Shown in pieces: positions 1 to 64,000 of a stretch of DNA of 64,000 nt. Each line of letters starts with the position of its first letter. Positions within the stretch are counted from its first letter, which is position 1. Under the pieces are notes generated by a model that saw only the letters and a program-made list of their open reading frames with translations, had not been told where the DNA came from and searched no databases. This DNA comes from Neocallimastix lanati (nom. inval.) (Eukaryota > Neocallimastigomycota > Neocallimastigomycetes > Neocallimastigales > Neocallimastigaceae): contig JACVTC010000034.1 of assembly GCA_016946835.1 (NCBI GenBank), positions 1,185,001 through 1,249,000 of the forward strand, read 5' to 3'. The position numbers were made by a program, and so were the translations under genes.

Positions 1-134
1 TTAGAGCTTTGGATAAAGCTTGAACATGTTGAAGACTCCAAGATTATATTTTATGCCTGTGTTTTAACCTCAATTGGTGAAACCAGGAAAGTCATCCAAG
101 AATTAATGGATGATAATAATAAAGATGATGATAG

Positions 135-177
<43 letters not shown>

Positions 178-870
178 AATGATGATAATTATAAGGATAT
201 TAATGATGAAGATGAGGATGATGATAATGAAGAAGATAAAGAAATTGATAAAAAGAATAAGGCTTATCCTTCCCTTAATAGAATTGTAAAAGCTATAGAA
301 GAATTTTATGGCATTAGGGAGGATCAAAATAATTTATTAAGAGAGTTACGTGCTCTCAGAATTAAGAGAAATGAAAGAATCAAAGATTTTAATATTAAGT
401 ATAAAACTTTATATTTAAAATTAAATAAAAAGAAAAGAAGTCAGATAAGTGTTTTAGATTACACAGACTCCATTGAAAACAATGTTGAAGCCTGGAAACG
501 TCTAACCTTATTTGATAACATTTCTCTGTCAAAAGCCTTTAAAATTGCTGAAAAAGCAGATAGGTTAAATTATATGGGTAGTAATCAAAGAAGACATCCT
601 ACTAACCCTTCACCTTCTGCAAATACATCTTCTTTTAGTAATAGAGTTAATTTTCATCCTCCTATTAAAAATAAATTAGAACAAAAAGTTAATATTAAAC
701 CTAAAGAAGATAATGACATAGAGGAATTAACAAGAAAAATGAGAAGTTTAACAATAAAGGCTTGTTATTTCTGTAAAGAACCAGGTCATTATCAAAACAA
801 TTGCCCAAAGTTGAGAGCAATTGTTGAGAAAAATAGGAAGGAAATTAGAAACAATAAACGTTTAAATTGA
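1..870 (+). CDS. gag: Gag nucleocapsid protein of gypsy-A copy 1, 5' partial
   Basis: Open in frame 1 from the first base, so the start is upstream of the window; alignment with A2 Gag shows the first codons here match its residues near the phrase RKVIQEL. It is the structural protein that forms the particle and binds element RNA. An Asp/Glu-rich tract (bases 106-240, largely GAT repeats) is followed by a conserved helical segment (FYGIREDQN, around base 300) and a CX2CX4HX4C zinc knuckle at 763-804 near the C-terminus. The frame ends with TGA at 868-870, directly after a slippery heptamer. Pol follows in the -1 frame. The long Asp run could be replication-slippage expansion, since A2 has a shorter mixed D/E tract at the same place. 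Confidence 0.9.
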
Positions 871-895
871 GTAATGGGATAAGAAGCTCTCCCAT
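861..895 (+). promoter_or_regulatory. Predicted -1 ribosomal frameshift signal, gag to pol (A1)
   Basis: Heptamer TTTAAAT at 861-867 lies in the gag frame as T TTA AAT, the X XXY YYZ arrangement, and the gag stop TGA follows at once. The -1 frame continues straight into pol; the pol frame is open only from 858, so the switch must occur in this short overlap. After a 6-base spacer an inverted repeat ATGGGA (874-879) / TCCCAT (890-895) can form a stem. A2 and A3 carry the same heptamer, frame and a hairpin at the same place. Frameshifting itself is inferred. Confidence 0.75.
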
Positions 896-3800
896 ACTTA
901 ATAAAGCAGCTTCACTTAAATATCAAAAAGAAATTAAAAATTCTCGTCTTTCTAATATTGAAGAAATTCCTGCTAATAAAAGGGTGGTTAATAAAAAGAA
1001 AGTTGATTATTTAGTAGGAGCATCTAAACGTAAAATTTATGATGTTAATAATGATGAAGGTAGTGCGGAGAAAAGGATTCATAAGTCGTTGAAAGAGAAT
1101 CCTAAACCTATAATAACTCCTGCATTACGGAAACAGAAAGAACGAGAAATAAAAGAAAATAATATAAGTAATAAAATTGTTAAACAAATTAAACCATCTA
1201 TTCTAGCTCAACCACGAATTGAAAAAGAAAAAGAGATTGAAAGACAAATTCGTGATAATGAAAGAGCTAGTAATAGTAATACTAATTATAGTAATAATCA
1301 TAGTAATGATAATAGTAATGATAATATTAATAATAATTCATTAGTGAATGATGAAGTTATTATAAATAATGTAAATAATGATAAAAGAAAGAATAAAAAT
1401 TTAATGAAAGAAAATAATGATAATAATAAAAGTATTGTGAAGGAGAATAATAAAGTAATTGATTTAACAAAGGTGTTAATTAGTAAAGATAAAGATACTC
1501 AAAAAGAAAATAAAAGTTCTAGAGTATCTAGGAAAATTAAGATGCAATCGGGGGAAGAAGAATATGATATTCTTAAAGATTTAAATTCTGCCCATTGCAA
1601 TATTACTTTTGGACAGTTATTGGATGCTGCTCCAAAATTAAGATATAAGGTGTCACAGGGTATTAAATTGGATAGGGACCAATCTAATATCTCTGGGGTG
1701 TTGGATAATGTGTCAGCCACGACTGTGGTCGTTAATAACATAGACCACACTTATAAAAGTAAAGGTAACGAACCATGTGAAGAGGATATTGCCATGGTTG
1801 ATGTTACAGTTGAAGGTGTTTCGGGGAAGGCTTTAATTGATTCATGTAGTAATTTAAGTATAATTACTCAACAATTTTTAGATAAGCTTCCGTCCGAATA
1901 TGAACCTATTGATATTAGTCGTGGCAGAATTAGGTTGGCAACTAAGAATGATGATTACTCGGAAGGTTATATCATTCGGGTGCCAGTAAAGATTAATAAT
2001 CTTGTATTAATGGTTAATTGTAGAATAGTAGAAAAGGAGGATCCTTTTTACGATATTCTAATTAACTTAAAAACCCAAATTGATTATAATTTGTTTATCC
2101 ACCCCATTTTATATAGTTTGTGTCAAATTACTCCTGAGGGAGTAATTGACGTTATTGCACCTATTAATAATGATTATGAAGATGAAGAAAAGTTGTTGTG
2201 TATGATTAAGGCTTTGGATGAGGATTCCAAAAAGAATGATTTAAAGAAAATTGAAGGATTATCCCCAAAGCAATATATTCATCATGAAATTTTCCTAAAT
2301 ACTTTAAACGAAAAATATAAAGATGAAATAATTAAAATTCTGGAGGAGAACTTAGAAATAGTTGCTACTTCTTCAGAAGAATTAACACCTTCTGATCTTC
2401 CTCCACATAAGATTAATTTAATTCCTGGTGCGAAACCAGTTAAGCAAAGGTGCTATAGATTAGTTAAATTTAAGTCGGATATACTTAAGGAGGAATTAAT
2501 TAAATTAATTAATAAGAAATTAATTGAACCTTCTTGCTCCGAATGGTCATCGCCAATAGTGTTAGTACCGAAGAAGAACGGTAAATGGCGATTATGTATT
2601 GATTATCGTAAGGTTAATGATTTAACAGTTAAAGATTCTTATTCATTACCTTACATTGATGAGATATTTGATAGTTTAGATGGGGCACAGATTTTTACAA
2701 CAATGGATCTTTACTCTGGTTATCATCAAATTTTGATGGATGAGGAAAGTGTAGAAATTACCACCTTCACCACAAAATTTGGTAACTACCAATTCAAGGT
2801 TATGCCTTTTGGTTTAACCGGAGCCCCAGCTACATTTCAAAGGAAAATGAATAGGATTCTTTTCCCATTTATAGGAAAGTTTGTTTTTAACTTTATAGAT
2901 GATATTTTAATATACTCTAAGAGTATAAAAGAACACATAAGCCACATTAGGCAAGTGTTGGAAGTATTTCGCCAACACAAATTGAAAATTAACATTGAAA
3001 AATGTGCCTTTATGCAGACTGAAGTAGAAGTCTTAGGTCATAAGGCATCAGTGAAAGGTTTAAGTCCCCAGGATAGCAAAATTAAGGCTATCAAGGAGTG
3101 GGTAGCACCTGTTGATGTTCATGAATTACGATCTTTTCTTGGAGCAGTAGGATATTATAGAAACTTTATTGATAAATATGCTCAAATCTCTGCTCCTTTA
3201 TGTAAATTATTAAGAAAGAATGTTAAATATAAATGGAATAATGAACATCAACAAAGTTTTGATCTGTTAAAAGAAAAGTTAATAAATGCTCCAATTTTAA
3301 AATATCCAAGTTTTAATCAAAGGTTTATAATTAGAACGGATGCTTCCTATGAAGGTATTGGAGGAGTATTACTCCAAGAAGATTTAGAAACCAAAAAGGA
3401 ACATCCAGTTCATTATATAAGTAGTAGTTTAAGTAAAGCCGAGAAAAATTATGGCATTACTGACTTGGAAGGAGCTGCATTAATTTATTGTATTACTAAG
3501 TTGAAATCTTATATATTAGGAAATCCTAATAAAACAGTAGTAATAACAGATCATAAACCTTTAATCAGTTTCTTTAAAAATAAAAAACCTAATAATGCTA
3601 GGCAAGCAAGGTGGTGCTTAACTGTTAGTACCCTTGGTGTTGAAATTCAATATCAAATGGGTAAGAAAAATGTGTTAGCCGATGCATTATCTAGGATGAA
3701 GAAAAGAGATGATTCCGTGGTATTGGCAACTAAGTTAACTTCAAAGGAAGAAGAAGAGTTGCTTTCTAAAACTATTAAAGACTTTATAAATGAAAAATTT

Positions 3801-4823
3801 GTTACGATAGATGGTGAAGATTATTTTGTTGATGTTAATGACTATCGTAAATTAATTACGGATCAAACGGAAAGAGTAAAACTTATTTTAGAAGCCCATA
3901 AGATAGGTCATGAGGGATATTATAAGACTTATCAAAGGCTTCGTAAAAGTTTTTATTGGAATAATATGGTGATGGATATTAAAAGAGTGGTGCAAAGTTG
4001 TGACAAGTGTCAGTTGAATAGGTCACAACCATATCCAGAACCTACAGAAAATATTCCAACTAAAGTAGAAGGTCCTTTTATACATTTGGGTTTAGATATT
4101 ATTGGACCTTTGATTAAAACGAAGAATAATAATCAATATATTATGGTTGCGGTGGATTACTTCACCAAATGGGTTGAAGCAGAACCCACGGAAAATATAA
4201 CATCACAGGATGTGATTAAGTTCTTAATTAATGTGTTTGCTCGTCATGGTGTTCCACAGGTAATAACAACTGACAATGGTGTTCAGTTCACCTCGGACAT
4301 GACGAAAATATTTTTAGATCTCTATGATGTATATGTGAAGTTTATTTCCACATATCATCCAGAAAGTAATGGACTTACGGAAAACCGTAATAAAGAGATC
4401 GGAAAGTTATTGAGGTTGTTGGGTTCTAAGAATAAGGATTGGGATGAAGTTTTACCATCCGCCTTATGGGCTCTTAGAACTACCAAAAATAAGGTAACGA
4501 AACATTCAAGTTTTGAGTTGGTTTATGGTAGGGAAGATCAGCAGCCTTTTGATATTGCTGCTAGACCTACCAAGGATATTAATAAGTCATCGGATGAAGT
4601 GTTGTTAGAAAAATTTATAAATCATTACCGATGGACTTTAGAAGCAGCCGAAAATGTTAAAAATGCAAGTAAGTATTGGGCTGCTAGAAGAGAGGAAAAG
4701 AATAGTTTGAATGAAGGAAAAAGAATTAGGGAAGGTGATTTAGTTCTAGTTAGAAATTTTTCAAGAACTAAACTAGAACCTTATTTTGTTGGTCCTCTTA
4801 AAGTTATAAAAAAAACAATTTAA
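867..4823 (+). CDS. pol: Pol polyprotein of gypsy-A copy 1 (protease, RT, RNase H, integrase)
   Basis: No credible own start; it is expected to be made as a Gag-Pol fusion by -1 frameshifting. Counting from base 867: a Lys/Glu/Asn-rich linker of about 300 residues; a conserved fold before the protease (KDLN...CNITFGQL, about 236-250); protease loop LIDSCSNLS (about 324), with DSC instead of the usual DSG/DTG; RT motif A MDLYSGYHQ (about 613) and FIDD (about 678); RNase H TDASYEG (about 823) and ITDHKPL; integrase zinc-binding H...H...CDKC (1011-1048) and the D, D, E residues in GLDIIGP, TTDNGVQF and NGLTENRN. The frame ends early at 4823: an A8 tract at 4808-4815 carries one A more than A2 and A3 predict, losing about 30 C-terminal residues. 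Either a recent mutation or a sequencing error. Confidence 0.92.
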   Translation: MSNGIRSSPILNKAASLKYQKEIKNSRLSNIEEIPANKRVVNKKKVDYLVGASKRKIYDVNNDEGSAEKRIHKSLKENPKPIITPALRKQKEREIKENNISNKIVKQIKPSILAQPRIEKEKEIERQIRDNERASNSNTNYSNNHSNDNSNDNINNNSLVNDEVIINNVNNDKRKNKNLMKENNDNNKSIVKENNKVIDLTKVLISKDKDTQKENKSSRVSRKIKMQSGEEEYDILKDLNSAHCNITFGQLLDAAPKLRYKVSQGIKLDRDQSNISGVLDNVSATTVVVNNIDHTYKSKGNEPCEEDIAMVDVTVEGVSGKALIDSCSNLSIITQQFLDKLPSEYEPIDISRGRIRLATKNDDYSEGYIIRVPVKINNLVLMVNCRIVEKEDPFYDILINLKTQIDYNLFIHPILYSLCQITPEGVIDVIAPINNDYEDEEKLLCMIKALDEDSKKNDLKKIEGLSPKQYIHHEIFLNTLNEKYKDEIIKILEENLEIVATSSEELTPSDLPPHKINLIPGAKPVKQRCYRLVKFKSDILKEELIKLINKKLIEPSCSEWSSPIVLVPKKNGKWRLCIDYRKVNDLTVKDSYSLPYIDEIFDSLDGAQIFTTMDLYSGYHQILMDEESVEITTFTTKFGNYQFKVMPFGLTGAPATFQRKMNRILFPFIGKFVFNFIDDILIYSKSIKEHISHIRQVLEVFRQHKLKINIEKCAFMQTEVEVLGHKASVKGLSPQDSKIKAIKEWVAPVDVHELRSFLGAVGYYRNFIDKYAQISAPLCKLLRKNVKYKWNNEHQQSFDLLKEKLINAPILKYPSFNQRFIIRTDASYEGIGGVLLQEDLETKKEHPVHYISSSLSKAEKNYGITDLEGAALIYCITKLKSYILGNPNKTVVITDHKPLISFFKNKKPNNARQARWCLTVSTLGVEIQYQMGKKNVLADALSRMKKRDDSVVLATKLTSKEEEELLSKTIKDFINEKFVTIDGEDYFVDVNDYRKLITDQTERVKLILEAHKIGHEGYYKTYQRLRKSFYWNNMVMDIKRVVQSCDKCQLNRSQPYPEPTENIPTKVEGPFIHLGLDIIGPLIKTKNNNQYIMVAVDYFTKWVEAEPTENITSQDVIKFLINVFARHGVPQVITTDNGVQFTSDMTKIFLDLYDVYVKFISTYHPESNGLTENRNKEIGKLLRLLGSKNKDWDEVLPSALWALRTTKNKVTKHSSFELVYGREDQQPFDIAARPTKDINKSSDEVLLEKFINHYRWTLEAAENVKNASKYWAARREEKNSLNEGKRIREGDLVLVRNFSRTKLEPYFVGPLKVIKKTI

Positions 4824-4928
4824 TACGGTTACCTTGGCTGATCCAAATTCTGGAATTCAAATGAATAGGAATGTTCATTTGAAGAATATAGTCAAGTATA
4901 ACTCAGCTTCGATGTAGCTTGAGTTTTA

Positions 4929-4940
4929 GAGGGGGCATCA
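4929..4940 (+). other. Polypurine tract of A1
   Basis: Purine-rich AGAGGGGGCATCA-like stretch immediately before the TG that opens the 3' LTR. The corresponding sites in A2 and A3 read GCGAGGGCATCT directly before their LTRs, so the GAGGGCATC core is conserved and marks plus-strand DNA priming. Confidence 0.7.
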
Positions 4941-5964
4941 TGATAAAGAATGAATTAATAACCTTTATTTTATTATTAATAATTCTTTACTAAATTGTAC
5001 TTTCCTATATTCTTCATAACCTAAACCTCATTGTAAATTTAATTTATTTTGATATAAATTAATTTTAACTTGTAAATAATGTAAATAAATTTTAATTAAT
5101 CACTTTATTATTATATTATTAAATATATGTATATATTAAAATACAATTGTAAATATTAAAATTATACTTTTAAGATACTAAATTATTAAAACTATTAATT
5201 AAATATTATTATAAAAATTATTATAAAATTATTAAAATTATTAATTAAATATTATTCTAAAAATTATTATAAATTATTAATATTATAAAATTATTAAAAT
5301 TATTAAATATTATTATAAAAATTTATATATTATAACTATTAAATATTATTATAAAATTATTAAGATTATTAATTAAATTTATTATTAAAAATTATTATTA
5401 AAAATTTTTACTTATTATAAAAATTATTATTTAAATATTATCAAATTTATTAATTAAATATTATAAAAATTTTATTTTATTTTGAAAATAATTACAAGTA
5501 TTATTTAAAATAATTAAAGATTATTAAATTTATTATATTAATCTTTAAAAACAATTTATTTAACTTAAAAATATCAAAGAAAATAGTAAAAACTATTTTC
5601 TATATATTTATTTTATAATTATTTTTAATTAAATTATATTTGAATATTATATTATTATATTTATAAAAATTAAAACAAAAATGAATTATTGATATAAAAT
5701 TAATTCAATAATTCTATAAAATTACTTAAATTATAAACAATTAATTATACTTTAAATTTATAAAAAAATATAAATATTGTAACAATTTCTTAAAAATTAA
5801 ATATGTGTACTTTAAATAAAAAAAAACTTTTATATTAATAAAAAAAAAAAAAATAATTCTTTATTAAAAATTATTTATTTTTTTATTTAAAATCAAAGCA
5901 GGGTAATACCCGTCCCCCCCCCTGCTTGATTTTAAATATCTAAGTGTCAACCCCGAGTCTACCA
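4941..5964 (+). repeat. 3' LTR of A1
   Basis: Starts TGATAAAGAATG after the polypurine tract; ends ...CCCCGAGTCTACCA, giving 1024 bp with TG...CA ends. The very AT-rich body shows no coding. Near its 3' end (5886-5936) an inverted repeat TTTAAAATCAAAGCAGGG / CCCTGCTTGATTTTAAA, with one unpaired base and a C9 run in the loop, could form a stable hairpin. Its 5' mate is outside the window. Confidence 0.75.
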
Positions 5965-5969
5965 TTTTT

Positions 5970-6890
5970 TGTAAGAAACTCTAATAAAAAGAAATTTTTT
6001 TATAAGAGTTTATTTTTTATATTGATTGAGTTTATTATTAAAAAAAAAATAAAGAAAAATACTTATATTTAAATAGACGAAAAATAGAAAAAGTAGAAGA
6101 CTCGTATATAAAAATAAGTTTTTAAAACACAAAATTTTATTAAAAAAAATTTTAAACTTTAAATTTTAGGTTATTATTATTTTTAATATTTATCTTTATT
6201 AATATTTTTAATAATAATAACTCTTGATTTCTGAAAAAACAGAAATCAATCGTTATTTTATACTTTTTTATTTATTAATTAATCTTATTTTATATTTATT
6301 TATTATTATTATTTTTTTATCATGTGTCTGTTTAATTAATTAATTATTATTATTTTTTTTTTTCATGTGTTTATTTAATTAATAATTATTTAATATAATA
6401 TATTAATTATTTCTTAATTAAGCTATTGTTTGCTAGTCAGCTGTTGTATCTTCAGGAAAAGACTAGCAGAAAAACCTGAAGATTTTCTTAATTGTATTAA
6501 ATTAGAACGAATTATTTCAAAGAAATTTATTATTTAATTTAATTTAATTATTATTTAATATTATTGTGAAAATAATTTTAGAATATTAAATATTAATTTT
6601 AATTTATTTATTATTTAATATTATTGTAGAAATTATTTAGAAGAATTTTAAATTTTAAACATAATTGTATTTGTGAAAATTCTATTATTATTTTTTAATA
6701 TTTAATATTATTATACTTACGTATTTTAATTTTTTAATTAATAAAATTTATATTTAGATTAATTTGTAATTAATAAAATTTATATTTAGATTAATTTGTA
6801 ATTAATAAAATTTATATTTAGATTAATTTGTAATTAATAAAATTTATATTTAGACTAAGAAATATAGAAAATATTTCTATATTTCTTACA
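5970..6890 (-). repeat. 3' LTR of gypsy-B
   Basis: Direct-repeat partner of 11156-12078, ends TGTAAGAAA...TTTCTTACA. Contains 3.75 copies of a 32-bp tandem unit (AATTAATAAAATTTATATTT plus 12 more bases) at about 6736-6855, inside the U3 part, and a hairpin at 6226-6247. Confidence 0.92.
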
Positions 6891-6901
6891 TTGCTCCCTT
6901 T
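6891..6901 (-). other. Polypurine tract of gypsy-B
   Basis: On the coding (minus) strand the sequence AAAGGGAGCAA directly precedes the TG of the 3' LTR, the normal position of the plus-strand primer. Confidence 0.7.
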
Positions 6902-6926
6902 AGAAAAGATTTTTGTGAAAATCTCT

Positions 6927-8094
6927 TTAATTATTTATGTTATTATTAACTTCTATTAATTCCTTCTTTCTTTCCGTATAGGGTTCCAATTGGGAGATAT
7001 GAAATATCGGGTGGAGATGCATGTTTTCTGGTAATTCCAACCGATAATTCATTCTTCCCCGTTCTTCTAAAATTCTAAAAGGGCCAAGATATTGATTTGA
7101 CAGCTTTTTAGCAGGCTCATTTGTGAAATAATAACGTTTGAGCCAGACTTTATCGTTAACCTTAAGAATTGGTCCAGAAGATTTTTTATTGTCTCCGAAT
7201 CTTTTAAAATCTTCCTTAGCCTTAATTAAGTGTTTCTTTAATGAGTAAAAGTGGGCAGCCCAGTCACGAGTAAGAACGGAAGCATTATCTTTTAAGAGGA
7301 TTGGAGGAGAATCAATGTTGCAGCATGGGTTGAATCCATAATTGGCGTAAAAGGGGGATTTGCCAATTGATTTATGTAAGGAATTATTGTATGCGATTTC
7401 ACACAAGGGAAGATAAAAACACCAGTCTGTTTGGGCAGAGGAGCAATAACAACGTAGATATTGTTCGATCACTGAGTTTGCTCGTTCGATTTGTCCATTA
7501 CTCTGCTGATGGTGAGCTGTCGCAAGGCTCGGTTTAACACCTAAGGAGTGGCATAAGGAAGTCCAGAATTCGGATGAAAACTGGGATCCATGATCCGAAA
7601 CAATAACTTTTGGGAACCCGTGATAGCGAAAAACGTTAGCAAGAAGAAGTCTTGCAGTTAATTCAGCTGAAGGTACATCTGAACAAGGGATCAGATGAAT
7701 CATCTTGGTAAGGTGATCCGAGACAACCATGATACACGTACAATTTTGTGAATTGGGGAGAGAAACAATGAAATCCACACCGATGATTTCCCAAGGTTTG
7801 CTGGGAACTGGTAATGGTTGGATTTTCCCGTACGGCTTATGGCGGTGTATTTTGTTCTTCCCGCAAACTTCACAAGAGTATACATAATTTTGAACGTCAT
7901 TACGCATATTTGGCCACCAATAATAGCGCTTTAATTTTTCAAGAGTCTTATTGACACCTTGGTGACCATTAACTGGTGTGTCGTGGAACGACCTTAAGAT
8001 GTTAGGTTTTAATGGAAAAGGTACAATGATCCTTTTCTGAAAGTGAAGGATTCCTTCAACTATGCTAAAAACAGAAGATTTTAATTGGGAGTCT
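6927..8094 (-). CDS. pol: Integrase end of gypsy-B Pol (frameshifted from the upstream frame)
   Basis: The frame is open from about 8094 to the stop at 6927-6929 and continues the polyprotein of 8095-10989 in the +1 frame. The zinc-binding domain (HDTPVNGHQG ... CEVCGKNK) spans the first 80 or so residues, so a methionine start near 7907 would cut it in half and is not credible. Core residues: D in IGVDFIV, D in VSDHGSQF, E in SNGQIERAN. The C-terminus has the usual GPFRILEE and HPIFHISQLEPY blocks and stops about 15 residues later, without a chromodomain. It joins the reverse-transcribed DNA to the target. Confidence 0.88.
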
Positions 8095-10989
8095 TTATTT
8101 TTTAGTTTTTGAGAAAATGTCTCTACAATATTTGTCTTTTTTCTGAGCTTCTATCAATTTGTTAATATTTTCTATAGTAGTACAACAGAAATCTTCTTCT
8201 TTTAAAAGAGTTGTTTTGATAGATTTTTTACCATCTTGCAACTCCTTGTAGTCTGGTCTCCTGGAAAGTGCATCTGGTCTGCTGTTTTTTTCTCCAGATC
8301 TATATGATATTCTGTAATCAAATTTTGAGAGAAATAAACCCCATCTTATTTGTCTTTGGTTTAAGTGATGAGGTTTTTTGAAATAGAGTAAGTTTTTATG
8401 ATCTGTTATAATTTGAACTGGTAGCTTTGAACCTTCCAAGTGATGTCTCCACACTTCTAATGCGGTTATGACAGCTAAAAGCTCTTTATCATATATAGTA
8501 TAATTAGATTCAGTTAGGGTCATGGATCTAGAATAAAATGCTACTGGGTGAAGCTGATTATCTTCTTCACTTTTTTGAGACAAGATACATCCAACAGCGA
8601 AGTCACTTGCATCTGTTTCTACAATGAATTCTTTATCTGGGTCAGGATGAATAAGGAGTTTGTTACTTTTGAAGGATTCTTTTAACCTAGTAAATGCTTC
8701 ATCGGCTTTCTCATTCCATATGTACTGATTATCCTTTTTTAATAATTTTCTGAGTGGCTCCATGATTTGAGCAAAGTCTTTTATAAACCTCCTATAGAAA
8801 TTGCATAAGCCAAGAAAGCTTTGAAGTTCCTTGAGATTTTTTGGAACGGGCCACTCTAGAATAGATTTCAGCTTATCTTCATTCATAATAAGTCCTTTAG
8901 AAGAGATTCTGAAACCTAAGAAATTTGTTTCCTGGACATGGAAGTCGCACTTTTCTAATTTTGCGTATAATCCATTTTCTATTAGCCTACTCAATATGAG
9001 GGAAACATGACTTGTATGTTCTTTACTACTTTTAGAATAAATAATAATATCATCCAAGTAGATTTGAACAAATCTTCCAATAACATCAGAGAATATATCC
9101 TGTACAAAGTGTTGGAAGACTGAAGGTGCATTTCTTAGCCCGAACGGCATTACTAAGTATTCGTAATGTCCTATGGGAGTCCTAAACGCCGTCAAATATT
9201 CATGTCCTTCTCGTATTCTTATTAAATTATATGCTGATCTGAGATCCAGACGTGTAAAAATTACCGCACCCTGGAAGGATTCAATAAGATCATTTATCCT
9301 TGGTATAGGGTAACTATTTCTAATAGTAATTGAATTCAACTTGCGATAGTCAACACAAAGTCTTAACGTCCCATCATGTTTTCTTACAAAGAGAACTGGA
9401 GCACCAGCGGGTGAATTCGACTTCCGAATAAATCCCTTATTTAAATTTTCATTTATATATTCCTTTAAGGCTTTCATTTCTGTGATGGATAAAGAAAATA
9501 TTGGACCGTAGTATAGTTGACTTCCTGGGATTAAATCTATAGACATGTCATAATTTCTGTGGGGTGGCAATTTGTCGGCTTCTTTTTTCTCAAATGTTTT
9601 CTTTAAATTGAAGTAATATTTTTCAACAATTTCTTTTTTTGTTTCAATGCTTTGTTCTTTAGTACGTTCAATAGGGATTTCTTGTAAAGCAGCACAAAGA
9701 TCTACATCATTTTCTTCATTAAGAAGATTATCGTAGACAATTGTATCGTCAGGGACCATAGAAGCAGTGAAATCTTTAGAATGGAAGATAAATTTATTCC
9801 CTTTTGCTGAATCACAATGTTTTGCACAGTACTTTTCTAAGAAGTAAATAGTATTTTTTTCAAAATTTATATAGGGCTTATGTTTGTTAAGCCAATCTCT
9901 TCCTAGAATTCCAGTAATTCCTTGGAGTTGTAAACTGGCAATATTAAATTCAAATGTTTCATGGTGATCCATAAAGCTGAGTTTAAGAGGTTTAGTCACA
10001 TACTTAATATTCATAGATTTTCCATTTGGTAGTTGAATGTTAACAGGAGATGGTAGACCAGAATACGGAATCTTATTTATTTTAACGAAATTTTGACAAA
10101 TGAAACTTCTGGAAGAGCCAGAATCTATTAATAATTTAATTTTAATTTTATCATTGTTGACTACTAATAAAAAAGTGGAGGTCATCATATTTTTCTTGTT
10201 AGGAGTGAAATTTGCTGATAATAGATTATCAATTTTACTTTTCTTATATTTCTGATAATTTTTATTTCTATATTCACTCCTTTTGGATTCGGAGAATTTC
10301 CTTTTGTGATAGGTATCCTTAGGACTTTTATCTTTAGACTTTAGGTTGGTTTCCAAATAACATTTCTTATCCAATGTGATAATCAAATTAGTAGCTTCAA
10401 ATAAGTTAGAAGGCCGTTCGGCTTTATCAAATTCTTTTTGAACTTCTTCTAGGAGTCCTCTTCTTATTAAGTCAATGTAGACTCCATCATTCCATCCAAT
10501 TCTTTTGGCAAGCCTTCTAAATTCTATAGTATAAAAGGCTGCCTTTCCAAGGGTCCTTTGTCTTAAATTTAATAGTTTTTCAATAAGAGAATACCTCTGT
10601 TCTTTGCTATCACCGAAATTGTTGATTAGTAATTCTTTAAATTTCTCATATCCAAGTGTTTGAAGAATCCCTTCTTCCTTAAGAGATAAACCCCATTTTT
10701 TTGAAGGACCTTGTAATTTGTGAATTAAAAAAGAACATTTACTTTCTTCAGCAGTAAAAGAATTTGGGTTGTCATGGAAAAAGAGCTCACATTGGCTAAT
10801 AATTTCTATCATATTCAAGTTATTTTCATTTTCTTTTTCTTGTGTTAGTATGCCATTGGGTGAGAAGAAGGTTGGAATATATTCCGTAATAGTTGAAATT
10901 AACTTTGATGTTTCATCCGGCTTATTTTTTGAAATGGAAATGTCATTATTTCCATTGTTTTCTGAAGTACCTGCAATATTAATATTCAT
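8095..10989 (-). CDS. gag-pol: Gag-protease-RT-RNase H polyprotein of gypsy-B
   Basis: 964 codons from ATG at 10989. Residues 1 to about 230: Gag, with capsid-like helical sequence (GPSKKWGLSL, LLNLRQ) and a basic KRKFSESKRSEYRNK region but no CCHC knuckle. Protease LLIDSGSSRSF at about 288 (normal DSG). RT RLDLRSAYN about 573 and YLDD about 644. RNase H TDASDFAVG about 793, DKELLAV, ITDHKNL. The frame stops at 8095 after an A6 tract; one A fewer would carry it straight into the integrase, so the break is a single-base insertion (or an assembly error) in a homopolymer rather than a programmed site: the flanking bases do not allow a standard -1 slip. Otherwise intact. Confidence 0.92.
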   Translation of the reverse strand: MNINIAGTSENNGNNDISISKNKPDETSKLISTITEYIPTFFSPNGILTQEKENENNLNMIEIISQCELFFHDNPNSFTAEESKCSFLIHKLQGPSKKWGLSLKEEGILQTLGYEKFKELLINNFGDSKEQRYSLIEKLLNLRQRTLGKAAFYTIEFRRLAKRIGWNDGVYIDLIRRGLLEEVQKEFDKAERPSNLFEATNLIITLDKKCYLETNLKSKDKSPKDTYHKRKFSESKRSEYRNKNYQKYKKSKIDNLLSANFTPNKKNMMTSTFLLVVNNDKIKIKLLIDSGSSRSFICQNFVKINKIPYSGLPSPVNIQLPNGKSMNIKYVTKPLKLSFMDHHETFEFNIASLQLQGITGILGRDWLNKHKPYINFEKNTIYFLEKYCAKHCDSAKGNKFIFHSKDFTASMVPDDTIVYDNLLNEENDVDLCAALQEIPIERTKEQSIETKKEIVEKYYFNLKKTFEKKEADKLPPHRNYDMSIDLIPGSQLYYGPIFSLSITEMKALKEYINENLNKGFIRKSNSPAGAPVLFVRKHDGTLRLCVDYRKLNSITIRNSYPIPRINDLIESFQGAVIFTRLDLRSAYNLIRIREGHEYLTAFRTPIGHYEYLVMPFGLRNAPSVFQHFVQDIFSDVIGRFVQIYLDDIIIYSKSSKEHTSHVSLILSRLIENGLYAKLEKCDFHVQETNFLGFRISSKGLIMNEDKLKSILEWPVPKNLKELQSFLGLCNFYRRFIKDFAQIMEPLRKLLKKDNQYIWNEKADEAFTRLKESFKSNKLLIHPDPDKEFIVETDASDFAVGCILSQKSEEDNQLHPVAFYSRSMTLTESNYTIYDKELLAVITALEVWRHHLEGSKLPVQIITDHKNLLYFKKPHHLNQRQIRWGLFLSKFDYRISYRSGEKNSRPDALSRRPDYKELQDGKKSIKTTLLKEEDFCCTTIENINKLIEAQKKDKYCRDIFSKTKK

Positions 10990-11049
10990 TATGAAATAAA
11001 AATAAAGTGAATGTATAGAGTATAATATATTTTTTATAAAAATTATAAT

Positions 11050-11051
<2 letters not shown>

Positions 11052-11087
<36 letters not shown>

Positions 11088-11095
11088 TTTATTTT
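11052..11095 (-). repeat. A44 homopolymer in the gypsy-B leader
   Basis: A run of 44 T on the plus strand gives A44 on the coding strand, between the primer site (11144-11155) and the gag ATG (10989). Confidence 0.9.
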
Positions 11096-11143
11096 ATTTT
11101 TAACTATAATTATTATTATATATAAAATTATTATATATAAAGG

Positions 11144-11155
11144 AAGAGTTATTAT
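11144..11155 (-). other. Predicted self-priming primer-binding site of gypsy-B
   Basis: Directly next to the 5' LTR the coding strand reads ATAATAACTCTT. No TGG matching a tRNA 3' end is present. The same LTR carries, on the coding strand, AAGAGTTATTAT (complement of 11402-11413), a perfect 12-base complement lying about 37 bases after a TATAAAA. If transcripts begin there, the mRNA 5' end can fold back and prime, as known for Tf1. Confidence 0.6.
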
Positions 11156-12078
11156 TGTAAGAAACTCTAATAAAAAGAAATTTTTTTATAAGAGTTTATT
11201 TTTTATATTGATTGAGTTTATTATTAAAAAAAAAAAATAAAGAAAAATACTTATATTTAAATAGACGAAAAATAGAAAAAGTAGAAGACTCGTATATAAA
11301 AATAAGTTTTTAAAACACAAAATTTTATTAAAAAAAATTTTAAACTTTAAATTTTAGGTTATTATTATTTTTAATATTTATCTTTATTAATATTTTTAAT
11401 AATAATAACTCTTGATTTCTGAAAAAACAGAAATCAATCGTTATTTTATACTTTTTTATTTATTAATTAATCTTATTTTATATTTATTTATTATTATTAT
11501 TTTTTTATCATGTGTCTGTTTAATTAATTAATTATTATTATTTTTTTTTTTCATGTGTTTATTTAATTAATAATTATTTAATATAATATATTAATTATTT
11601 CTTAATTAAGCTATTGTTTGCTAGTCAGCTGTTGTATCTTCAGGAAAAGACTAGCAGAAAAACCTGAAGATTTTCTTAATTGTATTAAATTAGAACGAAT
11701 TATTTCAAAGAAATTTATTATTTAATTTAATTTAATTATTATTTAATATTATTGTGAAAATAATTTTAGAATATTAAATATTAATTTTAATTTATTTATT
11801 ATTTAATATTATTGTAGAAATTATTTAGAAGAATTTTAAATTTTAAACATAATTGTATTTGTGAAAATTCTATTATTATTTTTTAATATTTAATATTATT
11901 ATACTTACGTATTTTAATTTTTTAATTAATAAAATTTATATTTAGATTAATTTGTAATTAATAAAATTTATATTTAGATTAATTTGTAATTAATAAAATT
12001 TATATTTAGATTAATTTGTAATTAATAAAATTTATATTTAGACTAAGAAATATAGAAAATATTTCTATATTTCTTACA
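11156..12078 (-). repeat. 5' LTR of gypsy-B
   Basis: Same ends and sequence as 5970-6890 apart from two extra A in one A run. Coding-strand order: U3 12078 to about 11414, probable transcription start near 11413, R/U5 to 11156. U3 contains the 32-bp tandem units. Confidence 0.92.
11414..11450 (-). promoter_or_regulatory. LTR promoter of gypsy-B: TATA box and hairpin at the probable start
   Basis: Coding strand: TATAAAA from 11450 to 11444, then GATTTCTG-T6-CAGAAATC (11435-11414), a perfect 8-bp inverted repeat with a 6-base loop, ending exactly where AAGAGTTATTAT begins. Spacing fits a TATA-driven start around 11413-11420. Confidence 0.5.
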
Positions 12079-12082
12079 TTTT

Positions 12083-13106
12083 TGATAAAGAATGCCTAAA
12101 TAATGTTCTTTTGGTTATTCATCTTAAATGATTTATTTAACCCTTAAACAAATTATTTGATTCTTTATTCTTTTGGAACTTTCTATATTCTAATAAATTA
12201 ATCTATATTCCTAATTAGTACAAATTAAATTATACTAATTAAAAAAGTATATTTAATATTAATTCCTTATCTATGCTACCTTTATTATTCTTATCTATAC
12301 TTTATTATTATTAAAATCCTTATCAATATTATATAGTTTATTTTATCAATTTTCTTTATAGTTTATCAAAATCTTATCAATATTTCTTTTATTAATATTA
12401 AACTTATCAATATTAAATATTTCTTTGGAAAATTCCAAATTAAAAATTGTATTAATGATTACTAATGAAAAATTAAAGATAAAAGAAAATAGTTATATTA
12501 TTATTATATGTTTTATTATAAATATTATATTATAAATTTGATGAAATGATTATAAATTTTATATTAACAATTTAAATAATATTATTTTTCTAAACTTAGT
12601 AAAATTAAACTTTAGGATTAAATAAATATTACTAAACCACAGAATTAACTTCTGTAAAATAAAAAAATTTGTCTTTTAAAATATATAATTAAGTAGATTA
12701 GTAATAAATAATTAGTAATAGATTAATATATAAGTATTATTTATTATAAGTTAAATAATAATTATATTAATAATAAAAAAAATAATATAAAATATTTAAT
12801 AATTATTTTTTATTATACAAAGAAATGGCTTTATCATTTCTATTATTTTAAGAAAAAAAAAATATAAATAACAGTAAAAAAAAAAAAAAAAAAAATTATA
12901 TTTTTTTATATGTTGTAATTTTAACATTGTAATTTTTAAATAAAAAAAAATTAATAAAAGGATTATAAAAAATAAAATTTTAAAAAGTTATCTTATTTAT
13001 TTATTTATTTTTTTGTTTATATTAATCTTTTATTTTTATTTTTATTATTGTTTTAATTTTATTTATAATTTTTGAATAATTTTTATAAAAACCCCGAACC
13101 AAACCA
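12083..13106 (+). repeat. Solo LTR or LTR relic of a gypsy-A subfamily
   Basis: Begins TGATAAAGAATGCC and ends ACCCCGAACCAAACCA, the same end blocks as A1's LTR, and by my count the same length (1024 bp), but the body is too different to be its mate. A TATAAATA occurs near 12856. No coding. It begins right after gypsy-B's right target duplication; before gypsy-B arrived it followed A1's LTR with only a T run between. Confidence 0.6.
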
Positions 13107-13109
13107 TTT

Positions 13110-15638
13110 TGATAAAGTATGGTATATATCTTGTTTCCCATCTTTATCTAATATACTAAATAAAATTATTTATAAGAAAATAATTAAATTCATTCAATAG
13201 AAATAAATTTATTTTATAACCTTTTATGTTATTAATTATTTATTATAAAAACTTATAATACTAATTCTTAAGGTAATTAGTAAACCTCTACTAAACTTAT
13301 CTAATTTTACAGGCTAATTAGTAACCTTTAAACATTCTTTTTATTATTATCTAATTTTACTGGACAATTAGTAACATTTTGTTAAATAAATATTTTATAT
13401 TCCTATTTATATTTGTTATCTAAATTAAAGTAATCTTTATAAATAATAATTTTTACTAAAGTATTTAACATTTCTAAACAATTACATTTACAAGTTATTT
13501 TTATAATTTTATTAATATAAATTTTTTACTATTTAACTATTTAATAATTTTATACTTATAATCTATATAACTTTAATATATTTATTTTAATTTATTATTA
13601 TTTAAAGTTTCATTCTATATCATTTTTTGTGTAAGAATCTATAATTATTTTTAACAAAATAATTATATTTTCTTAGTTTGTCACGAATACTAGTGAATTT
13701 GAAGTTAAAATTCACTATTAGATCAATTGAAATTTAATTTAGTTATTGACAAAAATTATTTTAATTCGATTTTAATTATAAAAATAAATATTAGAAACAT
13801 TAAAGAATTAGAAACCAAAGGGTTTGGACTTATTTATTAAAGATAATTTAATTTAATTTAACCCTTTAGAATTTGATAAAAATAACATGAAGAAAAACAA
13901 CGATAACTCAACAAATAATGAAAATATTATATTGATATTCCCGCTAAAATTATATCCACTGGAAAGCTACGGTCGAGAACTACAACATATGTTAAAATCA
14001 ACCTTATTGGACAACTAGATAACGAGATATTGGACTTTAAAGATATTTAAATATAAAAATATAATTTAATTATTTAATTAAGACCCTAAATTATTAATTA
14101 AGAAATTTACATTAGATAAATCTCTTAACTTGAAAATTATATTATTAATTTTTATTATTAATTAAAAATACAGAATTAGTTATTAGTAATAGTTTTATAA
14201 TATTTTAAATAAGTTTTATAAGTTTTATATATTTAAGGAATTATTTATCATTCTAAAGATTTCCGAAAGAGAATTTTTAATTAGTTTTAATATTTTATTT
14301 TATTTTATTTTATTTTATTTTATATTTGATTATTAAATTAGTTTTATTATTAAATTGTTTTATGAATAATTATATAGTTATTTTATTAAAAGATTCTTAT
14401 CAATATTATTTTATTATTATATTTTATATAGTTTATATACATGTATGAATATATTAAGATTAAAATGTATTAATTAATTATATTGTTAATTATTATTTTA
14501 GTTTAGTATAAAAAGGATTTGAAATTCCATATTTGAATTCTTTGTATGATTATTAATTTAATGTGTTAACTTAAAGTTAATGAATTAATTATAGCAATAA
14601 ATAATTTTTTATATTAATTTTAGTTAATTTTATTATTAAAATATATATTAAATAAAGTTCTAATAAAACATAAATCTTAAATATTGAAATCTTAATTATA
14701 AAACTCTGTGTGTGCTATTTATTATTTAAATTTAATTAAATTGTTATAATTAATAAAAACATCTTGACCTGACCAATTTAACCCAAACTAGGAAAAATTT
14801 AACTAAAATCTTACCTATCTACCTACAAAAAACTTTTACATACTTTAGAATCCATTATATTGTTCTTTACTTAATAATACTTTACTATATTTTCTATACT
14901 AAATTATTTTATAAATATAATTTTTTTATATTTTTATTAAAAGTTTCTAAAATATTATCAATAATTCTATATTTTTATTATTAATATCAATATCTATAAT
15001 TTAACCTTAATTTTATTATTTTATTAAAGTGTTTATTATCAATATTAATATTTTATTTTTATTTTCAAATATATTATTATATTATTATTATATTGTATCA
15101 ATATTAAAATTGTATTCTTTTTAGTATTTTATTTTATTTTTAAATTGTTTATTTAATATTTTTATTCCCCACAAATAAAATCAAATCTTAATTGATTAAT
15201 AATAAATATTAAATATATTGTAGTTTTTAAATTTATTTTATATAAAATATTAGAATATTATATTAATATTCTTGATTAAAATAATTTTATTTTTTTTATT
15301 TTTCTGTAAAATTTTTTTAAATTTTGTTTGTTTCTTTTTCGTATATATTAAAAAATTTAGTTTTAGTATATGAAAAATAATATAAAATTATATAAACAAA
15401 ATTTATTAAAATAAAAATACTTATGAATTAGTTAATTTAAATTAATATAAAATTTGAAGTAATTAGTAATAGTAAATTATTTTTTTTTAAATATGATAAT
15501 AAAATGTAGAAAGGCTTTACATATTTATTTTTTTCAAAAAGTATAAATAAGTGAAGTTTTTCAATAATTAAAATGTAGACAGAAAAATATTAAAAATAAA
15601 TAATTAATAAAATTTCTAATAAAACCCGAACCATAACA
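13110..15638 (+). repeat. Composite LTR-relic region
   Basis: Opens TGATAAAGTATGG and closes ACCCGAACCATAACA, but at 2.5 kb it is too long for one LTR. Two TATA-like sites (about 14508 and 15545) and a CATCTTG junction near 14761-14766, resembling the tract/LTR border of A2 and A3, suggest a second LTR from about 14765. Around 13930-14050 the composition is less AT-rich and one frame gives about 40 coherent residues (containing STGKLRSRTTTYVKINLIGQ); I do not recognise it. No intact gene. Confidence 0.4.
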
Positions 15639-15641
15639 TTT

Positions 15642-16659
15642 TGATGAAGAATGAAATTATAAAATCAAATATTATAATAAAATTTATTTAAAAATTAAAT
15701 TTTAACCTTAAATAAGATTAAATTATCTGAACCTTAAATAATTCTGCTTTAATAAAATTAAAACTAAAAATCAATCATGATCTTCTAGAAAAATTGTGTT
15801 TCTAGAAAAAAGAAAAATATTATAATAACTTTAAAAGATAACTTTTAATAATCTTGTTTTTATCAACGATATGATTTCTTTTTTTCTTTATTGCTATTCT
15901 TTTATTTCTTTATTATTCCTTTATTTCTATAATAAAATATAATTATTCTTTTATTTCTTTTAATATAAAAAAATATTTATTCTTTTATTTCTTTTCTTAC
16001 TAAAATTATAAATACCTTAAATTCGTGTAAAAATATAAATACTTGTAAATATTTCTTTTAATTATTCTTCGTTGTTATTAAATTATTAAATTAATAAAAT
16101 AATAAATAATAACCAAAATAAATAAATAAAATAAATTAGATAATTATTTAATAAAAATTAATAAAGATAAATAATAATTATTTTACGTTATAATTAAATA
16201 AAAAAATAAAATGAAATAGTTTAATAAAATTATAAATTTTAGCTATAATTTAGAATAGTTTAATATTATTAGAATAGATTAATAATAAAAATAATTTATT
16301 CTTTAAAATTATTATAATAAATAATTAATAATTAATAAAAACTTATTTTATATAAAATTATTATAAATAAAGTTAATAATAAAAATCTAATAGTAAAAAT
16401 TTAATAAAATATGAAAATTGATAATTCATTTAGTGTATAATTAAATAATTATTAATTTAATTAATAAAAATAATTTATTATTATTAGAATAGTTATTAAA
16501 CTAGGAAATAATAATAAATAATAACGAATAATAATAAGTAATAATAAATAATCATAGATAACAATTAATAAATAATAAGGTATAAAATACTTTCGATAAG
16601 CAATTACCACTTTTAGGATATTTCTAAATAAATTAAGGTAATTGTTACATTTTATCATT
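15642..16659 (+). repeat. LTR relic between composite region and A2
   Basis: Begins TGATGAAGAATG after ...AACATTT and runs to the start of A2's 5' LTR, about 1018 bp. A TATAAATA-like site lies near 16033. The 3' end is poorly defined (a CA followed by TT directly before TGAAAAAG). No coding seen. Confidence 0.4.
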
Positions 16660-17013
16660 TGAAAAAGAACAAAACAATTATTAAATAGTAATAATTTTCA
16701 TAATATATTATAAATATTCCAATTATAATTATTATTGATTCCTTATTAAACTAAACTTTCCTATATTCTTCCTTCATGGAAATTCTGAAATATTGATGGT
16801 AAATATTATTATTTTTCTAAAAGTTTCTAAAAGATTTCTATATTAAGAATCCCTTAAATAAATTCTATAAATTTTTAGAAAATTCTAAATAATTAAAATA
16901 AAAATATTGGTTAATTATTAATATATATATATATATAAAAAAAGATTTTTTTTATTTATTCAGAACAAATTAGTAATAAATATATTATATATTTTAATAT
17001 AAATTACCAATTG

Positions 17014-17049
<36 letters not shown>

Positions 17050-17670
17050 TTTTTATTCCACTAATAAAATTAAAACTTATTAGTAATGACTTTCTAATGT
17101 TTTCGAAAAGATTTTATCATATTTATTCAATTATACTCTTAATAAATATAATATATATTGAATAATTATTAAAATCAATTTCAAAAATCCTAATTTTAAT
17201 TCAAACTCTTTTTTTTTACAATTAAAATAAAATTGAAAAAGTATAAATAGACTTATATCTACTCGATAAAAAAAAGCAGAGTCTTTCCTTAGATTATAAT
17301 AATACTATTAACAATATTAAAATAATAAAAATAATATTAATAATAAGAATATTTTTTTTAGTTTAGTTTTAAATAGTTTAGTTTTAAATAGTTTAGTTTT
17401 AATAGTTATTTAATTAAATTTTTAGTTATAATAGTTTAGTTAATATTAGTTTAGTGCATAGTTTAATAAATAGTTTCATTTAGTTATAAAAAAAATATTT
17501 TGTTTAATAAATAGTTGTAATAATTAATTTAATTATTAGTTAAAAAAAATAACAAATAAACAAATAAACAAATAAACAAATAAATAAATTAATAAATAAA
17601 TAAAAATAAAAAAAAATAACAAAATAAATTGTTTTTATTGTAATCCTTTTATTTCTTATATAACCGAACA
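16660..17670 (+). repeat. 5' LTR of A2
   Basis: Starts TGAAAAAGAAC, ends TATATAACCGAACA; 1011 bp. TATAAATA at 17242-17249 is the likely promoter box. Contains a long A run (about 17016-17045) and repeated GTTTAGTTTTAAATA units (about 17360-17405). Confidence 0.85.
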
Positions 17671-17677
17671 TTAGAAA

Positions 17678-17694
17678 TGGTGGAGATATCGGGG
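17678..17694 (+). other. Probable tRNA primer-binding site of A2
   Basis: Seven bases after the LTR end the sequence TGGTGGAGATATCGGGG begins with TGG, as expected for pairing with a tRNA 3' CCA. The implied tRNA end is ...CTCCACCA. Which tRNA this is cannot be told from the window. Confidence 0.45.
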
Positions 17695-18447
17695 ATATAA
17701 GAAATAAAAGTAAGGAAAGATAAATATTATAAAAAGAAAAAAAATTTTTTTTGTTAATTATAACAATAAAAAAAAAATTTTTAAAATTTTAGTTTATTAA
17801 TTGTGATATATAAAATTTAAAATTCTTATAATTAATAATTACTATATACTTATATAGTATTTCACAACGGTATACTGAGTAGAGGTTGCGTTTAAAAATA
17901 TAAAAATAATTAAATAATAGAGAGTAGAATAGGGAAGCCTCTTGTAGAAGCGAGAGAGTAAAGGGTTTTAGAATAAGATTATAAATTACCAGTAAGTTGG
18001 ATATTGAAAAAGCCGTAAATTCCATGTTTCAATTGGTAGGCACAATAAAAAACTTTATTTATAATTGACGGTTCTAAGATCGAGGTTGAAAATCGTAGAG
18101 AGACGACCTGCGGGTTTCGAATATTTTATTTAATTAAAATATATGCAAATGAAATAATAAAAAAAAAAAATAAAAAAATAAAAAAAAAAATTATTTTTGA
18201 TTCTTAGATATATAATTAGCAGTTGGGAATAACTGGATTATATATATATTATATTTCTTAATTTTAATTATAGACTGTCGAAAGGATTTCGAGTCTACAA
18301 TAGGAGGAATAGACTGTCAAAAGGATTTTTGAGTCTAAAAATTTAATTTATATTATTTTATAAAATCAATAATAATTACTCTATATAAAAAAGTAAATTT
18401 TTTTTATTAAGTTGGAATATTTATTAATACATTTTTTATTATCAAAG
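17695..18447 (+). other. Untranslated leader of A2
   Basis: About 750 bases between the primer site and the gag ATG. It has a less AT-rich patch at 18000-18120 and two tandem hairpins at 18271-18337. No reading frame of its own is convincing. Confidence 0.6.
18271..18337 (+). other. Twin hairpins in the A2 leader
   Basis: Two near-copies, 18271-18297 and 18310-18337. Each pairs TAGAC with GTCTA and, after a TG bulge, an inner stem around a GGA loop: TCGAAA/TTTCGA in the first, TCAAAA/TTTTGA in the second. The G-to-A and C-to-T changes keep the pairing. They end 110 bases before gag, where packaging or dimerisation signals often lie in retroelements; the role is inferred. Confidence 0.6.
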
Positions 18448-19344
18448 ATGACTAACCAGGAAATCGATTTCAAATCTTTGAAGAAGGAACTCAAAGATAT
18501 TGAAAAATTAACCAAGGATAACTTAGATATTAAGACTTGGGCCTCAGAAATACAATTATGGATTGAGCTTGAAGAAGTTACTAATCCAAAGAAAATATTT
18601 ATTGCATGCGTTTTAACATCTACGGGTGAACCGAGGAAGGTAATTCAAGAATTGAAGAATAATTTGGATAATTACGATAGTGATGATGAAGACGAAGATA
18701 ATGAGGAAAGTGACAATGAAAGTAACGACGAAAATGATACTTCTTATCCTACATTCTCAGAGATTATTGATGCATTAGAGGCGTTTTACGGCATTAAGGA
18801 AGATCAGAATTTATTAGTAAGAGAAATCCGTTCCCTAAGAATAAAACGTAATGAAAAAGTGAAAGATTTTAACACACGCTTTAGATCTTTATACTTGAAA
18901 CTAGACAAGAAGCATAAGAAGCAAGTAAGTGTTTTAGATTACATGTATTCTTTAAGAAACAATGAAGAAGCATGGAAAAGATGGAAAAGAGTCTCCTTTC
19001 AAAATGATATTTCTTTAAAACAAGCTTATGAAGCAGCTGAAAAGGTAGATAGATTAATGATTAACCAAACCAGACTTACAAATCAAGAGAATTACCATCG
19101 AAGCAATTATAATAGTAATAATACTTTCAAACGTAATTCTCCCTCTATACCTTATAATAAGAAATTAGACCCTGAAGAACTAAAGAAAACTAATGTAGAT
19201 GTTGAAAGGGAAAATCTTACTAGTAAAATGAAACATTTAACTATTAAAACTTGTTTCTATTGTGAAGAAAAAGGTCATTACAGTAATCATTGTCCTAAAC
19301 TTCAGTCCATTATTCAAGAAAACAAAAGAAAGTACTTCAACTAA
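18448..19344 (+). CDS. gag: Gag of gypsy-A copy 2
   Basis: ATG at 18448 (MTNQEIDFKSLKK) is chosen because it is the first ATG of the frame and starts the conserved helical N-terminus; an upstream TTG would only add leader sequence. About 298 residues. Order: N-terminal helices, a D/E-rich stretch (codons around 75-95, DDEDEDNEESDNE), capsid-like FYGIKEDQN region, and a CX2CX4HX4C knuckle (CFYCEEKGHYSNHC, about 19252-19293). The frame ends at a TAA (19342-19344) six codons before the slippery heptamer at 19359, so the frameshift cannot be used; past the TAA the same frame still reads to TTA AAT and a later TAG. The TAA is therefore probably an inactivating mutation. Confidence 0.88.
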   Translation: MTNQEIDFKSLKKELKDIEKLTKDNLDIKTWASEIQLWIELEEVTNPKKIFIACVLTSTGEPRKVIQELKNNLDNYDSDDEDEDNEESDNESNDENDTSYPTFSEIIDALEAFYGIKEDQNLLVREIRSLRIKRNEKVKDFNTRFRSLYLKLDKKHKKQVSVLDYMYSLRNNEEAWKRWKRVSFQNDISLKQAYEAAEKVDRLMINQTRLTNQENYHRSNYNSNNTFKRNSPSIPYNKKLDPEELKKTNVDVERENLTSKMKHLTIKTCFYCEEKGHYSNHCPKLQSIIQENKRKYFN

Positions 19345-19358
19345 AACCACAATATTCC

Positions 19359-19391
19359 TTTAAATCAATAGTCGGGAGTAGAAGCACTCCC
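19359..19391 (+). promoter_or_regulatory. Relic -1 frameshift signal of A2
   Basis: TTTAAAT at 19359-19365 is in phase with gag (T TTA AAT), followed after 8 bases by GGGAGT (19374-19379), a loop AGAAGC and ACTCCC (19386-19391), a perfect 6-bp stem. The -1 frame after it matches A1 Pol (SRSTP...LASIQ). Confidence 0.7.
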
Positions 19392-22300
19392 AGAACAAAA
19401 AAACTAGCTTCAATTCAATTTCACCCTAATAAAGAGATTTCCTTCCCAGATGTTCTAACAGTAAATAAAATTGGTAGTAAGGAAGAAACGAACTCAGAAA
19501 ACAATAATAGAAGTTGTAATACTAATAGTCTTTATGAAATAAACCATGACCCAGATGAGGAAGAAAATCTCAATGAAGCCAATTTTACCGTGGCGGCTGC
19601 AAAAAGAAAAATAGAAAAAGTAGATGATACTATAGAAAACTATGAAAATCGTGAATACAAAAGTTTGAAAAATAATCCTAGACCAATAGCAAACCCGCAC
19701 TTCGAAAGAAGAGAGAAAGAGAATTGGAAATAAATCCCCCAAAACCAGCTGAAAAGTAACTACATACTTCCTTTATAGTCCAACCTAGAAATAGTAAAGA
19801 AAAGGCCAAGGCTAAAGAAGCTCGTGATAAAGAGAGAGGAAGTATAAGCATTGAACCAAAAATCAAATCTAATGCAAAATCTACAAATAAAGAAGAAACA
19901 ACCCCAATAATAAATATAGATGACGACCTAGAGGACTTAGAAAACCTCAAAGAAATAGAAACAATTGAAAAGTTAATGGAAGAAGGAAATACGGAAAAGA
20001 AAATCTCCACCCCTAAAGTTAAACGGAAAATTCAAATGTTAGAGGATCAAGAAGAATATGATGTCTTAAAAGATTTAAATAATATAAGATGCAACATCAC
20101 ATTCGGACAATTAATAAATTCTTCACCCCAAATTAGATCTCAAGTTTCTCAGGGGCTAAAGTTAGTTAAGAAAGATAAAATAGCCGGAGCAGTAAAAATA
20201 TTACTGCCATGACAGTCATGGTCAATAACGTAGACCACTCTTACAAAAGCAATAGAAAGGAAATCCAAGAGGATGATATTGCCATGGTTGACTGCACAGT
20301 TGAAGGCATTAAAGGTAAACTTTTAATCGACTCTTGTAGTAATCTAAATATAATAACTCGAAAATATTTAGACAAAATTCCAAGAAACTTTGAACCAATT
20401 GGTATAAGCTGTGGTCTCATCCGTCTTTCTACTAACAATGATGAGTACTCAGAGAGTGTCATAATTAGAGTACCTATTCGAATTAACAATATTACTATGA
20501 CTGTAAATTGTCGAATTGTAGAAAAAGAAGATCCATTCTATGATGTTTTAATAAATCTTAAAACACAAGCTGTTCATAGATTATTCATACATCCTGTATT
20601 AAACAGTCTTTGTAGATTCTCAACTAAAGGACTCATTGAAAAGATTGCATAGTTAAATAATGATTTTGAAGACGAACCAAAACTTTTATGTTCAGTAACA
20701 AAAATTGACGATAAAGAAGAAGTTAATATTAAAGCAAAGTTAAAAACCATTGAAGATTGAAGGATTACCTCCCTTAGATTATATACATAATGATATTTTT
20801 AAAAATACTCTGAATAAAGACTTTCAAGACAAAATTCTTAAATTATTGGAGGATAACATAGAAATTGTTGCGACTTCCTCAGAAGAATTAACACCATCAG
20901 ATTTGACTCCCCATAAAATTGAATTAAAAGAAGGAACTAAACCGGTTAAGCAGAAGAGTTATAAGTTAACAAAATTTAAATCTGATATTCTGAAAGAATT
21001 ACTGATTGACCTAATTGAGAGGAAATTAATTGAACCCTCTCATTCAACTTGGAGTTCTCCAGTAGTATTGGTTCCAAAACCAAATGGAAAATGGAGATTA
21101 TGTGTAGATTACAGAAAAGTTAATGAAGCCACTGAAAAAGACTCTTACGCATTACCTTATATCGATGAAATATTTGATAGTCTACAAGGCGCAAAAATTT
21201 TTACTACCATGCATCTTTACTCTGGTTACCATCAGATATTAATGAATGATGAAAGTGTAGAGATCACTACCTTTACTACTAAATTCGGAAATTATCAATT
21301 CAAAGTCATGCCTTTTGGTCTCACGAACGCTCCAGCTACTTTTCAACGTGAGATGAATCAAATTCTTTTCCCCTTAATAGGTGTATGTGTATACAATTTT
21401 ATCGATGACGTACTGATATATTCTAAAAGTGTTGAAGAACATCTTACCCATATCCAACAAGTCCTTGAAATTTTTCGTAAACACAAATTGAAAATCAATA
21501 TAGAAAAATGCCAATTCTTTAGGACAGAAGTAGAAGTACTAGGTCATAAACTATCTACTAAATGATTGAGTCCAATGGAAAGTAAAATAGAAGCTATTAA
21601 AAAGTGGAATCCTCCCACTAATATTAACGAACTAAGGTCATTCTTAGGGACAGTCGGTTACTACCAAAAATTCATTTTTAACTATTCTAAAATAACAGCT
21701 CCTTTATGTAAACTTTTACGTAAGAACATAAAGTATGTCTGGAATGACGAACAACAAGTATGTTTTGAAAAGCTTAAAGAATGTTTAATAAATGCACCTA
21801 TCCTTAATTTCCTGATTTTAGTAAACCCTTTATTATCAGAACAGATGCCTCCTATGATGGACTCGGAGGAGTATTACTTCAAAAGGATGAAATCACTGGT
21901 AAGGAACATCCTGCTCATTTTATAAGTCGTACCTTATCGAAGTCAGAGAAAAATTATGGAATAACAGACTTGGAAGGTTTAGCTTTATACTTCGCTTTAG
22001 AAAAGTTAAAATCATACATTATGGGAAATCCGCACACTACCATAATTTATACTGATCATAGACCTTTACTTGGGCTTTTTAAGAACAAGGAACCGAAGAA
22101 TGCTCGACAAACGAGATGGTGTTTAACAGCAAGTTCCTTAGGTGTTGGTATTCGTTACGAACCTGGAAAAAAGAATGTCTTAGCAGATGCATTGTCTCGA
22201 ATGAAATGTGAAAAGGATAAGAAATTGCTAGCCATGAAAGTTACTCAAGAAAAAGATGAAACATTATTGTCTAAAGTAATTAAAGACTTTATATCGGAAA

Positions 22301-23421
22301 AATTTACCACTATTGACGGTGAAGACTATTTTGTAGACGGAAATACTTATAGGAAATTGGTCACTGATACAGCCGAAAAAGTTAACCTGATTTTGGCAGC
22401 TCATGACATTGGTCATGAAGGCTATTACAAAAATACCATAGGCTAAAGAAAATCTATTACTGGAACAATATGATAATCGATGTCAAAAGAATAATTGGTA
22501 AGTGTGAAAAATGCCAGCTCAACAGACCGCAACCCTATCCTGATCCTACAGAAGATACTCCAACTAAAGTAGAAGGATCTTTTGTACATTTAGGATTAGA
22601 CATTATAGGGTCCGCTTGTGAAAACTAAGAATAATAAACAGTTTATCTTAGTAGTTGTTGACTACTTTACGAAGTGGGTCGAAGCAGAAGCTACTGAAAC
22701 TATTACTTCCCAAGATGTGATTAAATTTCTCATAAATGTGTTCGCCCGACATGGTGTTCCGCAAATCATCACTACTGATAATGGGGTGCATTTTACCTCT
22801 GACATGACTAAAGTTTTTCTAGATTTATATGATGTCTACGTAAAATTTGTTTCTATCTATCATTCAGAATCAAACGGCTTAACCGAAAATAGGAATAAAG
22901 AAATAGGTAAATTACTTCGATTGCTAGGAGAAAAGAATAAAGACTGGGATGAGATGTTACTTTCTGCGTTATGGGCCCTCAGAACAACAAAAAACTCAGT
23001 TACCAACTACTCTAGCTTTGAACTAGTATACGGAAGAGAAGATCAGCAACCATTCGACATTGCGGCTAGACAAACAAAAGACCTATATAAATCTTCGAAT
23101 GAAGTATTGCTGGAAAAATTTGTTTCACATTACAGATGGGTTTTGGAAGCTGCCGAGAATAGTAAAAACGCAAGTAAATACTGGGCAACTAGGAGAGAAG
23201 AAAAGAATAGCCTAAATCAAGGAAAAAGAATAGCTGTTGGCGATTTAGTACTAGTTCGAAATTTTAACCGCACAAAGCTTGAATCATATTTCGTAGGTCC
23301 TTTAAAAGTCATTAAGAAACAACATAATACCTTAACTTTAGCCGATCCAAATACCGGAATCCAATTAAATAGAAATGTCCATTTGAAGAATATAGTAAAG
23401 TATAATTCAGCCTCCATTTAG
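19366..23421 (+). pseudogene. pol: Pol of gypsy-A copy 2, broken
   Basis: Homologous along its length to A1 Pol but cut into pieces: open stretches at about 19976-20212, 20209-20652 (protease, LIDSCSNLN), 20750-21565 (RT), 21566-21925 (RT thumb/RNase H start), 21970-22446 (RNase H, zinc domain) and 22618-23421 (integrase core and C-terminus). Breaks include a TAA near 19757, a frameshift at 20209, TAG at 20650, TGA at 21563 (before LSPMES), a frameshift near 21830 and one at 22430. RT motif A reads MHLYSGYHQ where A1 has MDLYSGYHQ, so a catalytic aspartate is lost; FIDD is kept. The integrase end is complete to the stop at 23421, showing what A1 lacks. Confidence 0.9.
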
Positions 23422-23432
23422 CCTGAATTTAT

Positions 23433-23444
23433 GCGAGGGCATCT
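23433..23444 (+). other. Polypurine tract of A2
   Basis: GCGAGGGCATCT directly before the 3' LTR TG; the same core is found in A1 and A3. Confidence 0.65.
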
Positions 23445-23802
23445 TGAAAAAGAACAAAATAATAATTATTAAATTGTAATAATTTTCATAATATATTACA
23501 AATATTCCAATTATAATTATTATTGATTCCTTATTAAACTAAACTTTCCTATATTCTTCCTTCATGGAAATTCTAAAATATTGATAGTAAATATTATTAT
23601 ATTTCTAAAAGTTTCTAAAAGATTTCTATATTAAGAATCCCTTAAATAAATTCTATAAATTTTTAGAAAATTCTAAATAATTAAAATAAAAATATTGGTT
23701 AATTATTAATATATATATATATATAAAAAAAAAAAATTTTTTTTTATTTATTCAGAATAAATTAGTAATAAATATATTATATATTTTAATTATTACGAAT
23801 TG

Positions 23803-23835
<33 letters not shown>

Positions 23836-24519
23836 TTCCACTAATAAATTTTAAACTTATTAGTAATGACTTTCTAATGTTTTCGAAAAGATTTTATCAT
23901 ATTTATTCAATTATACTCTTAATAAATATAATATATATTGAATAATTATTAAAATCAATTTCAAAAATCCTAATTTTAATTCAAACTCTTTTTTTTTATT
24001 GAGGCTTTACAATTAAAAATAAAATTGAAAAAGTATAAATAGACCTATGTCTATTCGATAAAAAAAAAGTAGAGTCTTTCCTTAGATTATAAATAATACT
24101 ATTAACAATATTAAAATAATAAAAATAATATTAATAATAAGAATAATTTTTTTAGTTTAGTTTTAAATAGTTTAGTTTTAAATAGTTTAGTTTTAAATAG
24201 TTTAGTTTTAAATAGTTTAGTTTTAATAGTTAGTTATTTAATTAAATTTTTTAGTTATAATAATTTAGTTAATATTATTAAGTAATTTATTTAGTTTAGT
24301 GCATAGTTTAATAAATAGTTTCATTTAGTTATAAAAATATATATATATATATATATATATTTTGTTTAATAAATAGTTGTAATAATTAATTTAATTATTA
24401 GTTAAAAAAAATAAACAAATAAATAAATAAAAAAAATAAATAAATAAAAATAAAATAAAAAAAAATAACAAAATAAATTGTTTTTATTGTAATCCTTTTA
24501 TTTCTTATATAACCGAACA
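23445..24519 (+). repeat. 3' LTR of A2
   Basis: Matches 16660-17670 from TGAAAAAGAAC to TATATAACCGAACA, 1075 bp; TATAAATA at 24034-24041. Longer than the 5' LTR because of extra GTTTAGTTTTAAATA units (about 24153-24225) and an (AT)n expansion at 24337-24360. Confidence 0.85.
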
Positions 24520-24948
24520 TCGATGGTACAAGACCAATTGAAAAATGAAAATTAAATACGACTAAATTTACAAAAAAAAATAGAAAATCAAATTAATCCA
24601 TAAAAGGATAAATTAAATTGAAATTTATATGTAAAGTATAAAATTAGAAATTATTAAGACTCTCTCTTTTCCACTTATAACTTTATTAAATGTAAAAAAT
24701 TAGATTGAATGACAATTGATCTAAATTGAGATTTCAATTGATCAAAAATAAAATTTTAATAAAAATTAAATAAACAATTTATAAATTAGAATTTAAGTAT
24801 TTAGTTATAATATACAATTTTAGTGTGAATTACTTATTATTGTGAATATTAATATAATTAGATTTAAATTTTAAAAATTCATTTACATTGTACCATTCGA
24901 TGTGTAATAATCATACTAAGTGCTATTACTTAATAAGATTAATAACTT
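24520..24948 (+). other. Spacer between A2 and A3
   Basis: No gene. The stretch 24520-24906 starts TCGATGGTACAA and ends with the near inverted copy TTGTACCATTCGA, so it may be a small inverted-repeat element or a remnant of the A3 leader; no clear target duplication is visible. Confidence 0.35.
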
Positions 24949-25002
24949 CATCGTCATCGTCATCATTTTAGTGATGACGATGATGACGATGATGAAGAAG
25001 AT
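24949..25002 (+). repeat. Inverted Asp-codon repeat at the broken 5' edge of A3 gag
   Basis: CTTCATCGTCATCGTCATCA, a short spacer, then TGATGACGATGATGACGATGATGAAG: the GAT/GAC tract that encodes the Asp run of Gag is preceded by an inverted copy of itself. A3 gag homology begins in the right arm; everything upstream of it is missing. Confidence 0.7.
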
Positions 25003-25612
25003 AATCATTATCCAAGTCTAGATGAAATTATTTAATGAGTTAAAATCATTTTATGGAAAAAAAGAAGATCAAAACGTCTTACTTAAGGAACTTCGCTCCT
25101 TAAAAATTAAAAAGTATGAAAAAGTTAAAGATTTTAACATTCGCTATCGATCACTCTATTTAAAACTCGATAAAAAGAGGAAAGGAAGAATTAGTGTATT
25201 GGATTATGCTGATTCTTTGAAAAATAATAAAGAAGCTTGGAAAAAGGTTTGTTTCGCTCAAGGATGACATTTCTTTGAAGAAAGCATTTGCAATAGCTGA
25301 AAAAGTAGATAGATTGATGCCTACCTTTAACCAAGAAATAAACGAAAATTTTAGAACAAATTTCAACAATTCTTATAACTCATCAAATTTTAATAACAAA
25401 CAATCTAAAGGAAAAGTATTTAATGATTCAAAAATAAAGGAAAAAGATTCAACTGTTGATAACTTAGCTAAAAGAATAAAAGGTTTAACTGTTAGTACTT
25501 GTTTCTTTTGAAGCGAAGAAAGTCATTTTCAAACCGAATGTCCAGAACTTAATGCTATTATCAAAAAGAATCGTCAGGAATACTTCGAAAACAAACGTTT
25601 AAATCACTAAAA
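24973..25612 (+). pseudogene. gag: Gag relic of gypsy-A copy 3
   Basis: Matches Gag from the Asp-rich tract through FYGKKEDQN (about 25050) to the C-terminus, with two frameshifts (about 25030 and 25265). The zinc knuckle has TGA at its second cysteine position (tgtttcttttga, 25500-25511), so the CX2C is destroyed. The gag frame finally runs through TTA AAT CAC to TAA. Confidence 0.85.
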
Positions 25613-25630
25613 GGGAGAAGAAGCACTCCT
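25598..25630 (+). promoter_or_regulatory. Relic -1 frameshift signal of A3
   Basis: TTTAAAT at 25598-25604, in the gag frame as T TTA AAT; 8-base spacer; GGGAG (25613-25617) can pair with CTCCT (25626-25630), one pair being G-T. The -1 frame continues into pol. Confidence 0.7.
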
Positions 25631-28312
25631 ATTGTCAATAAAATAGCTTCCATTAAATATCAACAATCTTCAGCTAATGATTACTTTCATGAAGAAATAG
25701 AAGATCAAGAAAAAAGTTATGAATTATCTGAGGATGAAATCGAAGAAGAAGAAATCAATGATTTAAATGATAATGACTTAATTCAAGATGAAAACGACTA
25801 CTTGGTTGCTGCTTTTAAAAGAAAGTGTGATAACATTAGTAAAGATCATAAAGGTAATCAAGAAAAGAAAATTCACGAAAGTCTTAGAGATAATCCTCGA
25901 CCAATTGTTACTCCAGCTTTGCGAAAGAAGAAAGAAAATGAATTGAAAGTTAATCCAACTCCAAAACAAACATCAAGTCAGATACATCCTTCGATAATGT
26001 CACAACCCTTAATCAATCTTGAAAAACAAAAAGAAAAAGAAATTCGTGATAAAGAACGTGTTAGTACTTCTCAATCACCTATGGAAATTACTGATATAGA
26101 TTTATCTAATCGCAGAAAAGAAAAAGAAAAAAGAAAAAAGGTTAGTGATACAGAACTTGCATCTACTTCCACCTCGCCCATTGAAATTGTTGATATTGAT
26201 GAAACTGATCATATTATTTCTAATAATGATGAAAACAGTATTCCAAATAATACATTAAATACACTCATTAATGAGAAAATAAAAGTAAATAAACTTCCTG
26301 GAAACAAAATTCCTAGAGTTCCAAGAAAGATCCAAATGATAGCTGATCATCTACCTTACAATGTTATTAAAGACTTAAATACTACTAAATGTAATATTAC
26401 CTTTGGAGAATTATTTGAAGTATCACCAAAAATCAGATCTCAAGTTGCAAAAGGTTTATAGTTAGAAAAAGATTCTATTAGGATAGCCGGTGCCGTTGAC
26501 AACATTTCTGCTACTATTACTATAGTTAATAATCTTGATCACACTTATAAAAGTAAAAACAAAGAACCCAAAAAAGATGATATAGCCATGGTCGACGTTA
26601 CTGTTGAAGGAGTCAAAAGAAAAGCATTGATTGATTCTTGTAGTAATTTAAATATTATTACTAATCAATTCCTTAGAAAGTTACCTTCTGTATATGAACC
26701 TATTGGAATCAGTCGGGAAGAATCCGACTAGCAACTATTAATGATGATTATTCAGAAGATTATTTAATCAATATTCCTATACAAATTAATAATTTCCATA
26801 TGGTTGCTACATATAAAGTTATAGATAAAGAAGATTCTTTCTTTGATATTATTATTAACTTGAAAACTCGAATAGATCATAAATTGTTTATTCATCCTAT
26901 TCTTTATAGTCTTTGCCAATTCAATGATAATGGATCTATTGATGAAATTGCTCCTATAAACAATCAATATGAAAATGAAGAAAAATTAGTATGTTTTGTG
27001 AAAGCTATTTCTAATGAATCTATTAAGAACGAACTTAAGAAAATGGAAGGTCTTCCTCCTCGAGAATATATTCATAACGAAAAATTTACCAATACTCTTA
27101 ATAAAAAGTATCGAGATCAAATAATTAAACTTTTAGAAGATAATATAGTTATAATTGCGGCCTCTTCTGAAGAATTAGCACCTTCGAACTTATCTCCACA
27201 TAAAATTCACCTTAAACCTGGTGCTAGGCCAATTAAACAAAAATTTTATAGAATCTCAAAACTTAAAACAGATATTCATAAAGAAGAACTTACCAAATTA
27301 ATAAATAAAAGGCTTATTGAACCATCATACTCAGAATGGTCTTCGCCTGTTGTTCTTGTTCCTAAACCCAATAGTAAATGAAGAAAGTGTGTTGACTATA
27401 GAAAAGTCAATGATGATACTATAAAAGATTCATATTCTCTTCCAAATATAGATGAAATATTCGATAGTTTAAATAGTGCTATAATATTTACTAAAATGGA
27501 CCTTTACTCCGGATATCATCAAATACTTATGAATGAAGAAAGCGTTGAAGTTACCAGTTTTACCACAAAATTCGGAAATTGTAACGAAACTCATAACTAG
27601 CAAATTAGTAACCATGGTTCATTGGTAAGTTACCACAACCATCAGGCTGAACCCTTAGGGTTCGACACTCAATCTTTTCAAATTTTAATAACTTTTTATT
27701 TATTATAACTGGAATATTAAAGAAATTACTAGTGTTTATCGGTTAAACAATTGAACCGATAAAACTAGAAAAATCTATTTTATTAACATTTTTTATCTTT
27801 TTTTATCTAAGATTCATTTTCTAGAAAGAAAACTTGTTTTCTTTAATTTTCTTTAATTTTCCTTTATCTCTAATAATTATTAATAACAACTGATAACTTA
27901 AAATAATTATTTTCCTGAAAAACTATAAATAGGTGTAAAATTTCATAATAAAATGTTTTTACTTGTGCTTTTATTAATTAATTTTAAAGTAATTTAAAAT
28001 ATTACAATAATTAATTAAAAAAATAATAATTTACATTTTTACTAATAAAAAAACTTATTTTAATAAAACATATTTTGAATTACTTTAGTGTCGAGAACCT
28101 TTTGTGTAAAAAACCTTAAAACAATCTTAAGTAACATTAAGATTTGTTAGAGAAATTATCAATTCAAAGTCAAGCCTTTCGGACTTACTAAGGCTCCAGC
28201 AACTTTCCAACGTGAGATGAACAAAATTCTCTTCCCTTTCATTGGTGATTTTGTTTTCAACTTCATTGACGATATCCTTATATACTCAAAATCTTTAGAA
28301 GAACACTTAAAG
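25605..28312 (+). pseudogene. pol: Pol of gypsy-A copy 3, first part (linker, protease, RT)
   Basis: Homologous to A1 Pol. Stretches: 25802-26461 (linker with PALRKKKENE and the CNITFGEL block), protease near 26620-26660 (LIDSCSNLN), then 26800-27381 and RT to 27579, where MDLYSGYHQI survives (about 27495). Lesions: TAG at 26459, a frameshift near 26720, TGA at 27379. Solo LTR 27580-28151 then interrupts. RT resumes at 28157 (YQFKVKPFG) and FIDDILIYS (28262-28290) just before the foreign segment begins. Confidence 0.87.
27580..28151. repeat. Solo LTR of another family inside A3 RT
   Basis: Removing 27580-28151 and one copy of GAAAT (27575-27579 and 28152-28156) restores the RT reading GGAAATTATCAATTC seen in A2. 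The insert starts TGTAAC and ends GTTAGA, an inverted repeat with one mismatch at the expected terminal CA. TATAAATAGG near 27924 is a likely promoter box, suggesting plus-strand orientation. 572 bp, no coding. Confidence 0.8.
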
Positions 28313-28461
28313 TATTAATATAATTTTCCATTTTTTCCACCATTTCAAATCTAGATTTAAATTCATTGACGATATCCTTATATACTCAAAATCTTTAGAA
28401 GAACACTTAAAGTATTAATATAATTTTCCATTTTTTCCACCATTTCAAATCTAGATTTAAA
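28262..28461 (+). repeat. 100-bp tandem duplication at the border of A3 and the foreign segment
   Basis: 28262-28361 and 28362-28461 are identical as far as I can see. Each unit contains the last RT codons of A3 (IDDILIYSKSLEEHL) plus about 50 bases of the foreign DNA, so the duplication arose after the two were joined. Confidence 0.9.
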
Positions 28462-29361
28462 TTTAAATTTATTTAGGTTTTGATTTATCTGAATGGCTAA
28501 TTTGTTATTAATAAAGTATAATTTTATGATTTCAATGTTATTGGTGCATTTCTTAATTTTAGAAAGTACATTATTATATTCTTTTGATAAGACACTTGAT
28601 CCTTGATTTAAAATATATTTTATGTTATAAATCATAAATTTATCATCAATTGTATCCGTAACAAATTGAAACTTTCTTTCAGTATTATTATAAGTTGTGA
28701 ATTCCGAAGTTTCAATGTCAGTATCGAATAAATCAATAGAATAATTGTTCATTCTTCCTGCCTTATTAGCAATATTAATATAATAGTACATATCATCCGA
28801 ATAATATTCACCATAAAAATTACTAAGATATTTTGATTGTACAATATTTGAAAAATCACTTAATAATTCATAATTGTATATTCCATTAATGGGTGAATTA
28901 TTTTCAATATCTAATGAACTAACTTGAGGAAATTGATATATATTTTCAACATAATCAATAAAATCAGATGTGTTCATTGTCACATTTCCGTTTTTATCTA
29001 CTCCAATAAAACCATCTGAATATTTAAAAAATAAAAATAATTCATCTTCTAATTGATTATCAATGTAGTAAGAAGGATATCTTTCTATATAATATTCTAT
29101 ATATCCTCCCGTTTGGGATTTAATTTTTTCTAAAACTTTACTATATATTCTAATAATGTTATTGTATTCCACATTATCGTTTGAATTTTCGATATCATCT
29201 CTCATCAAATATAATGTACTATTTAGATTTGTCAAATATTGACTGAATTGATCATAAATATTCAATTCGGATACGGTTAAGGGCATTAAGTATTTAATAT
29301 CCTCAAATTCAAAATTACTAATATTTATATTTCCATTATTTGAATTCCCATTAGAATGCAT
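28378..29361 (-). CDS. Unknown Asn/Tyr-rich protein, 3' end fused to gypsy sequence
   Basis: 327 codons from ATG at 29361. I do not recognise it. N-terminus MHSNGNSNNGN is Asn-rich; the rest is acidic, rich in Y, N, I and D, with no signal peptide, no membrane helix and no Cys-rich site. Residues 185-205 (YLSNFYGEYYSDDMYYYINI) are notably Tyr-rich. The last 15 or so residues (after KMENYIN) are antisense A3 RT sequence inside the 100-bp duplication, so the natural C-terminus is lost. The intact 327-codon frame in such AT-rich DNA argues that it was a real gene; whether it is still expressed is unknown. Confidence 0.55.
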   Translation of the reverse strand: MHSNGNSNNGNINISNFEFEDIKYLMPLTVSELNIYDQFSQYLTNLNSTLYLMRDDIENSNDNVEYNNIIRIYSKVLEKIKSQTGGYIEYYIERYPSYYIDNQLEDELFLFFKYSDGFIGVDKNGNVTMNTSDFIDYVENIYQFPQVSSLDIENNSPINGIYNYELLSDFSNIVQSKYLSNFYGEYYSDDMYYYINIANKAGRMNNYSIDLFDTDIETSEFTTYNNTERKFQFVTDTIDDKFMIYNIKYILNQGSSVLSKEYNNVLSKIKKCTNNIEIIKLYFINNKLAIQINQNLNKFKFKSRFEMVEKMENYINTLSVLLKILSI

Positions 29362-30124
29362 TAAAAAAATACTATTTTTAATATATTAATTTAAATAAAT
29401 ATTATATTCCTCAAAATCTTCATCACTATTTGTTTCTTTTTCTTTATTTATTTAATTTTTATATATAATTTTAAAATTATTTAATTATCTACTTATATTC
29501 TTTTTTTTTTTTTTTAAATAAAAATTAAATAATTAAAAATTTATTGAAAATTAAATATATTTTATATTACTTTATTTAATATTGTTTAACATAATATAAT
29601 TATATAATAAAAATAAATAAAAATATTAAAAAACTATTATTATATCATTATTTATATTAAAATTTTGATTAGTTAATATCTCTTGTTAGGAGAATTTTTT
29701 TTATTTAATTTTTTTTTTAAACAATATATATATAATTATTATTACTATTATTAATAAAGTAATTGTTAGATTAATTATTTATCAAATGATAATTTTATAT
29801 ACTAATTAATCTTTATTTAATATATAAATATTATATATTAATTTAATGTATATATATTTATTCTAAAACTTATGACATCATATATATTTTATGTTTGATA
29901 TTCATATTTCTATTTTATAAAATAAATGTAATTACATTAAATTTTTTTGGTCTTTTCTTAAAAATAAACAAATAAAATAAATGAATGAATAAATAAAATA
30001 ATAATTAAATAAATCATAAATTAAATTTAATATAGTTCTCAAGTTTCTACTGTATAGCTAGTCAATAGTATTTATAATTATAATTATTATTACTTTATTA
30101 TCTTTATTATTAATATAGTAATTA

Positions 30125-30201
<77 letters not shown>

Positions 30202-30686
30202 TTTATTATTATTATAGTAATTATAATTATTTTTATTACTATTATTATCACTCTATTATTATTATAGTTATTATAATTATTTTTACTATTACTTATTTTA
30301 CTTTATTTTGATATTTTTTATTATTATGACTAGGACTATTATTACTAAAAAACATTTTATGGATGAACATTTTTTAAGGAATTTTTCATGAAATAACATG
30401 AATATATTATAATATTTTTACTTAAAACACTAATTAAAGTATATTTTAGTAAAATATATTTACAATATAAAATTATGAATTTAAGTAAAGAATTTTATAC
30501 TAATTTCGTACTGATATATATAATAAATATAATATTGAATATTATATATTTTTTTTAATAATTTTATATAATAAAAATATTTAAAGCTAAATACTTAAAT
30601 ATATATAACTTTTCTCATAATTTTAATAATAGTTAGTATATTAAAATTATTAAAATATTTTAATTCATAAATCATAAAAATTAGAT
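29362..30686. other. AT-rich spacer with (ATT)n microsatellite
   Basis: No gene seen. Contains an ATT microsatellite at about 30125-30200 followed by degenerate copies to 30300. Confidence 0.6.
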
Positions 30687-31082
30687 TTAATTATTTTTAA
30701 TATTTCTATAATTCAATGAAATCATTAATGAGTGAATTAAATACCAAACTGTACTAAAATATATCAGATTTTCTAATAATAACCTAATATTAAGTAGACC
30801 TTTTGTATGAGTATAACAATCTTCATACGCTGTAACTAGACTCATTATTGCCACAGTAAATATAAATGATTTATTTTCTGTATAATCCTCTGGTTTTAAA
30901 ATAAAATTATTCCATTTATTTTTACTATTACTATTATTATTAGTATCAGTATTAGTATTATTATTATGATAATGTTGATTATGTAAGTATATATATATTG
31001 AATCGATTAACGCTGAAATCAAACATAACCCCATTCTCTTTAACCCCACAAATATTTTTATCCAAATGTCACTACAATACAT
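30687..31082 (-). CDS. Small membrane protein, second module (unknown)
   Basis: 131 codons; not recognised. Hydrophobic helix near the N-terminus (LCLISALIDSIYIYL), an Asn/Thr/Ser spacer, then ILKPEDYTENKSF, a hydrophobic stretch (IFTVAIMSLVTA) and a C-terminal helix (LIYFSTVWYLIHSLMISL). The KP..Y..NKSF-helix block and the last helix match those of the upstream frame at 31101-31379, so the two are repeats of one module. It lies in the same frame as that upstream piece, 18 bases after its TAA, so both may be one protein split by a stop. Confidence 0.45.
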   Translation of the reverse strand: MYCSDIWIKIFVGLKRMGLCLISALIDSIYIYLHNQHYHNNNTNTDTNNNSNSKNKWNNFILKPEDYTENKSFIFTVAIMSLVTAYEDCYTHTKGLLNIRLLLENLIYFSTVWYLIHSLMISLNYRNIKNN

Positions 31083-31100
31083 TTTATAACAAAAAATATA

Positions 31101-31379
31101 TTAAAAATTAATTCCAAAAACAATAAATATTAAACATAAAAAAGATATGAAATTATTGTATTTAAATCCTGAACTAACGTATATTGAATTTATGAGAAAC
31201 CAAATTAAAAAAAATCCTATATATTTAAAAGCTTGTGATATAGCTTCCCAAAAGTCATTATAATACTTAAAGTAGCAAAAAATTTGACTAACATTAGTTC
31301 CGAAAACAATAATTACATAAAATAAAAATGATTTATTTGTTGAATAATTTCGGGGTTTTAAAACAATTTTCGTTAACAT
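31101..31379 (-). CDS. Small membrane protein, first module (unknown)
   Basis: 92 codons from ATG at 31379; not recognised. IVLKPRNYSTNKSF is followed by two or three hydrophobic segments (LFYVIIVFGTNV, YIGFFLIWFLINSIYV, FLCLIFIVFGI). Ends at TAA 31101-31103; the same frame stays open through 31082 into the next module. Together the two would give about 231 residues with four or five membrane segments. Confidence 0.45.
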   Translation of the reverse strand: MLTKIVLKPRNYSTNKSFLFYVIIVFGTNVSQIFCYFKYYNDFWEAISQAFKYIGFFLIWFLINSIYVSSGFKYNNFISFLCLIFIVFGINF

Positions 31380-32074
31380 TTCCTTAATTAATTTATATAA
31401 ATATTTATTTATATATCTTTTTAAAAAAAAATAATAATAACAATAGTTATAATATTTTTGATTTATTTATTTATTATTTCTTTTTCTTCCGACAATAAAT
31501 CTTTTTATAACTTATTTATTTACTTATTTTTTTATTATTAATATTTTATTTAATTATTAAACTTATTAATTTTTATTATTATTTGTTTAAAAAAAAAAAA
31601 AAATTATGATAAAAATAAAAATAATATAAAAATATAAATATGTTAATTTAAATATTAAAATTAGCTTTTTTAATGATTTTTGATATTGTATAAAAAATTT
31701 AAATAAATATAAAAAATTAAATAAAATAAAATAAAAAAAATTAAGAAAAAAAACTAAACTATAATATATTTATTTAAAATATATAAAACCCATAAAATAT
31801 ATATATATATATATTATTTATTTAGTTTTATTATTTTATTATATTTTAATACATCTTTATTAGTTTCTGATAATTTTTGATATTTTTGATATAAATTTTT
31901 TTTAATTTTTTTTATTTTATAAAATATAACTTTAATATAAAATAAATCTAATTTATAATAATTAAATTTATAATTATAATTAAATTCATAATACTTATTA
32001 TAATTAAATTTATTATATTTAAATTTATAAAATATTCTTATTCTATACTAACATTTTTCGTCTTTGTATGTTTA
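31380..32074. other. AT-rich spacer in the foreign segment
   Basis: No gene seen; runs of A/T and short TA repeats (about 31799-31815). Confidence 0.6.
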
Positions 32075-32196
32075 TTAACCAAATAGAGAGAAATCAAAAT
32101 CTTCATTATTATATTGTTGAATATCATCAATAAATGACTTTATTATGTCTGGTGATTCATACCAATAGGACTGTATCAATAAGGTATAAATATTCT
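32075..32196 (-). pseudogene. C-terminal fragment of an unknown gene at the right border of the foreign segment
   Basis: Minus-strand frame of about 40 codons reading ...YTLLIQSYWYESPDIIKSF... FDFSLFG and ending at TAA (32077-32075). Balanced composition and no low complexity make it look like real coding. It is cut on its N-terminal side where A3 pol resumes at about 32199. Too short for a family assignment. Confidence 0.4.
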
Positions 32197-32198
32197 TT

Positions 32199-34181
32199 CA
32201 TCTCGAACATATTGCTAAAGTACTCGCTGTTTTCAAAGAACACAAACTAAAGATCAATATTGAAAAATGTTCGTTTATGCAAACAGAAGTTGAAGTCCTC
32301 GGTCACAAAATATCTGCAAAAGGTCTAAGCCCTCTTGATAGCAAGATTGAATCAATTAAAAATTGGAAACTTCCTTCAAACCTCCATGAATTACGGTCTT
32401 TCCTAGGGGCAATAGGTTATTATCAAGACTTCATCGATAAATATACTCGAATCACTGCTCCTCTCTGCAAATTGTTAAGAAAAGATGTTGAATTCCGATG
32501 GAATAAAGAACAAATTGATAGCTTTAATATACTTAAAGAAAAATTAATGAATGCACCAATTTTAAAATTTCCATGTTTCGAGAAAGAATTTATTATTCGA
32601 ACGGATGCATCGTATGATGGCATTGGTGGTGTTCTATTACAAAAAGATGATGAAACAAAAAAAGAGCATCCTGTACACTATATAAGTAGAACATTAATTA
32701 AACATGAAAGAAATTACGGAATTACAGATCTAGAAGGAACTGCTCTATTTTATTGTTTAACAAAATTTAAATCTTATATTATGGGAAATCCCATTAAAAC
32801 AATAATCTATACTGACCATAAGCCCTAAGTAGGATTATTCAACAAGAAATAACCAACAAGTGCTCGACAAACCAGATGGTGTTTAGCTGTAAATCTTTTA
32901 GGTGTAGAAATTTGATATGAACCTTGCAAAAAGAACGTTGTAGATGATGCTCTTTCTCGATTGAAAAGTATAAATGATAAGAAAATATTGGCAACAAAAC
33001 TCTCTTCAAAAGTTGATGAATCTTTATTATCTAAAGTTGTAAAAGAATTTATGGAAGAAAAATTTACAACAATTGATGGAATTGAATACTTTGTAGATGG
33101 AAATACTTATTGGAAATTAATCACTGATACTAATGAAAAGGTCAAACTTATTCTTGAAGCTCATGGCATAGGACATGAAGGATATAATAAAACTTACCAA
33201 CGATTACGAAAAAGTTACTATTGGAACAACATGATAAACGATATTAAAAGAATTATTTCAAAATGCGAACAATGTCAATTAAATAGACCCAAAGCATACC
33301 CAGAACCAACAGAAGATATTCCAATAAAAGTTGAAGGGCCTTTCACACATTTAGGTTTAGATATAATTGGGCCTCTAGAGAAAACATCAAACAATAATAA
33401 ATATATTTTGGTAATCGTGGACTATTTTACTAAATGGGTAGAGGCTGAGCCAACTGAAAATGTAACTTCAAATGATGTAATAAAATTTTTAATTCATGTA
33501 TTCTCTCGTCATGGTGTGCCTCAAACAATTACAACTGATAATGGTGTTCAATTCAATTCGGATATGATAAAAATGTTCCTAGATCTTTATGATGTGTATG
33601 TGAGGTTCAGTACCACTTATCATCCAGAAACGAACGGTCTTACAGAAAACCGAAATAAAGAAATTGGAAAACTACTTAGACTTTTAGGAAATAAACAAAA
33701 AGAATGGGACGAAGTCTTACTTTCCGCTTTATGGGCTCTTCGTACAACCAAAAATTCGGTTACTAATCACTCTAGCTTAGAACTTGTTTATGGACGAGAA
33801 GACCAACAACCCTTTGACATAGCTGCTAGACCAACTAAAAGTGTAAACAAATCTTCGGATGAAATCCTATTGGAAAAATTTGTCAATCACTACTTATGGA
33901 CTATGGAAGCTGCGGCCAATATCAAAAATGCAAATAAATACTGGGCTACTCGTAGTGAACAAAAGAATAGTATGAATCAGGCCAAAATAATAAAACCTGG
34001 TGATTTAGTCTTAGTAAGGAATTTTACTCGAACCAAGTTAGAACCATATTTTGTTGGACCACTCCAAGTAATTAAGAAACAATTCAACACAGTAACATTG
34101 GCCGATCCTAAGTCGGGTATACAAATGAACCGCAATTTTCACTTGAAGAACATAATCAAGTTTAACTCAGCTTCTGTATAG
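32199..34181 (+). pseudogene. pol: Pol of gypsy-A copy 3, second part (RT end, RNase H, integrase)
   Basis: Continues A3 RT at HLEHIAKVLAVFKEHKLK. RNase H TDASYDGIGG (about 32600) and TDHKP (about 32820), then TAA at 32826 and a TGA near 32915. From 32961 the frame is open to 34181: zinc-binding HGIGHEGYNK...CEQCQ, core residues in GLDIIGP, TTDNGVQF and NGLTENRN, and a full C-terminus (VGPLQVIKKQFNTVTLADP). The integrase part is intact enough to be younger-looking than the rest. Confidence 0.9.
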
Positions 34182-34204
34182 CTTGAGTCTTAGCGAGGGC
34201 ATCT

Positions 34205-35123
34205 TGTTAAGGAATGAACAAATAATGTTAATTTTATTATTTTTCATAAAAATAACTTAATCACTAAAATTAAATTATTTATTTCCTTACTTGGAGAACT
34301 TTCTTTTGTTCTATTACTGCCAAATTATTACTAATATTAAATTTTATTATTAATATAAATTCTTTATTAATATCAATATTTTATTATTAAAAATAATACT
34401 ATATTATTAATATCAATATTATAATCAATATCTAGTTTTATTAATATGATTTATTCTATCAATATTTTATTATTAAAGAAAAATTTTATTTTACAAATAT
34501 TACTAATATAGATTATTTATTATTAATAAAAATTAATATAATTAATAATAATTTAAAAATATTTTACTTAAATCCATGATCCTTGTCATTAAAATTAGTA
34601 ATACTTCCTTCCAAAATACACCCTATTTATAATAATATTAATAATAGATAATAATCTAAAATACTTTTATTTAAAAATAGTACAAAATTAAATAATACTC
34701 TTTTACTAATAGTTCTGTAAAAGTAATAAAATTATTTTTAAAATATATTATCACTACAATTAATAATAAATAGTTTAGAATTTAATAATATATAATAATT
34801 ATTTATTATAACAGAATAGATTATGAATTTATAATTTAAATACAATTCAAACATGTAACTCTAAAATATTCTAAAGAAATGGCTTGACCATTTCTAACGA
34901 TAAAAAAAAATATAAATAGATGAGAAAATTGTATTTTGAAAAATAAAAATAATCTTAAAGATATAATCTTATTAAAAAAAAATTAAATTATCTTTAGTTT
35001 CAATTGAATAATTTTTATTAAATAAATAAATATAATATTTTAAAAAGATATATTTTAATTTTTAATTTTTTTATTTTAGTATTTACTTCTTTATTTATTA
35101 TTAATCTGTCCCGAACCTCAACA
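34205..35123 (+). repeat. 3' LTR of A3
   Basis: Begins TGTTAAGGAATG after the tract GCGAGGGCATCT (34193-34204) and ends TCCCGAACCTCAACA; 919 bp. TATAAATA near 34912. Sequence differs from the A1 and A2 LTRs, so A3 is a distinct subfamily although the proteins are close. Confidence 0.7.
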
Positions 35124-36112
35124 TTTGTGATCCGGAACTTGCTTATTTACTTCAAATAAGCATATATAAAAATGATAAAAAGAAAAAAAAAATATAAAAT
35201 GTTTATAATAATGAAATTATTTAAAAATTAAAATAGTTATAATAAAAAAAATTATTATAATAAAATTATTTATAATAAAAATAATTATCTATAAATAGTT
35301 TTTAATAAAATAAATACAGAAATATTTAATTCTGTATAAAATTAAATCGTTTGACAATACTAAATATTTTTATTGTTTTCTCTAAAATAGATTATTATTT
35401 TCTCTATCCTTTTTACAATAATAAACTTTATGAGAATATGATATTAATAATTTACAAGAATATTAAATTATATATTAATTGATAAATTAAAATAATATTA
35501 AATTAGATGGTTAAAATTTTAAATATAAATAAATCATTAATAATTATACAACTATATTTTAAATTAGATACTTTAGAATAGGTTAATTTTAAAATATATT
35601 AATATTAAAATAACATTCATAATAGAATAATATAATTAAATTATATGTTAATGTTCAAGATTCATGTGAAAAAACTATAAAAGGAAGAAATTTTCTTTCT
35701 TTTGAAAAAGGACGATAAAAAATAAAATAAAAATTTATAAAATACTTTTAAACTAATAAAAATTTATTTATAATATTTAATATTGTGTTTTTAAAATATT
35801 GTGTGTGATCTGTGTCCATATCATTTGTCGATACGCAACTTATAAAAAAGTCACTTTAGGGTCAGAACAAACAAATTTTCTTAATATAAAATAATATATT
35901 CTAATAAGAATTAAATAACACTCAAATAAAAAAATTATTTAAACCAAGATAATAATATTATTTAATATTTTAGTATTTTATTATTTTCTCTGCTTTTATA
36001 TTTCAAATTAATAATTTTATATATTTATCTTTAAAATCTATTTTCTATATTTATTATTTATTATAAAATTTCTCTCTCTATTTTCTAATCTTAATTGTAA
36101 AGTATAAATCTC
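35124..36112. other. Probable further solo LTR and AT-rich spacer
   Basis: From about 35128 (TGATCCGGAAC) to about 35869 (GGGTCAGAACA) the sequence has TG...CA-like ends, a TATAAAAGG at about 35668 and a less AT-rich end block, as in the other LTRs here. No target duplication found. No gene seen. Confidence 0.35.
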
Positions 36113-36117
36113 TTATT

Positions 36118-37257
36118 TTAACTAAGCATAATTATAGCTTTATTGTTTGAGAACTTATTACAATCGTAATTTTGACCTTTAATACCTTGAAATTTGGCAA
36201 CTGATTTCCAGTAACGTTCTAAAATATCGTCATATTTTTCACATTTATATTTTTTGATTTTTTTATACAGTGTTCTAGATTCTTTAGTCCAGGAATAATG
36301 ATGCATTTTGGGAATAGATTTAATAAGATCCTTTATAATACAGTTTGATTTACTCCATTTTGCAAATGATTTAATCTGTAAGGCTGCGCAGACACCAGCA
36401 ATAGGAGGAATGCTTAGATCTCGAGATAAAGCATAAGTACTCATAGTAGAATTATGTCTAATATAGTCATTGTCTTCTGAACTTGTTTTACCATTTTTAG
36501 AGAATGAGCCGATACACCAAAATAGACTAGTATTAATTAATGTTTGAATTCTGGCCGTTCTAGATTTGTTTGAACCAAGTAAAGGAGAATAATAAATTAC
36601 TTTACCAATAATAAAGGATTGAAGAACTTTTTTCTTGAATGCAATAGGAATAAGTTTATTTGAGAAGAAACGTGTAAATGAAAGAAGGGATTTTCTAACT
36701 TTAAAATGCATGTGAGATATAATGTGTTCTAGTATGAGATCATCAGAAAAATGAATACCAAAATAAATATAACTAGAAACTTTAGGAATAGCATTCATTC
36801 CTAAATAGAAGGTTGGGTCACTATAGTTTGGAGAAGACTGGAAGTTCATTGATATTATAACCATAGTTGCACATTTTTCAATACCAAAAGTCATTTCATT
36901 TAAATTAGCCCATTTACGTACCTTTTTTAATAATTTTTCTAAATTTTTTGCACTTGGAGCAATTAGAACAACATCATCAGCAAAGAGTCTACCACAACAC
37001 TTTTTTCTTCCAATATTAACACCATACTTTTCACAGTTATTTAATATATCATTGAATGAATAAATTGAATAAGATCGGAGATAATGGACAACCTTGACGA
37101 ACACCTCTTTTAATAGGAAATTCATTTGATAACATTGAAGCAAATCGAGCACGTGCTTTAGATGAAGTATATAAATTACATAGAAAATCAAAACATTTAC
37201 CATGTACTCCATAATGATATAATTTAGTAAGAATGTTAAAAATTGGAACTGAATCAT
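36118..37257 (-). pseudogene. LINE-alpha RT palm/thumb and C-terminal region (copy 1)
   Basis: Real homology starts near 37060 (FNDILNNCEKYG), in the frame next to that of the preceding piece. Contains the catalytic CCGRLFADDVVLIAP block (about 36955-37000), KCATMVI, and a thumb/connection region (LLGSNKSRTARIQTLIN, RDLSIPPIAGVCA). Nearly identical to copy 2 over 36113-36740. One T fewer than copy 2 produces the TAA at 36118 just before homology ends. Confidence 0.85.
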
Positions 37258-37732
37258 AAGCTTTTTTAAGATCTAAAAAGGCTAAATATGTGAATTTTCC
37301 TTGAAATTTTCTTCTTTGGCAAATTTCTCTAACGGAAATGAATAAACTAATGCATTCTTCACGGTTGCGAAAACCAAATTGTTCAGGTCTAATGAAATTG
37401 TGTGAGAGTGCGTAAGTAGATATTCTATCTGTTATAATTTTTGAAATGATTTTCAGTCCAACATTAATGAGAGAAATACCTCGATAATTACTACAATCTG
37501 ATAGGTCACCTTTCTTAGGGATTGATACAATAGAAGCAGAGTTCCATTTTTGAGGAAAGGACCCATTCCATATTTTATTAAAAATCAATTTAGGACACTT
37601 TCCAGCGGCATGATGTGTTTCTAGTAATACTTCATTGCAAAACAGAGCTTTGTAGAATTCAATCGGGATACCATCGGGGCCGGGTGCTTTGTTGTTTTTC
37701 ATAGATGAAATAATTTTTTCTAATATCGTCAA
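37049..37732 (-). pseudogene. LINE-alpha RT fingers (copy 1)
   Basis: KNNKAPGPDGIPIEFYKAL, SIPKKGDLSDCSNYRGISL, FIRPEQFGFRNREECISLF, YLAFLDLKKAYDSVP and GVRQGCPLSPILFNLFI are the standard non-LTR RT blocks. One-base frameshifts separate it from the upstream piece (about 37735) and from the downstream piece (about 37060). Confidence 0.88.
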
Positions 37733-37895
37733 TCGTAATAGGATTGTTGATATTCCAGGTAGAGGATCTAAGACTAATATTCCTTAAAGCATGAATCCAA
37801 AAGTTACGATTAAGGCTGTGACCTGAGGGATCAGAAGCTAGATCTTTATAATATTCAGCCCATCTATCTAATTGTTTAGTAGGAGAGATAATATC

Positions 37896-39545
37896 TTAAC
37901 CAAATTTAGATTTTATGCAAGTAGGGGAGGTAGATGAATACGATGGTTTAGCCATTTTTTTTAAACATCTCCAACCATTTTTGAAATCTTTATTCAAAAA
38001 ATAATTACCAATTTTTACTATATTAGCCTTAAATCTAGCAGAACGAAATTTGCTCTTTGTTTTCTTGATTAATTTGCAAAGTTTTTCATATTTATTAAAT
38101 TGTTCAAGGTAATTATCAACATTTTCACAGTTAAAGTAAGGCTTAATATTTCGAAATGCAATATGTTTTTCATGAGACAGTTTTTTGATGTAAGAAGGAC
38201 AATGAAAGGCAGAGCCCTTTAAATATGTTGGAATGAAAGCCTTAATATCTTTCCCGATATTATTTGCTGTATTGATAAATTTTTCTACCATTTCATCAGC
38301 CGTGAGCGAATTGTAATGAGAATCGAGGTCATTTGCTAAGATTGAAAAATAATTATGTGATAAAATATCTGAATTTTTTGTTTTACAAATATGTGTAGAC
38401 CATTTAGAGACTTTAGCAGGCCTAATAAAGCCATCGGAGAGAACTATGTTGCAAGAAAGTAAAATAAGTTTATGATCAGAAATACCATAAAATGAAGTGT
38501 AAACCGAGGTTTTATTAAAATAAGCTGCCAAAGCCTCATTATAGATGACATGGTCAATGCAAGATGATCTAGTATCTTTGGCATAAGTAAATTGATTACC
38601 ATATAAGGGAGCAATATACCAATTAGGAAAATTATTTGAAATGTATGTTTTGATCTTCTTTAATGACATGTTAAAATCACCAACTAGGACAGCAGGAACG
38701 TCTTTTCTATTGTGAAAACGTAACCATTGAGAAAGTTCATCAAAAGCAGCTAATCTTTCTTCCTTCCATTTGCTTTGAGGGAAGTAGATATTACCAATAG
38801 TACATTTTTGATTCCAGAAAGAAGTAATATTTACTGAAATGATATATTTGTATAAAAGCGGTTCTTGGAAGAAAGAGCACAAAGAATGAACACCAATAAA
38901 GAGTCCTCTCATACCAGGGATTTTAGGATTAGCTCTAAGGAAAACTGAGTTGTAATATGGGATTAATGGTGATGAAATATCTTTTGGAAGATATTTACTT
39001 TTTTCAGTTTCTTGTAAACAGATACATATAGGTTTAAAAGTGGAGTTGAGATATAAAATACTATCACGCTTTTCAGTATTCCAACCGTTAATATTCCAAC
39101 TAACACAGAGATTAAAGAAAAAAGAATTTGAATTTAGATGGCTAGAGAAAAAATCTTTCGCCATAGGATTAAGTTCAACATCAATGATATTAGATTTTCT
39201 TGACTTGTTCATTTGTTTAAGTTTATTACACAAGGTCCAGGTAATTTTAGCTGTTTCAGGAATTTTATCTCTTAAGAAATCTAAAACATCAAAAAATCTG
39301 AGATCATTTTTGTGCTTATTAACCCTAATAATGAAGTATGAGCCGTACCTTGGAGGAAAAAGTTTTTTAACATATGGAATAATTTCATTGTAGTTAGGGA
39401 TCTTACTAATAACTTGAGCCAATAGATTGGTAGGGGACCAAGAATTAAGGTTATGGATAAAGATAAGGCTATAATTGTTCATATGATTACCGAAGCAGTA
39501 GAAACCACGATGGAAGGGAGTAGTATTAACTGAGCTAGAAAGCAT
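37896..39545 (-). pseudogene. LINE-alpha N-terminal RRM-like domain and AP endonuclease (copy 1)
   Basis: 549 codons from ATG at 39545. Residues 24-105 (YSLIFIHNLNSW ... GSYFIIRVN ... AKITWTL) show a beta-alpha-beta-beta-alpha-beta pattern like an RNA-binding RRM. Residues about 145-375 are the endonuclease: CVSWNINGWN, CLQETEK, RGLFIGVH, IGNIYFP, LVGDFN, SCIDHVI, SDHKLILLS. It nicks target DNA to prime reverse transcription. The frame stops at 37896; the next frame continues (QLDRWAEYYKDLASDP) toward RT, so a one-base indel lies near 37895. Confidence 0.87.
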
Positions 39546-40036
39546 CCTTGTTTAGAGTTTGATGATAACAGAACCGACTTAATTTCCATTTATTGTGAAT
39601 TGATTATAAGGATTGTATACCAAAGAATTATATATAAAATATTAACATTTAAGTTTACTGAATATAAAAGTTAATTGTTTCACATGAATTGAATTTCCTA
39701 AGATATATTAAAAAACGATATTAGTGAAAAAATTATTTATTCAATAAAATATAATGTAAAATAATATATTTATTTAAAGTAAAAAATATTTTAAAATGAT
39801 ATGAAAATTAAAAATACCTAAAGTAAAAATTTATATAGAGATATAAAGTAAAATATATAAAGATAAAAAAAAAAATATATATATATATAGAGAGAATAGA
39901 AAAATTTTAGAAATATAAGAGAAAAAAATAAAAACAATATTGTTAGTAGTATAGTGTAAAAAATTCTTTTGATTGAAAAATTGATTTAAAAAACTATAGT
40001 TATGATTTATTTAAAAAGATAAAAATTGCATTAAAA
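39546..40036. other. AT-rich DNA, former target of the LINE insertions
   Basis: No gene seen. May include the alpha copy 1 5' UTR at its left edge. It ends in the left copy of the LINE-gamma target duplication (40037-40058). Confidence 0.5.
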
Positions 40037-40179
40037 ATTAAAAAGTAATTTAGATTTTTTTTTTTTTTTTTAGACTTAGAGAATAACTTTATTTAATTTA
40101 TAATAATAATAAAATTACATGATTTTAAAGGAAAAAGAAATAATAAAATACATGAAATAAAATATTATATATTATAAAA

Positions 40180-40548
40180 TTATAAAAGTGCATTAGAAGC
40201 AATAGCCTCTAACTTTTCCCATTCCTCGATAATAACACCACATCCATTATTGCGAGAAATAATTTCAGTATTAGTGTTATCAATCGAATCTGTATCTGTC
40301 ATTTCACTGGGAGGTGAAAATCCATGCCTTATCATTTCGACGTCGACGCTCTTGGTATCGGTAGATTCAACGGAATACCATTTCATCATCAAACTAAAAG
40401 ATCGACAAATTAATGGTATTACGTTTGGAACAGTTGACGAAGTTGAACTTTGTTTAAAAATATTGTCAACTAATTGTCTTAGTTCCCCATCATTAGTTTT
40501 AATTTTTGAATATATTGAACGCCCACCAAGAAGCATAATATATAACAA
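40180..40548 (-). pseudogene. LINE-gamma C-terminal tail (copy 1)
   Basis: Reads LLGGRSIYSKIKTNDGELRQLVDNIF to ...WEKLEAIASNALL, matching gamma copy 2 except for a 30-bp deletion (loss of FVGIAEFLT-like residues). Upstream 40549-40660 is not coding, so the domain is cut off from the RT. Confidence 0.8.
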
Positions 40549-40660
40549 GACTAAGAATAAACGAAATTAAAATATATTTCTTCAATGGGAGAGGAACAGA
40601 TTTATTAATAAGAAATCGAAAGTACAAATTTAACTTGACATTTAAATTACTGTTTAATTT

Positions 40661-41085
40661 TTATTGTATAGGTTTCAGTGATAAAAATTCATCAAAAGGA
40701 ATACCAAGATAGGTATAGTTGTCAGTTTTAGGTAATTTTTTACTACCAATAAAGAAAGATGGATCTTCATAATTTATCGGTTTAACAAAGTTAATTGGTT
40801 TTACAACAAGAGTAGCACACTTATTAATTCCAAAAGTCATTTCATTCTTAATAGCCCATTCATGAACTTTATTCAAAATTTTCTTAAGAGCTTGTTTAGA
40901 TGGAGCAACTAAAACAATATCATCCGCAAAAAGTCCACCACAACAATATTGAGAATCTAAATATTGACCATACTTATCACAATTATCCAGTATATCATTA
41001 ATGAACAAATTGAATAAAATAGGAGATAGAGGGCATCCTTGTCTAACACCACGATTAATCGAAAATTCTTCTGAGAGATTACCAT
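40661..41085 (-). pseudogene. LINE-gamma RT palm fragment (copy 1)
   Basis: GVRQGCPLSPILFNLFINDIL continues into CCGGLFADDIVLVAPSKQ, INKCATLVVKP and YTYLGIPFDE, then stops at 40661. Catalytic ADD present. Truncated at 5' by the end of the element. Confidence 0.83.
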
Positions 41086-42080
41086 TTTTTTTTTTTTTTT
41101 TTTTAGACTTAGAGAATAACTTTATTTAATTTATTATAATAATAAAATTATATGAATTAAATGAAAAAATAACAAATAAAATACATGAAATAAAATATTA
41201 TATATTATAAAATTATAAAAGTGCGTTAGAAGCAATAACCTCTAACTTTTCCCATTCCTCGATAATAACACCACGTCCATTATTGCGAGTAATAATTTCA
41301 ATATTAGTGTTATCAATCGAATCTGTATCTGTCATTTCACTGGAAGGTGAAAATTCATGCCTTATCATTTCAACGTCAACGCTCTTGGTAACGGTAGATT
41401 CAACGGAATACCATTTCATCATCAAACTAAAAGATCGACAAATTAATGGTATTACGTTTGTTAGAAACTCCGCAATCCCCACAAAATACGGAACAGTTGA
41501 CGAAGTTGAACTTTGTTTAAAAATATTGTCAACTAATTGTCTTTGTTCCCCATCATTAACTTTAATTTTTGAATATATTGAACGCCCACCAAGAAGTGCA
41601 CTCAATATATAATAATAAATATTATTATCATAATCCTTTTCTGAATCTAAAGAAACATCCAAGGATTTTTGTTCAATTATCATAGCAAACTTCAAAAAGA
41701 GATCATCTATAAAAGGTAAAGATTTATTTCTGTAATTTTCCAATTCTTTACAGGCAAAGATCCAGTGAGAAAAGCTAGGTACACTAACACCACAACAAGG
41801 GCAACATTTAGGGCAATCTTCTGAGATGATTTTTCTTTTAATGGAAATATTAATGTCAAATTTAAAACCACACCTAATTCGAGAAATCCAAAAGAATCCC
41901 AATTGATACTTAGGATATTGAAATGTTAAGTTTCTGATTTCTGAAATAAATCCAAAATCATTCTCCTTGTAAATAATTGCTTTTTTGGCTTTTGAAGGTT
42001 TGAAGACATCTCTTTCCCAATAAAACTTTTTTATTTCACTTGTTTTCTTACCATTTAATTTCTTATCCAAAGTCCTTGAT
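41086..42080 (-). mobile_element. LINE-gamma copy 2, 5'-truncated, inside copy 1
   Basis: Begins at the left with T20 (poly(A) on the coding strand) and the gamma 3' UTR (AGACTTAGAGAATAAC), and runs up to the residues SRTLDKKLNGKK. Flanked by 41031-41085 and 42081-42135, a 55-bp direct repeat with one mismatch that is copy 1 RT sequence, read here as a long target duplication. Confidence 0.7.
41213..42078 (-). pseudogene. LINE-gamma C-terminal domain with zinc knuckle (copy 2)
   Basis: Residues from RTLDKKLNGKKTSEIKKFYW to ...EKLEVIASNALL. Contains CPKCCPCC, eight residues, HWIFAC, the same knuckle as in alpha and beta. An open frame reaches back to 42400 but only by running through unrelated inserts, so only 41213-42078 is true gamma coding. 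Confidence 0.8.
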
Positions 42081-42155
42081 GGGCATCCTTGTCTAACACC
42101 ATGATTAATCGAAAATTCTTCTGAGAGATTACCATTAAAAAGTAATTTAGATTTT

Positions 42156-42259
42156 ATTATTATAGTATTTGCTGACCCCCTCAGAAACCATTCCATAAAT
42201 GTATTAATCTTATAAAAAAAATACATGATATTATTAGTAACGACACACTTATTTTCACT
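42156..42259. other. Short stretch of old target DNA between LINE blocks
   Basis: Lies between the right target duplication of gamma copy 1 and the left one of truncated beta (42260-42271). It is open on the minus strand but I see no credible RT motif in it. Confidence 0.45.
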
Positions 42260-42271
42260 ATCATTAATGTT

Positions 42272-42422
42272 TTTTTTTTTTTTTTTTTTTAACGGCAGCA
42301 AACTTGTTTCATCTTTATTAATTAAATATTTGATAAAATACATGTAATAAAATAATAAAAAAAAAAAAGATAAAAAAATAAACAAAAAAATAAAACACAA
42401 AATAAAATAAAATAATGGTATA

Positions 42423-42426
<4 letters not shown>
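42272..42426 (-). mobile_element. Truncated LINE-beta, 3' half (continues at 49513-49642)
   Basis: Poly(T) to 42290 then AACGGCAGCAAACTTG, the beta 3' UTR as at 44037. Its remaining 5' portion lies at 49513-49642 beyond the alpha insertion. Outer target duplication ATCATTAATGTT at 42260-42271 and 49643-49654. Confidence 0.8.
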
Positions 42427-42456
<30 letters not shown>

Positions 42457-44013
42457 CAGGGAAGAGAATACACTTCCAAAACTTTATTAATTTTATTTTA
42501 AAAAATACATGTAGGTGAAAAGTACATTTGAAATTAAAAATAAAAAATTAAAAAATAAAAAAATAAACAAGCTCGAAAATACTATGTATTTCGGCAAGTT
42601 GTACTATGCGGGAATTTTTCCCTTCCTAACAAATAAAAAAGAAATAAAACCTAGAAGTAACATCTTTAAAATAGATAGTGTGGTGTCCTCTAAACTCTCC
42701 CCGGATTCATCATTTATTGAACTACTAGGGCAAGATTCATCCTTCGTAGAAATAGATGACGATCCTGTATTATCATTATGCCTTATCAGTACGACGTCGA
42801 CGCTCTTGGATAAGTTTGGTATTTTGCAATACCTATCAAATAATAGCTCAAACGAACTACTAATGATAGGTATTGCACTTGTTAAGAATTCCGCCAAGCC
42901 CACAATTTTTGGAACAGGTGACTCAGATGAACCTTTGAAAAGTAGTTCATTTAATTGTCTCTGTTCCCCACTATCGAAATGTAGCTCATTTAAAACTAAA
43001 GTCCCACCAAGAAGGAACAAGTATATATAATGATTGATATAATCTTCAAAATTAGAAATAGAGTCATAGGAAGAAAGAGGATTAAACGCTCTAATCTTCC
43101 TAAGGAATAAAACATAGAGATCATCGATGAAATTTAAAGAATTCCATCTAAAAGATGCAAGAGCATCGCATTTAAAAATCCAATGTTCAAAAGATTGTTT
43201 ATCTTCGCCACAACAGGGGCAATACTTGGGACAATCTTCTGAAACTCTACCCATTCTAATAGCAATAGTAGTATTGTATTTATAACCACAGCGTAAACGT
43301 ATAATCCACGAAAACCCTAAGTTGAATTGGGGATATTTTAAACTAAGCATAATTATAGCTTTATTGTTTGAGAACTTATTACGATCGTAATTTTGACCTT
43401 TAATACCTTGAAATTTGGCAACTGATTTCCAGTAACGTTCTAAAATATCGTCATATTTTTCACATTTATATTTTTTGATTTTTTTATACAGTGTTCTAGA
43501 TTCTTTAGTCCAGGAATAATGATGCATTTTGGGAATAGATTTAATAAGATCCTTTATAATACAGTTTGATTTACTCCATTTTGCAAATGATTTAATCTGT
43601 AAGGCTGCGCAGACACCAGCAATAGGAGGAATGCTTAGATCTCGAGATAAAGCATAAGTACTCATAGTAGAATTATGTCTAATATAGTCATTGTCTTCTG
43701 AACTTGTTTTACCATTTTTAGAGAAGGAGCCGATACACCAAAATAGACCAGTATTAATTAATGTTTGAATTCTGGCCGTTCTGGATTTGTTTGAACCAAG
43801 TAAAGGAGAATAATAAATTACTTTACTAATAACAAAGGATTGAAGAACTTTTTTCTTGTATGCAATAGGGATAAGTTTAATTGAGAAGAAATGTGTAAAT
43901 GAAAGAAGGGATTTTCTAACTTTAAAATGCATGTGAGATATAATGTGTTCTAGTAAGAGATCATCAGAAAAAGGAATACCAAGATAAATATAACTAGAAA
44001 CTTTAGGAATAGC
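42427..44013 (-). mobile_element. LINE-alpha copy 2, 3' part (continues at 49400-49498)
   Basis: Poly(T) 42427-42453, then the alpha 3' UTR (AGACAGGGAAGAG) and the coding 3' end. Target duplication TAATGGTATAATAT at 42413-42426 and 49499-49512. Full-length beta interrupts it at 44013; its 5'-truncated start is at 49498. Confidence 0.85.
42604..44001 (-). pseudogene. LINE-alpha C-terminal region with zinc knuckle (copy 2)
   Basis: Open from the beta insertion to TAG-type end at 42604. Contains LLGSNKSRTARIQTLIN, RDLSIPPIAGVCA, SWTKESRTLYKK, ERYWKSVAKFQ, then the knuckle CPKYCPCC, eight residues, HWIFKC, and a Ser/Asp-rich tail. Shows what alpha copy 1 has lost at its 3' end. Confidence 0.85.
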
Positions 44014-44271
44014 TTTTTTTTTTTTTTTTTTTTTTTAACGGCAGCAAACTTGTTTCATCTTTATTAATTAAATATTTGATAAAATACATGTAATAAAATA
44101 ATAAAAAAAAAAAAGATAAAAAAATAAACAAAAAATAAAACACAAAATAAAAATAAAATAATGGTATAATATATTCTAGTTTCATTTAATTAATATTTGT
44201 AAGACTTCACAAGGGCATTATTATACTGAAGTATAATAATTAACTTTGACTTCGCAATGTTAATCATAATT

Positions 44272-47200
44272 TTAAGATACAAAATTATGATCTTCATTGG
44301 TTGCGCTAGCCCTGCTGGCCTGTCTTACTGTTTCTTCAGCATTGACGCTCTTGGTAGTAGTAGTTCGATTCGATTTGAACCTATTGAACAAAGACCATTG
44401 CTGGCCAATAGCAATAGGTATAATCGATTGGAGAAGTGCCGCAGTAACCACTAAGAACGGAGTATCAGAATAAGCACCTGATTTCATCTGGCACTTAAAT
44501 AGATCCTTCCATTCCCTTGTACTGTAATTAATACTTCGACCTCCAAGAAGGAAATTAAACACTTTTTCACACACACTAGAATCAATATACACATTATTTT
44601 CAATACTATTACTAACATTACTAAAAATACTATTACTAATATTATTATTACTATTATAACTATTACTATTATTACTATTACTATTATCATTATTACTATT
44701 AACAATATCATTTGTTAGGTTGCCACGGTAAAAAGCATTATATAAAAATAAAATTTTATCATTAACTTTACTACGAGTATGATTGAAAAAGGGACAATCA
44801 ATTAACCAATGACTTATCCATTGTTTATTACTTTTACAACAGGGACAAAAATTAGGACACATTTGGTCCACTATTTTTGCAGCTTTAGCAATTCTAGCAT
44901 CTAATCTATATCCGCTTCGTGCTCTCAATAGCCAATAGAAACCATATGAAAGATCAGGATAGTCATAACAAAGTTTTATAAATTTTGATGTTTCTTCGAA
45001 TTTGTTTTTGTCATAAAATTCAGCTTTAATAGAATTGATTTTCATATCTCTTTTCCAATAAAAATCCTTGATTTTATTATCGTTATTACCTCTTTTCTCT
45101 AGTTTACGTTTAAGAGTTCTACTTTCTTTTGTCCATGTATATTTTCTAGATTTTGGAATATTATTAACTAAATAGGAAATAATACAATTTGAATTTTTCC
45201 ATTTATCAAAACATTTGACCTGAGACAAAGCACACTTAGCTGACAATGGAGGAATATGTAAATCTTTTGAAATAGAATATACATTAATAAATGATTTGGC
45301 TTTTTGTATACCTGCAATCCATCTTAATCCTTTATTAATTAATTTCTGAGTATTATTTGTTCTCGTTTTATTCGAACCAAGTAAAGGTGCAAAGTAAGAG
45401 ACTTTACTAAGTACATAAGAGTTAATTATAATCTTCTTAAATGGAATAGGAATTTTGGAATTTGAAAGAAATTTACTAACAGAAAAGAGAGCTTTAGTTA
45501 CTTTAGAGTTAAGTAATTTAATAATAGGTTTCAACAATAAGCTTTTATCAAATGGTATACCTAAATAGGTATAACATTTAGTTATTGGAATTGGTTGACC
45601 AGCAAGATAAAAAGTAGGATCTCTTTTATTTTGAAAAAGAGGTGTGTCTGGTCGAATCACCATCGTTGCACACTTATTAATTCCAAAATTCATCATATTA
45701 AATTTAGCCCATTCATTTACCTTCTTAAGCATTTTTTTCAACTTAGTTCTTGACGGTGCGCATAGAACAATATCATCTGCAAAGAGTCCACCACAACATC
45801 TAGATTCGCCTAAAGGAATTCCAAGTTCTGAAACATCATTAAAAATGTCATTAATAAAAAGATTGAAAAGAATTGGTGATAGTGGACAACCTTGTCTAAC
45901 TCCTTTCATAATATTAAAAGATTCCGAATATTGATCATCAATTTTAACACTAGCTTTGGATGTCAAATATAGATTTTTTATAAATTGATAACATTTACCT
46001 CTAATACCTAAAGCATCTAATTTATATAAAATATTACCTATTGGAACAGAATCATATGCCTTTTTTAAATCTAGAAAAGCTAGGTAAGTTTCTTTATTAT
46101 CATTTTTACGCCTTTGACAAATTTCTCGAATTGAAATAAATAAACTAACACATTCTTCTTTAGTACGAAATCCAAATTGCTCTGGCCTAATAAAATTATT
46201 TTTAAGTCCATATTCTGAAATTCTTTTGGAGACTATTTTCGAAATGAGTTTAATACCATTGTTAATCAGAGAGATACCTCGATAATTGTCACAATCAGAT
46301 AGATCATCTCCTTTTTTAGGAATAGATATAATACTTGCTTCATTCCATGAGCTAGGAAATTCTCCATTCCAAATTCTTGAGTATATCTTCTGTAAACAAT
46401 TTAAACCAGAAGAAGAATTATTTACTGAATTTTCGTCATCCGGAGGAATTAAAGCTTTATAAAATTCAATAGGAATTCCATCCGGGCCTGAAGCTTTAAA
46501 ATTTGGAGTAGCCAAAATTGCTTCTCTAATTTCTTCTATACTGATGTCTTGATTTATATCCCATTCATTGTGTCTCGTATACCTAATTGTTCCATTGGAA
46601 AATTTATTATACCATTCGATTAATGCACTATTGATATCAGAATGGCTTGAAGCAAGTTTTTTATAGTGATTGTGCCATACTTCTAACTGTTCTTTAGTAG
46701 AAGTAGCTAGTTTACCATTTTTGTCCTTTACTGGAGAATTTGACATATTTTTAAATTTATCTACTTTTGCTGTTGTTTTAAGCCATTTCCAAGCTTTTTT
46801 AGGGTTATGAGATTTCATATATTCACATCCTGTATTAATCCAATGTTGGTATTCAGTTTTCCTATAAATATTACACATATGATGAATAATTTTGCACATT
46901 CTATTATATTTATCAATTAATTCTTCAAATTCATCTAAATTATGATAAGAACCTCTTCTTTTAATGGATTTATATAATTTCATTTTGAGTTTTTGCAAAT
47001 TAAATATTTTCTGCGACATATGAAAAAAAGATTTTCGAACTTCTGAAATTGACGTGATATTAAGTTCCTTAGCAATATTGAATGAAGTTGAAATAAATTT
47101 CTTTGAAATATCATCAATACTAATATTAGGATCTGGAATCACTTCCTCTAATACACTAAAATAGTTGTTGTCAAAAATTGATTCTTTTTCATTTATACAT

Positions 47201-48723
47201 TTTAATCTATCCCATTTAACTGTCTTTTTAGGCAGAGAGAAAGAATTATCTGAATTAACTGATGAAAAACATTTACCTTTTATTAATAAAGGTTTATGAT
47301 CCGAAATGGGGGGAAAGTCAATAAAAGTACCATATGAAAGTAAATCTAACATATGATCATTGACAATCGCATGATCTATATCAGATTCTCTATTACCTCT
47401 ACTCCATGAAATTGGGGAGCCCCATAAGGGAAGAATTTTCCAATTACTAAATTTAGAGAGCAAATTACTTAATTTCTCAGTAGGTAAATTAAAATCACCA
47501 ACCAACATTGAAGGATGAGAAGAGTGACTATTTAACCAAGACAATATTTCAATTCTAGCAGCTCTAGCATGAAGGCTATGGCCACTATGAGGTACGTACA
47601 CATTACCAATAGAACATTTAGTGAAATTCCAAAAATTATAAGTATACAAGGAAATAATATACTCATAAGTGTTGTTTTCAAGAGAGGCTTGACAAGAATT
47701 ATGAAACCCAATATAAAGACCTCTTTTACCGGGAATTTCATTATTAGCTTTTTTGAAGAAATGTTTGTAGTTTTTTAATGATACTCGACATGGATATTTA
47801 CTGCTAGAACCTGAACCATTTCCTGTTTCCTGAAAGCATAAGAAAAGTGGTTTGTACATTGAAATAAAGAATTCAACACTGTCTTTTTTATCAAAGTTCC
47901 ATCCATTAGTATTCCAACTGACACATAGAGAAAATTCTTTAACTGTATTATTATTAATATGAGTGTTATAAATATTATTGGAATTATTATAATTGATTGA
48001 ACTGAAATTTGAATTTGAATCTGAGCTTGAAACTGAATTTAAACATAAATTTGAAATTGAACTTGAACTTGTACTTGAACTTGTACTTGAACTTGAACTT
48101 GAACTTGAACTTGTACTTGAACTTGTACTTGAACTTGAACTTGAAATTGTACTTGAACTTGGACTTGAACTTGAACTTGAACCTGTACTTGAACTTGTAC
48201 TTAAACTTGTACTTGAACTTGAACTTGAGCTTGAGCTTGTACTTGAACTTGAACATGAATCTGTATTTGAACTTGAATTTGAATTTTGACTTGAATCTGC
48301 ATTTGAATTTGAAGTAGTGAATAAGTTGATATTATAAGATGAATTCACTTTTTCTGATAAGGCAAAATGTTTCCTTTTGAGTGAAGAAAAACTGTATTTA
48401 TGATTCCTTTTGCTACAATTAATAACGTTAATTGAAGCACGTTTGAAACTATTAACAATACAATCAGTAATAGATGTTAATTCTTCTTCATTACCTACTA
48501 TTTTAATTTTAAAGAATGCATCATTAAAATTAGCAATACGTTTAACTGATAAAACCTTATCATTTAATTCATTCAGAGTTTTCTTTAAATGTCTTCTCAT
48601 TTTGATTTCTGGCCAAGATCGAAGTCCGCGGATAAAGAGTAGTTTCGTATTCTCCATTGGTATACCGTGGCACCTTGAACCTCTTAGAATGAAATTCTTA
48701 TTTCTTATAAATTGGATTTCCAT
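44272..48723 (-). CDS. LINE-beta polyprotein: RRM-like domain, endonuclease, reverse transcriptase, zinc knuckle
   Basis: 1483 codons, uninterrupted, from ATG at 48723. Residues about 27-110: RRM-like fold (KLLFIRGLRSW, VLSVKRIAN, AFFKIKIVG, INVINCS). About 140-235: Ser/Thr-rich linker encoded by a minisatellite (48010-48290). About 262-480: AP-type endonuclease (CVSWNTNGWN, CFQETGNG, RGLYIGFH, MLVGDFN, SDIDHAIV, SDHKPLL). About 740-1000: RT (ASGPDGIPIEFYKAL, NYRGISLINNG, QFGFRTKEECVSLF, AFLDLKKAYDSVP, GVRQGCPLSPILFN, LFADDIVLCAP). About 1289-1312: CPNFCPCC, eight residues, HWLIDC. After it an Asn/Ser-rich stretch and a final LLGGRSI block shared with gamma. No separate ORF1 and no RNase H domain. 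Function: nicks DNA and copies its own RNA at the nick. Confidence 0.93.
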   Translation of the reverse strand: MEIQFIRNKNFILRGSRCHGIPMENTKLLFIRGLRSWPEIKMRRHLKKTLNELNDKVLSVKRIANFNDAFFKIKIVGNEEELTSITDCIVNSFKRASINVINCSKRNHKYSFSSLKRKHFALSEKVNSSYNINLFTTSNSNADSSQNSNSSSNTDSCSSSSTSSSSSSSSSTSLSTSSSTGSSSSSSPSSSTISSSSSSTSSSTSSSSSSSSSTSSSTSSSSISNLCLNSVSSSDSNSNFSSINYNNSNNIYNTHINNNTVKEFSLCVSWNTNGWNFDKKDSVEFFISMYKPLFLCFQETGNGSGSSSKYPCRVSLKNYKHFFKKANNEIPGKRGLYIGFHNSCQASLENNTYEYIISLYTYNFWNFTKCSIGNVYVPHSGHSLHARAARIEILSWLNSHSSHPSMLVGDFNLPTEKLSNLLSKFSNWKILPLWGSPISWSRGNRESDIDHAIVNDHMLDLLSYGTFIDFPPISDHKPLLIKGKCFSSVNSDNSFSLPKKTVKWDRLKCINEKESIFDNNYFSVLEEVIPDPNISIDDISKKFISTSFNIAKELNITSISEVRKSFFHMSQKIFNLQKLKMKLYKSIKRRGSYHNLDEFEELIDKYNRMCKIIHHMCNIYRKTEYQHWINTGCEYMKSHNPKKAWKWLKTTAKVDKFKNMSNSPVKDKNGKLATSTKEQLEVWHNHYKKLASSHSDINSALIEWYNKFSNGTIRYTRHNEWDINQDISIEEIREAILATPNFKASGPDGIPIEFYKALIPPDDENSVNNSSSGLNCLQKIYSRIWNGEFPSSWNEASIISIPKKGDDLSDCDNYRGISLINNGIKLISKIVSKRISEYGLKNNFIRPEQFGFRTKEECVSLFISIREICQRRKNDNKETYLAFLDLKKAYDSVPIGNILYKLDALGIRGKCYQFIKNLYLTSKASVKIDDQYSESFNIMKGVRQGCPLSPILFNLFINDIFNDVSELGIPLGESRCCGGLFADDIVLCAPSRTKLKKMLKKVNEWAKFNMMNFGINKCATMVIRPDTPLFQNKRDPTFYLAGQPIPITKCYTYLGIPFDKSLLLKPIIKLLNSKVTKALFSVSKFLSNSKIPIPFKKIIINSYVLSKVSYFAPLLGSNKTRTNNTQKLINKGLRWIAGIQKAKSFINVYSISKDLHIPPLSAKCALSQVKCFDKWKNSNCIISYLVNNIPKSRKYTWTKESRTLKRKLEKRGNNDNKIKDFYWKRDMKINSIKAEFYDKNKFEETSKFIKLCYDYPDLSYGFYWLLRARSGYRLDARIAKAAKIVDQMCPNFCPCCKSNKQWISHWLIDCPFFNHTRSKVNDKILFLYNAFYRGNLTNDIVNSNNDNSNSNNSNSYNSNNNISNSIFSNVSNSIENNVYIDSSVCEKVFNFLLGGRSINYSTREWKDLFKCQMKSGAYSDTPFLVVTAALLQSIIPIAIGQQWSLFNRFKSNRTTTTKSVNAEETVRQASRASATNEDHNFVS
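48010..48290 (-). repeat. Coding minisatellite for the Ser-rich linker of LINE-beta
   Basis: Plus-strand variants of GAACTTGAACTTGTACTT repeated for about 280 bases. On the coding strand they give Ser/Thr codons (SSSSTSSSTSSS...). The same DNA is open in all plus frames, giving spurious Leu/Glu-rich and Leu/Asn-rich peptides. Confidence 0.9.
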
Positions 48724-49387
48724 AATAGTAATAAAAAACTAAAAATTAATAACTAAAAAAAAAAAAAAAAAATAAAAAAAAGTCAATTTTTATTATAAAG
48801 TCTTGAGTATAATGAGAATTGTAATAATTTTATATCTTTTTGGAGTAAATAATTTCGATAATTAGTAGTTTGTTGAATGATTGAAAAATAATTTGATTTA
48901 GCACTTTTTTCAGTATATTATTTAAATTGAATATCATAAAGTATTTAATGACTAAGATTGAATGGATGAAATAAAATGGCACAAAATTAGTAAAGAGTTA
49001 AATAAATTACTACAAGATTTAGAGTGAATCAATCTCTTACAACGTGATACATGAAATATAAAGTTGAAATACAATTGAATACAATAGATTCTTACATGAG
49101 AATAGTAATACTACATGAAAATAGAAATACAATGAAAATGTATTACTAATTCTTGGGTGTAACTTATTTAACAATGTTCCAAAAATGCACCATTATATTC
49201 CGCAGTGAGTGTTCACCAGAAAAATTTTACCAATAACATTACCATTGCGCATAATGTTATTAATTAACACAAAATATAACTTTACTACTATTTTGCACCA
49301 GTACTGTGGATCTACTTTATAAGAGTAAAGTTAATTCCCCTTGCAGGCGATTTAAATACATAAATCGAGTACACCCCTGCTCGGGGA
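48724..49387 (-). other. 5' UTR of LINE-beta
   Basis: No ORF. The first bases of the element fold: CCCC-GAGCA-GGGG (49386-49374) begins one base from its 5' end, followed by CGATTTA/TAAATCG (about 49347-49366). LINE promoters lie within the 5' UTR; none is identified here. Confidence 0.6.
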
Positions 49388-49399
49388 TTTAGGAATAGC

Positions 49400-49498
49400 A
49401 TTCATTCCTAAATAGAAGGTTGGGTCACTATAGTTTGGAGGAGATTGGAAGTTCATTGGTTTTATAACCATAGTTGCACATTTTTCAATACCAAAAGT
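49400..49498 (-). pseudogene. LINE-alpha copy 2, 5' remainder (RT fragment)
   Basis: Encodes FGIEKCATMVI ... YSDPTFYLGMNAIPK, contiguous with the sequence at 44001 once LINE-beta is removed, and matching alpha copy 1 near 36785-36890. The element is 5'-truncated at 49498. Confidence 0.87.
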
Positions 49499-49512
49499 TA
49501 ATGGTATAATAT

Positions 49513-49642
49513 ATTCTAGTTTCATTTAATTAATATTAGTAAGACTTCACAAGGGCAATTATTATACTGAAGTATAATAATTTTGACTTCGCAATGTTAA
49601 TCCTAATTTTAAGATACAAAATTATGATCTTCATTGGTTGCG
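49513..49642 (-). mobile_element. Truncated LINE-beta, 5' remainder
   Basis: Matches full-length beta at about 44173-44303 (end of ORF and 3' UTR). Ends at ...TTGCG, then the outer target duplication ATCATTAATGTT (49643-49654). Confidence 0.82.
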
Positions 49643-49654
49643 ATCATTAATGTT

Positions 49655-50347
49655 ATAATTCCTATTCCTATTTTTACCTATCAATACTATTACCATTAAT
49701 TACTAATATTATTTCTATTGCTATTAAAATATTATAAAAATATTTAAAACTAAAAATTATGTTATATCTTATATCTTATAAAAAAATAAATATTAAATGT
49801 ATTTCATTCTGAAGTATACACACACACACTTTTTAAAAAAATGCAAAATAAAATTTTTTATAATATATATATACAAACTTCTTTTTTTTTTTTTTTTTTT
49901 TTAATTATTTTTATTTTTATTTTCTTTTATTTATTAAATTTTTTTATTTGGTAAATTTATAATTATTATTATTTTTTTTTTTTTTTTACAATTTTTCCAT
50001 TTGTTATTTATTTTTTTATCTTTTTTTTATCTTTTTTTTTGTTATATTTGTTAAATATAATAAAAATTATTTTACATAAAAAAAAAATAATAAATTTTTT
50101 TTACAATTTTTTTTTACTTTTATTTTGCGTGTTTTATATATATATATAATATGAATTTCAATTTTTTTTTTTTTTACCATTATTTTACAATAAATAAAAA
50201 AAAATTTTTTATATATGTTTTTAAATTTATGGGGAGTTATATATTAATGGGAATTTGTACTATATAATATATTGGGATAAAAATTTTATATATATAATAA
50301 TGATAAATATTATGTTTTTATTAATCTTTTAGTTTTTATAAACTACT
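49655..50347. other. AT-rich spacer downstream of glycogen phosphorylase
   Basis: No gene seen. Long T runs and a short (CA)n (about 49818-49829). Presumably holds the 3' UTR and poly(A) signal of the minus-strand gene. Confidence 0.6.
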
Positions 50348-53300
50348 TCATGGTAAGGTAGCTGGAACAGTACATGGCTTAATCTTCCAAATCTTTTCAG
50401 CGTATTCATTAATAGAACGGTCACTACTGAATTTAGACATACCAGCAGTACATAAGATAGACTTCTTAGCCCATCCAACCTTGTCCTTGTAGGCTTCATC
50501 AGCATCAGCTTGAGCTTCAATGTAGGAAGCAAAGTCCTTACTGATTAAGTAGTAATCACCACCAACAGTTAAAGTAGCAACTAATGGTTCAAAGATCTTT
50601 GGATCACCAAAGGTTCCCTTTTCAATAGCATCTAAGACGTTACGAAGATCTGGGTCCATTTCAATCTTTCTGTAACGGTTCAAGTGACGAATGTCTTCAA
50701 CTTCATCGGCCTTAACACCAAAGAAGAAGATATTTTCTTCACCAATTTCTTCACCAATTTCAATGTTAGCACCATCAACAGTACCAAGAATGATACCACC
50801 GTTTAAGACAAACTTCATGTTAGAAGTACCAGAAGCTTCAGTACCGGCAGTAGAAATGTGTTGAGAGATATCACTAGCTGGAATAATGATTTCAGCTAAT
50901 GAAACGTTGTAGTTTGGAATAAAGACAACCTTTAAAACATCTCCTATTTCTGGATCGTTGTTAACAACTTCACCAACAGAGTTAATTAACTTAATAACTA
51001 ACTTAGCAATGAAGTAACCTGGTGCACTCTTACCAGCAAAGACGACTAAACGTGGAACTTCCTTAGCTCTTTGTTCTGGAGTCATCTTCTTAAGACGAAG
51101 GTAACGGTGAATAACACCAAGAATGTTCATAAATTGACGCTTGTATTCGTGAATACGCTTGACTTGAATATCAAAGAGGGAATCTGGAGAAACTTGAATA
51201 GAAGTAATGGAGTGAATGTAATCTGCTAAACGAACCTTGTTTTGACGTTTAATAGCCATCCACTTCTTTTGAACTTCTGGATCATCAGCATATTGCTTCA
51301 ACTTTTTAAGTTGTTCAAGATCTCTGACCCAACCGTCACCTCCTAACTTAGAGGAAATGAATTCACTAAGAGCTGGGTTACATTGGTGAAGCCATCTACG
51401 TGGGGTAATACCGTTAGTAACGTTAGTGAACTTGTTACCTTCGTAGTATTCAACAAAGTCAGCAAAGATAACATTCTTAATAAGGTTGGAGTGAAGTTCA
51501 GCGACACCATTAACAGTATGAGATCCAACAATGGCAAGGAAGGCCATACGAACATTTTGTGGGTGACCTTCTTCAATAATAGACATACGTCTGAGACGAT
51601 CACGATCACCTGGGAATTTCTTTTCAACCTTTTGAAGGAAGAAGAGATTAATATCGAAGATGATCATCATGTGACGTGGAAGTAAGTCTTGAATTAATGG
51701 AACAGCCCAACGTTCTAAAGCTTCTGGTAAGACAGTGTGGTTAGTGAATGAGAAAGTCTTAGTGACAATATCCCAAGCATCATCCCATGAGAGACCTTCT
51801 TCATCAATTAAAATACGTTGTAATTCTGGAATACCAAGAGTTGGGTGAGTATCGTTAAGTTGAATAGAAACTTGGTATGGGAAGTCAGACCATGGACGGT
51901 TAGTCTTCTTGAAACGACGAATAGCATCTTGGAGAGTAGCACAAACGAAGAAGTATTGTTGTTTCAAACGTAAGATCTTACCAACCATATGGTTATCATT
52001 TGGATAAAGAACAGAAGTAATGTTTTCAGCAGACTTTTGTTCTTCAACAGCCTTTTCGTAGTTACCTTCGTTGAACATGGTGAAATCAAATTCTCTGGCT
52101 GGCTTAGCACTCCATAAACGAATGTTAATGGTGTTCATAGTACCGTAACCTGGAATTGGAACATCATAAGCGACGGCAACAACCTTTTCACCACCTTCCC
52201 AAACGTAGGAAATAGTACCATCTTCTTCGGTTACCTTATTGACGTAACCACGGAAACGAACTTCGTAGGAAACATCTAATCTTTCAATTTCCCATGGGTT
52301 ACCAAAGTTCAACCAATAATCTGGGAATTCAGTTTGGTAACCATCAACAATAAGTTGTTTGAAGATACCGTAGTTGTATCTAATACCGTAACCCCAAGCT
52401 GGATAATCAAGGGTAGCTAAAGAATCCATGTAACAGGCAGCTAAACGACCTAAACCACCATTACCTAAAGCAGCATCAACTTCTTCACCAATAAGGTCTT
52501 CAAGACGGAAACCTAATTCATCAAGAGCCTTCTTGTAAATATCCTTAACACCTAAACTTAAAAGACAGTTATCAAGGGAACGACCAAGAAGGAATTCAAG
52601 AGAAAGGTAGTAAATACGCTTTGGATCTTCTCTGGTATGGTGTTGTTGAGTAATATTCCATCTGTCAATAAGACGGTCACGTAAACTGTAAGCAGTACCT
52701 TGGTAAGAACCAAAGTTATCCATGTTGAATGCAGTTCTAGCAAAAGTCTTAGTAACATGTCTTAAGAAAGACTTTTGAATTGCAGAAATTTCTAAATAAA
52801 TAAATATTTAATCATAAATAATTAGTTTACATAATTTTCGATAAAGTATTATTTTTGAAATTAAAGGAAAATTTATAAACATTCAAACACTATTCAATTT
52901 GTAATATCTTCAACATTTTCTTATTTATACATATACTTTTCATCTCCTTTCATTATTTTACTTCATTCCCCTTTCTATTTTATTTTTATCTATCAATTTA
53001 TCGTTCTATTATCCTCTATTCCATTACTTTAAATTTTATTATTTATTTCCCTCTATTCTTTTTTTTTTACTCCTCTTTTGTTTTTTTTTTTTTTTAAATT
53101 CACTACTTTTTTATTTTTTTTATTTAATATACATTATTATTGTATTATACTTTTCCAAATATTTATCCTATTTTTTATTTACTTTTTCTTATAATGTAAA
53201 CAAATGTTATTTTTATTAAATATATTTTTATTATTATTTTTATTTACCAGCTGGTTCTGGAGTTTCAAATTCCTTCCAGAGATGAAGAGATTCTGGTGGT

Positions 53301-53386
53301 GGAAGCCATCTTGGTTGTTGATGTGGTAAAATACCAGTAGCACATCTTCTGTGATGGTCATCCTTAGTACTCATGAATGGAAGCAT
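50348..53386 (-). CDS. GPH1: Glycogen phosphorylase (EC 2.4.1.1), two exons
   Basis: Exon 1 53386-53248, exon 2 52791-50348; 860 codons plus TGA, close to the usual 840-900 of fungal and animal enzymes. It releases glucose 1-phosphate from glycogen in the cytosol using pyridoxal phosphate. Exon 1 gives [15 protein letters not shown], then [12 protein letters not shown]; the TGILP block is where fungal and animal enzymes align. Exon 2 opens [19 protein letters not shown], then [44 protein letters not shown], and [15 protein letters not shown], whose Lys (about residue 706) binds PLP. ATG 53386 and the ATG four codons on are both possible starts. Codons are far more biased (C/G-ending AAG, TTC, GAC) than the transposons, which suggests strong expression. 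An ATG-only model from 52723 would lose 69 conserved-looking residues. Confidence 0.93.
52792..53247 (-). other. Intron of the glycogen phosphorylase gene
   Basis: 456 bases, donor G|GTAAAT at 53247, acceptor TTTATTTAG| at 52792. Splicing joins G with AA to make a Glu codon and keeps the frame. Almost pure A/T with T-rich coding-strand-complement runs; all frames contain stops. Confidence 0.85.
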
Positions 53387-56300
53387 CTTGATTAATTATT
53401 TATTTATTATTATTAATATATATAAATTAATTGTTCTTTTATTTATTTGCTTTGTTTTATATTATTTTTCTTTATTTGCTATATACAATAACAATTATTG
53501 TTTCTTTTTATAAATTATTTTATAAAAAATTATATTTTCTTTCAAAATAATAGATATATTTTCAAATTAATATCCCAATATATTTTTTATGATTCTTATT
53601 TTTTTTCTTTTATTCCTTAAAAAAAGTTATTTTTAAGAATAAAGGAAAAAACAAAAGAAAAAAGTGTATCAATAAATACTTTTTTCTTCTTTTATATAAA
53701 ATTAATTTTTTATATATATAAATTTAATTATTCACTTTATTTTTTTTTTAATTAATTATTTTCCATATTATAATTAAAATAATTTAATATTTTTTTTATA
53801 ATTAAATTTTTTAATTTATTTTTCTTTTTTTTCTTTTTTTTTTTAATTTATTTCCTATATAATTTGTAATTATATTTTATATATGTATCCAATATATTGA
53901 TTTCTATTTATTTAATAAATTTAAAAAAAGTATTGATACGTATATTGATTTTGTATACATTAAATTACATTCTAATTTTTTAATTTTTTTATAAAAAATT
54001 TTTTCAATTAAACTTTATAAAGTTTTTATATATTAAATAATAAATTCTAAAATTATTTAGTAAAAAGTTCATTTAAACTTTTTAAGCTTCATTTCCTTAT
54101 AATAATATATATATTCAATTTACTATTTATTATTTATTATTTATTATTTATTATTTATTATTTATTATTTATTATTTATTATTTACTATTATTATTTATT
54201 ATTTATTATTTATTATATATTTATTTATTTATTATTTTAAATTTTTCAGTTATTGCCATTCATTCATTTATACATTATTCCCATATATAACAATATAATT
54301 AATTAAAAACTTTTATTTTTTATCTGAATTCAAATAAAATTTTTGCATTTATTAAATTTATTGGAAAACGTGAATATAATCTAATATATGTTAATAATAT
54401 ATTATCATATATTATTATATAATTAATTTTTTATTTTTATTTAATTATGAGGATGATCCCTCTAATGTAATTAAAAAAATAACTTTAATTATACATATGG
54501 TATGTATTATACACATAACATGTAACAACCATTTTTAATTGTTCTTAAATACAATAATCTACTTTTTTTTTTTTTCTGTGGTAACTGTAATTGAATTAAA
54601 AAATATTATCTTTTCTCATGATACTACCTAACGCCCTCCTATTAATCACTAATACTATCATAGTCTAAACTTTAAAATTTTATTTCATTATTAATTTTCT
54701 TTTTTTTATATATATATATACCGCTTATTTTCATTAACTATTATTGATAACTTTTAAAAATATTTATTCTTTTCAATAAACTTTGAAAAAATTTAAACTT
54801 TTTTATTTTATCATAATTTATTTTCAAATATAGTATATATTTATTTCTATATTATTATTTACATAATTATCTATACATTTTTTCTTTTTTTTTTTTTTTA
54901 TTCTGTTTCTGATCAATTGCATTTTTTTTTTTTTTACGGATAATCTTCTTTATAAACAAAACACGTATTCATTTATTGTAACACATTTATTTACATATAT
55001 ATATATATATATTACTTCTCATTTATTACTGATTACCTATTATTACTTATTAAATATTTATTTTCTATTTATATATGGATTACTAATTAATTATTTTCTA
55101 TTGATTATTGATTATTTATTTTGGTCTATTTATTATTTGTTATTTATTTTGGAATACATAGTATTGATTAAATAGTATTTACTATATATTTATTATTTAC
55201 TATTGATTATTTATTATTTATAATTGATTATTTACTATTGATTATTGATTATTGATTATTTATAACTAAATATTATTATTTATTAATTTCTTAATATTAA
55301 TATTCTATTACTATTTCTATCAGTATTATTACTATTAATTATTAATTATAATATAAACATAATTATATTTTAATATATCAACTTTATTACATTATTAATT
55401 TAAAATATATTATACGGATGTTTGTAAAATTATCTATCTATTTTTTATATTTAATACATCTGTTTATTATTTATTAATTTATTTATTATTTTCTATTTTT
55501 TCCTTGCTTTAAATATATTATTATATATTCATTATATCGATTGTTTATAATTCTTATATATTGTTTTCTATTTTTAATATTTTTTCTGTATTTTTTTAAA
55601 AAAATGTTTCTGATAATTTTTAATTATATCACGTGATATCTTATTATATATTTATAAACTTTATTCTATAATAATTTTTAAATTTATTAAATGTAATTTT
55701 TTTTTTTAATAGTTCAATAAACTAAAAAAAAAAAAAAATACTAACTCTAAAACTAATAATTGAATAATGAAAATTCCTTTTTATTATTTGATATTCCAAT
55801 TAATATTATACTATTAATATCGATTCTATATGAACTTATTCTATTATATTATCTTTGTTGACTTTTAAAAAATTTATTTTCTAATTTTTTTTTGTTTCAT
55901 GCTTTTTCTTTATAAAATAAACAATTCTCGATATTTTTTTTATCAATATATAAATTGTGGATGTTTTTTTTTTTTTTTTTTTTTACTAATTGTTATTGTA
56001 TATATCTATTAAATATTATTTGTTATTTATATGTGAAAGATTATAAAAATTTACCTTGATTTATTTATTTATTATATATAAAAATGTTATGTAGTACGTA
56101 AAAAAAAAGAAATTCCCAAAAATAAAAAAAAGATTTTTTTATTTATTTTACTGTTTTTTAAATCTATATAAACAAAATAGATTAAAAAATGTATTAACAA
56201 TGTGTTATAGGTGTAGAAGCAAAAGAAAAAGAAAAGAAAAAAAAGAAAAGTAAAGAAAGAAATATTTTTAGCTTATATAGTTATAGGTAAAAATAAAGTT

Positions 56301-57567
56301 GTAAAGTTATTGTATAATTACATTAAAAAAATTTTAAAATATATATATATATATATTTTTTTTAAAAAAAAAAATCTTATTATATTTTAAATATATAATA
56401 ACTTTGCATAAATAAAATTTTATGTAATATTATTTAGAAAGCATAGTCTTTTATCCTTGTATATAATATGAACAATGCTTCTGATTAAATACTTATATTA
56501 TTATATTATTATAGAGTAATAAAAAAATCTTATTTACATTATAATGGTTTTATGTATACTTATTAATAGATTTTTATTAATAGATATATTTATAATTATG
56601 ATACGTTTTCGTTATTGCGTAAAATAACTTTTTTTTATTAAAATGTTTCTTATATATATTTTTTTTTATAATTTTTATTATTTTACAAACTTTTATATAA
56701 AAAGTTTTTTTTTTTTAACTACCCTTTTTTTTTTTTTTTTTTTTTTTGAAGAAAAACAAATGAAGAAATTGGTTGCTTTTTATACAACAAAAATAAAATA
56801 AAGACCAATTAATTAATTATTTAATAAGAGTTAAAAAATATAAAAGTCTTAGAAGTTTTATTAAATTTTAAATCATTTAATGATAAAGATAATAATATAT
56901 TATTAAAATAAGAATAATAAAAAGCAGGATAAATTAAAAACATTTATAAGATTGTTTATTGATATAAAATTTTTTTTTTTTTTTTAATAAAAGAGACTAT
57001 TTAATCATAATTAAAGAAATAAATATGAATTTAATATATTAATAATAGATAATGACTTTCAAGTAAGGAGAAATAAAATATATAAAAAAAAAAAGCACTC
57101 AAAAATAACAAATCTTTTTAATATCAGTTTATTAATTATCAAAATATTACAATATCAGTATTAATTATGAAAATATTTAAAAAAATAATAAGATATTAAA
57201 GTCAAATCGATTTCGTATATTAATATATATTATTATGATAACATAAATATTAAAATACATATATATATTTATAAACTTAAAAAACTTTTAAATTATTTTT
57301 ATTTTTAATAACAAGTAAAAAAATAAAAAAATGTTTATTAATTATTAATTATTATCTATTTAAATATATAAAATTTATTTTAATTTGATTTTGATAAATT
57401 TAAATAATATTAAAGTTTTTAAGTTTTTATTTAATTACTTAATTTTTTTTAAATATTTTTTTTATTTAATATTTATTTAATTGTTAATAATATTGTATTA
57501 TTAACAAAACAAACTGAATTTTACAAGAAAATATGAACTTCTACTGTAATAATTATATTATAAATTG
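53387..57567. other. AT-rich intergenic DNA upstream of glycogen phosphorylase
   Basis: No gene seen. The first several hundred bases should contain the promoter of the minus-strand gene, but no specific element could be identified. Holds T/A homopolymers and a TTATTTA-type repeat at about 54118-54235. Confidence 0.55.
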
Positions 57568-57683
<116 letters not shown>

Positions 57684-58054
57684 TAAAATTTGTTATTATT
57701 TAAAGAATAATATTTTTTTTTCTTATGAAATTTTTAAATTATTACATTAAAAAATAAAAATAACACAAAATAATTAATATAGTTGTGTAATTATATAATA
57801 TTTATAATATAAAATGTTAAAAAAGTTTATGTTTTTTTTTTCTGGTTCAATATTTTTATATATTTATTTTTAGCAAAGTATAATAAGCAATACAGAAAAT
57901 TAAATTAAATACGATATAAAAGTTTAAATATTAATTTAAAAAGTATACTCCATCATACATAAAAATAATAATAATAAATCTAAATAATAATAAATAAATA
58001 AAATAAATAAATAAATAATAAAATCTTTGTATGAAAATCAGACCATTTAATTGT

Positions 58055-58087
<33 letters not shown>

Positions 58088-58367
58088 TTTATTACTAAAA
58101 AATGAAAATTTTAATAATATATTAGTAATTATTAATATTCTCTATATTTTATATAATATTTTTAAAAGACTAATGTTTTTTTTTTTTTTTAATGTTGTTG
58201 ATTAATATAATATTTAATATTAGTATTTTATTTTTTCTTTTTTATTTTAATCACTAATTTAATTATATAATAATAATAATAATTAATAATATTATTATTA
58301 TATATTTAAAATAGAGTTTAATTTTAAAAATTTTTTTAAAAGAAATTTTTTAAACTTTAATAGATTT

Positions 58368-58408
<41 letters not shown>

Positions 58409-61325
58409 AAAATTAAAGTTTTTAATGAATTTTTATTTTTTACAACAATTAGCAAATAAATCACTAATTAAATCATAACAAATGTATAAATATAAAAGTT
58501 TAATTATAAAATATATTATTAAAGCATATTATTATAAAAAATAATATATATATATATAATATACATTCTTTATATATATTTTAATTTTATTTCATAATTT
58601 TGAATTTATTTATATGACATAAAATATTTTAATTTAAATCAGAAATTTTAAAATTTAGTTATATTTAATGAAAAAAGTTTTTTTTTTTTTTTTAATTATC
58701 TTTATGAGAAATGATTTGAAAAATGAATAGACAACATTTAATGAAATGTAATAATTGTTAATTCTATTTAAGTAATAATAATAATATTTATTTTCTTTTA
58801 AAGGTAAACAATAATAATTGTATTTTTATTATTAAAAGAAACTATAAATAATAATTCAAATTAAAAGGAATAAATAATACTATTTGTTAGAATAACTGAG
58901 TTATTCTGAAGTTTTTTAAACGTTTTAATGTTTTTTAATGCATTTTTAAAAATTCATTTAATTTATGAAATAAATAAAAACATTAATTAAATTAAATAAG
59001 AAATGAATATTCATTTTTAATTATTAAAAAAATTATATATTTACTTCTATTTATTATCTTCTTTATTTTTTTTTTCTTCATTTCTTAATATTGTTGTATT
59101 CATTTTGTTTTTTTAATATTATACTATATTTATTAAACTATTAATTTACATTAATATTTTTATTTTTAATTTCATTTTTTTAATATTATTTATTATTATA
59201 TTATCTTTCCTTAAATATTATAAAAAAATTAATTTGAAAAAGTTGACTTGATAATACAGAAAATTATGTTATGTTTATCATTAAATCATTAAAGATTCGT
59301 CTTTTTTTAAAAATAAATAGTTACAAAAAAAAAATTAAATTTTTAAATTAAAAATAATTATTAATTAATTATTATTATTATTAATTAATAATGATAATTA
59401 ATAATGGACATTAATAAAAATAAACATTAATTATTATTAACAATAGTAATTAATAATAATATTTAATTAATTTATAAGTAATAGATGAAGTAAAATAAAA
59501 TAAGATTAAAAAAATCCTATATTGAAATAACAAGAAAATATATATATCTTGAATTAAAAATATTGGAAACTAATAGAATTATAAAAGTATCTTTAATACT
59601 ATTTATTTATACATGATTTAAACTACATAATTAATTTTATTACTAATTCTAAATAATGGTTATATAAAAGTTAAAAGAATAGAATTTCATACTTATTAAT
59701 ATTTAATGGTTTAGTGCATCAAAATAATTATTATATAGAAATAAAAAAAAGTAAAATAAAATTATAATTTTTTATATAATAAATTAGATTACTTTTCTGT
59801 ATTATTATATAGAAAAGTAATCTAATGTATTATTATACCTTTAAAAATAATAATAATAATAATAATAAAAATTTAATAGTATATCTAAATAATATATATT
59901 TAATTACTATTTTTGTAATTAATGTATTGGTATATATTAATATTAACTTTTTAATATACATAAATACATTAATAATGAAATAATTAAATAATTAATGAAG
60001 ATAAAAAAAAATAAAAAAGAGGACTGAAAAATTAACTTCTTACTTAGTAATGCTGAAAATTTGTAAAAAAATAAAAAAAAAAAAAAAAAAAAAAAAGAGT
60101 TAGTATTATGGAGAAACAAATTAATTTTAATAAATAATACTTTAATATAATAATAATTAATAATTAAACTTAATTATTTAATTATACTTAAAAAAAAAAA
60201 TTATTGAAATATTCATATATTCATATATTTTATAAATTATTTTCAATTAAACTTTTTTTTGAAAAATAATATATATATATATATACATAAAATAAATATT
60301 AATAATTATTATAAAAATTAATTTTTATTATTTATTGCTGTATACACTTTTCATTTATTGTCATTATATTTTATACATTTATATTAGATTATAATATGAT
60401 TTTATTAAGGTCGTTATTAATTTACAATTATTATTACTAATTATATTTTTATTGACTTTATTTTTATTTTATTTTTTAATATATCTTAATATATTTTTAT
60501 GATATTAATTTTGATATTCATGTTTGATATTAATTTAATCATTTATTTTCTTCAGTTATTAAGCTGTCAACTTAATTAATTACTTATTTATTTATTCACT
60601 TATTTATTTATTTAGATCTTCATTTATTTATTTATTTATTTATTTAGATCTTTATTTATATATTCATTTATTTATTTAGATCTTTATTTATTTATTTAGA
60701 TCTTTATTTATTTACCTTGTTATTTATTTAGTTGTTTATCTAGTTAATAATATAATTATTTAATTATTTAGTTACACTTATTTATTTTTAATATATATAT
60801 ATATATATAAAAGAAAAGCATAGAAAGAAAAAAGAAAAAATAAAATTAAATATTTCAACATTTTAGCGGTATGTTTCAATAAAGTAATAATTAAAAAATA
60901 AAATAATAATTAAGAAATACAATAATTAAAAAATAAAATAATAATTAAGAAATACAATAATTAAAAAAAAAAAATAATAATTAAGAAATACAATAATTAA
61001 AAATTAAAAATAATATAATATAAAATAAAAGTAATTAATAATTATCATTTTCATTTTATTACTGATTTTGGTAATCTACTGAAATTGAAAATAATTTCAG
61101 TTTTTTTTTTTTTTTTTTTTTTTTTAATTACTTTTTAATTTGTATAAAATAGGAACATATTAAATCTTTTATTAAATTTTTGATAGTTTTTTTTTTTTTT
61201 TTATTATTACTGAAAACTTTATTTACTGCATTAAACTGACTTTCTTTTATTTTTTTTATCTTTTTTAGGCGATTATATTTATATGAAAGACTGTTATATA
61301 TTAACTATCCTCACTAATTTATATA
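57684..61325. other. AT-rich intergenic DNA
   Basis: No gene seen. Contains A38 (58369-58406), a perfect 15-bp inverted repeat with a 12-base loop (59784-59798 / 59811-59825, TTAGATTACTTTTCT), GATCTTTATTTATTTA-type repeats (about 60610-60715) and AATAATTAAGAAATACAATA-type repeats (about 60890-61010). Confidence 0.6.
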
Positions 61326-61600
61326 GTAGATTTATTATTTATTATTTATTATTTATTATTTATTATTTATTTATTATTTATTATTTATTATTTATTATTC
61401 CATTTTTTATTATTTATTATTTATTATTTATTATTTATTATTTATTTATTTATTATTTATTATTTATTATTTATTATTTATTTTATTTATTATTTATTAT
61501 TTATTTTATTTATTATTTATTATTTATTATTTATTATTTATTATTTATTTTATTTATTATTTATTATTTAATTATTTATTATTTATTTATTTATTAGTTA
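61326..61600. repeat. TTATTATTTA-type tandem repeat
   Basis: About 275 bases of TTATTTATTA variants. The open frame across it (YLLFIIYYL...) is a by-product. Confidence 0.92.
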
Positions 61601-61821
61601 TTATTTATTATTCATTATTAATATTTATTGATTTGTTTTATTTCTTTTATATTTATTACATAAATTAAAATGATGGATAGTACATTTCGTAATGTCGCTT
61701 ATGATAATATTTAAATAAAGTCATGCATTTTTAAGATATTCTATACAATCATAGATAAATATATAAATAATTATTATTTTAAAAGAAATAATAATATTTT
61801 TTTTTCAATTAAATATTATTA

Positions 61822-62170
61822 AATAACTATTTCAGAAGAAATAATAATATATTCTATTTAAAATAATTATAAAAAATTATATTTATAATTGAATATCAAT
61901 AAATATATATAAAAAAAAGAATATTTATTATTTATTTAATTATTAAAAAGCAAGCCATATACAAAAATACGCCACATTGTGAAATGCTCGATTGCTAAAC
62001 GTCCTAGATTATAATAATATATTTTTCAATTTAATAACTATTTCAAAAGAAATAATAATATATTCTATTAATTGAATATTAAAAAAATATATATATAAAA
62101 AAGAGTATTTATTATTTATTTAATTATTAAAAACAAGCCACATGTGAAAATACGCCATTTTGTGAAATGC
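61822..62170 (+). repeat. Direct repeat of about 140-165 bp, two copies
   Basis: 61822-61987 and 62033-62170 both run AATAACTATTTCA..AAGAAATAATAATATATTCTA ... TTATTTAATTATTAAAA..CAAGCCA ... TACGCCA..TTGTGAAATGC. The first copy is longer by an internal AT-rich insert. Followed by more GTGAAATGC/GGCGAAATGC motifs to 62601. Confidence 0.75.
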
Positions 62171-62339
62171 ACAAATTAATCTAATCCTTTTTATGATAAA
62201 TTATATAACCTAATCTTTTCTATTAAAAAAAGGAACAAATATTACATCTATACTTTTATAATTATAATATTCTAATATAATTAAATATATTTATCTCAAG
62301 AATTGATAATAAAATCTTTTTTGACATTAATAATTGAGG

Positions 62340-62610
62340 GAGAAAGTTGCATTTCGCCAAGTAGCGAAGTATTGAAATGTTGCATTTAGTCAAGTTGGAG
62401 TATTGATATAAATAAACGAAAAAATAAATAAATATTAATTCAAAATAATTTTTTTTAAATTTGTTTTTATTCATAATAATAATATTTAGTTTTATTTATT
62501 TATTTATTTTATTTATTTTAATAATTTGGCGAAATGGCACATTTTTTAATACACCATATGCTTTCAAAAAAAATGGCGAAATGCAACCCGGTGAAATGCC
62601 GAAACGCCCC
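62340..62610. repeat. Cluster of GGCGAAATGC-like motifs in both orientations
   Basis: GCATTTCGCC (62349-62358), GGCGAAATGGC (62528-62538), GGCGAAATGC (62575-62584) and GGTGAAATGCC (62591-62601), in addition to the two GTGAAATGC of the direct repeat. It is the only GC-containing island in this half of the spacer. Confidence 0.6.
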
Positions 62611-62640
62611 ACTCCCATTTTTTATATAAATTTTATTATT

Positions 62641-62690
62641 TCATGATAAAAATAATATAGTAAATAATATTTTAAATAAATTAATAATAA

Positions 62691-62730
<40 letters not shown>

Positions 62731-64000
62731 TTCTTTTTTTTTCAAATTTGCCATATTATTAAAACTTTTTGTAAAAACTTTATATAATATAAATAGTTTT
62801 TGTTATTTCTATATTTTAATATATAGAATCAACGTAAAATAAATAATGTTTCTAATCATTATCAAAAATAAATACTTATTTATTTATTATTAAGTTGATA
62901 TAAATCTATTTTTTTCCTTTCTTTAATTAATATAAATCTAAGTATAAATAAATTAATTATTACTATTATTTATTAAAAAATTAAAAAATAATTTAAAAAA
63001 TATATATATATATAAATATTTTTTTTTTTAAATTTTTTAATAAATCTATTACTTAGATATTAATCTTGTCTATTTATTTTCTATTTTTATTTTATTTAAT
63101 TTTTTTTTATTATCCTAAACATGTTAAATTATCCAATTTATATCACTTTGTATTCATAATTAAATTAAAATCATATTTATTATAAATTTATAGTTTATGT
63201 AAAAAAAAAAATAAAATAAAAATAAAAAAAGAAAAATAAATCAAATCCTTTTATAAAATATTTAATAAATATAATAAATATAATAAATATAAAATATATA
63301 AAAAATATTAGTAATAGAAGTAATCTTCATTTTTTTTTATAATTGTATTTTAAAGTTTTAAAATTATCCTAATATTTAATTGATTAAGAAATGAAATAAA
63401 AATATATATATATTAATATATATAATAATATAATAGATAAATACTATAGGGTTATAATTATATAGTAATTAAAGTTTTCAAAAATTTATTAGTAAATAAA
63501 ATTTTTATCATGGCATTTACACAAAAAAAAAAAAAAAATAAAATAAATAAAATAAAAAAATAAACTCACCACAAACTGTAAAAAAAAAAAAAAATTAAAA
63601 TATAATGAATGATAGCTCAATAAAAAAAAAAAGAAAAAAAAGAAAATTTATATTTTCAAAAGAAAAAAAAATAATAAAATAACATTATAGTTTATAATAG
63701 CATATAATAACAAATTATATGCTAAATCATTTTATATATAATATCTATTATTTATTTTTTTTTTAAAAACAATAAAACAATAAAAAAAAATATAATATAT
63801 AATGTTATATTTTATATGATATTTTAAAGAAATTCCTGAAAACCCCGATAATATATTTTAATATACTTCATAACTTATTTAATATAATATAATATTTTAT
63901 TGTAATATTATTTTTATAAATAAATAATAAAAAGAAAAGAAGATAAAATGGATAAAGGGTAAAACCAAATTAATTTTTTTTTTTAAACAATTCTTTAATA
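62641..64000. other. AT-rich intergenic DNA to the window end
   Basis: No gene seen; an (ATT)n run at about 62692-62731 and several A/T homopolymers. Confidence 0.6.

Follow-up and report, generated by a model that had tools for sequence, protein, structure and literature searches.

The Ty3/gypsy LTR retrotransposon gypsy-B, carried on the minus strand of the 64,000-nt stretch of DNA analysed here (the window), is very probably self-primed, and position 11413, give or take ~2 nt, is where its mRNA would begin, as read from the sequence. The site at which copying would begin matches a segment of the element's own LTR, and this match is kept although its letters change in related families, so that priming by the element's own RNA is most likely, rather than by a tRNA. 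The earlier note on this DNA had proposed self-priming by comparison with Tf1, and the proposal gains support from the persistence of the pairing in relatives and from the distant elements in which other letters pair.

In the proposed course of events, the mRNA would begin at or within ~2 nt of 11413, its first 12 nt (AAGAGUUAUUAU) would fold back onto the PBS at the 5' LTR border, the element's RNase H would cut the RNA after that 12-nt stretch, by analogy with Tf1, and the freed 3' end would start minus-strand synthesis at the LTR border. What is seen directly is the pairing, its position, its persistence in relatives and its recurrence with other letters in distant elements, whereas the site of transcript initiation, the RNase H cut and the use of the 12 nt as a primer are inferred. 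An RNase H domain is present in gypsy-B.

Anatomy of gypsy-B and the 12-nt match

The features of gypsy-B, all on the minus strand, are as follows.

11156-12078, minus strand: 5' LTR, TGTAAGAAA...TTTCTTACA, 923 nt
5970-6890, minus strand: 3' LTR, coordinates derived from the LTR-LTR alignment
11144-11155, minus strand: PBS ATAATAACTCTT, then CC; abuts the 5' LTR without a gap
11402-11413, minus strand: proposed self-primer AAGAGTTATTAT, start of R and proposed mRNA 5' end
6214-6225, minus strand: copy of the primer sequence in the 3' LTR
11441-11450, minus strand: TATA box TATAAAATAA, 37 nt upstream of the primer
11412-11437, minus strand: hairpin at the U3/R border, TTGATTTCTG-TTTTTT-CAGAAATCAA, overlapping primer bases 1-2
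11159-11200, minus strand: U5 stem-loop adjoining the PBS
8095-10989, minus strand: coding frame for Gag, protease, RT and RNase H, with its ATG at 10989
6927-8150, minus strand: integrase frame ending in SH3_Tf2-1, without a chromodomain; in the window copy, a frame other than that of Gag-RT

The LTRs are identical at 926/929 positions over the aligned stretch, and the alignment places AAAAA on each side of the element. The interval that had been given for the LTR region was too short, as the LTR runs on to 12078. The PBS stands directly after the terminal CA of the 5' LTR. A TGG, by which a tRNA-type PBS would be judged, is absent from the 56 nt downstream of this LTR, in agreement with the earlier note.

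Both 12-mers lie exactly where they had been reported, at 11144-11155 (minus strand) and 11402-11413. The perfect complement of the PBS ATAATAACTCTT is found in the same LTR at 11413-11402, and its distance of 37 nt from the T at 11450 in the TATA box was likewise confirmed. As the last A of the LTR also pairs, the match amounts to 13 nt. When the gypsy-B LTR was shuffled 3,000 times with its dinucleotides preserved, a full 12-mer complement appeared once, and a 13-nt complement appeared in none of 1,000 shuffles. The window contains three matches to the 12-mer versus 0.10 expected, and genome-wide counts are 1,232+1,241 versus 179+196 for the reversed control.

In the window copy, the frames at 8095-11088 and 6927-8150 differ, the break lying between RNase H and integrase. 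Among 13 further copies whose RT is at least 98% identical, 6 have a single stop-free frame, 1382-1390 aa long, and the break is therefore the window copy's own. Hence, the single Gag-Pol frame ascribed to gypsy-B holds for these sister copies and not for the copy in the window. The Gag of gypsy-B gave no match to any zinc-knuckle model up to E 10 (HMMER filters on).

A second element of the same superfamily in the same genome, gypsy-A (16656-24520, plus strand; LTRs 88% identical), differs from gypsy-B in its PBS, TGGTGGAGATATCGGGG, which is located ~7 nt after the LTR and looks like a tRNA 3'-end site. Gypsy-A has no unusual self-complement, given that 318 of 1,000 shuffles match. The 14-mer complement of its PBS occurs 496+499 times in the genome versus 0 for the control, and a tRNA matching this PBS was found neither in the three loci scanned nor in the window.

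Elsewhere in the window, the long frames at 44272-48738 and 36118-44034 (both minus strand) appear by eye to encode a non-LTR element endonuclease and RT with a serine-rich stretch, and several fragments look related to them. An 819-aa frame at 50348-52807 (minus strand) is, by eye, glycogen phosphorylase-like and would be a host gene among the elements.

The pair in gypsy-B relatives and the U3/R hairpin

A genome-wide search with an RT piece gave 3,797 first-look candidates, of which the best 150 were scored (77-100% identity), and 32 regions possibly holding the 5' LTRs of gypsy-B relatives were fetched. These were subjected to a sequence-blind scan, the sole assumptions being that the LTR ends in CA and that a perfect complement lies 120-500 nt upstream of it. 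An exact pair was identified in 21 of the 32, and in 20 of these 21 its core is AAGAGTTATTAT / ATAATAACTCTT, despite differing flanks and spacing. In most relatives with an RT identity of 77-82% and both segments found, the 13-mers are unchanged and the flanks differ; the distance between primer and PBS ranges from 172 to 332 nt across 12 gypsy-B families. The exception, L054, has AATTAGAGTTATTATT / AATAATAACTCTAATT, a longer match with the edge pair changed; in the same family, L136 is the same as L054, and L135 has a C at that edge.

The scan found no exact pair in 11 of the 32 relatives, partly owing to a misjudged range or a damaged LTR. Ten regions are without the pair. The ranges fetched for L051 and L072 may miss the LTR, and L041 runs into other DNA. 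L057 retains the primer segment, its PBS not being found, and L062 (C754) retains the primer segment and has lost U5 and the PBS. No LTR border was recognised in L053, L065, L067 and L068. L053 (C334), with 80% RT identity and no standard R or PBS recognised, may hold another priming sequence. In the remaining region, L064 (C94), the LTR ends unusually, in GAGCCCATAACA, and is followed by the PBS ATAATAACTCTTC; a search upstream found no primer segment.

Forty further, shorter regions contained the pair in 34 cases, namely 6/11 in gypsy-B's own family and 9/9 and 19/20 in two other families; the one region lacking it in the last of these, L111, reads N. The earlier note had held that family members with non-pairing segments would speak against self-priming. 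Where both segments were located they pair, except for one mismatch in the primer segment of L059 and two mismatches in L078, a member of gypsy-B's own family.

Certain copies nearly identical to gypsy-B are without a PBS, and these count against self-priming. In C149 and C232, gypsy-B coding sequence is joined to an LTR of another kind, which a poly-A stretch links to the leader; the primer segment is present and the PBS is not. C409 has the same look over the fetched part. At least three of these copies are present, so some multiplied while lacking a PBS, perhaps through a switch of template or through duplication at the DNA level. The loci L081-L083, L137 and L138 (C409, C232, C149) look as though their LTR had been exchanged or the template had switched.

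In 12 gypsy-B families, the TATA box precedes the primer start by 35-39 nt. A hairpin spans the proposed start, with a 3' arm that enters the primer, formed by TTGATTTCTG/CAGAAATCAA in the window and by CTCTTGATTTC/GAAATCAAGAG, CTGTTGATTTTC/GAAAATCAAGAG and CTCAAATTTCTTT/AAAGAAATTAGAG in relatives, the last two with one mismatch each. In all 12 gypsy-B families it is matched by only 0-1 of 200 simple shuffles. A transcript starting at R has no 5' arm at its 5' end and both arms at its 3' end, so that the hairpin can form only at the RNA 3' end. As predicted for 11 gypsy-B families, the hairpin context has -11.8 to -18.2 kcal/mol versus -12.1 to -12.5 for primer:PBS, and in the 3' context most of the primer's first bases are paired. 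In the 5' context, the first four bases are mostly free, and 10 of the 11 families show local pairing of bases 5-8; in the window's own family, bases 3 and 4 are open in both contexts. On these predicted folds, the primer's 3' copy may be masked within the hairpin, which might also act at the DNA level, at the promoter.

Alternatively, the mRNA could start further upstream and include the hairpin, with the primer arising by processing and not as the capped 5' end. The position of the hairpin exactly at the U3/R border in 12/12 gypsy-B families would be in keeping with this. Such a start is nonetheless improbable, since the 5' arm begins only ~11-13 nt after the start of the TATA box in gypsy-B families, and the hairpin (-12.2 to -18.2 kcal/mol) would outcompete primer:PBS (-12.1) in 10 of 11 families, the exception being family f1348 (-11.8 versus -12.5). 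Moreover, the C at the PBS edge, described below, fits a capped end at the primer start. A start at or within ~2 nt of 11413 would fit both the TATA spacing and this C, and is most likely.

The predicted fold from R to the PBS in the window contains the primer:PBS duplex and the U5 stem-loop beside the PBS (z -4.06). The minimum-energy fold contains the duplex in 6 of 12 sequences and is without it in the other six. The U5 stem beside the PBS was reached by 0-5 of 200 shuffles in 12/12 gypsy-B families, with differing letters, and is weak in the gypsy-B copy L045 under dinucleotide-type shuffles (17/200). A third, 'pretzel' duplex 3' of the PBS was looked for in 11 sequences, none of which beat 95% of shuffles. 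In addition to the usual pair, L047 (C11) has an 11-nt match, CTAGATAAGAG / CTCTTATCTAG, between the 3' flank of the PBS and a site upstream of R, which may be due to chance.

Distant chromodomain elements and the PBS edge

Searches with SH3_Tf2-1 and the chromodomain led to 11 distant elements, which were fetched at both ends. The Pfam chromodomain was present in all six scanned (F1542, F1570, F1538, F1646, F1411 and F1406), and the remaining five were located at chromodomain search matches. Both LTRs were delimited in eight (F1542, F1570, F1538, F1646, F1406b, F1414, F1423 and F1395), and an LTR pair could not be delimited in F1411, F1406 and F1398. In 8/8 delimited elements, the PBS lies right after ..TTACA and has an 11-12-nt perfect complement in the element's own LTR, and in 8/8 its letters differ from those of gypsy-B. 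The pairs are:

F1542, F1570: AGTTGGAAAAT / ATTTTCCAACT
F1538: GTAATTGTTATT / AATAACAATTAC
F1646: GTATTAGTTATT / AATAACTAATAC
F1406b: GTGCTTTTATT / AATAAAAGCAC
F1414, F1423: GTGTTTTTATT / AATAAAAACAC
F1395: GTGTTTTTTATT / AATAAAAAACAC

Two paired substitutions separate F1538 from F1646, a single one separates F1406b from F1414, and F1414 is set apart from F1395 by a paired 1-bp insertion. In each of seven elements (F1423 left out), at most 6 of 1,000 shuffles reached the observed match length, and the primer starts 34-49 nt after the TATA box in seven distant families. The co-variation of the 12-mers that the earlier note had looked to among gypsy-B copies is thus seen mainly across element groups, the pair being almost constant within the gypsy-B clade. 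As judged by RT identity to gypsy-B, which is 55-59% for the chromodomain families and 40% for gypsy-A, gypsy-B is nearer to the chromodomain families of this genome than to gypsy-A. An RT tree supported the groups gypsy-B, F1542/F1570 and F1414/F1406b/F1395, and the positions of F1538 and F1646 were not settled by it.

These elements also bear on the possibility that ATAATAACTCTT is primed by some host RNA that is not a tRNA 3' end, for instance a fragment from inside a tRNA, with the match to the LTR incidental. Some copia lineages are primed by half-tRNAs, according to the portion of PMC6317226 available. However, a host primer explains neither the presence of the primer sequence at a fixed distance from the TATA box in diverged LTRs nor its change together with the PBS in distant elements, and we consider it highly improbable. 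A reading in which the 12-mers serve separately as promoter motifs or protein-binding sites, complementary by chance, would agree with their near-invariance in the gypsy-B clade, as invariant pairs are uninformative on pairing, but is contradicted by distant elements with other letters that are still complementary and is extremely improbable.

The U3/R hairpin extends to F1406b (1/200 shuffles) and is weaker in F1542 (4/200) and F1570 (10/200). It was not seen in F1538, F1646, F1414 and F1395, which rules out the hairpin lock as a universal feature. The U5 stem was ruled out as universal too, F1406b having a stem 10 nt away (3/200) and the other six distant families none.

The first base past the complement of the PBS is C in 8/8 distant elements. 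It is also C in 8/8 further F1542/F1570 copies, in 52 of 59 gypsy-B-type loci containing fixed search strings for both segments, and in 238 of the 279 exact junctions with ACAATAATAACTCTT genome-wide (other bases in 41: A 20, G 16, T 5), although the weight of these counts rests on few groups, since copies within a family are not independent and the downstream C content varies from 0.03 to 0.28 in the self-primed elements tested. Among the seven loci with another base, the match is extended into U3 in L054, L136, L060, L061 and L073, and the base is A in L047 and T in L056. A G at this edge would lengthen the match in most gypsy-B families. Gypsy-B's own family varies here, with CC in the window, L076, L077, L079 and L080, C in L078, and GA with an extended match in L061 and L073; F1542 copies have C followed by C or G.

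Tf1 reportedly retains its primer, as a paper from 2006 has it in its title. The first nucleotide that MMLV enzymes add at an m7G cap is nearly always dC, as described in the available part of PMC6885630. If a retained, capped primer were copied up to its m7G cap, a C would be carried into the PBS edge; C or CC would be left at the far edge of the PBS, and extra U3 letters would appear where transcription began slightly upstream. The edge C would fit such an imprint of the mRNA cap, with common ancestry or selection for this base as other explanations. Taken jointly, the proposals that integrated copies record the parent's mRNA start in this way and that the hairpin of the gypsy-B clade locks the 3' primer copy, leaving only the 5' copy to prime, are tentative, and we regard the combination as plausible but somewhat short of probable. 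If true, genome sequence by itself would show where transcription of self-primed elements begins, and the LTR would carry its own switch distinguishing the 5' copy from the 3' copy.

Comparison with known self-primed elements

Self-priming has been described for Tf1, Tf2, Tj1 and relatives, and the Tf1/sushi group comprises Tf1, Tf2, Tj1, Tosmo and Tcry1, as far as the accessible text of PMC4600332 and PMC10085805 extends. Within the same compass, gypsy-B resembles this group in its PBS complementary to the 5' part of its own (here proposed) mRNA, its LTR end CA and its lack of TGG. Tf1 and Tf2 have a single frame, as do 6 of the 13 sister copies of gypsy-B, and the Gag of the fission-yeast elements, which is described there as being without CCHC, may be comparable to that of gypsy-B, in which no zinc-knuckle model found a match up to E 10. 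Gypsy-B differs from the Tf1/sushi elements in being without a chromodomain, in the third duplex, which was not found, and in the hairpin over the U3/R border. The chromodomain was detected neither in the window copy nor in 3/3 gypsy-B relatives by the same scan that found it in six other families.

Self-priming has been shown in Tf1 and elsewhere mostly inferred for one element at a time. Here, a single genome with several element groups, different primers and hundreds of junctions provides evidence from covariation. A search of the literature gave no title or opening of an abstract naming a cap imprint at the PBS or a hairpin over a self-primer, which is weak evidence of absence given that subscription papers fell largely outside it. 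The cap imprint and the hairpin lock are testable ideas on the copying of the primer and the choice of the 5' copy.

Self-priming has also been predicted, from sequence alone, for the Tcn1 and TAR plant lineages; in the available sections of PMC6317226, Tcn1 bears a chromodomain and TAR belongs to Ty1/copia, both unlike gypsy-B. Skipper of Dictyostelium is, like gypsy-B, a gypsy element without a TGG PBS, but it is characterised in the part of PMC5006619 at hand by a polypyrimidine stretch, no LTR complement and the presence of a chromodomain. The likeness to Tf1 that the earlier note had drawn stands in function, the PBS matching the element's own LTR, and falls short in the missing chromodomain. 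Gypsy-B would thus work like Tf1 and, given the result of the chromodomain test, is classed outside Tf1/sushi as a variant of self-primed gypsy elements, which would place self-priming in a lineage without a chromodomain.
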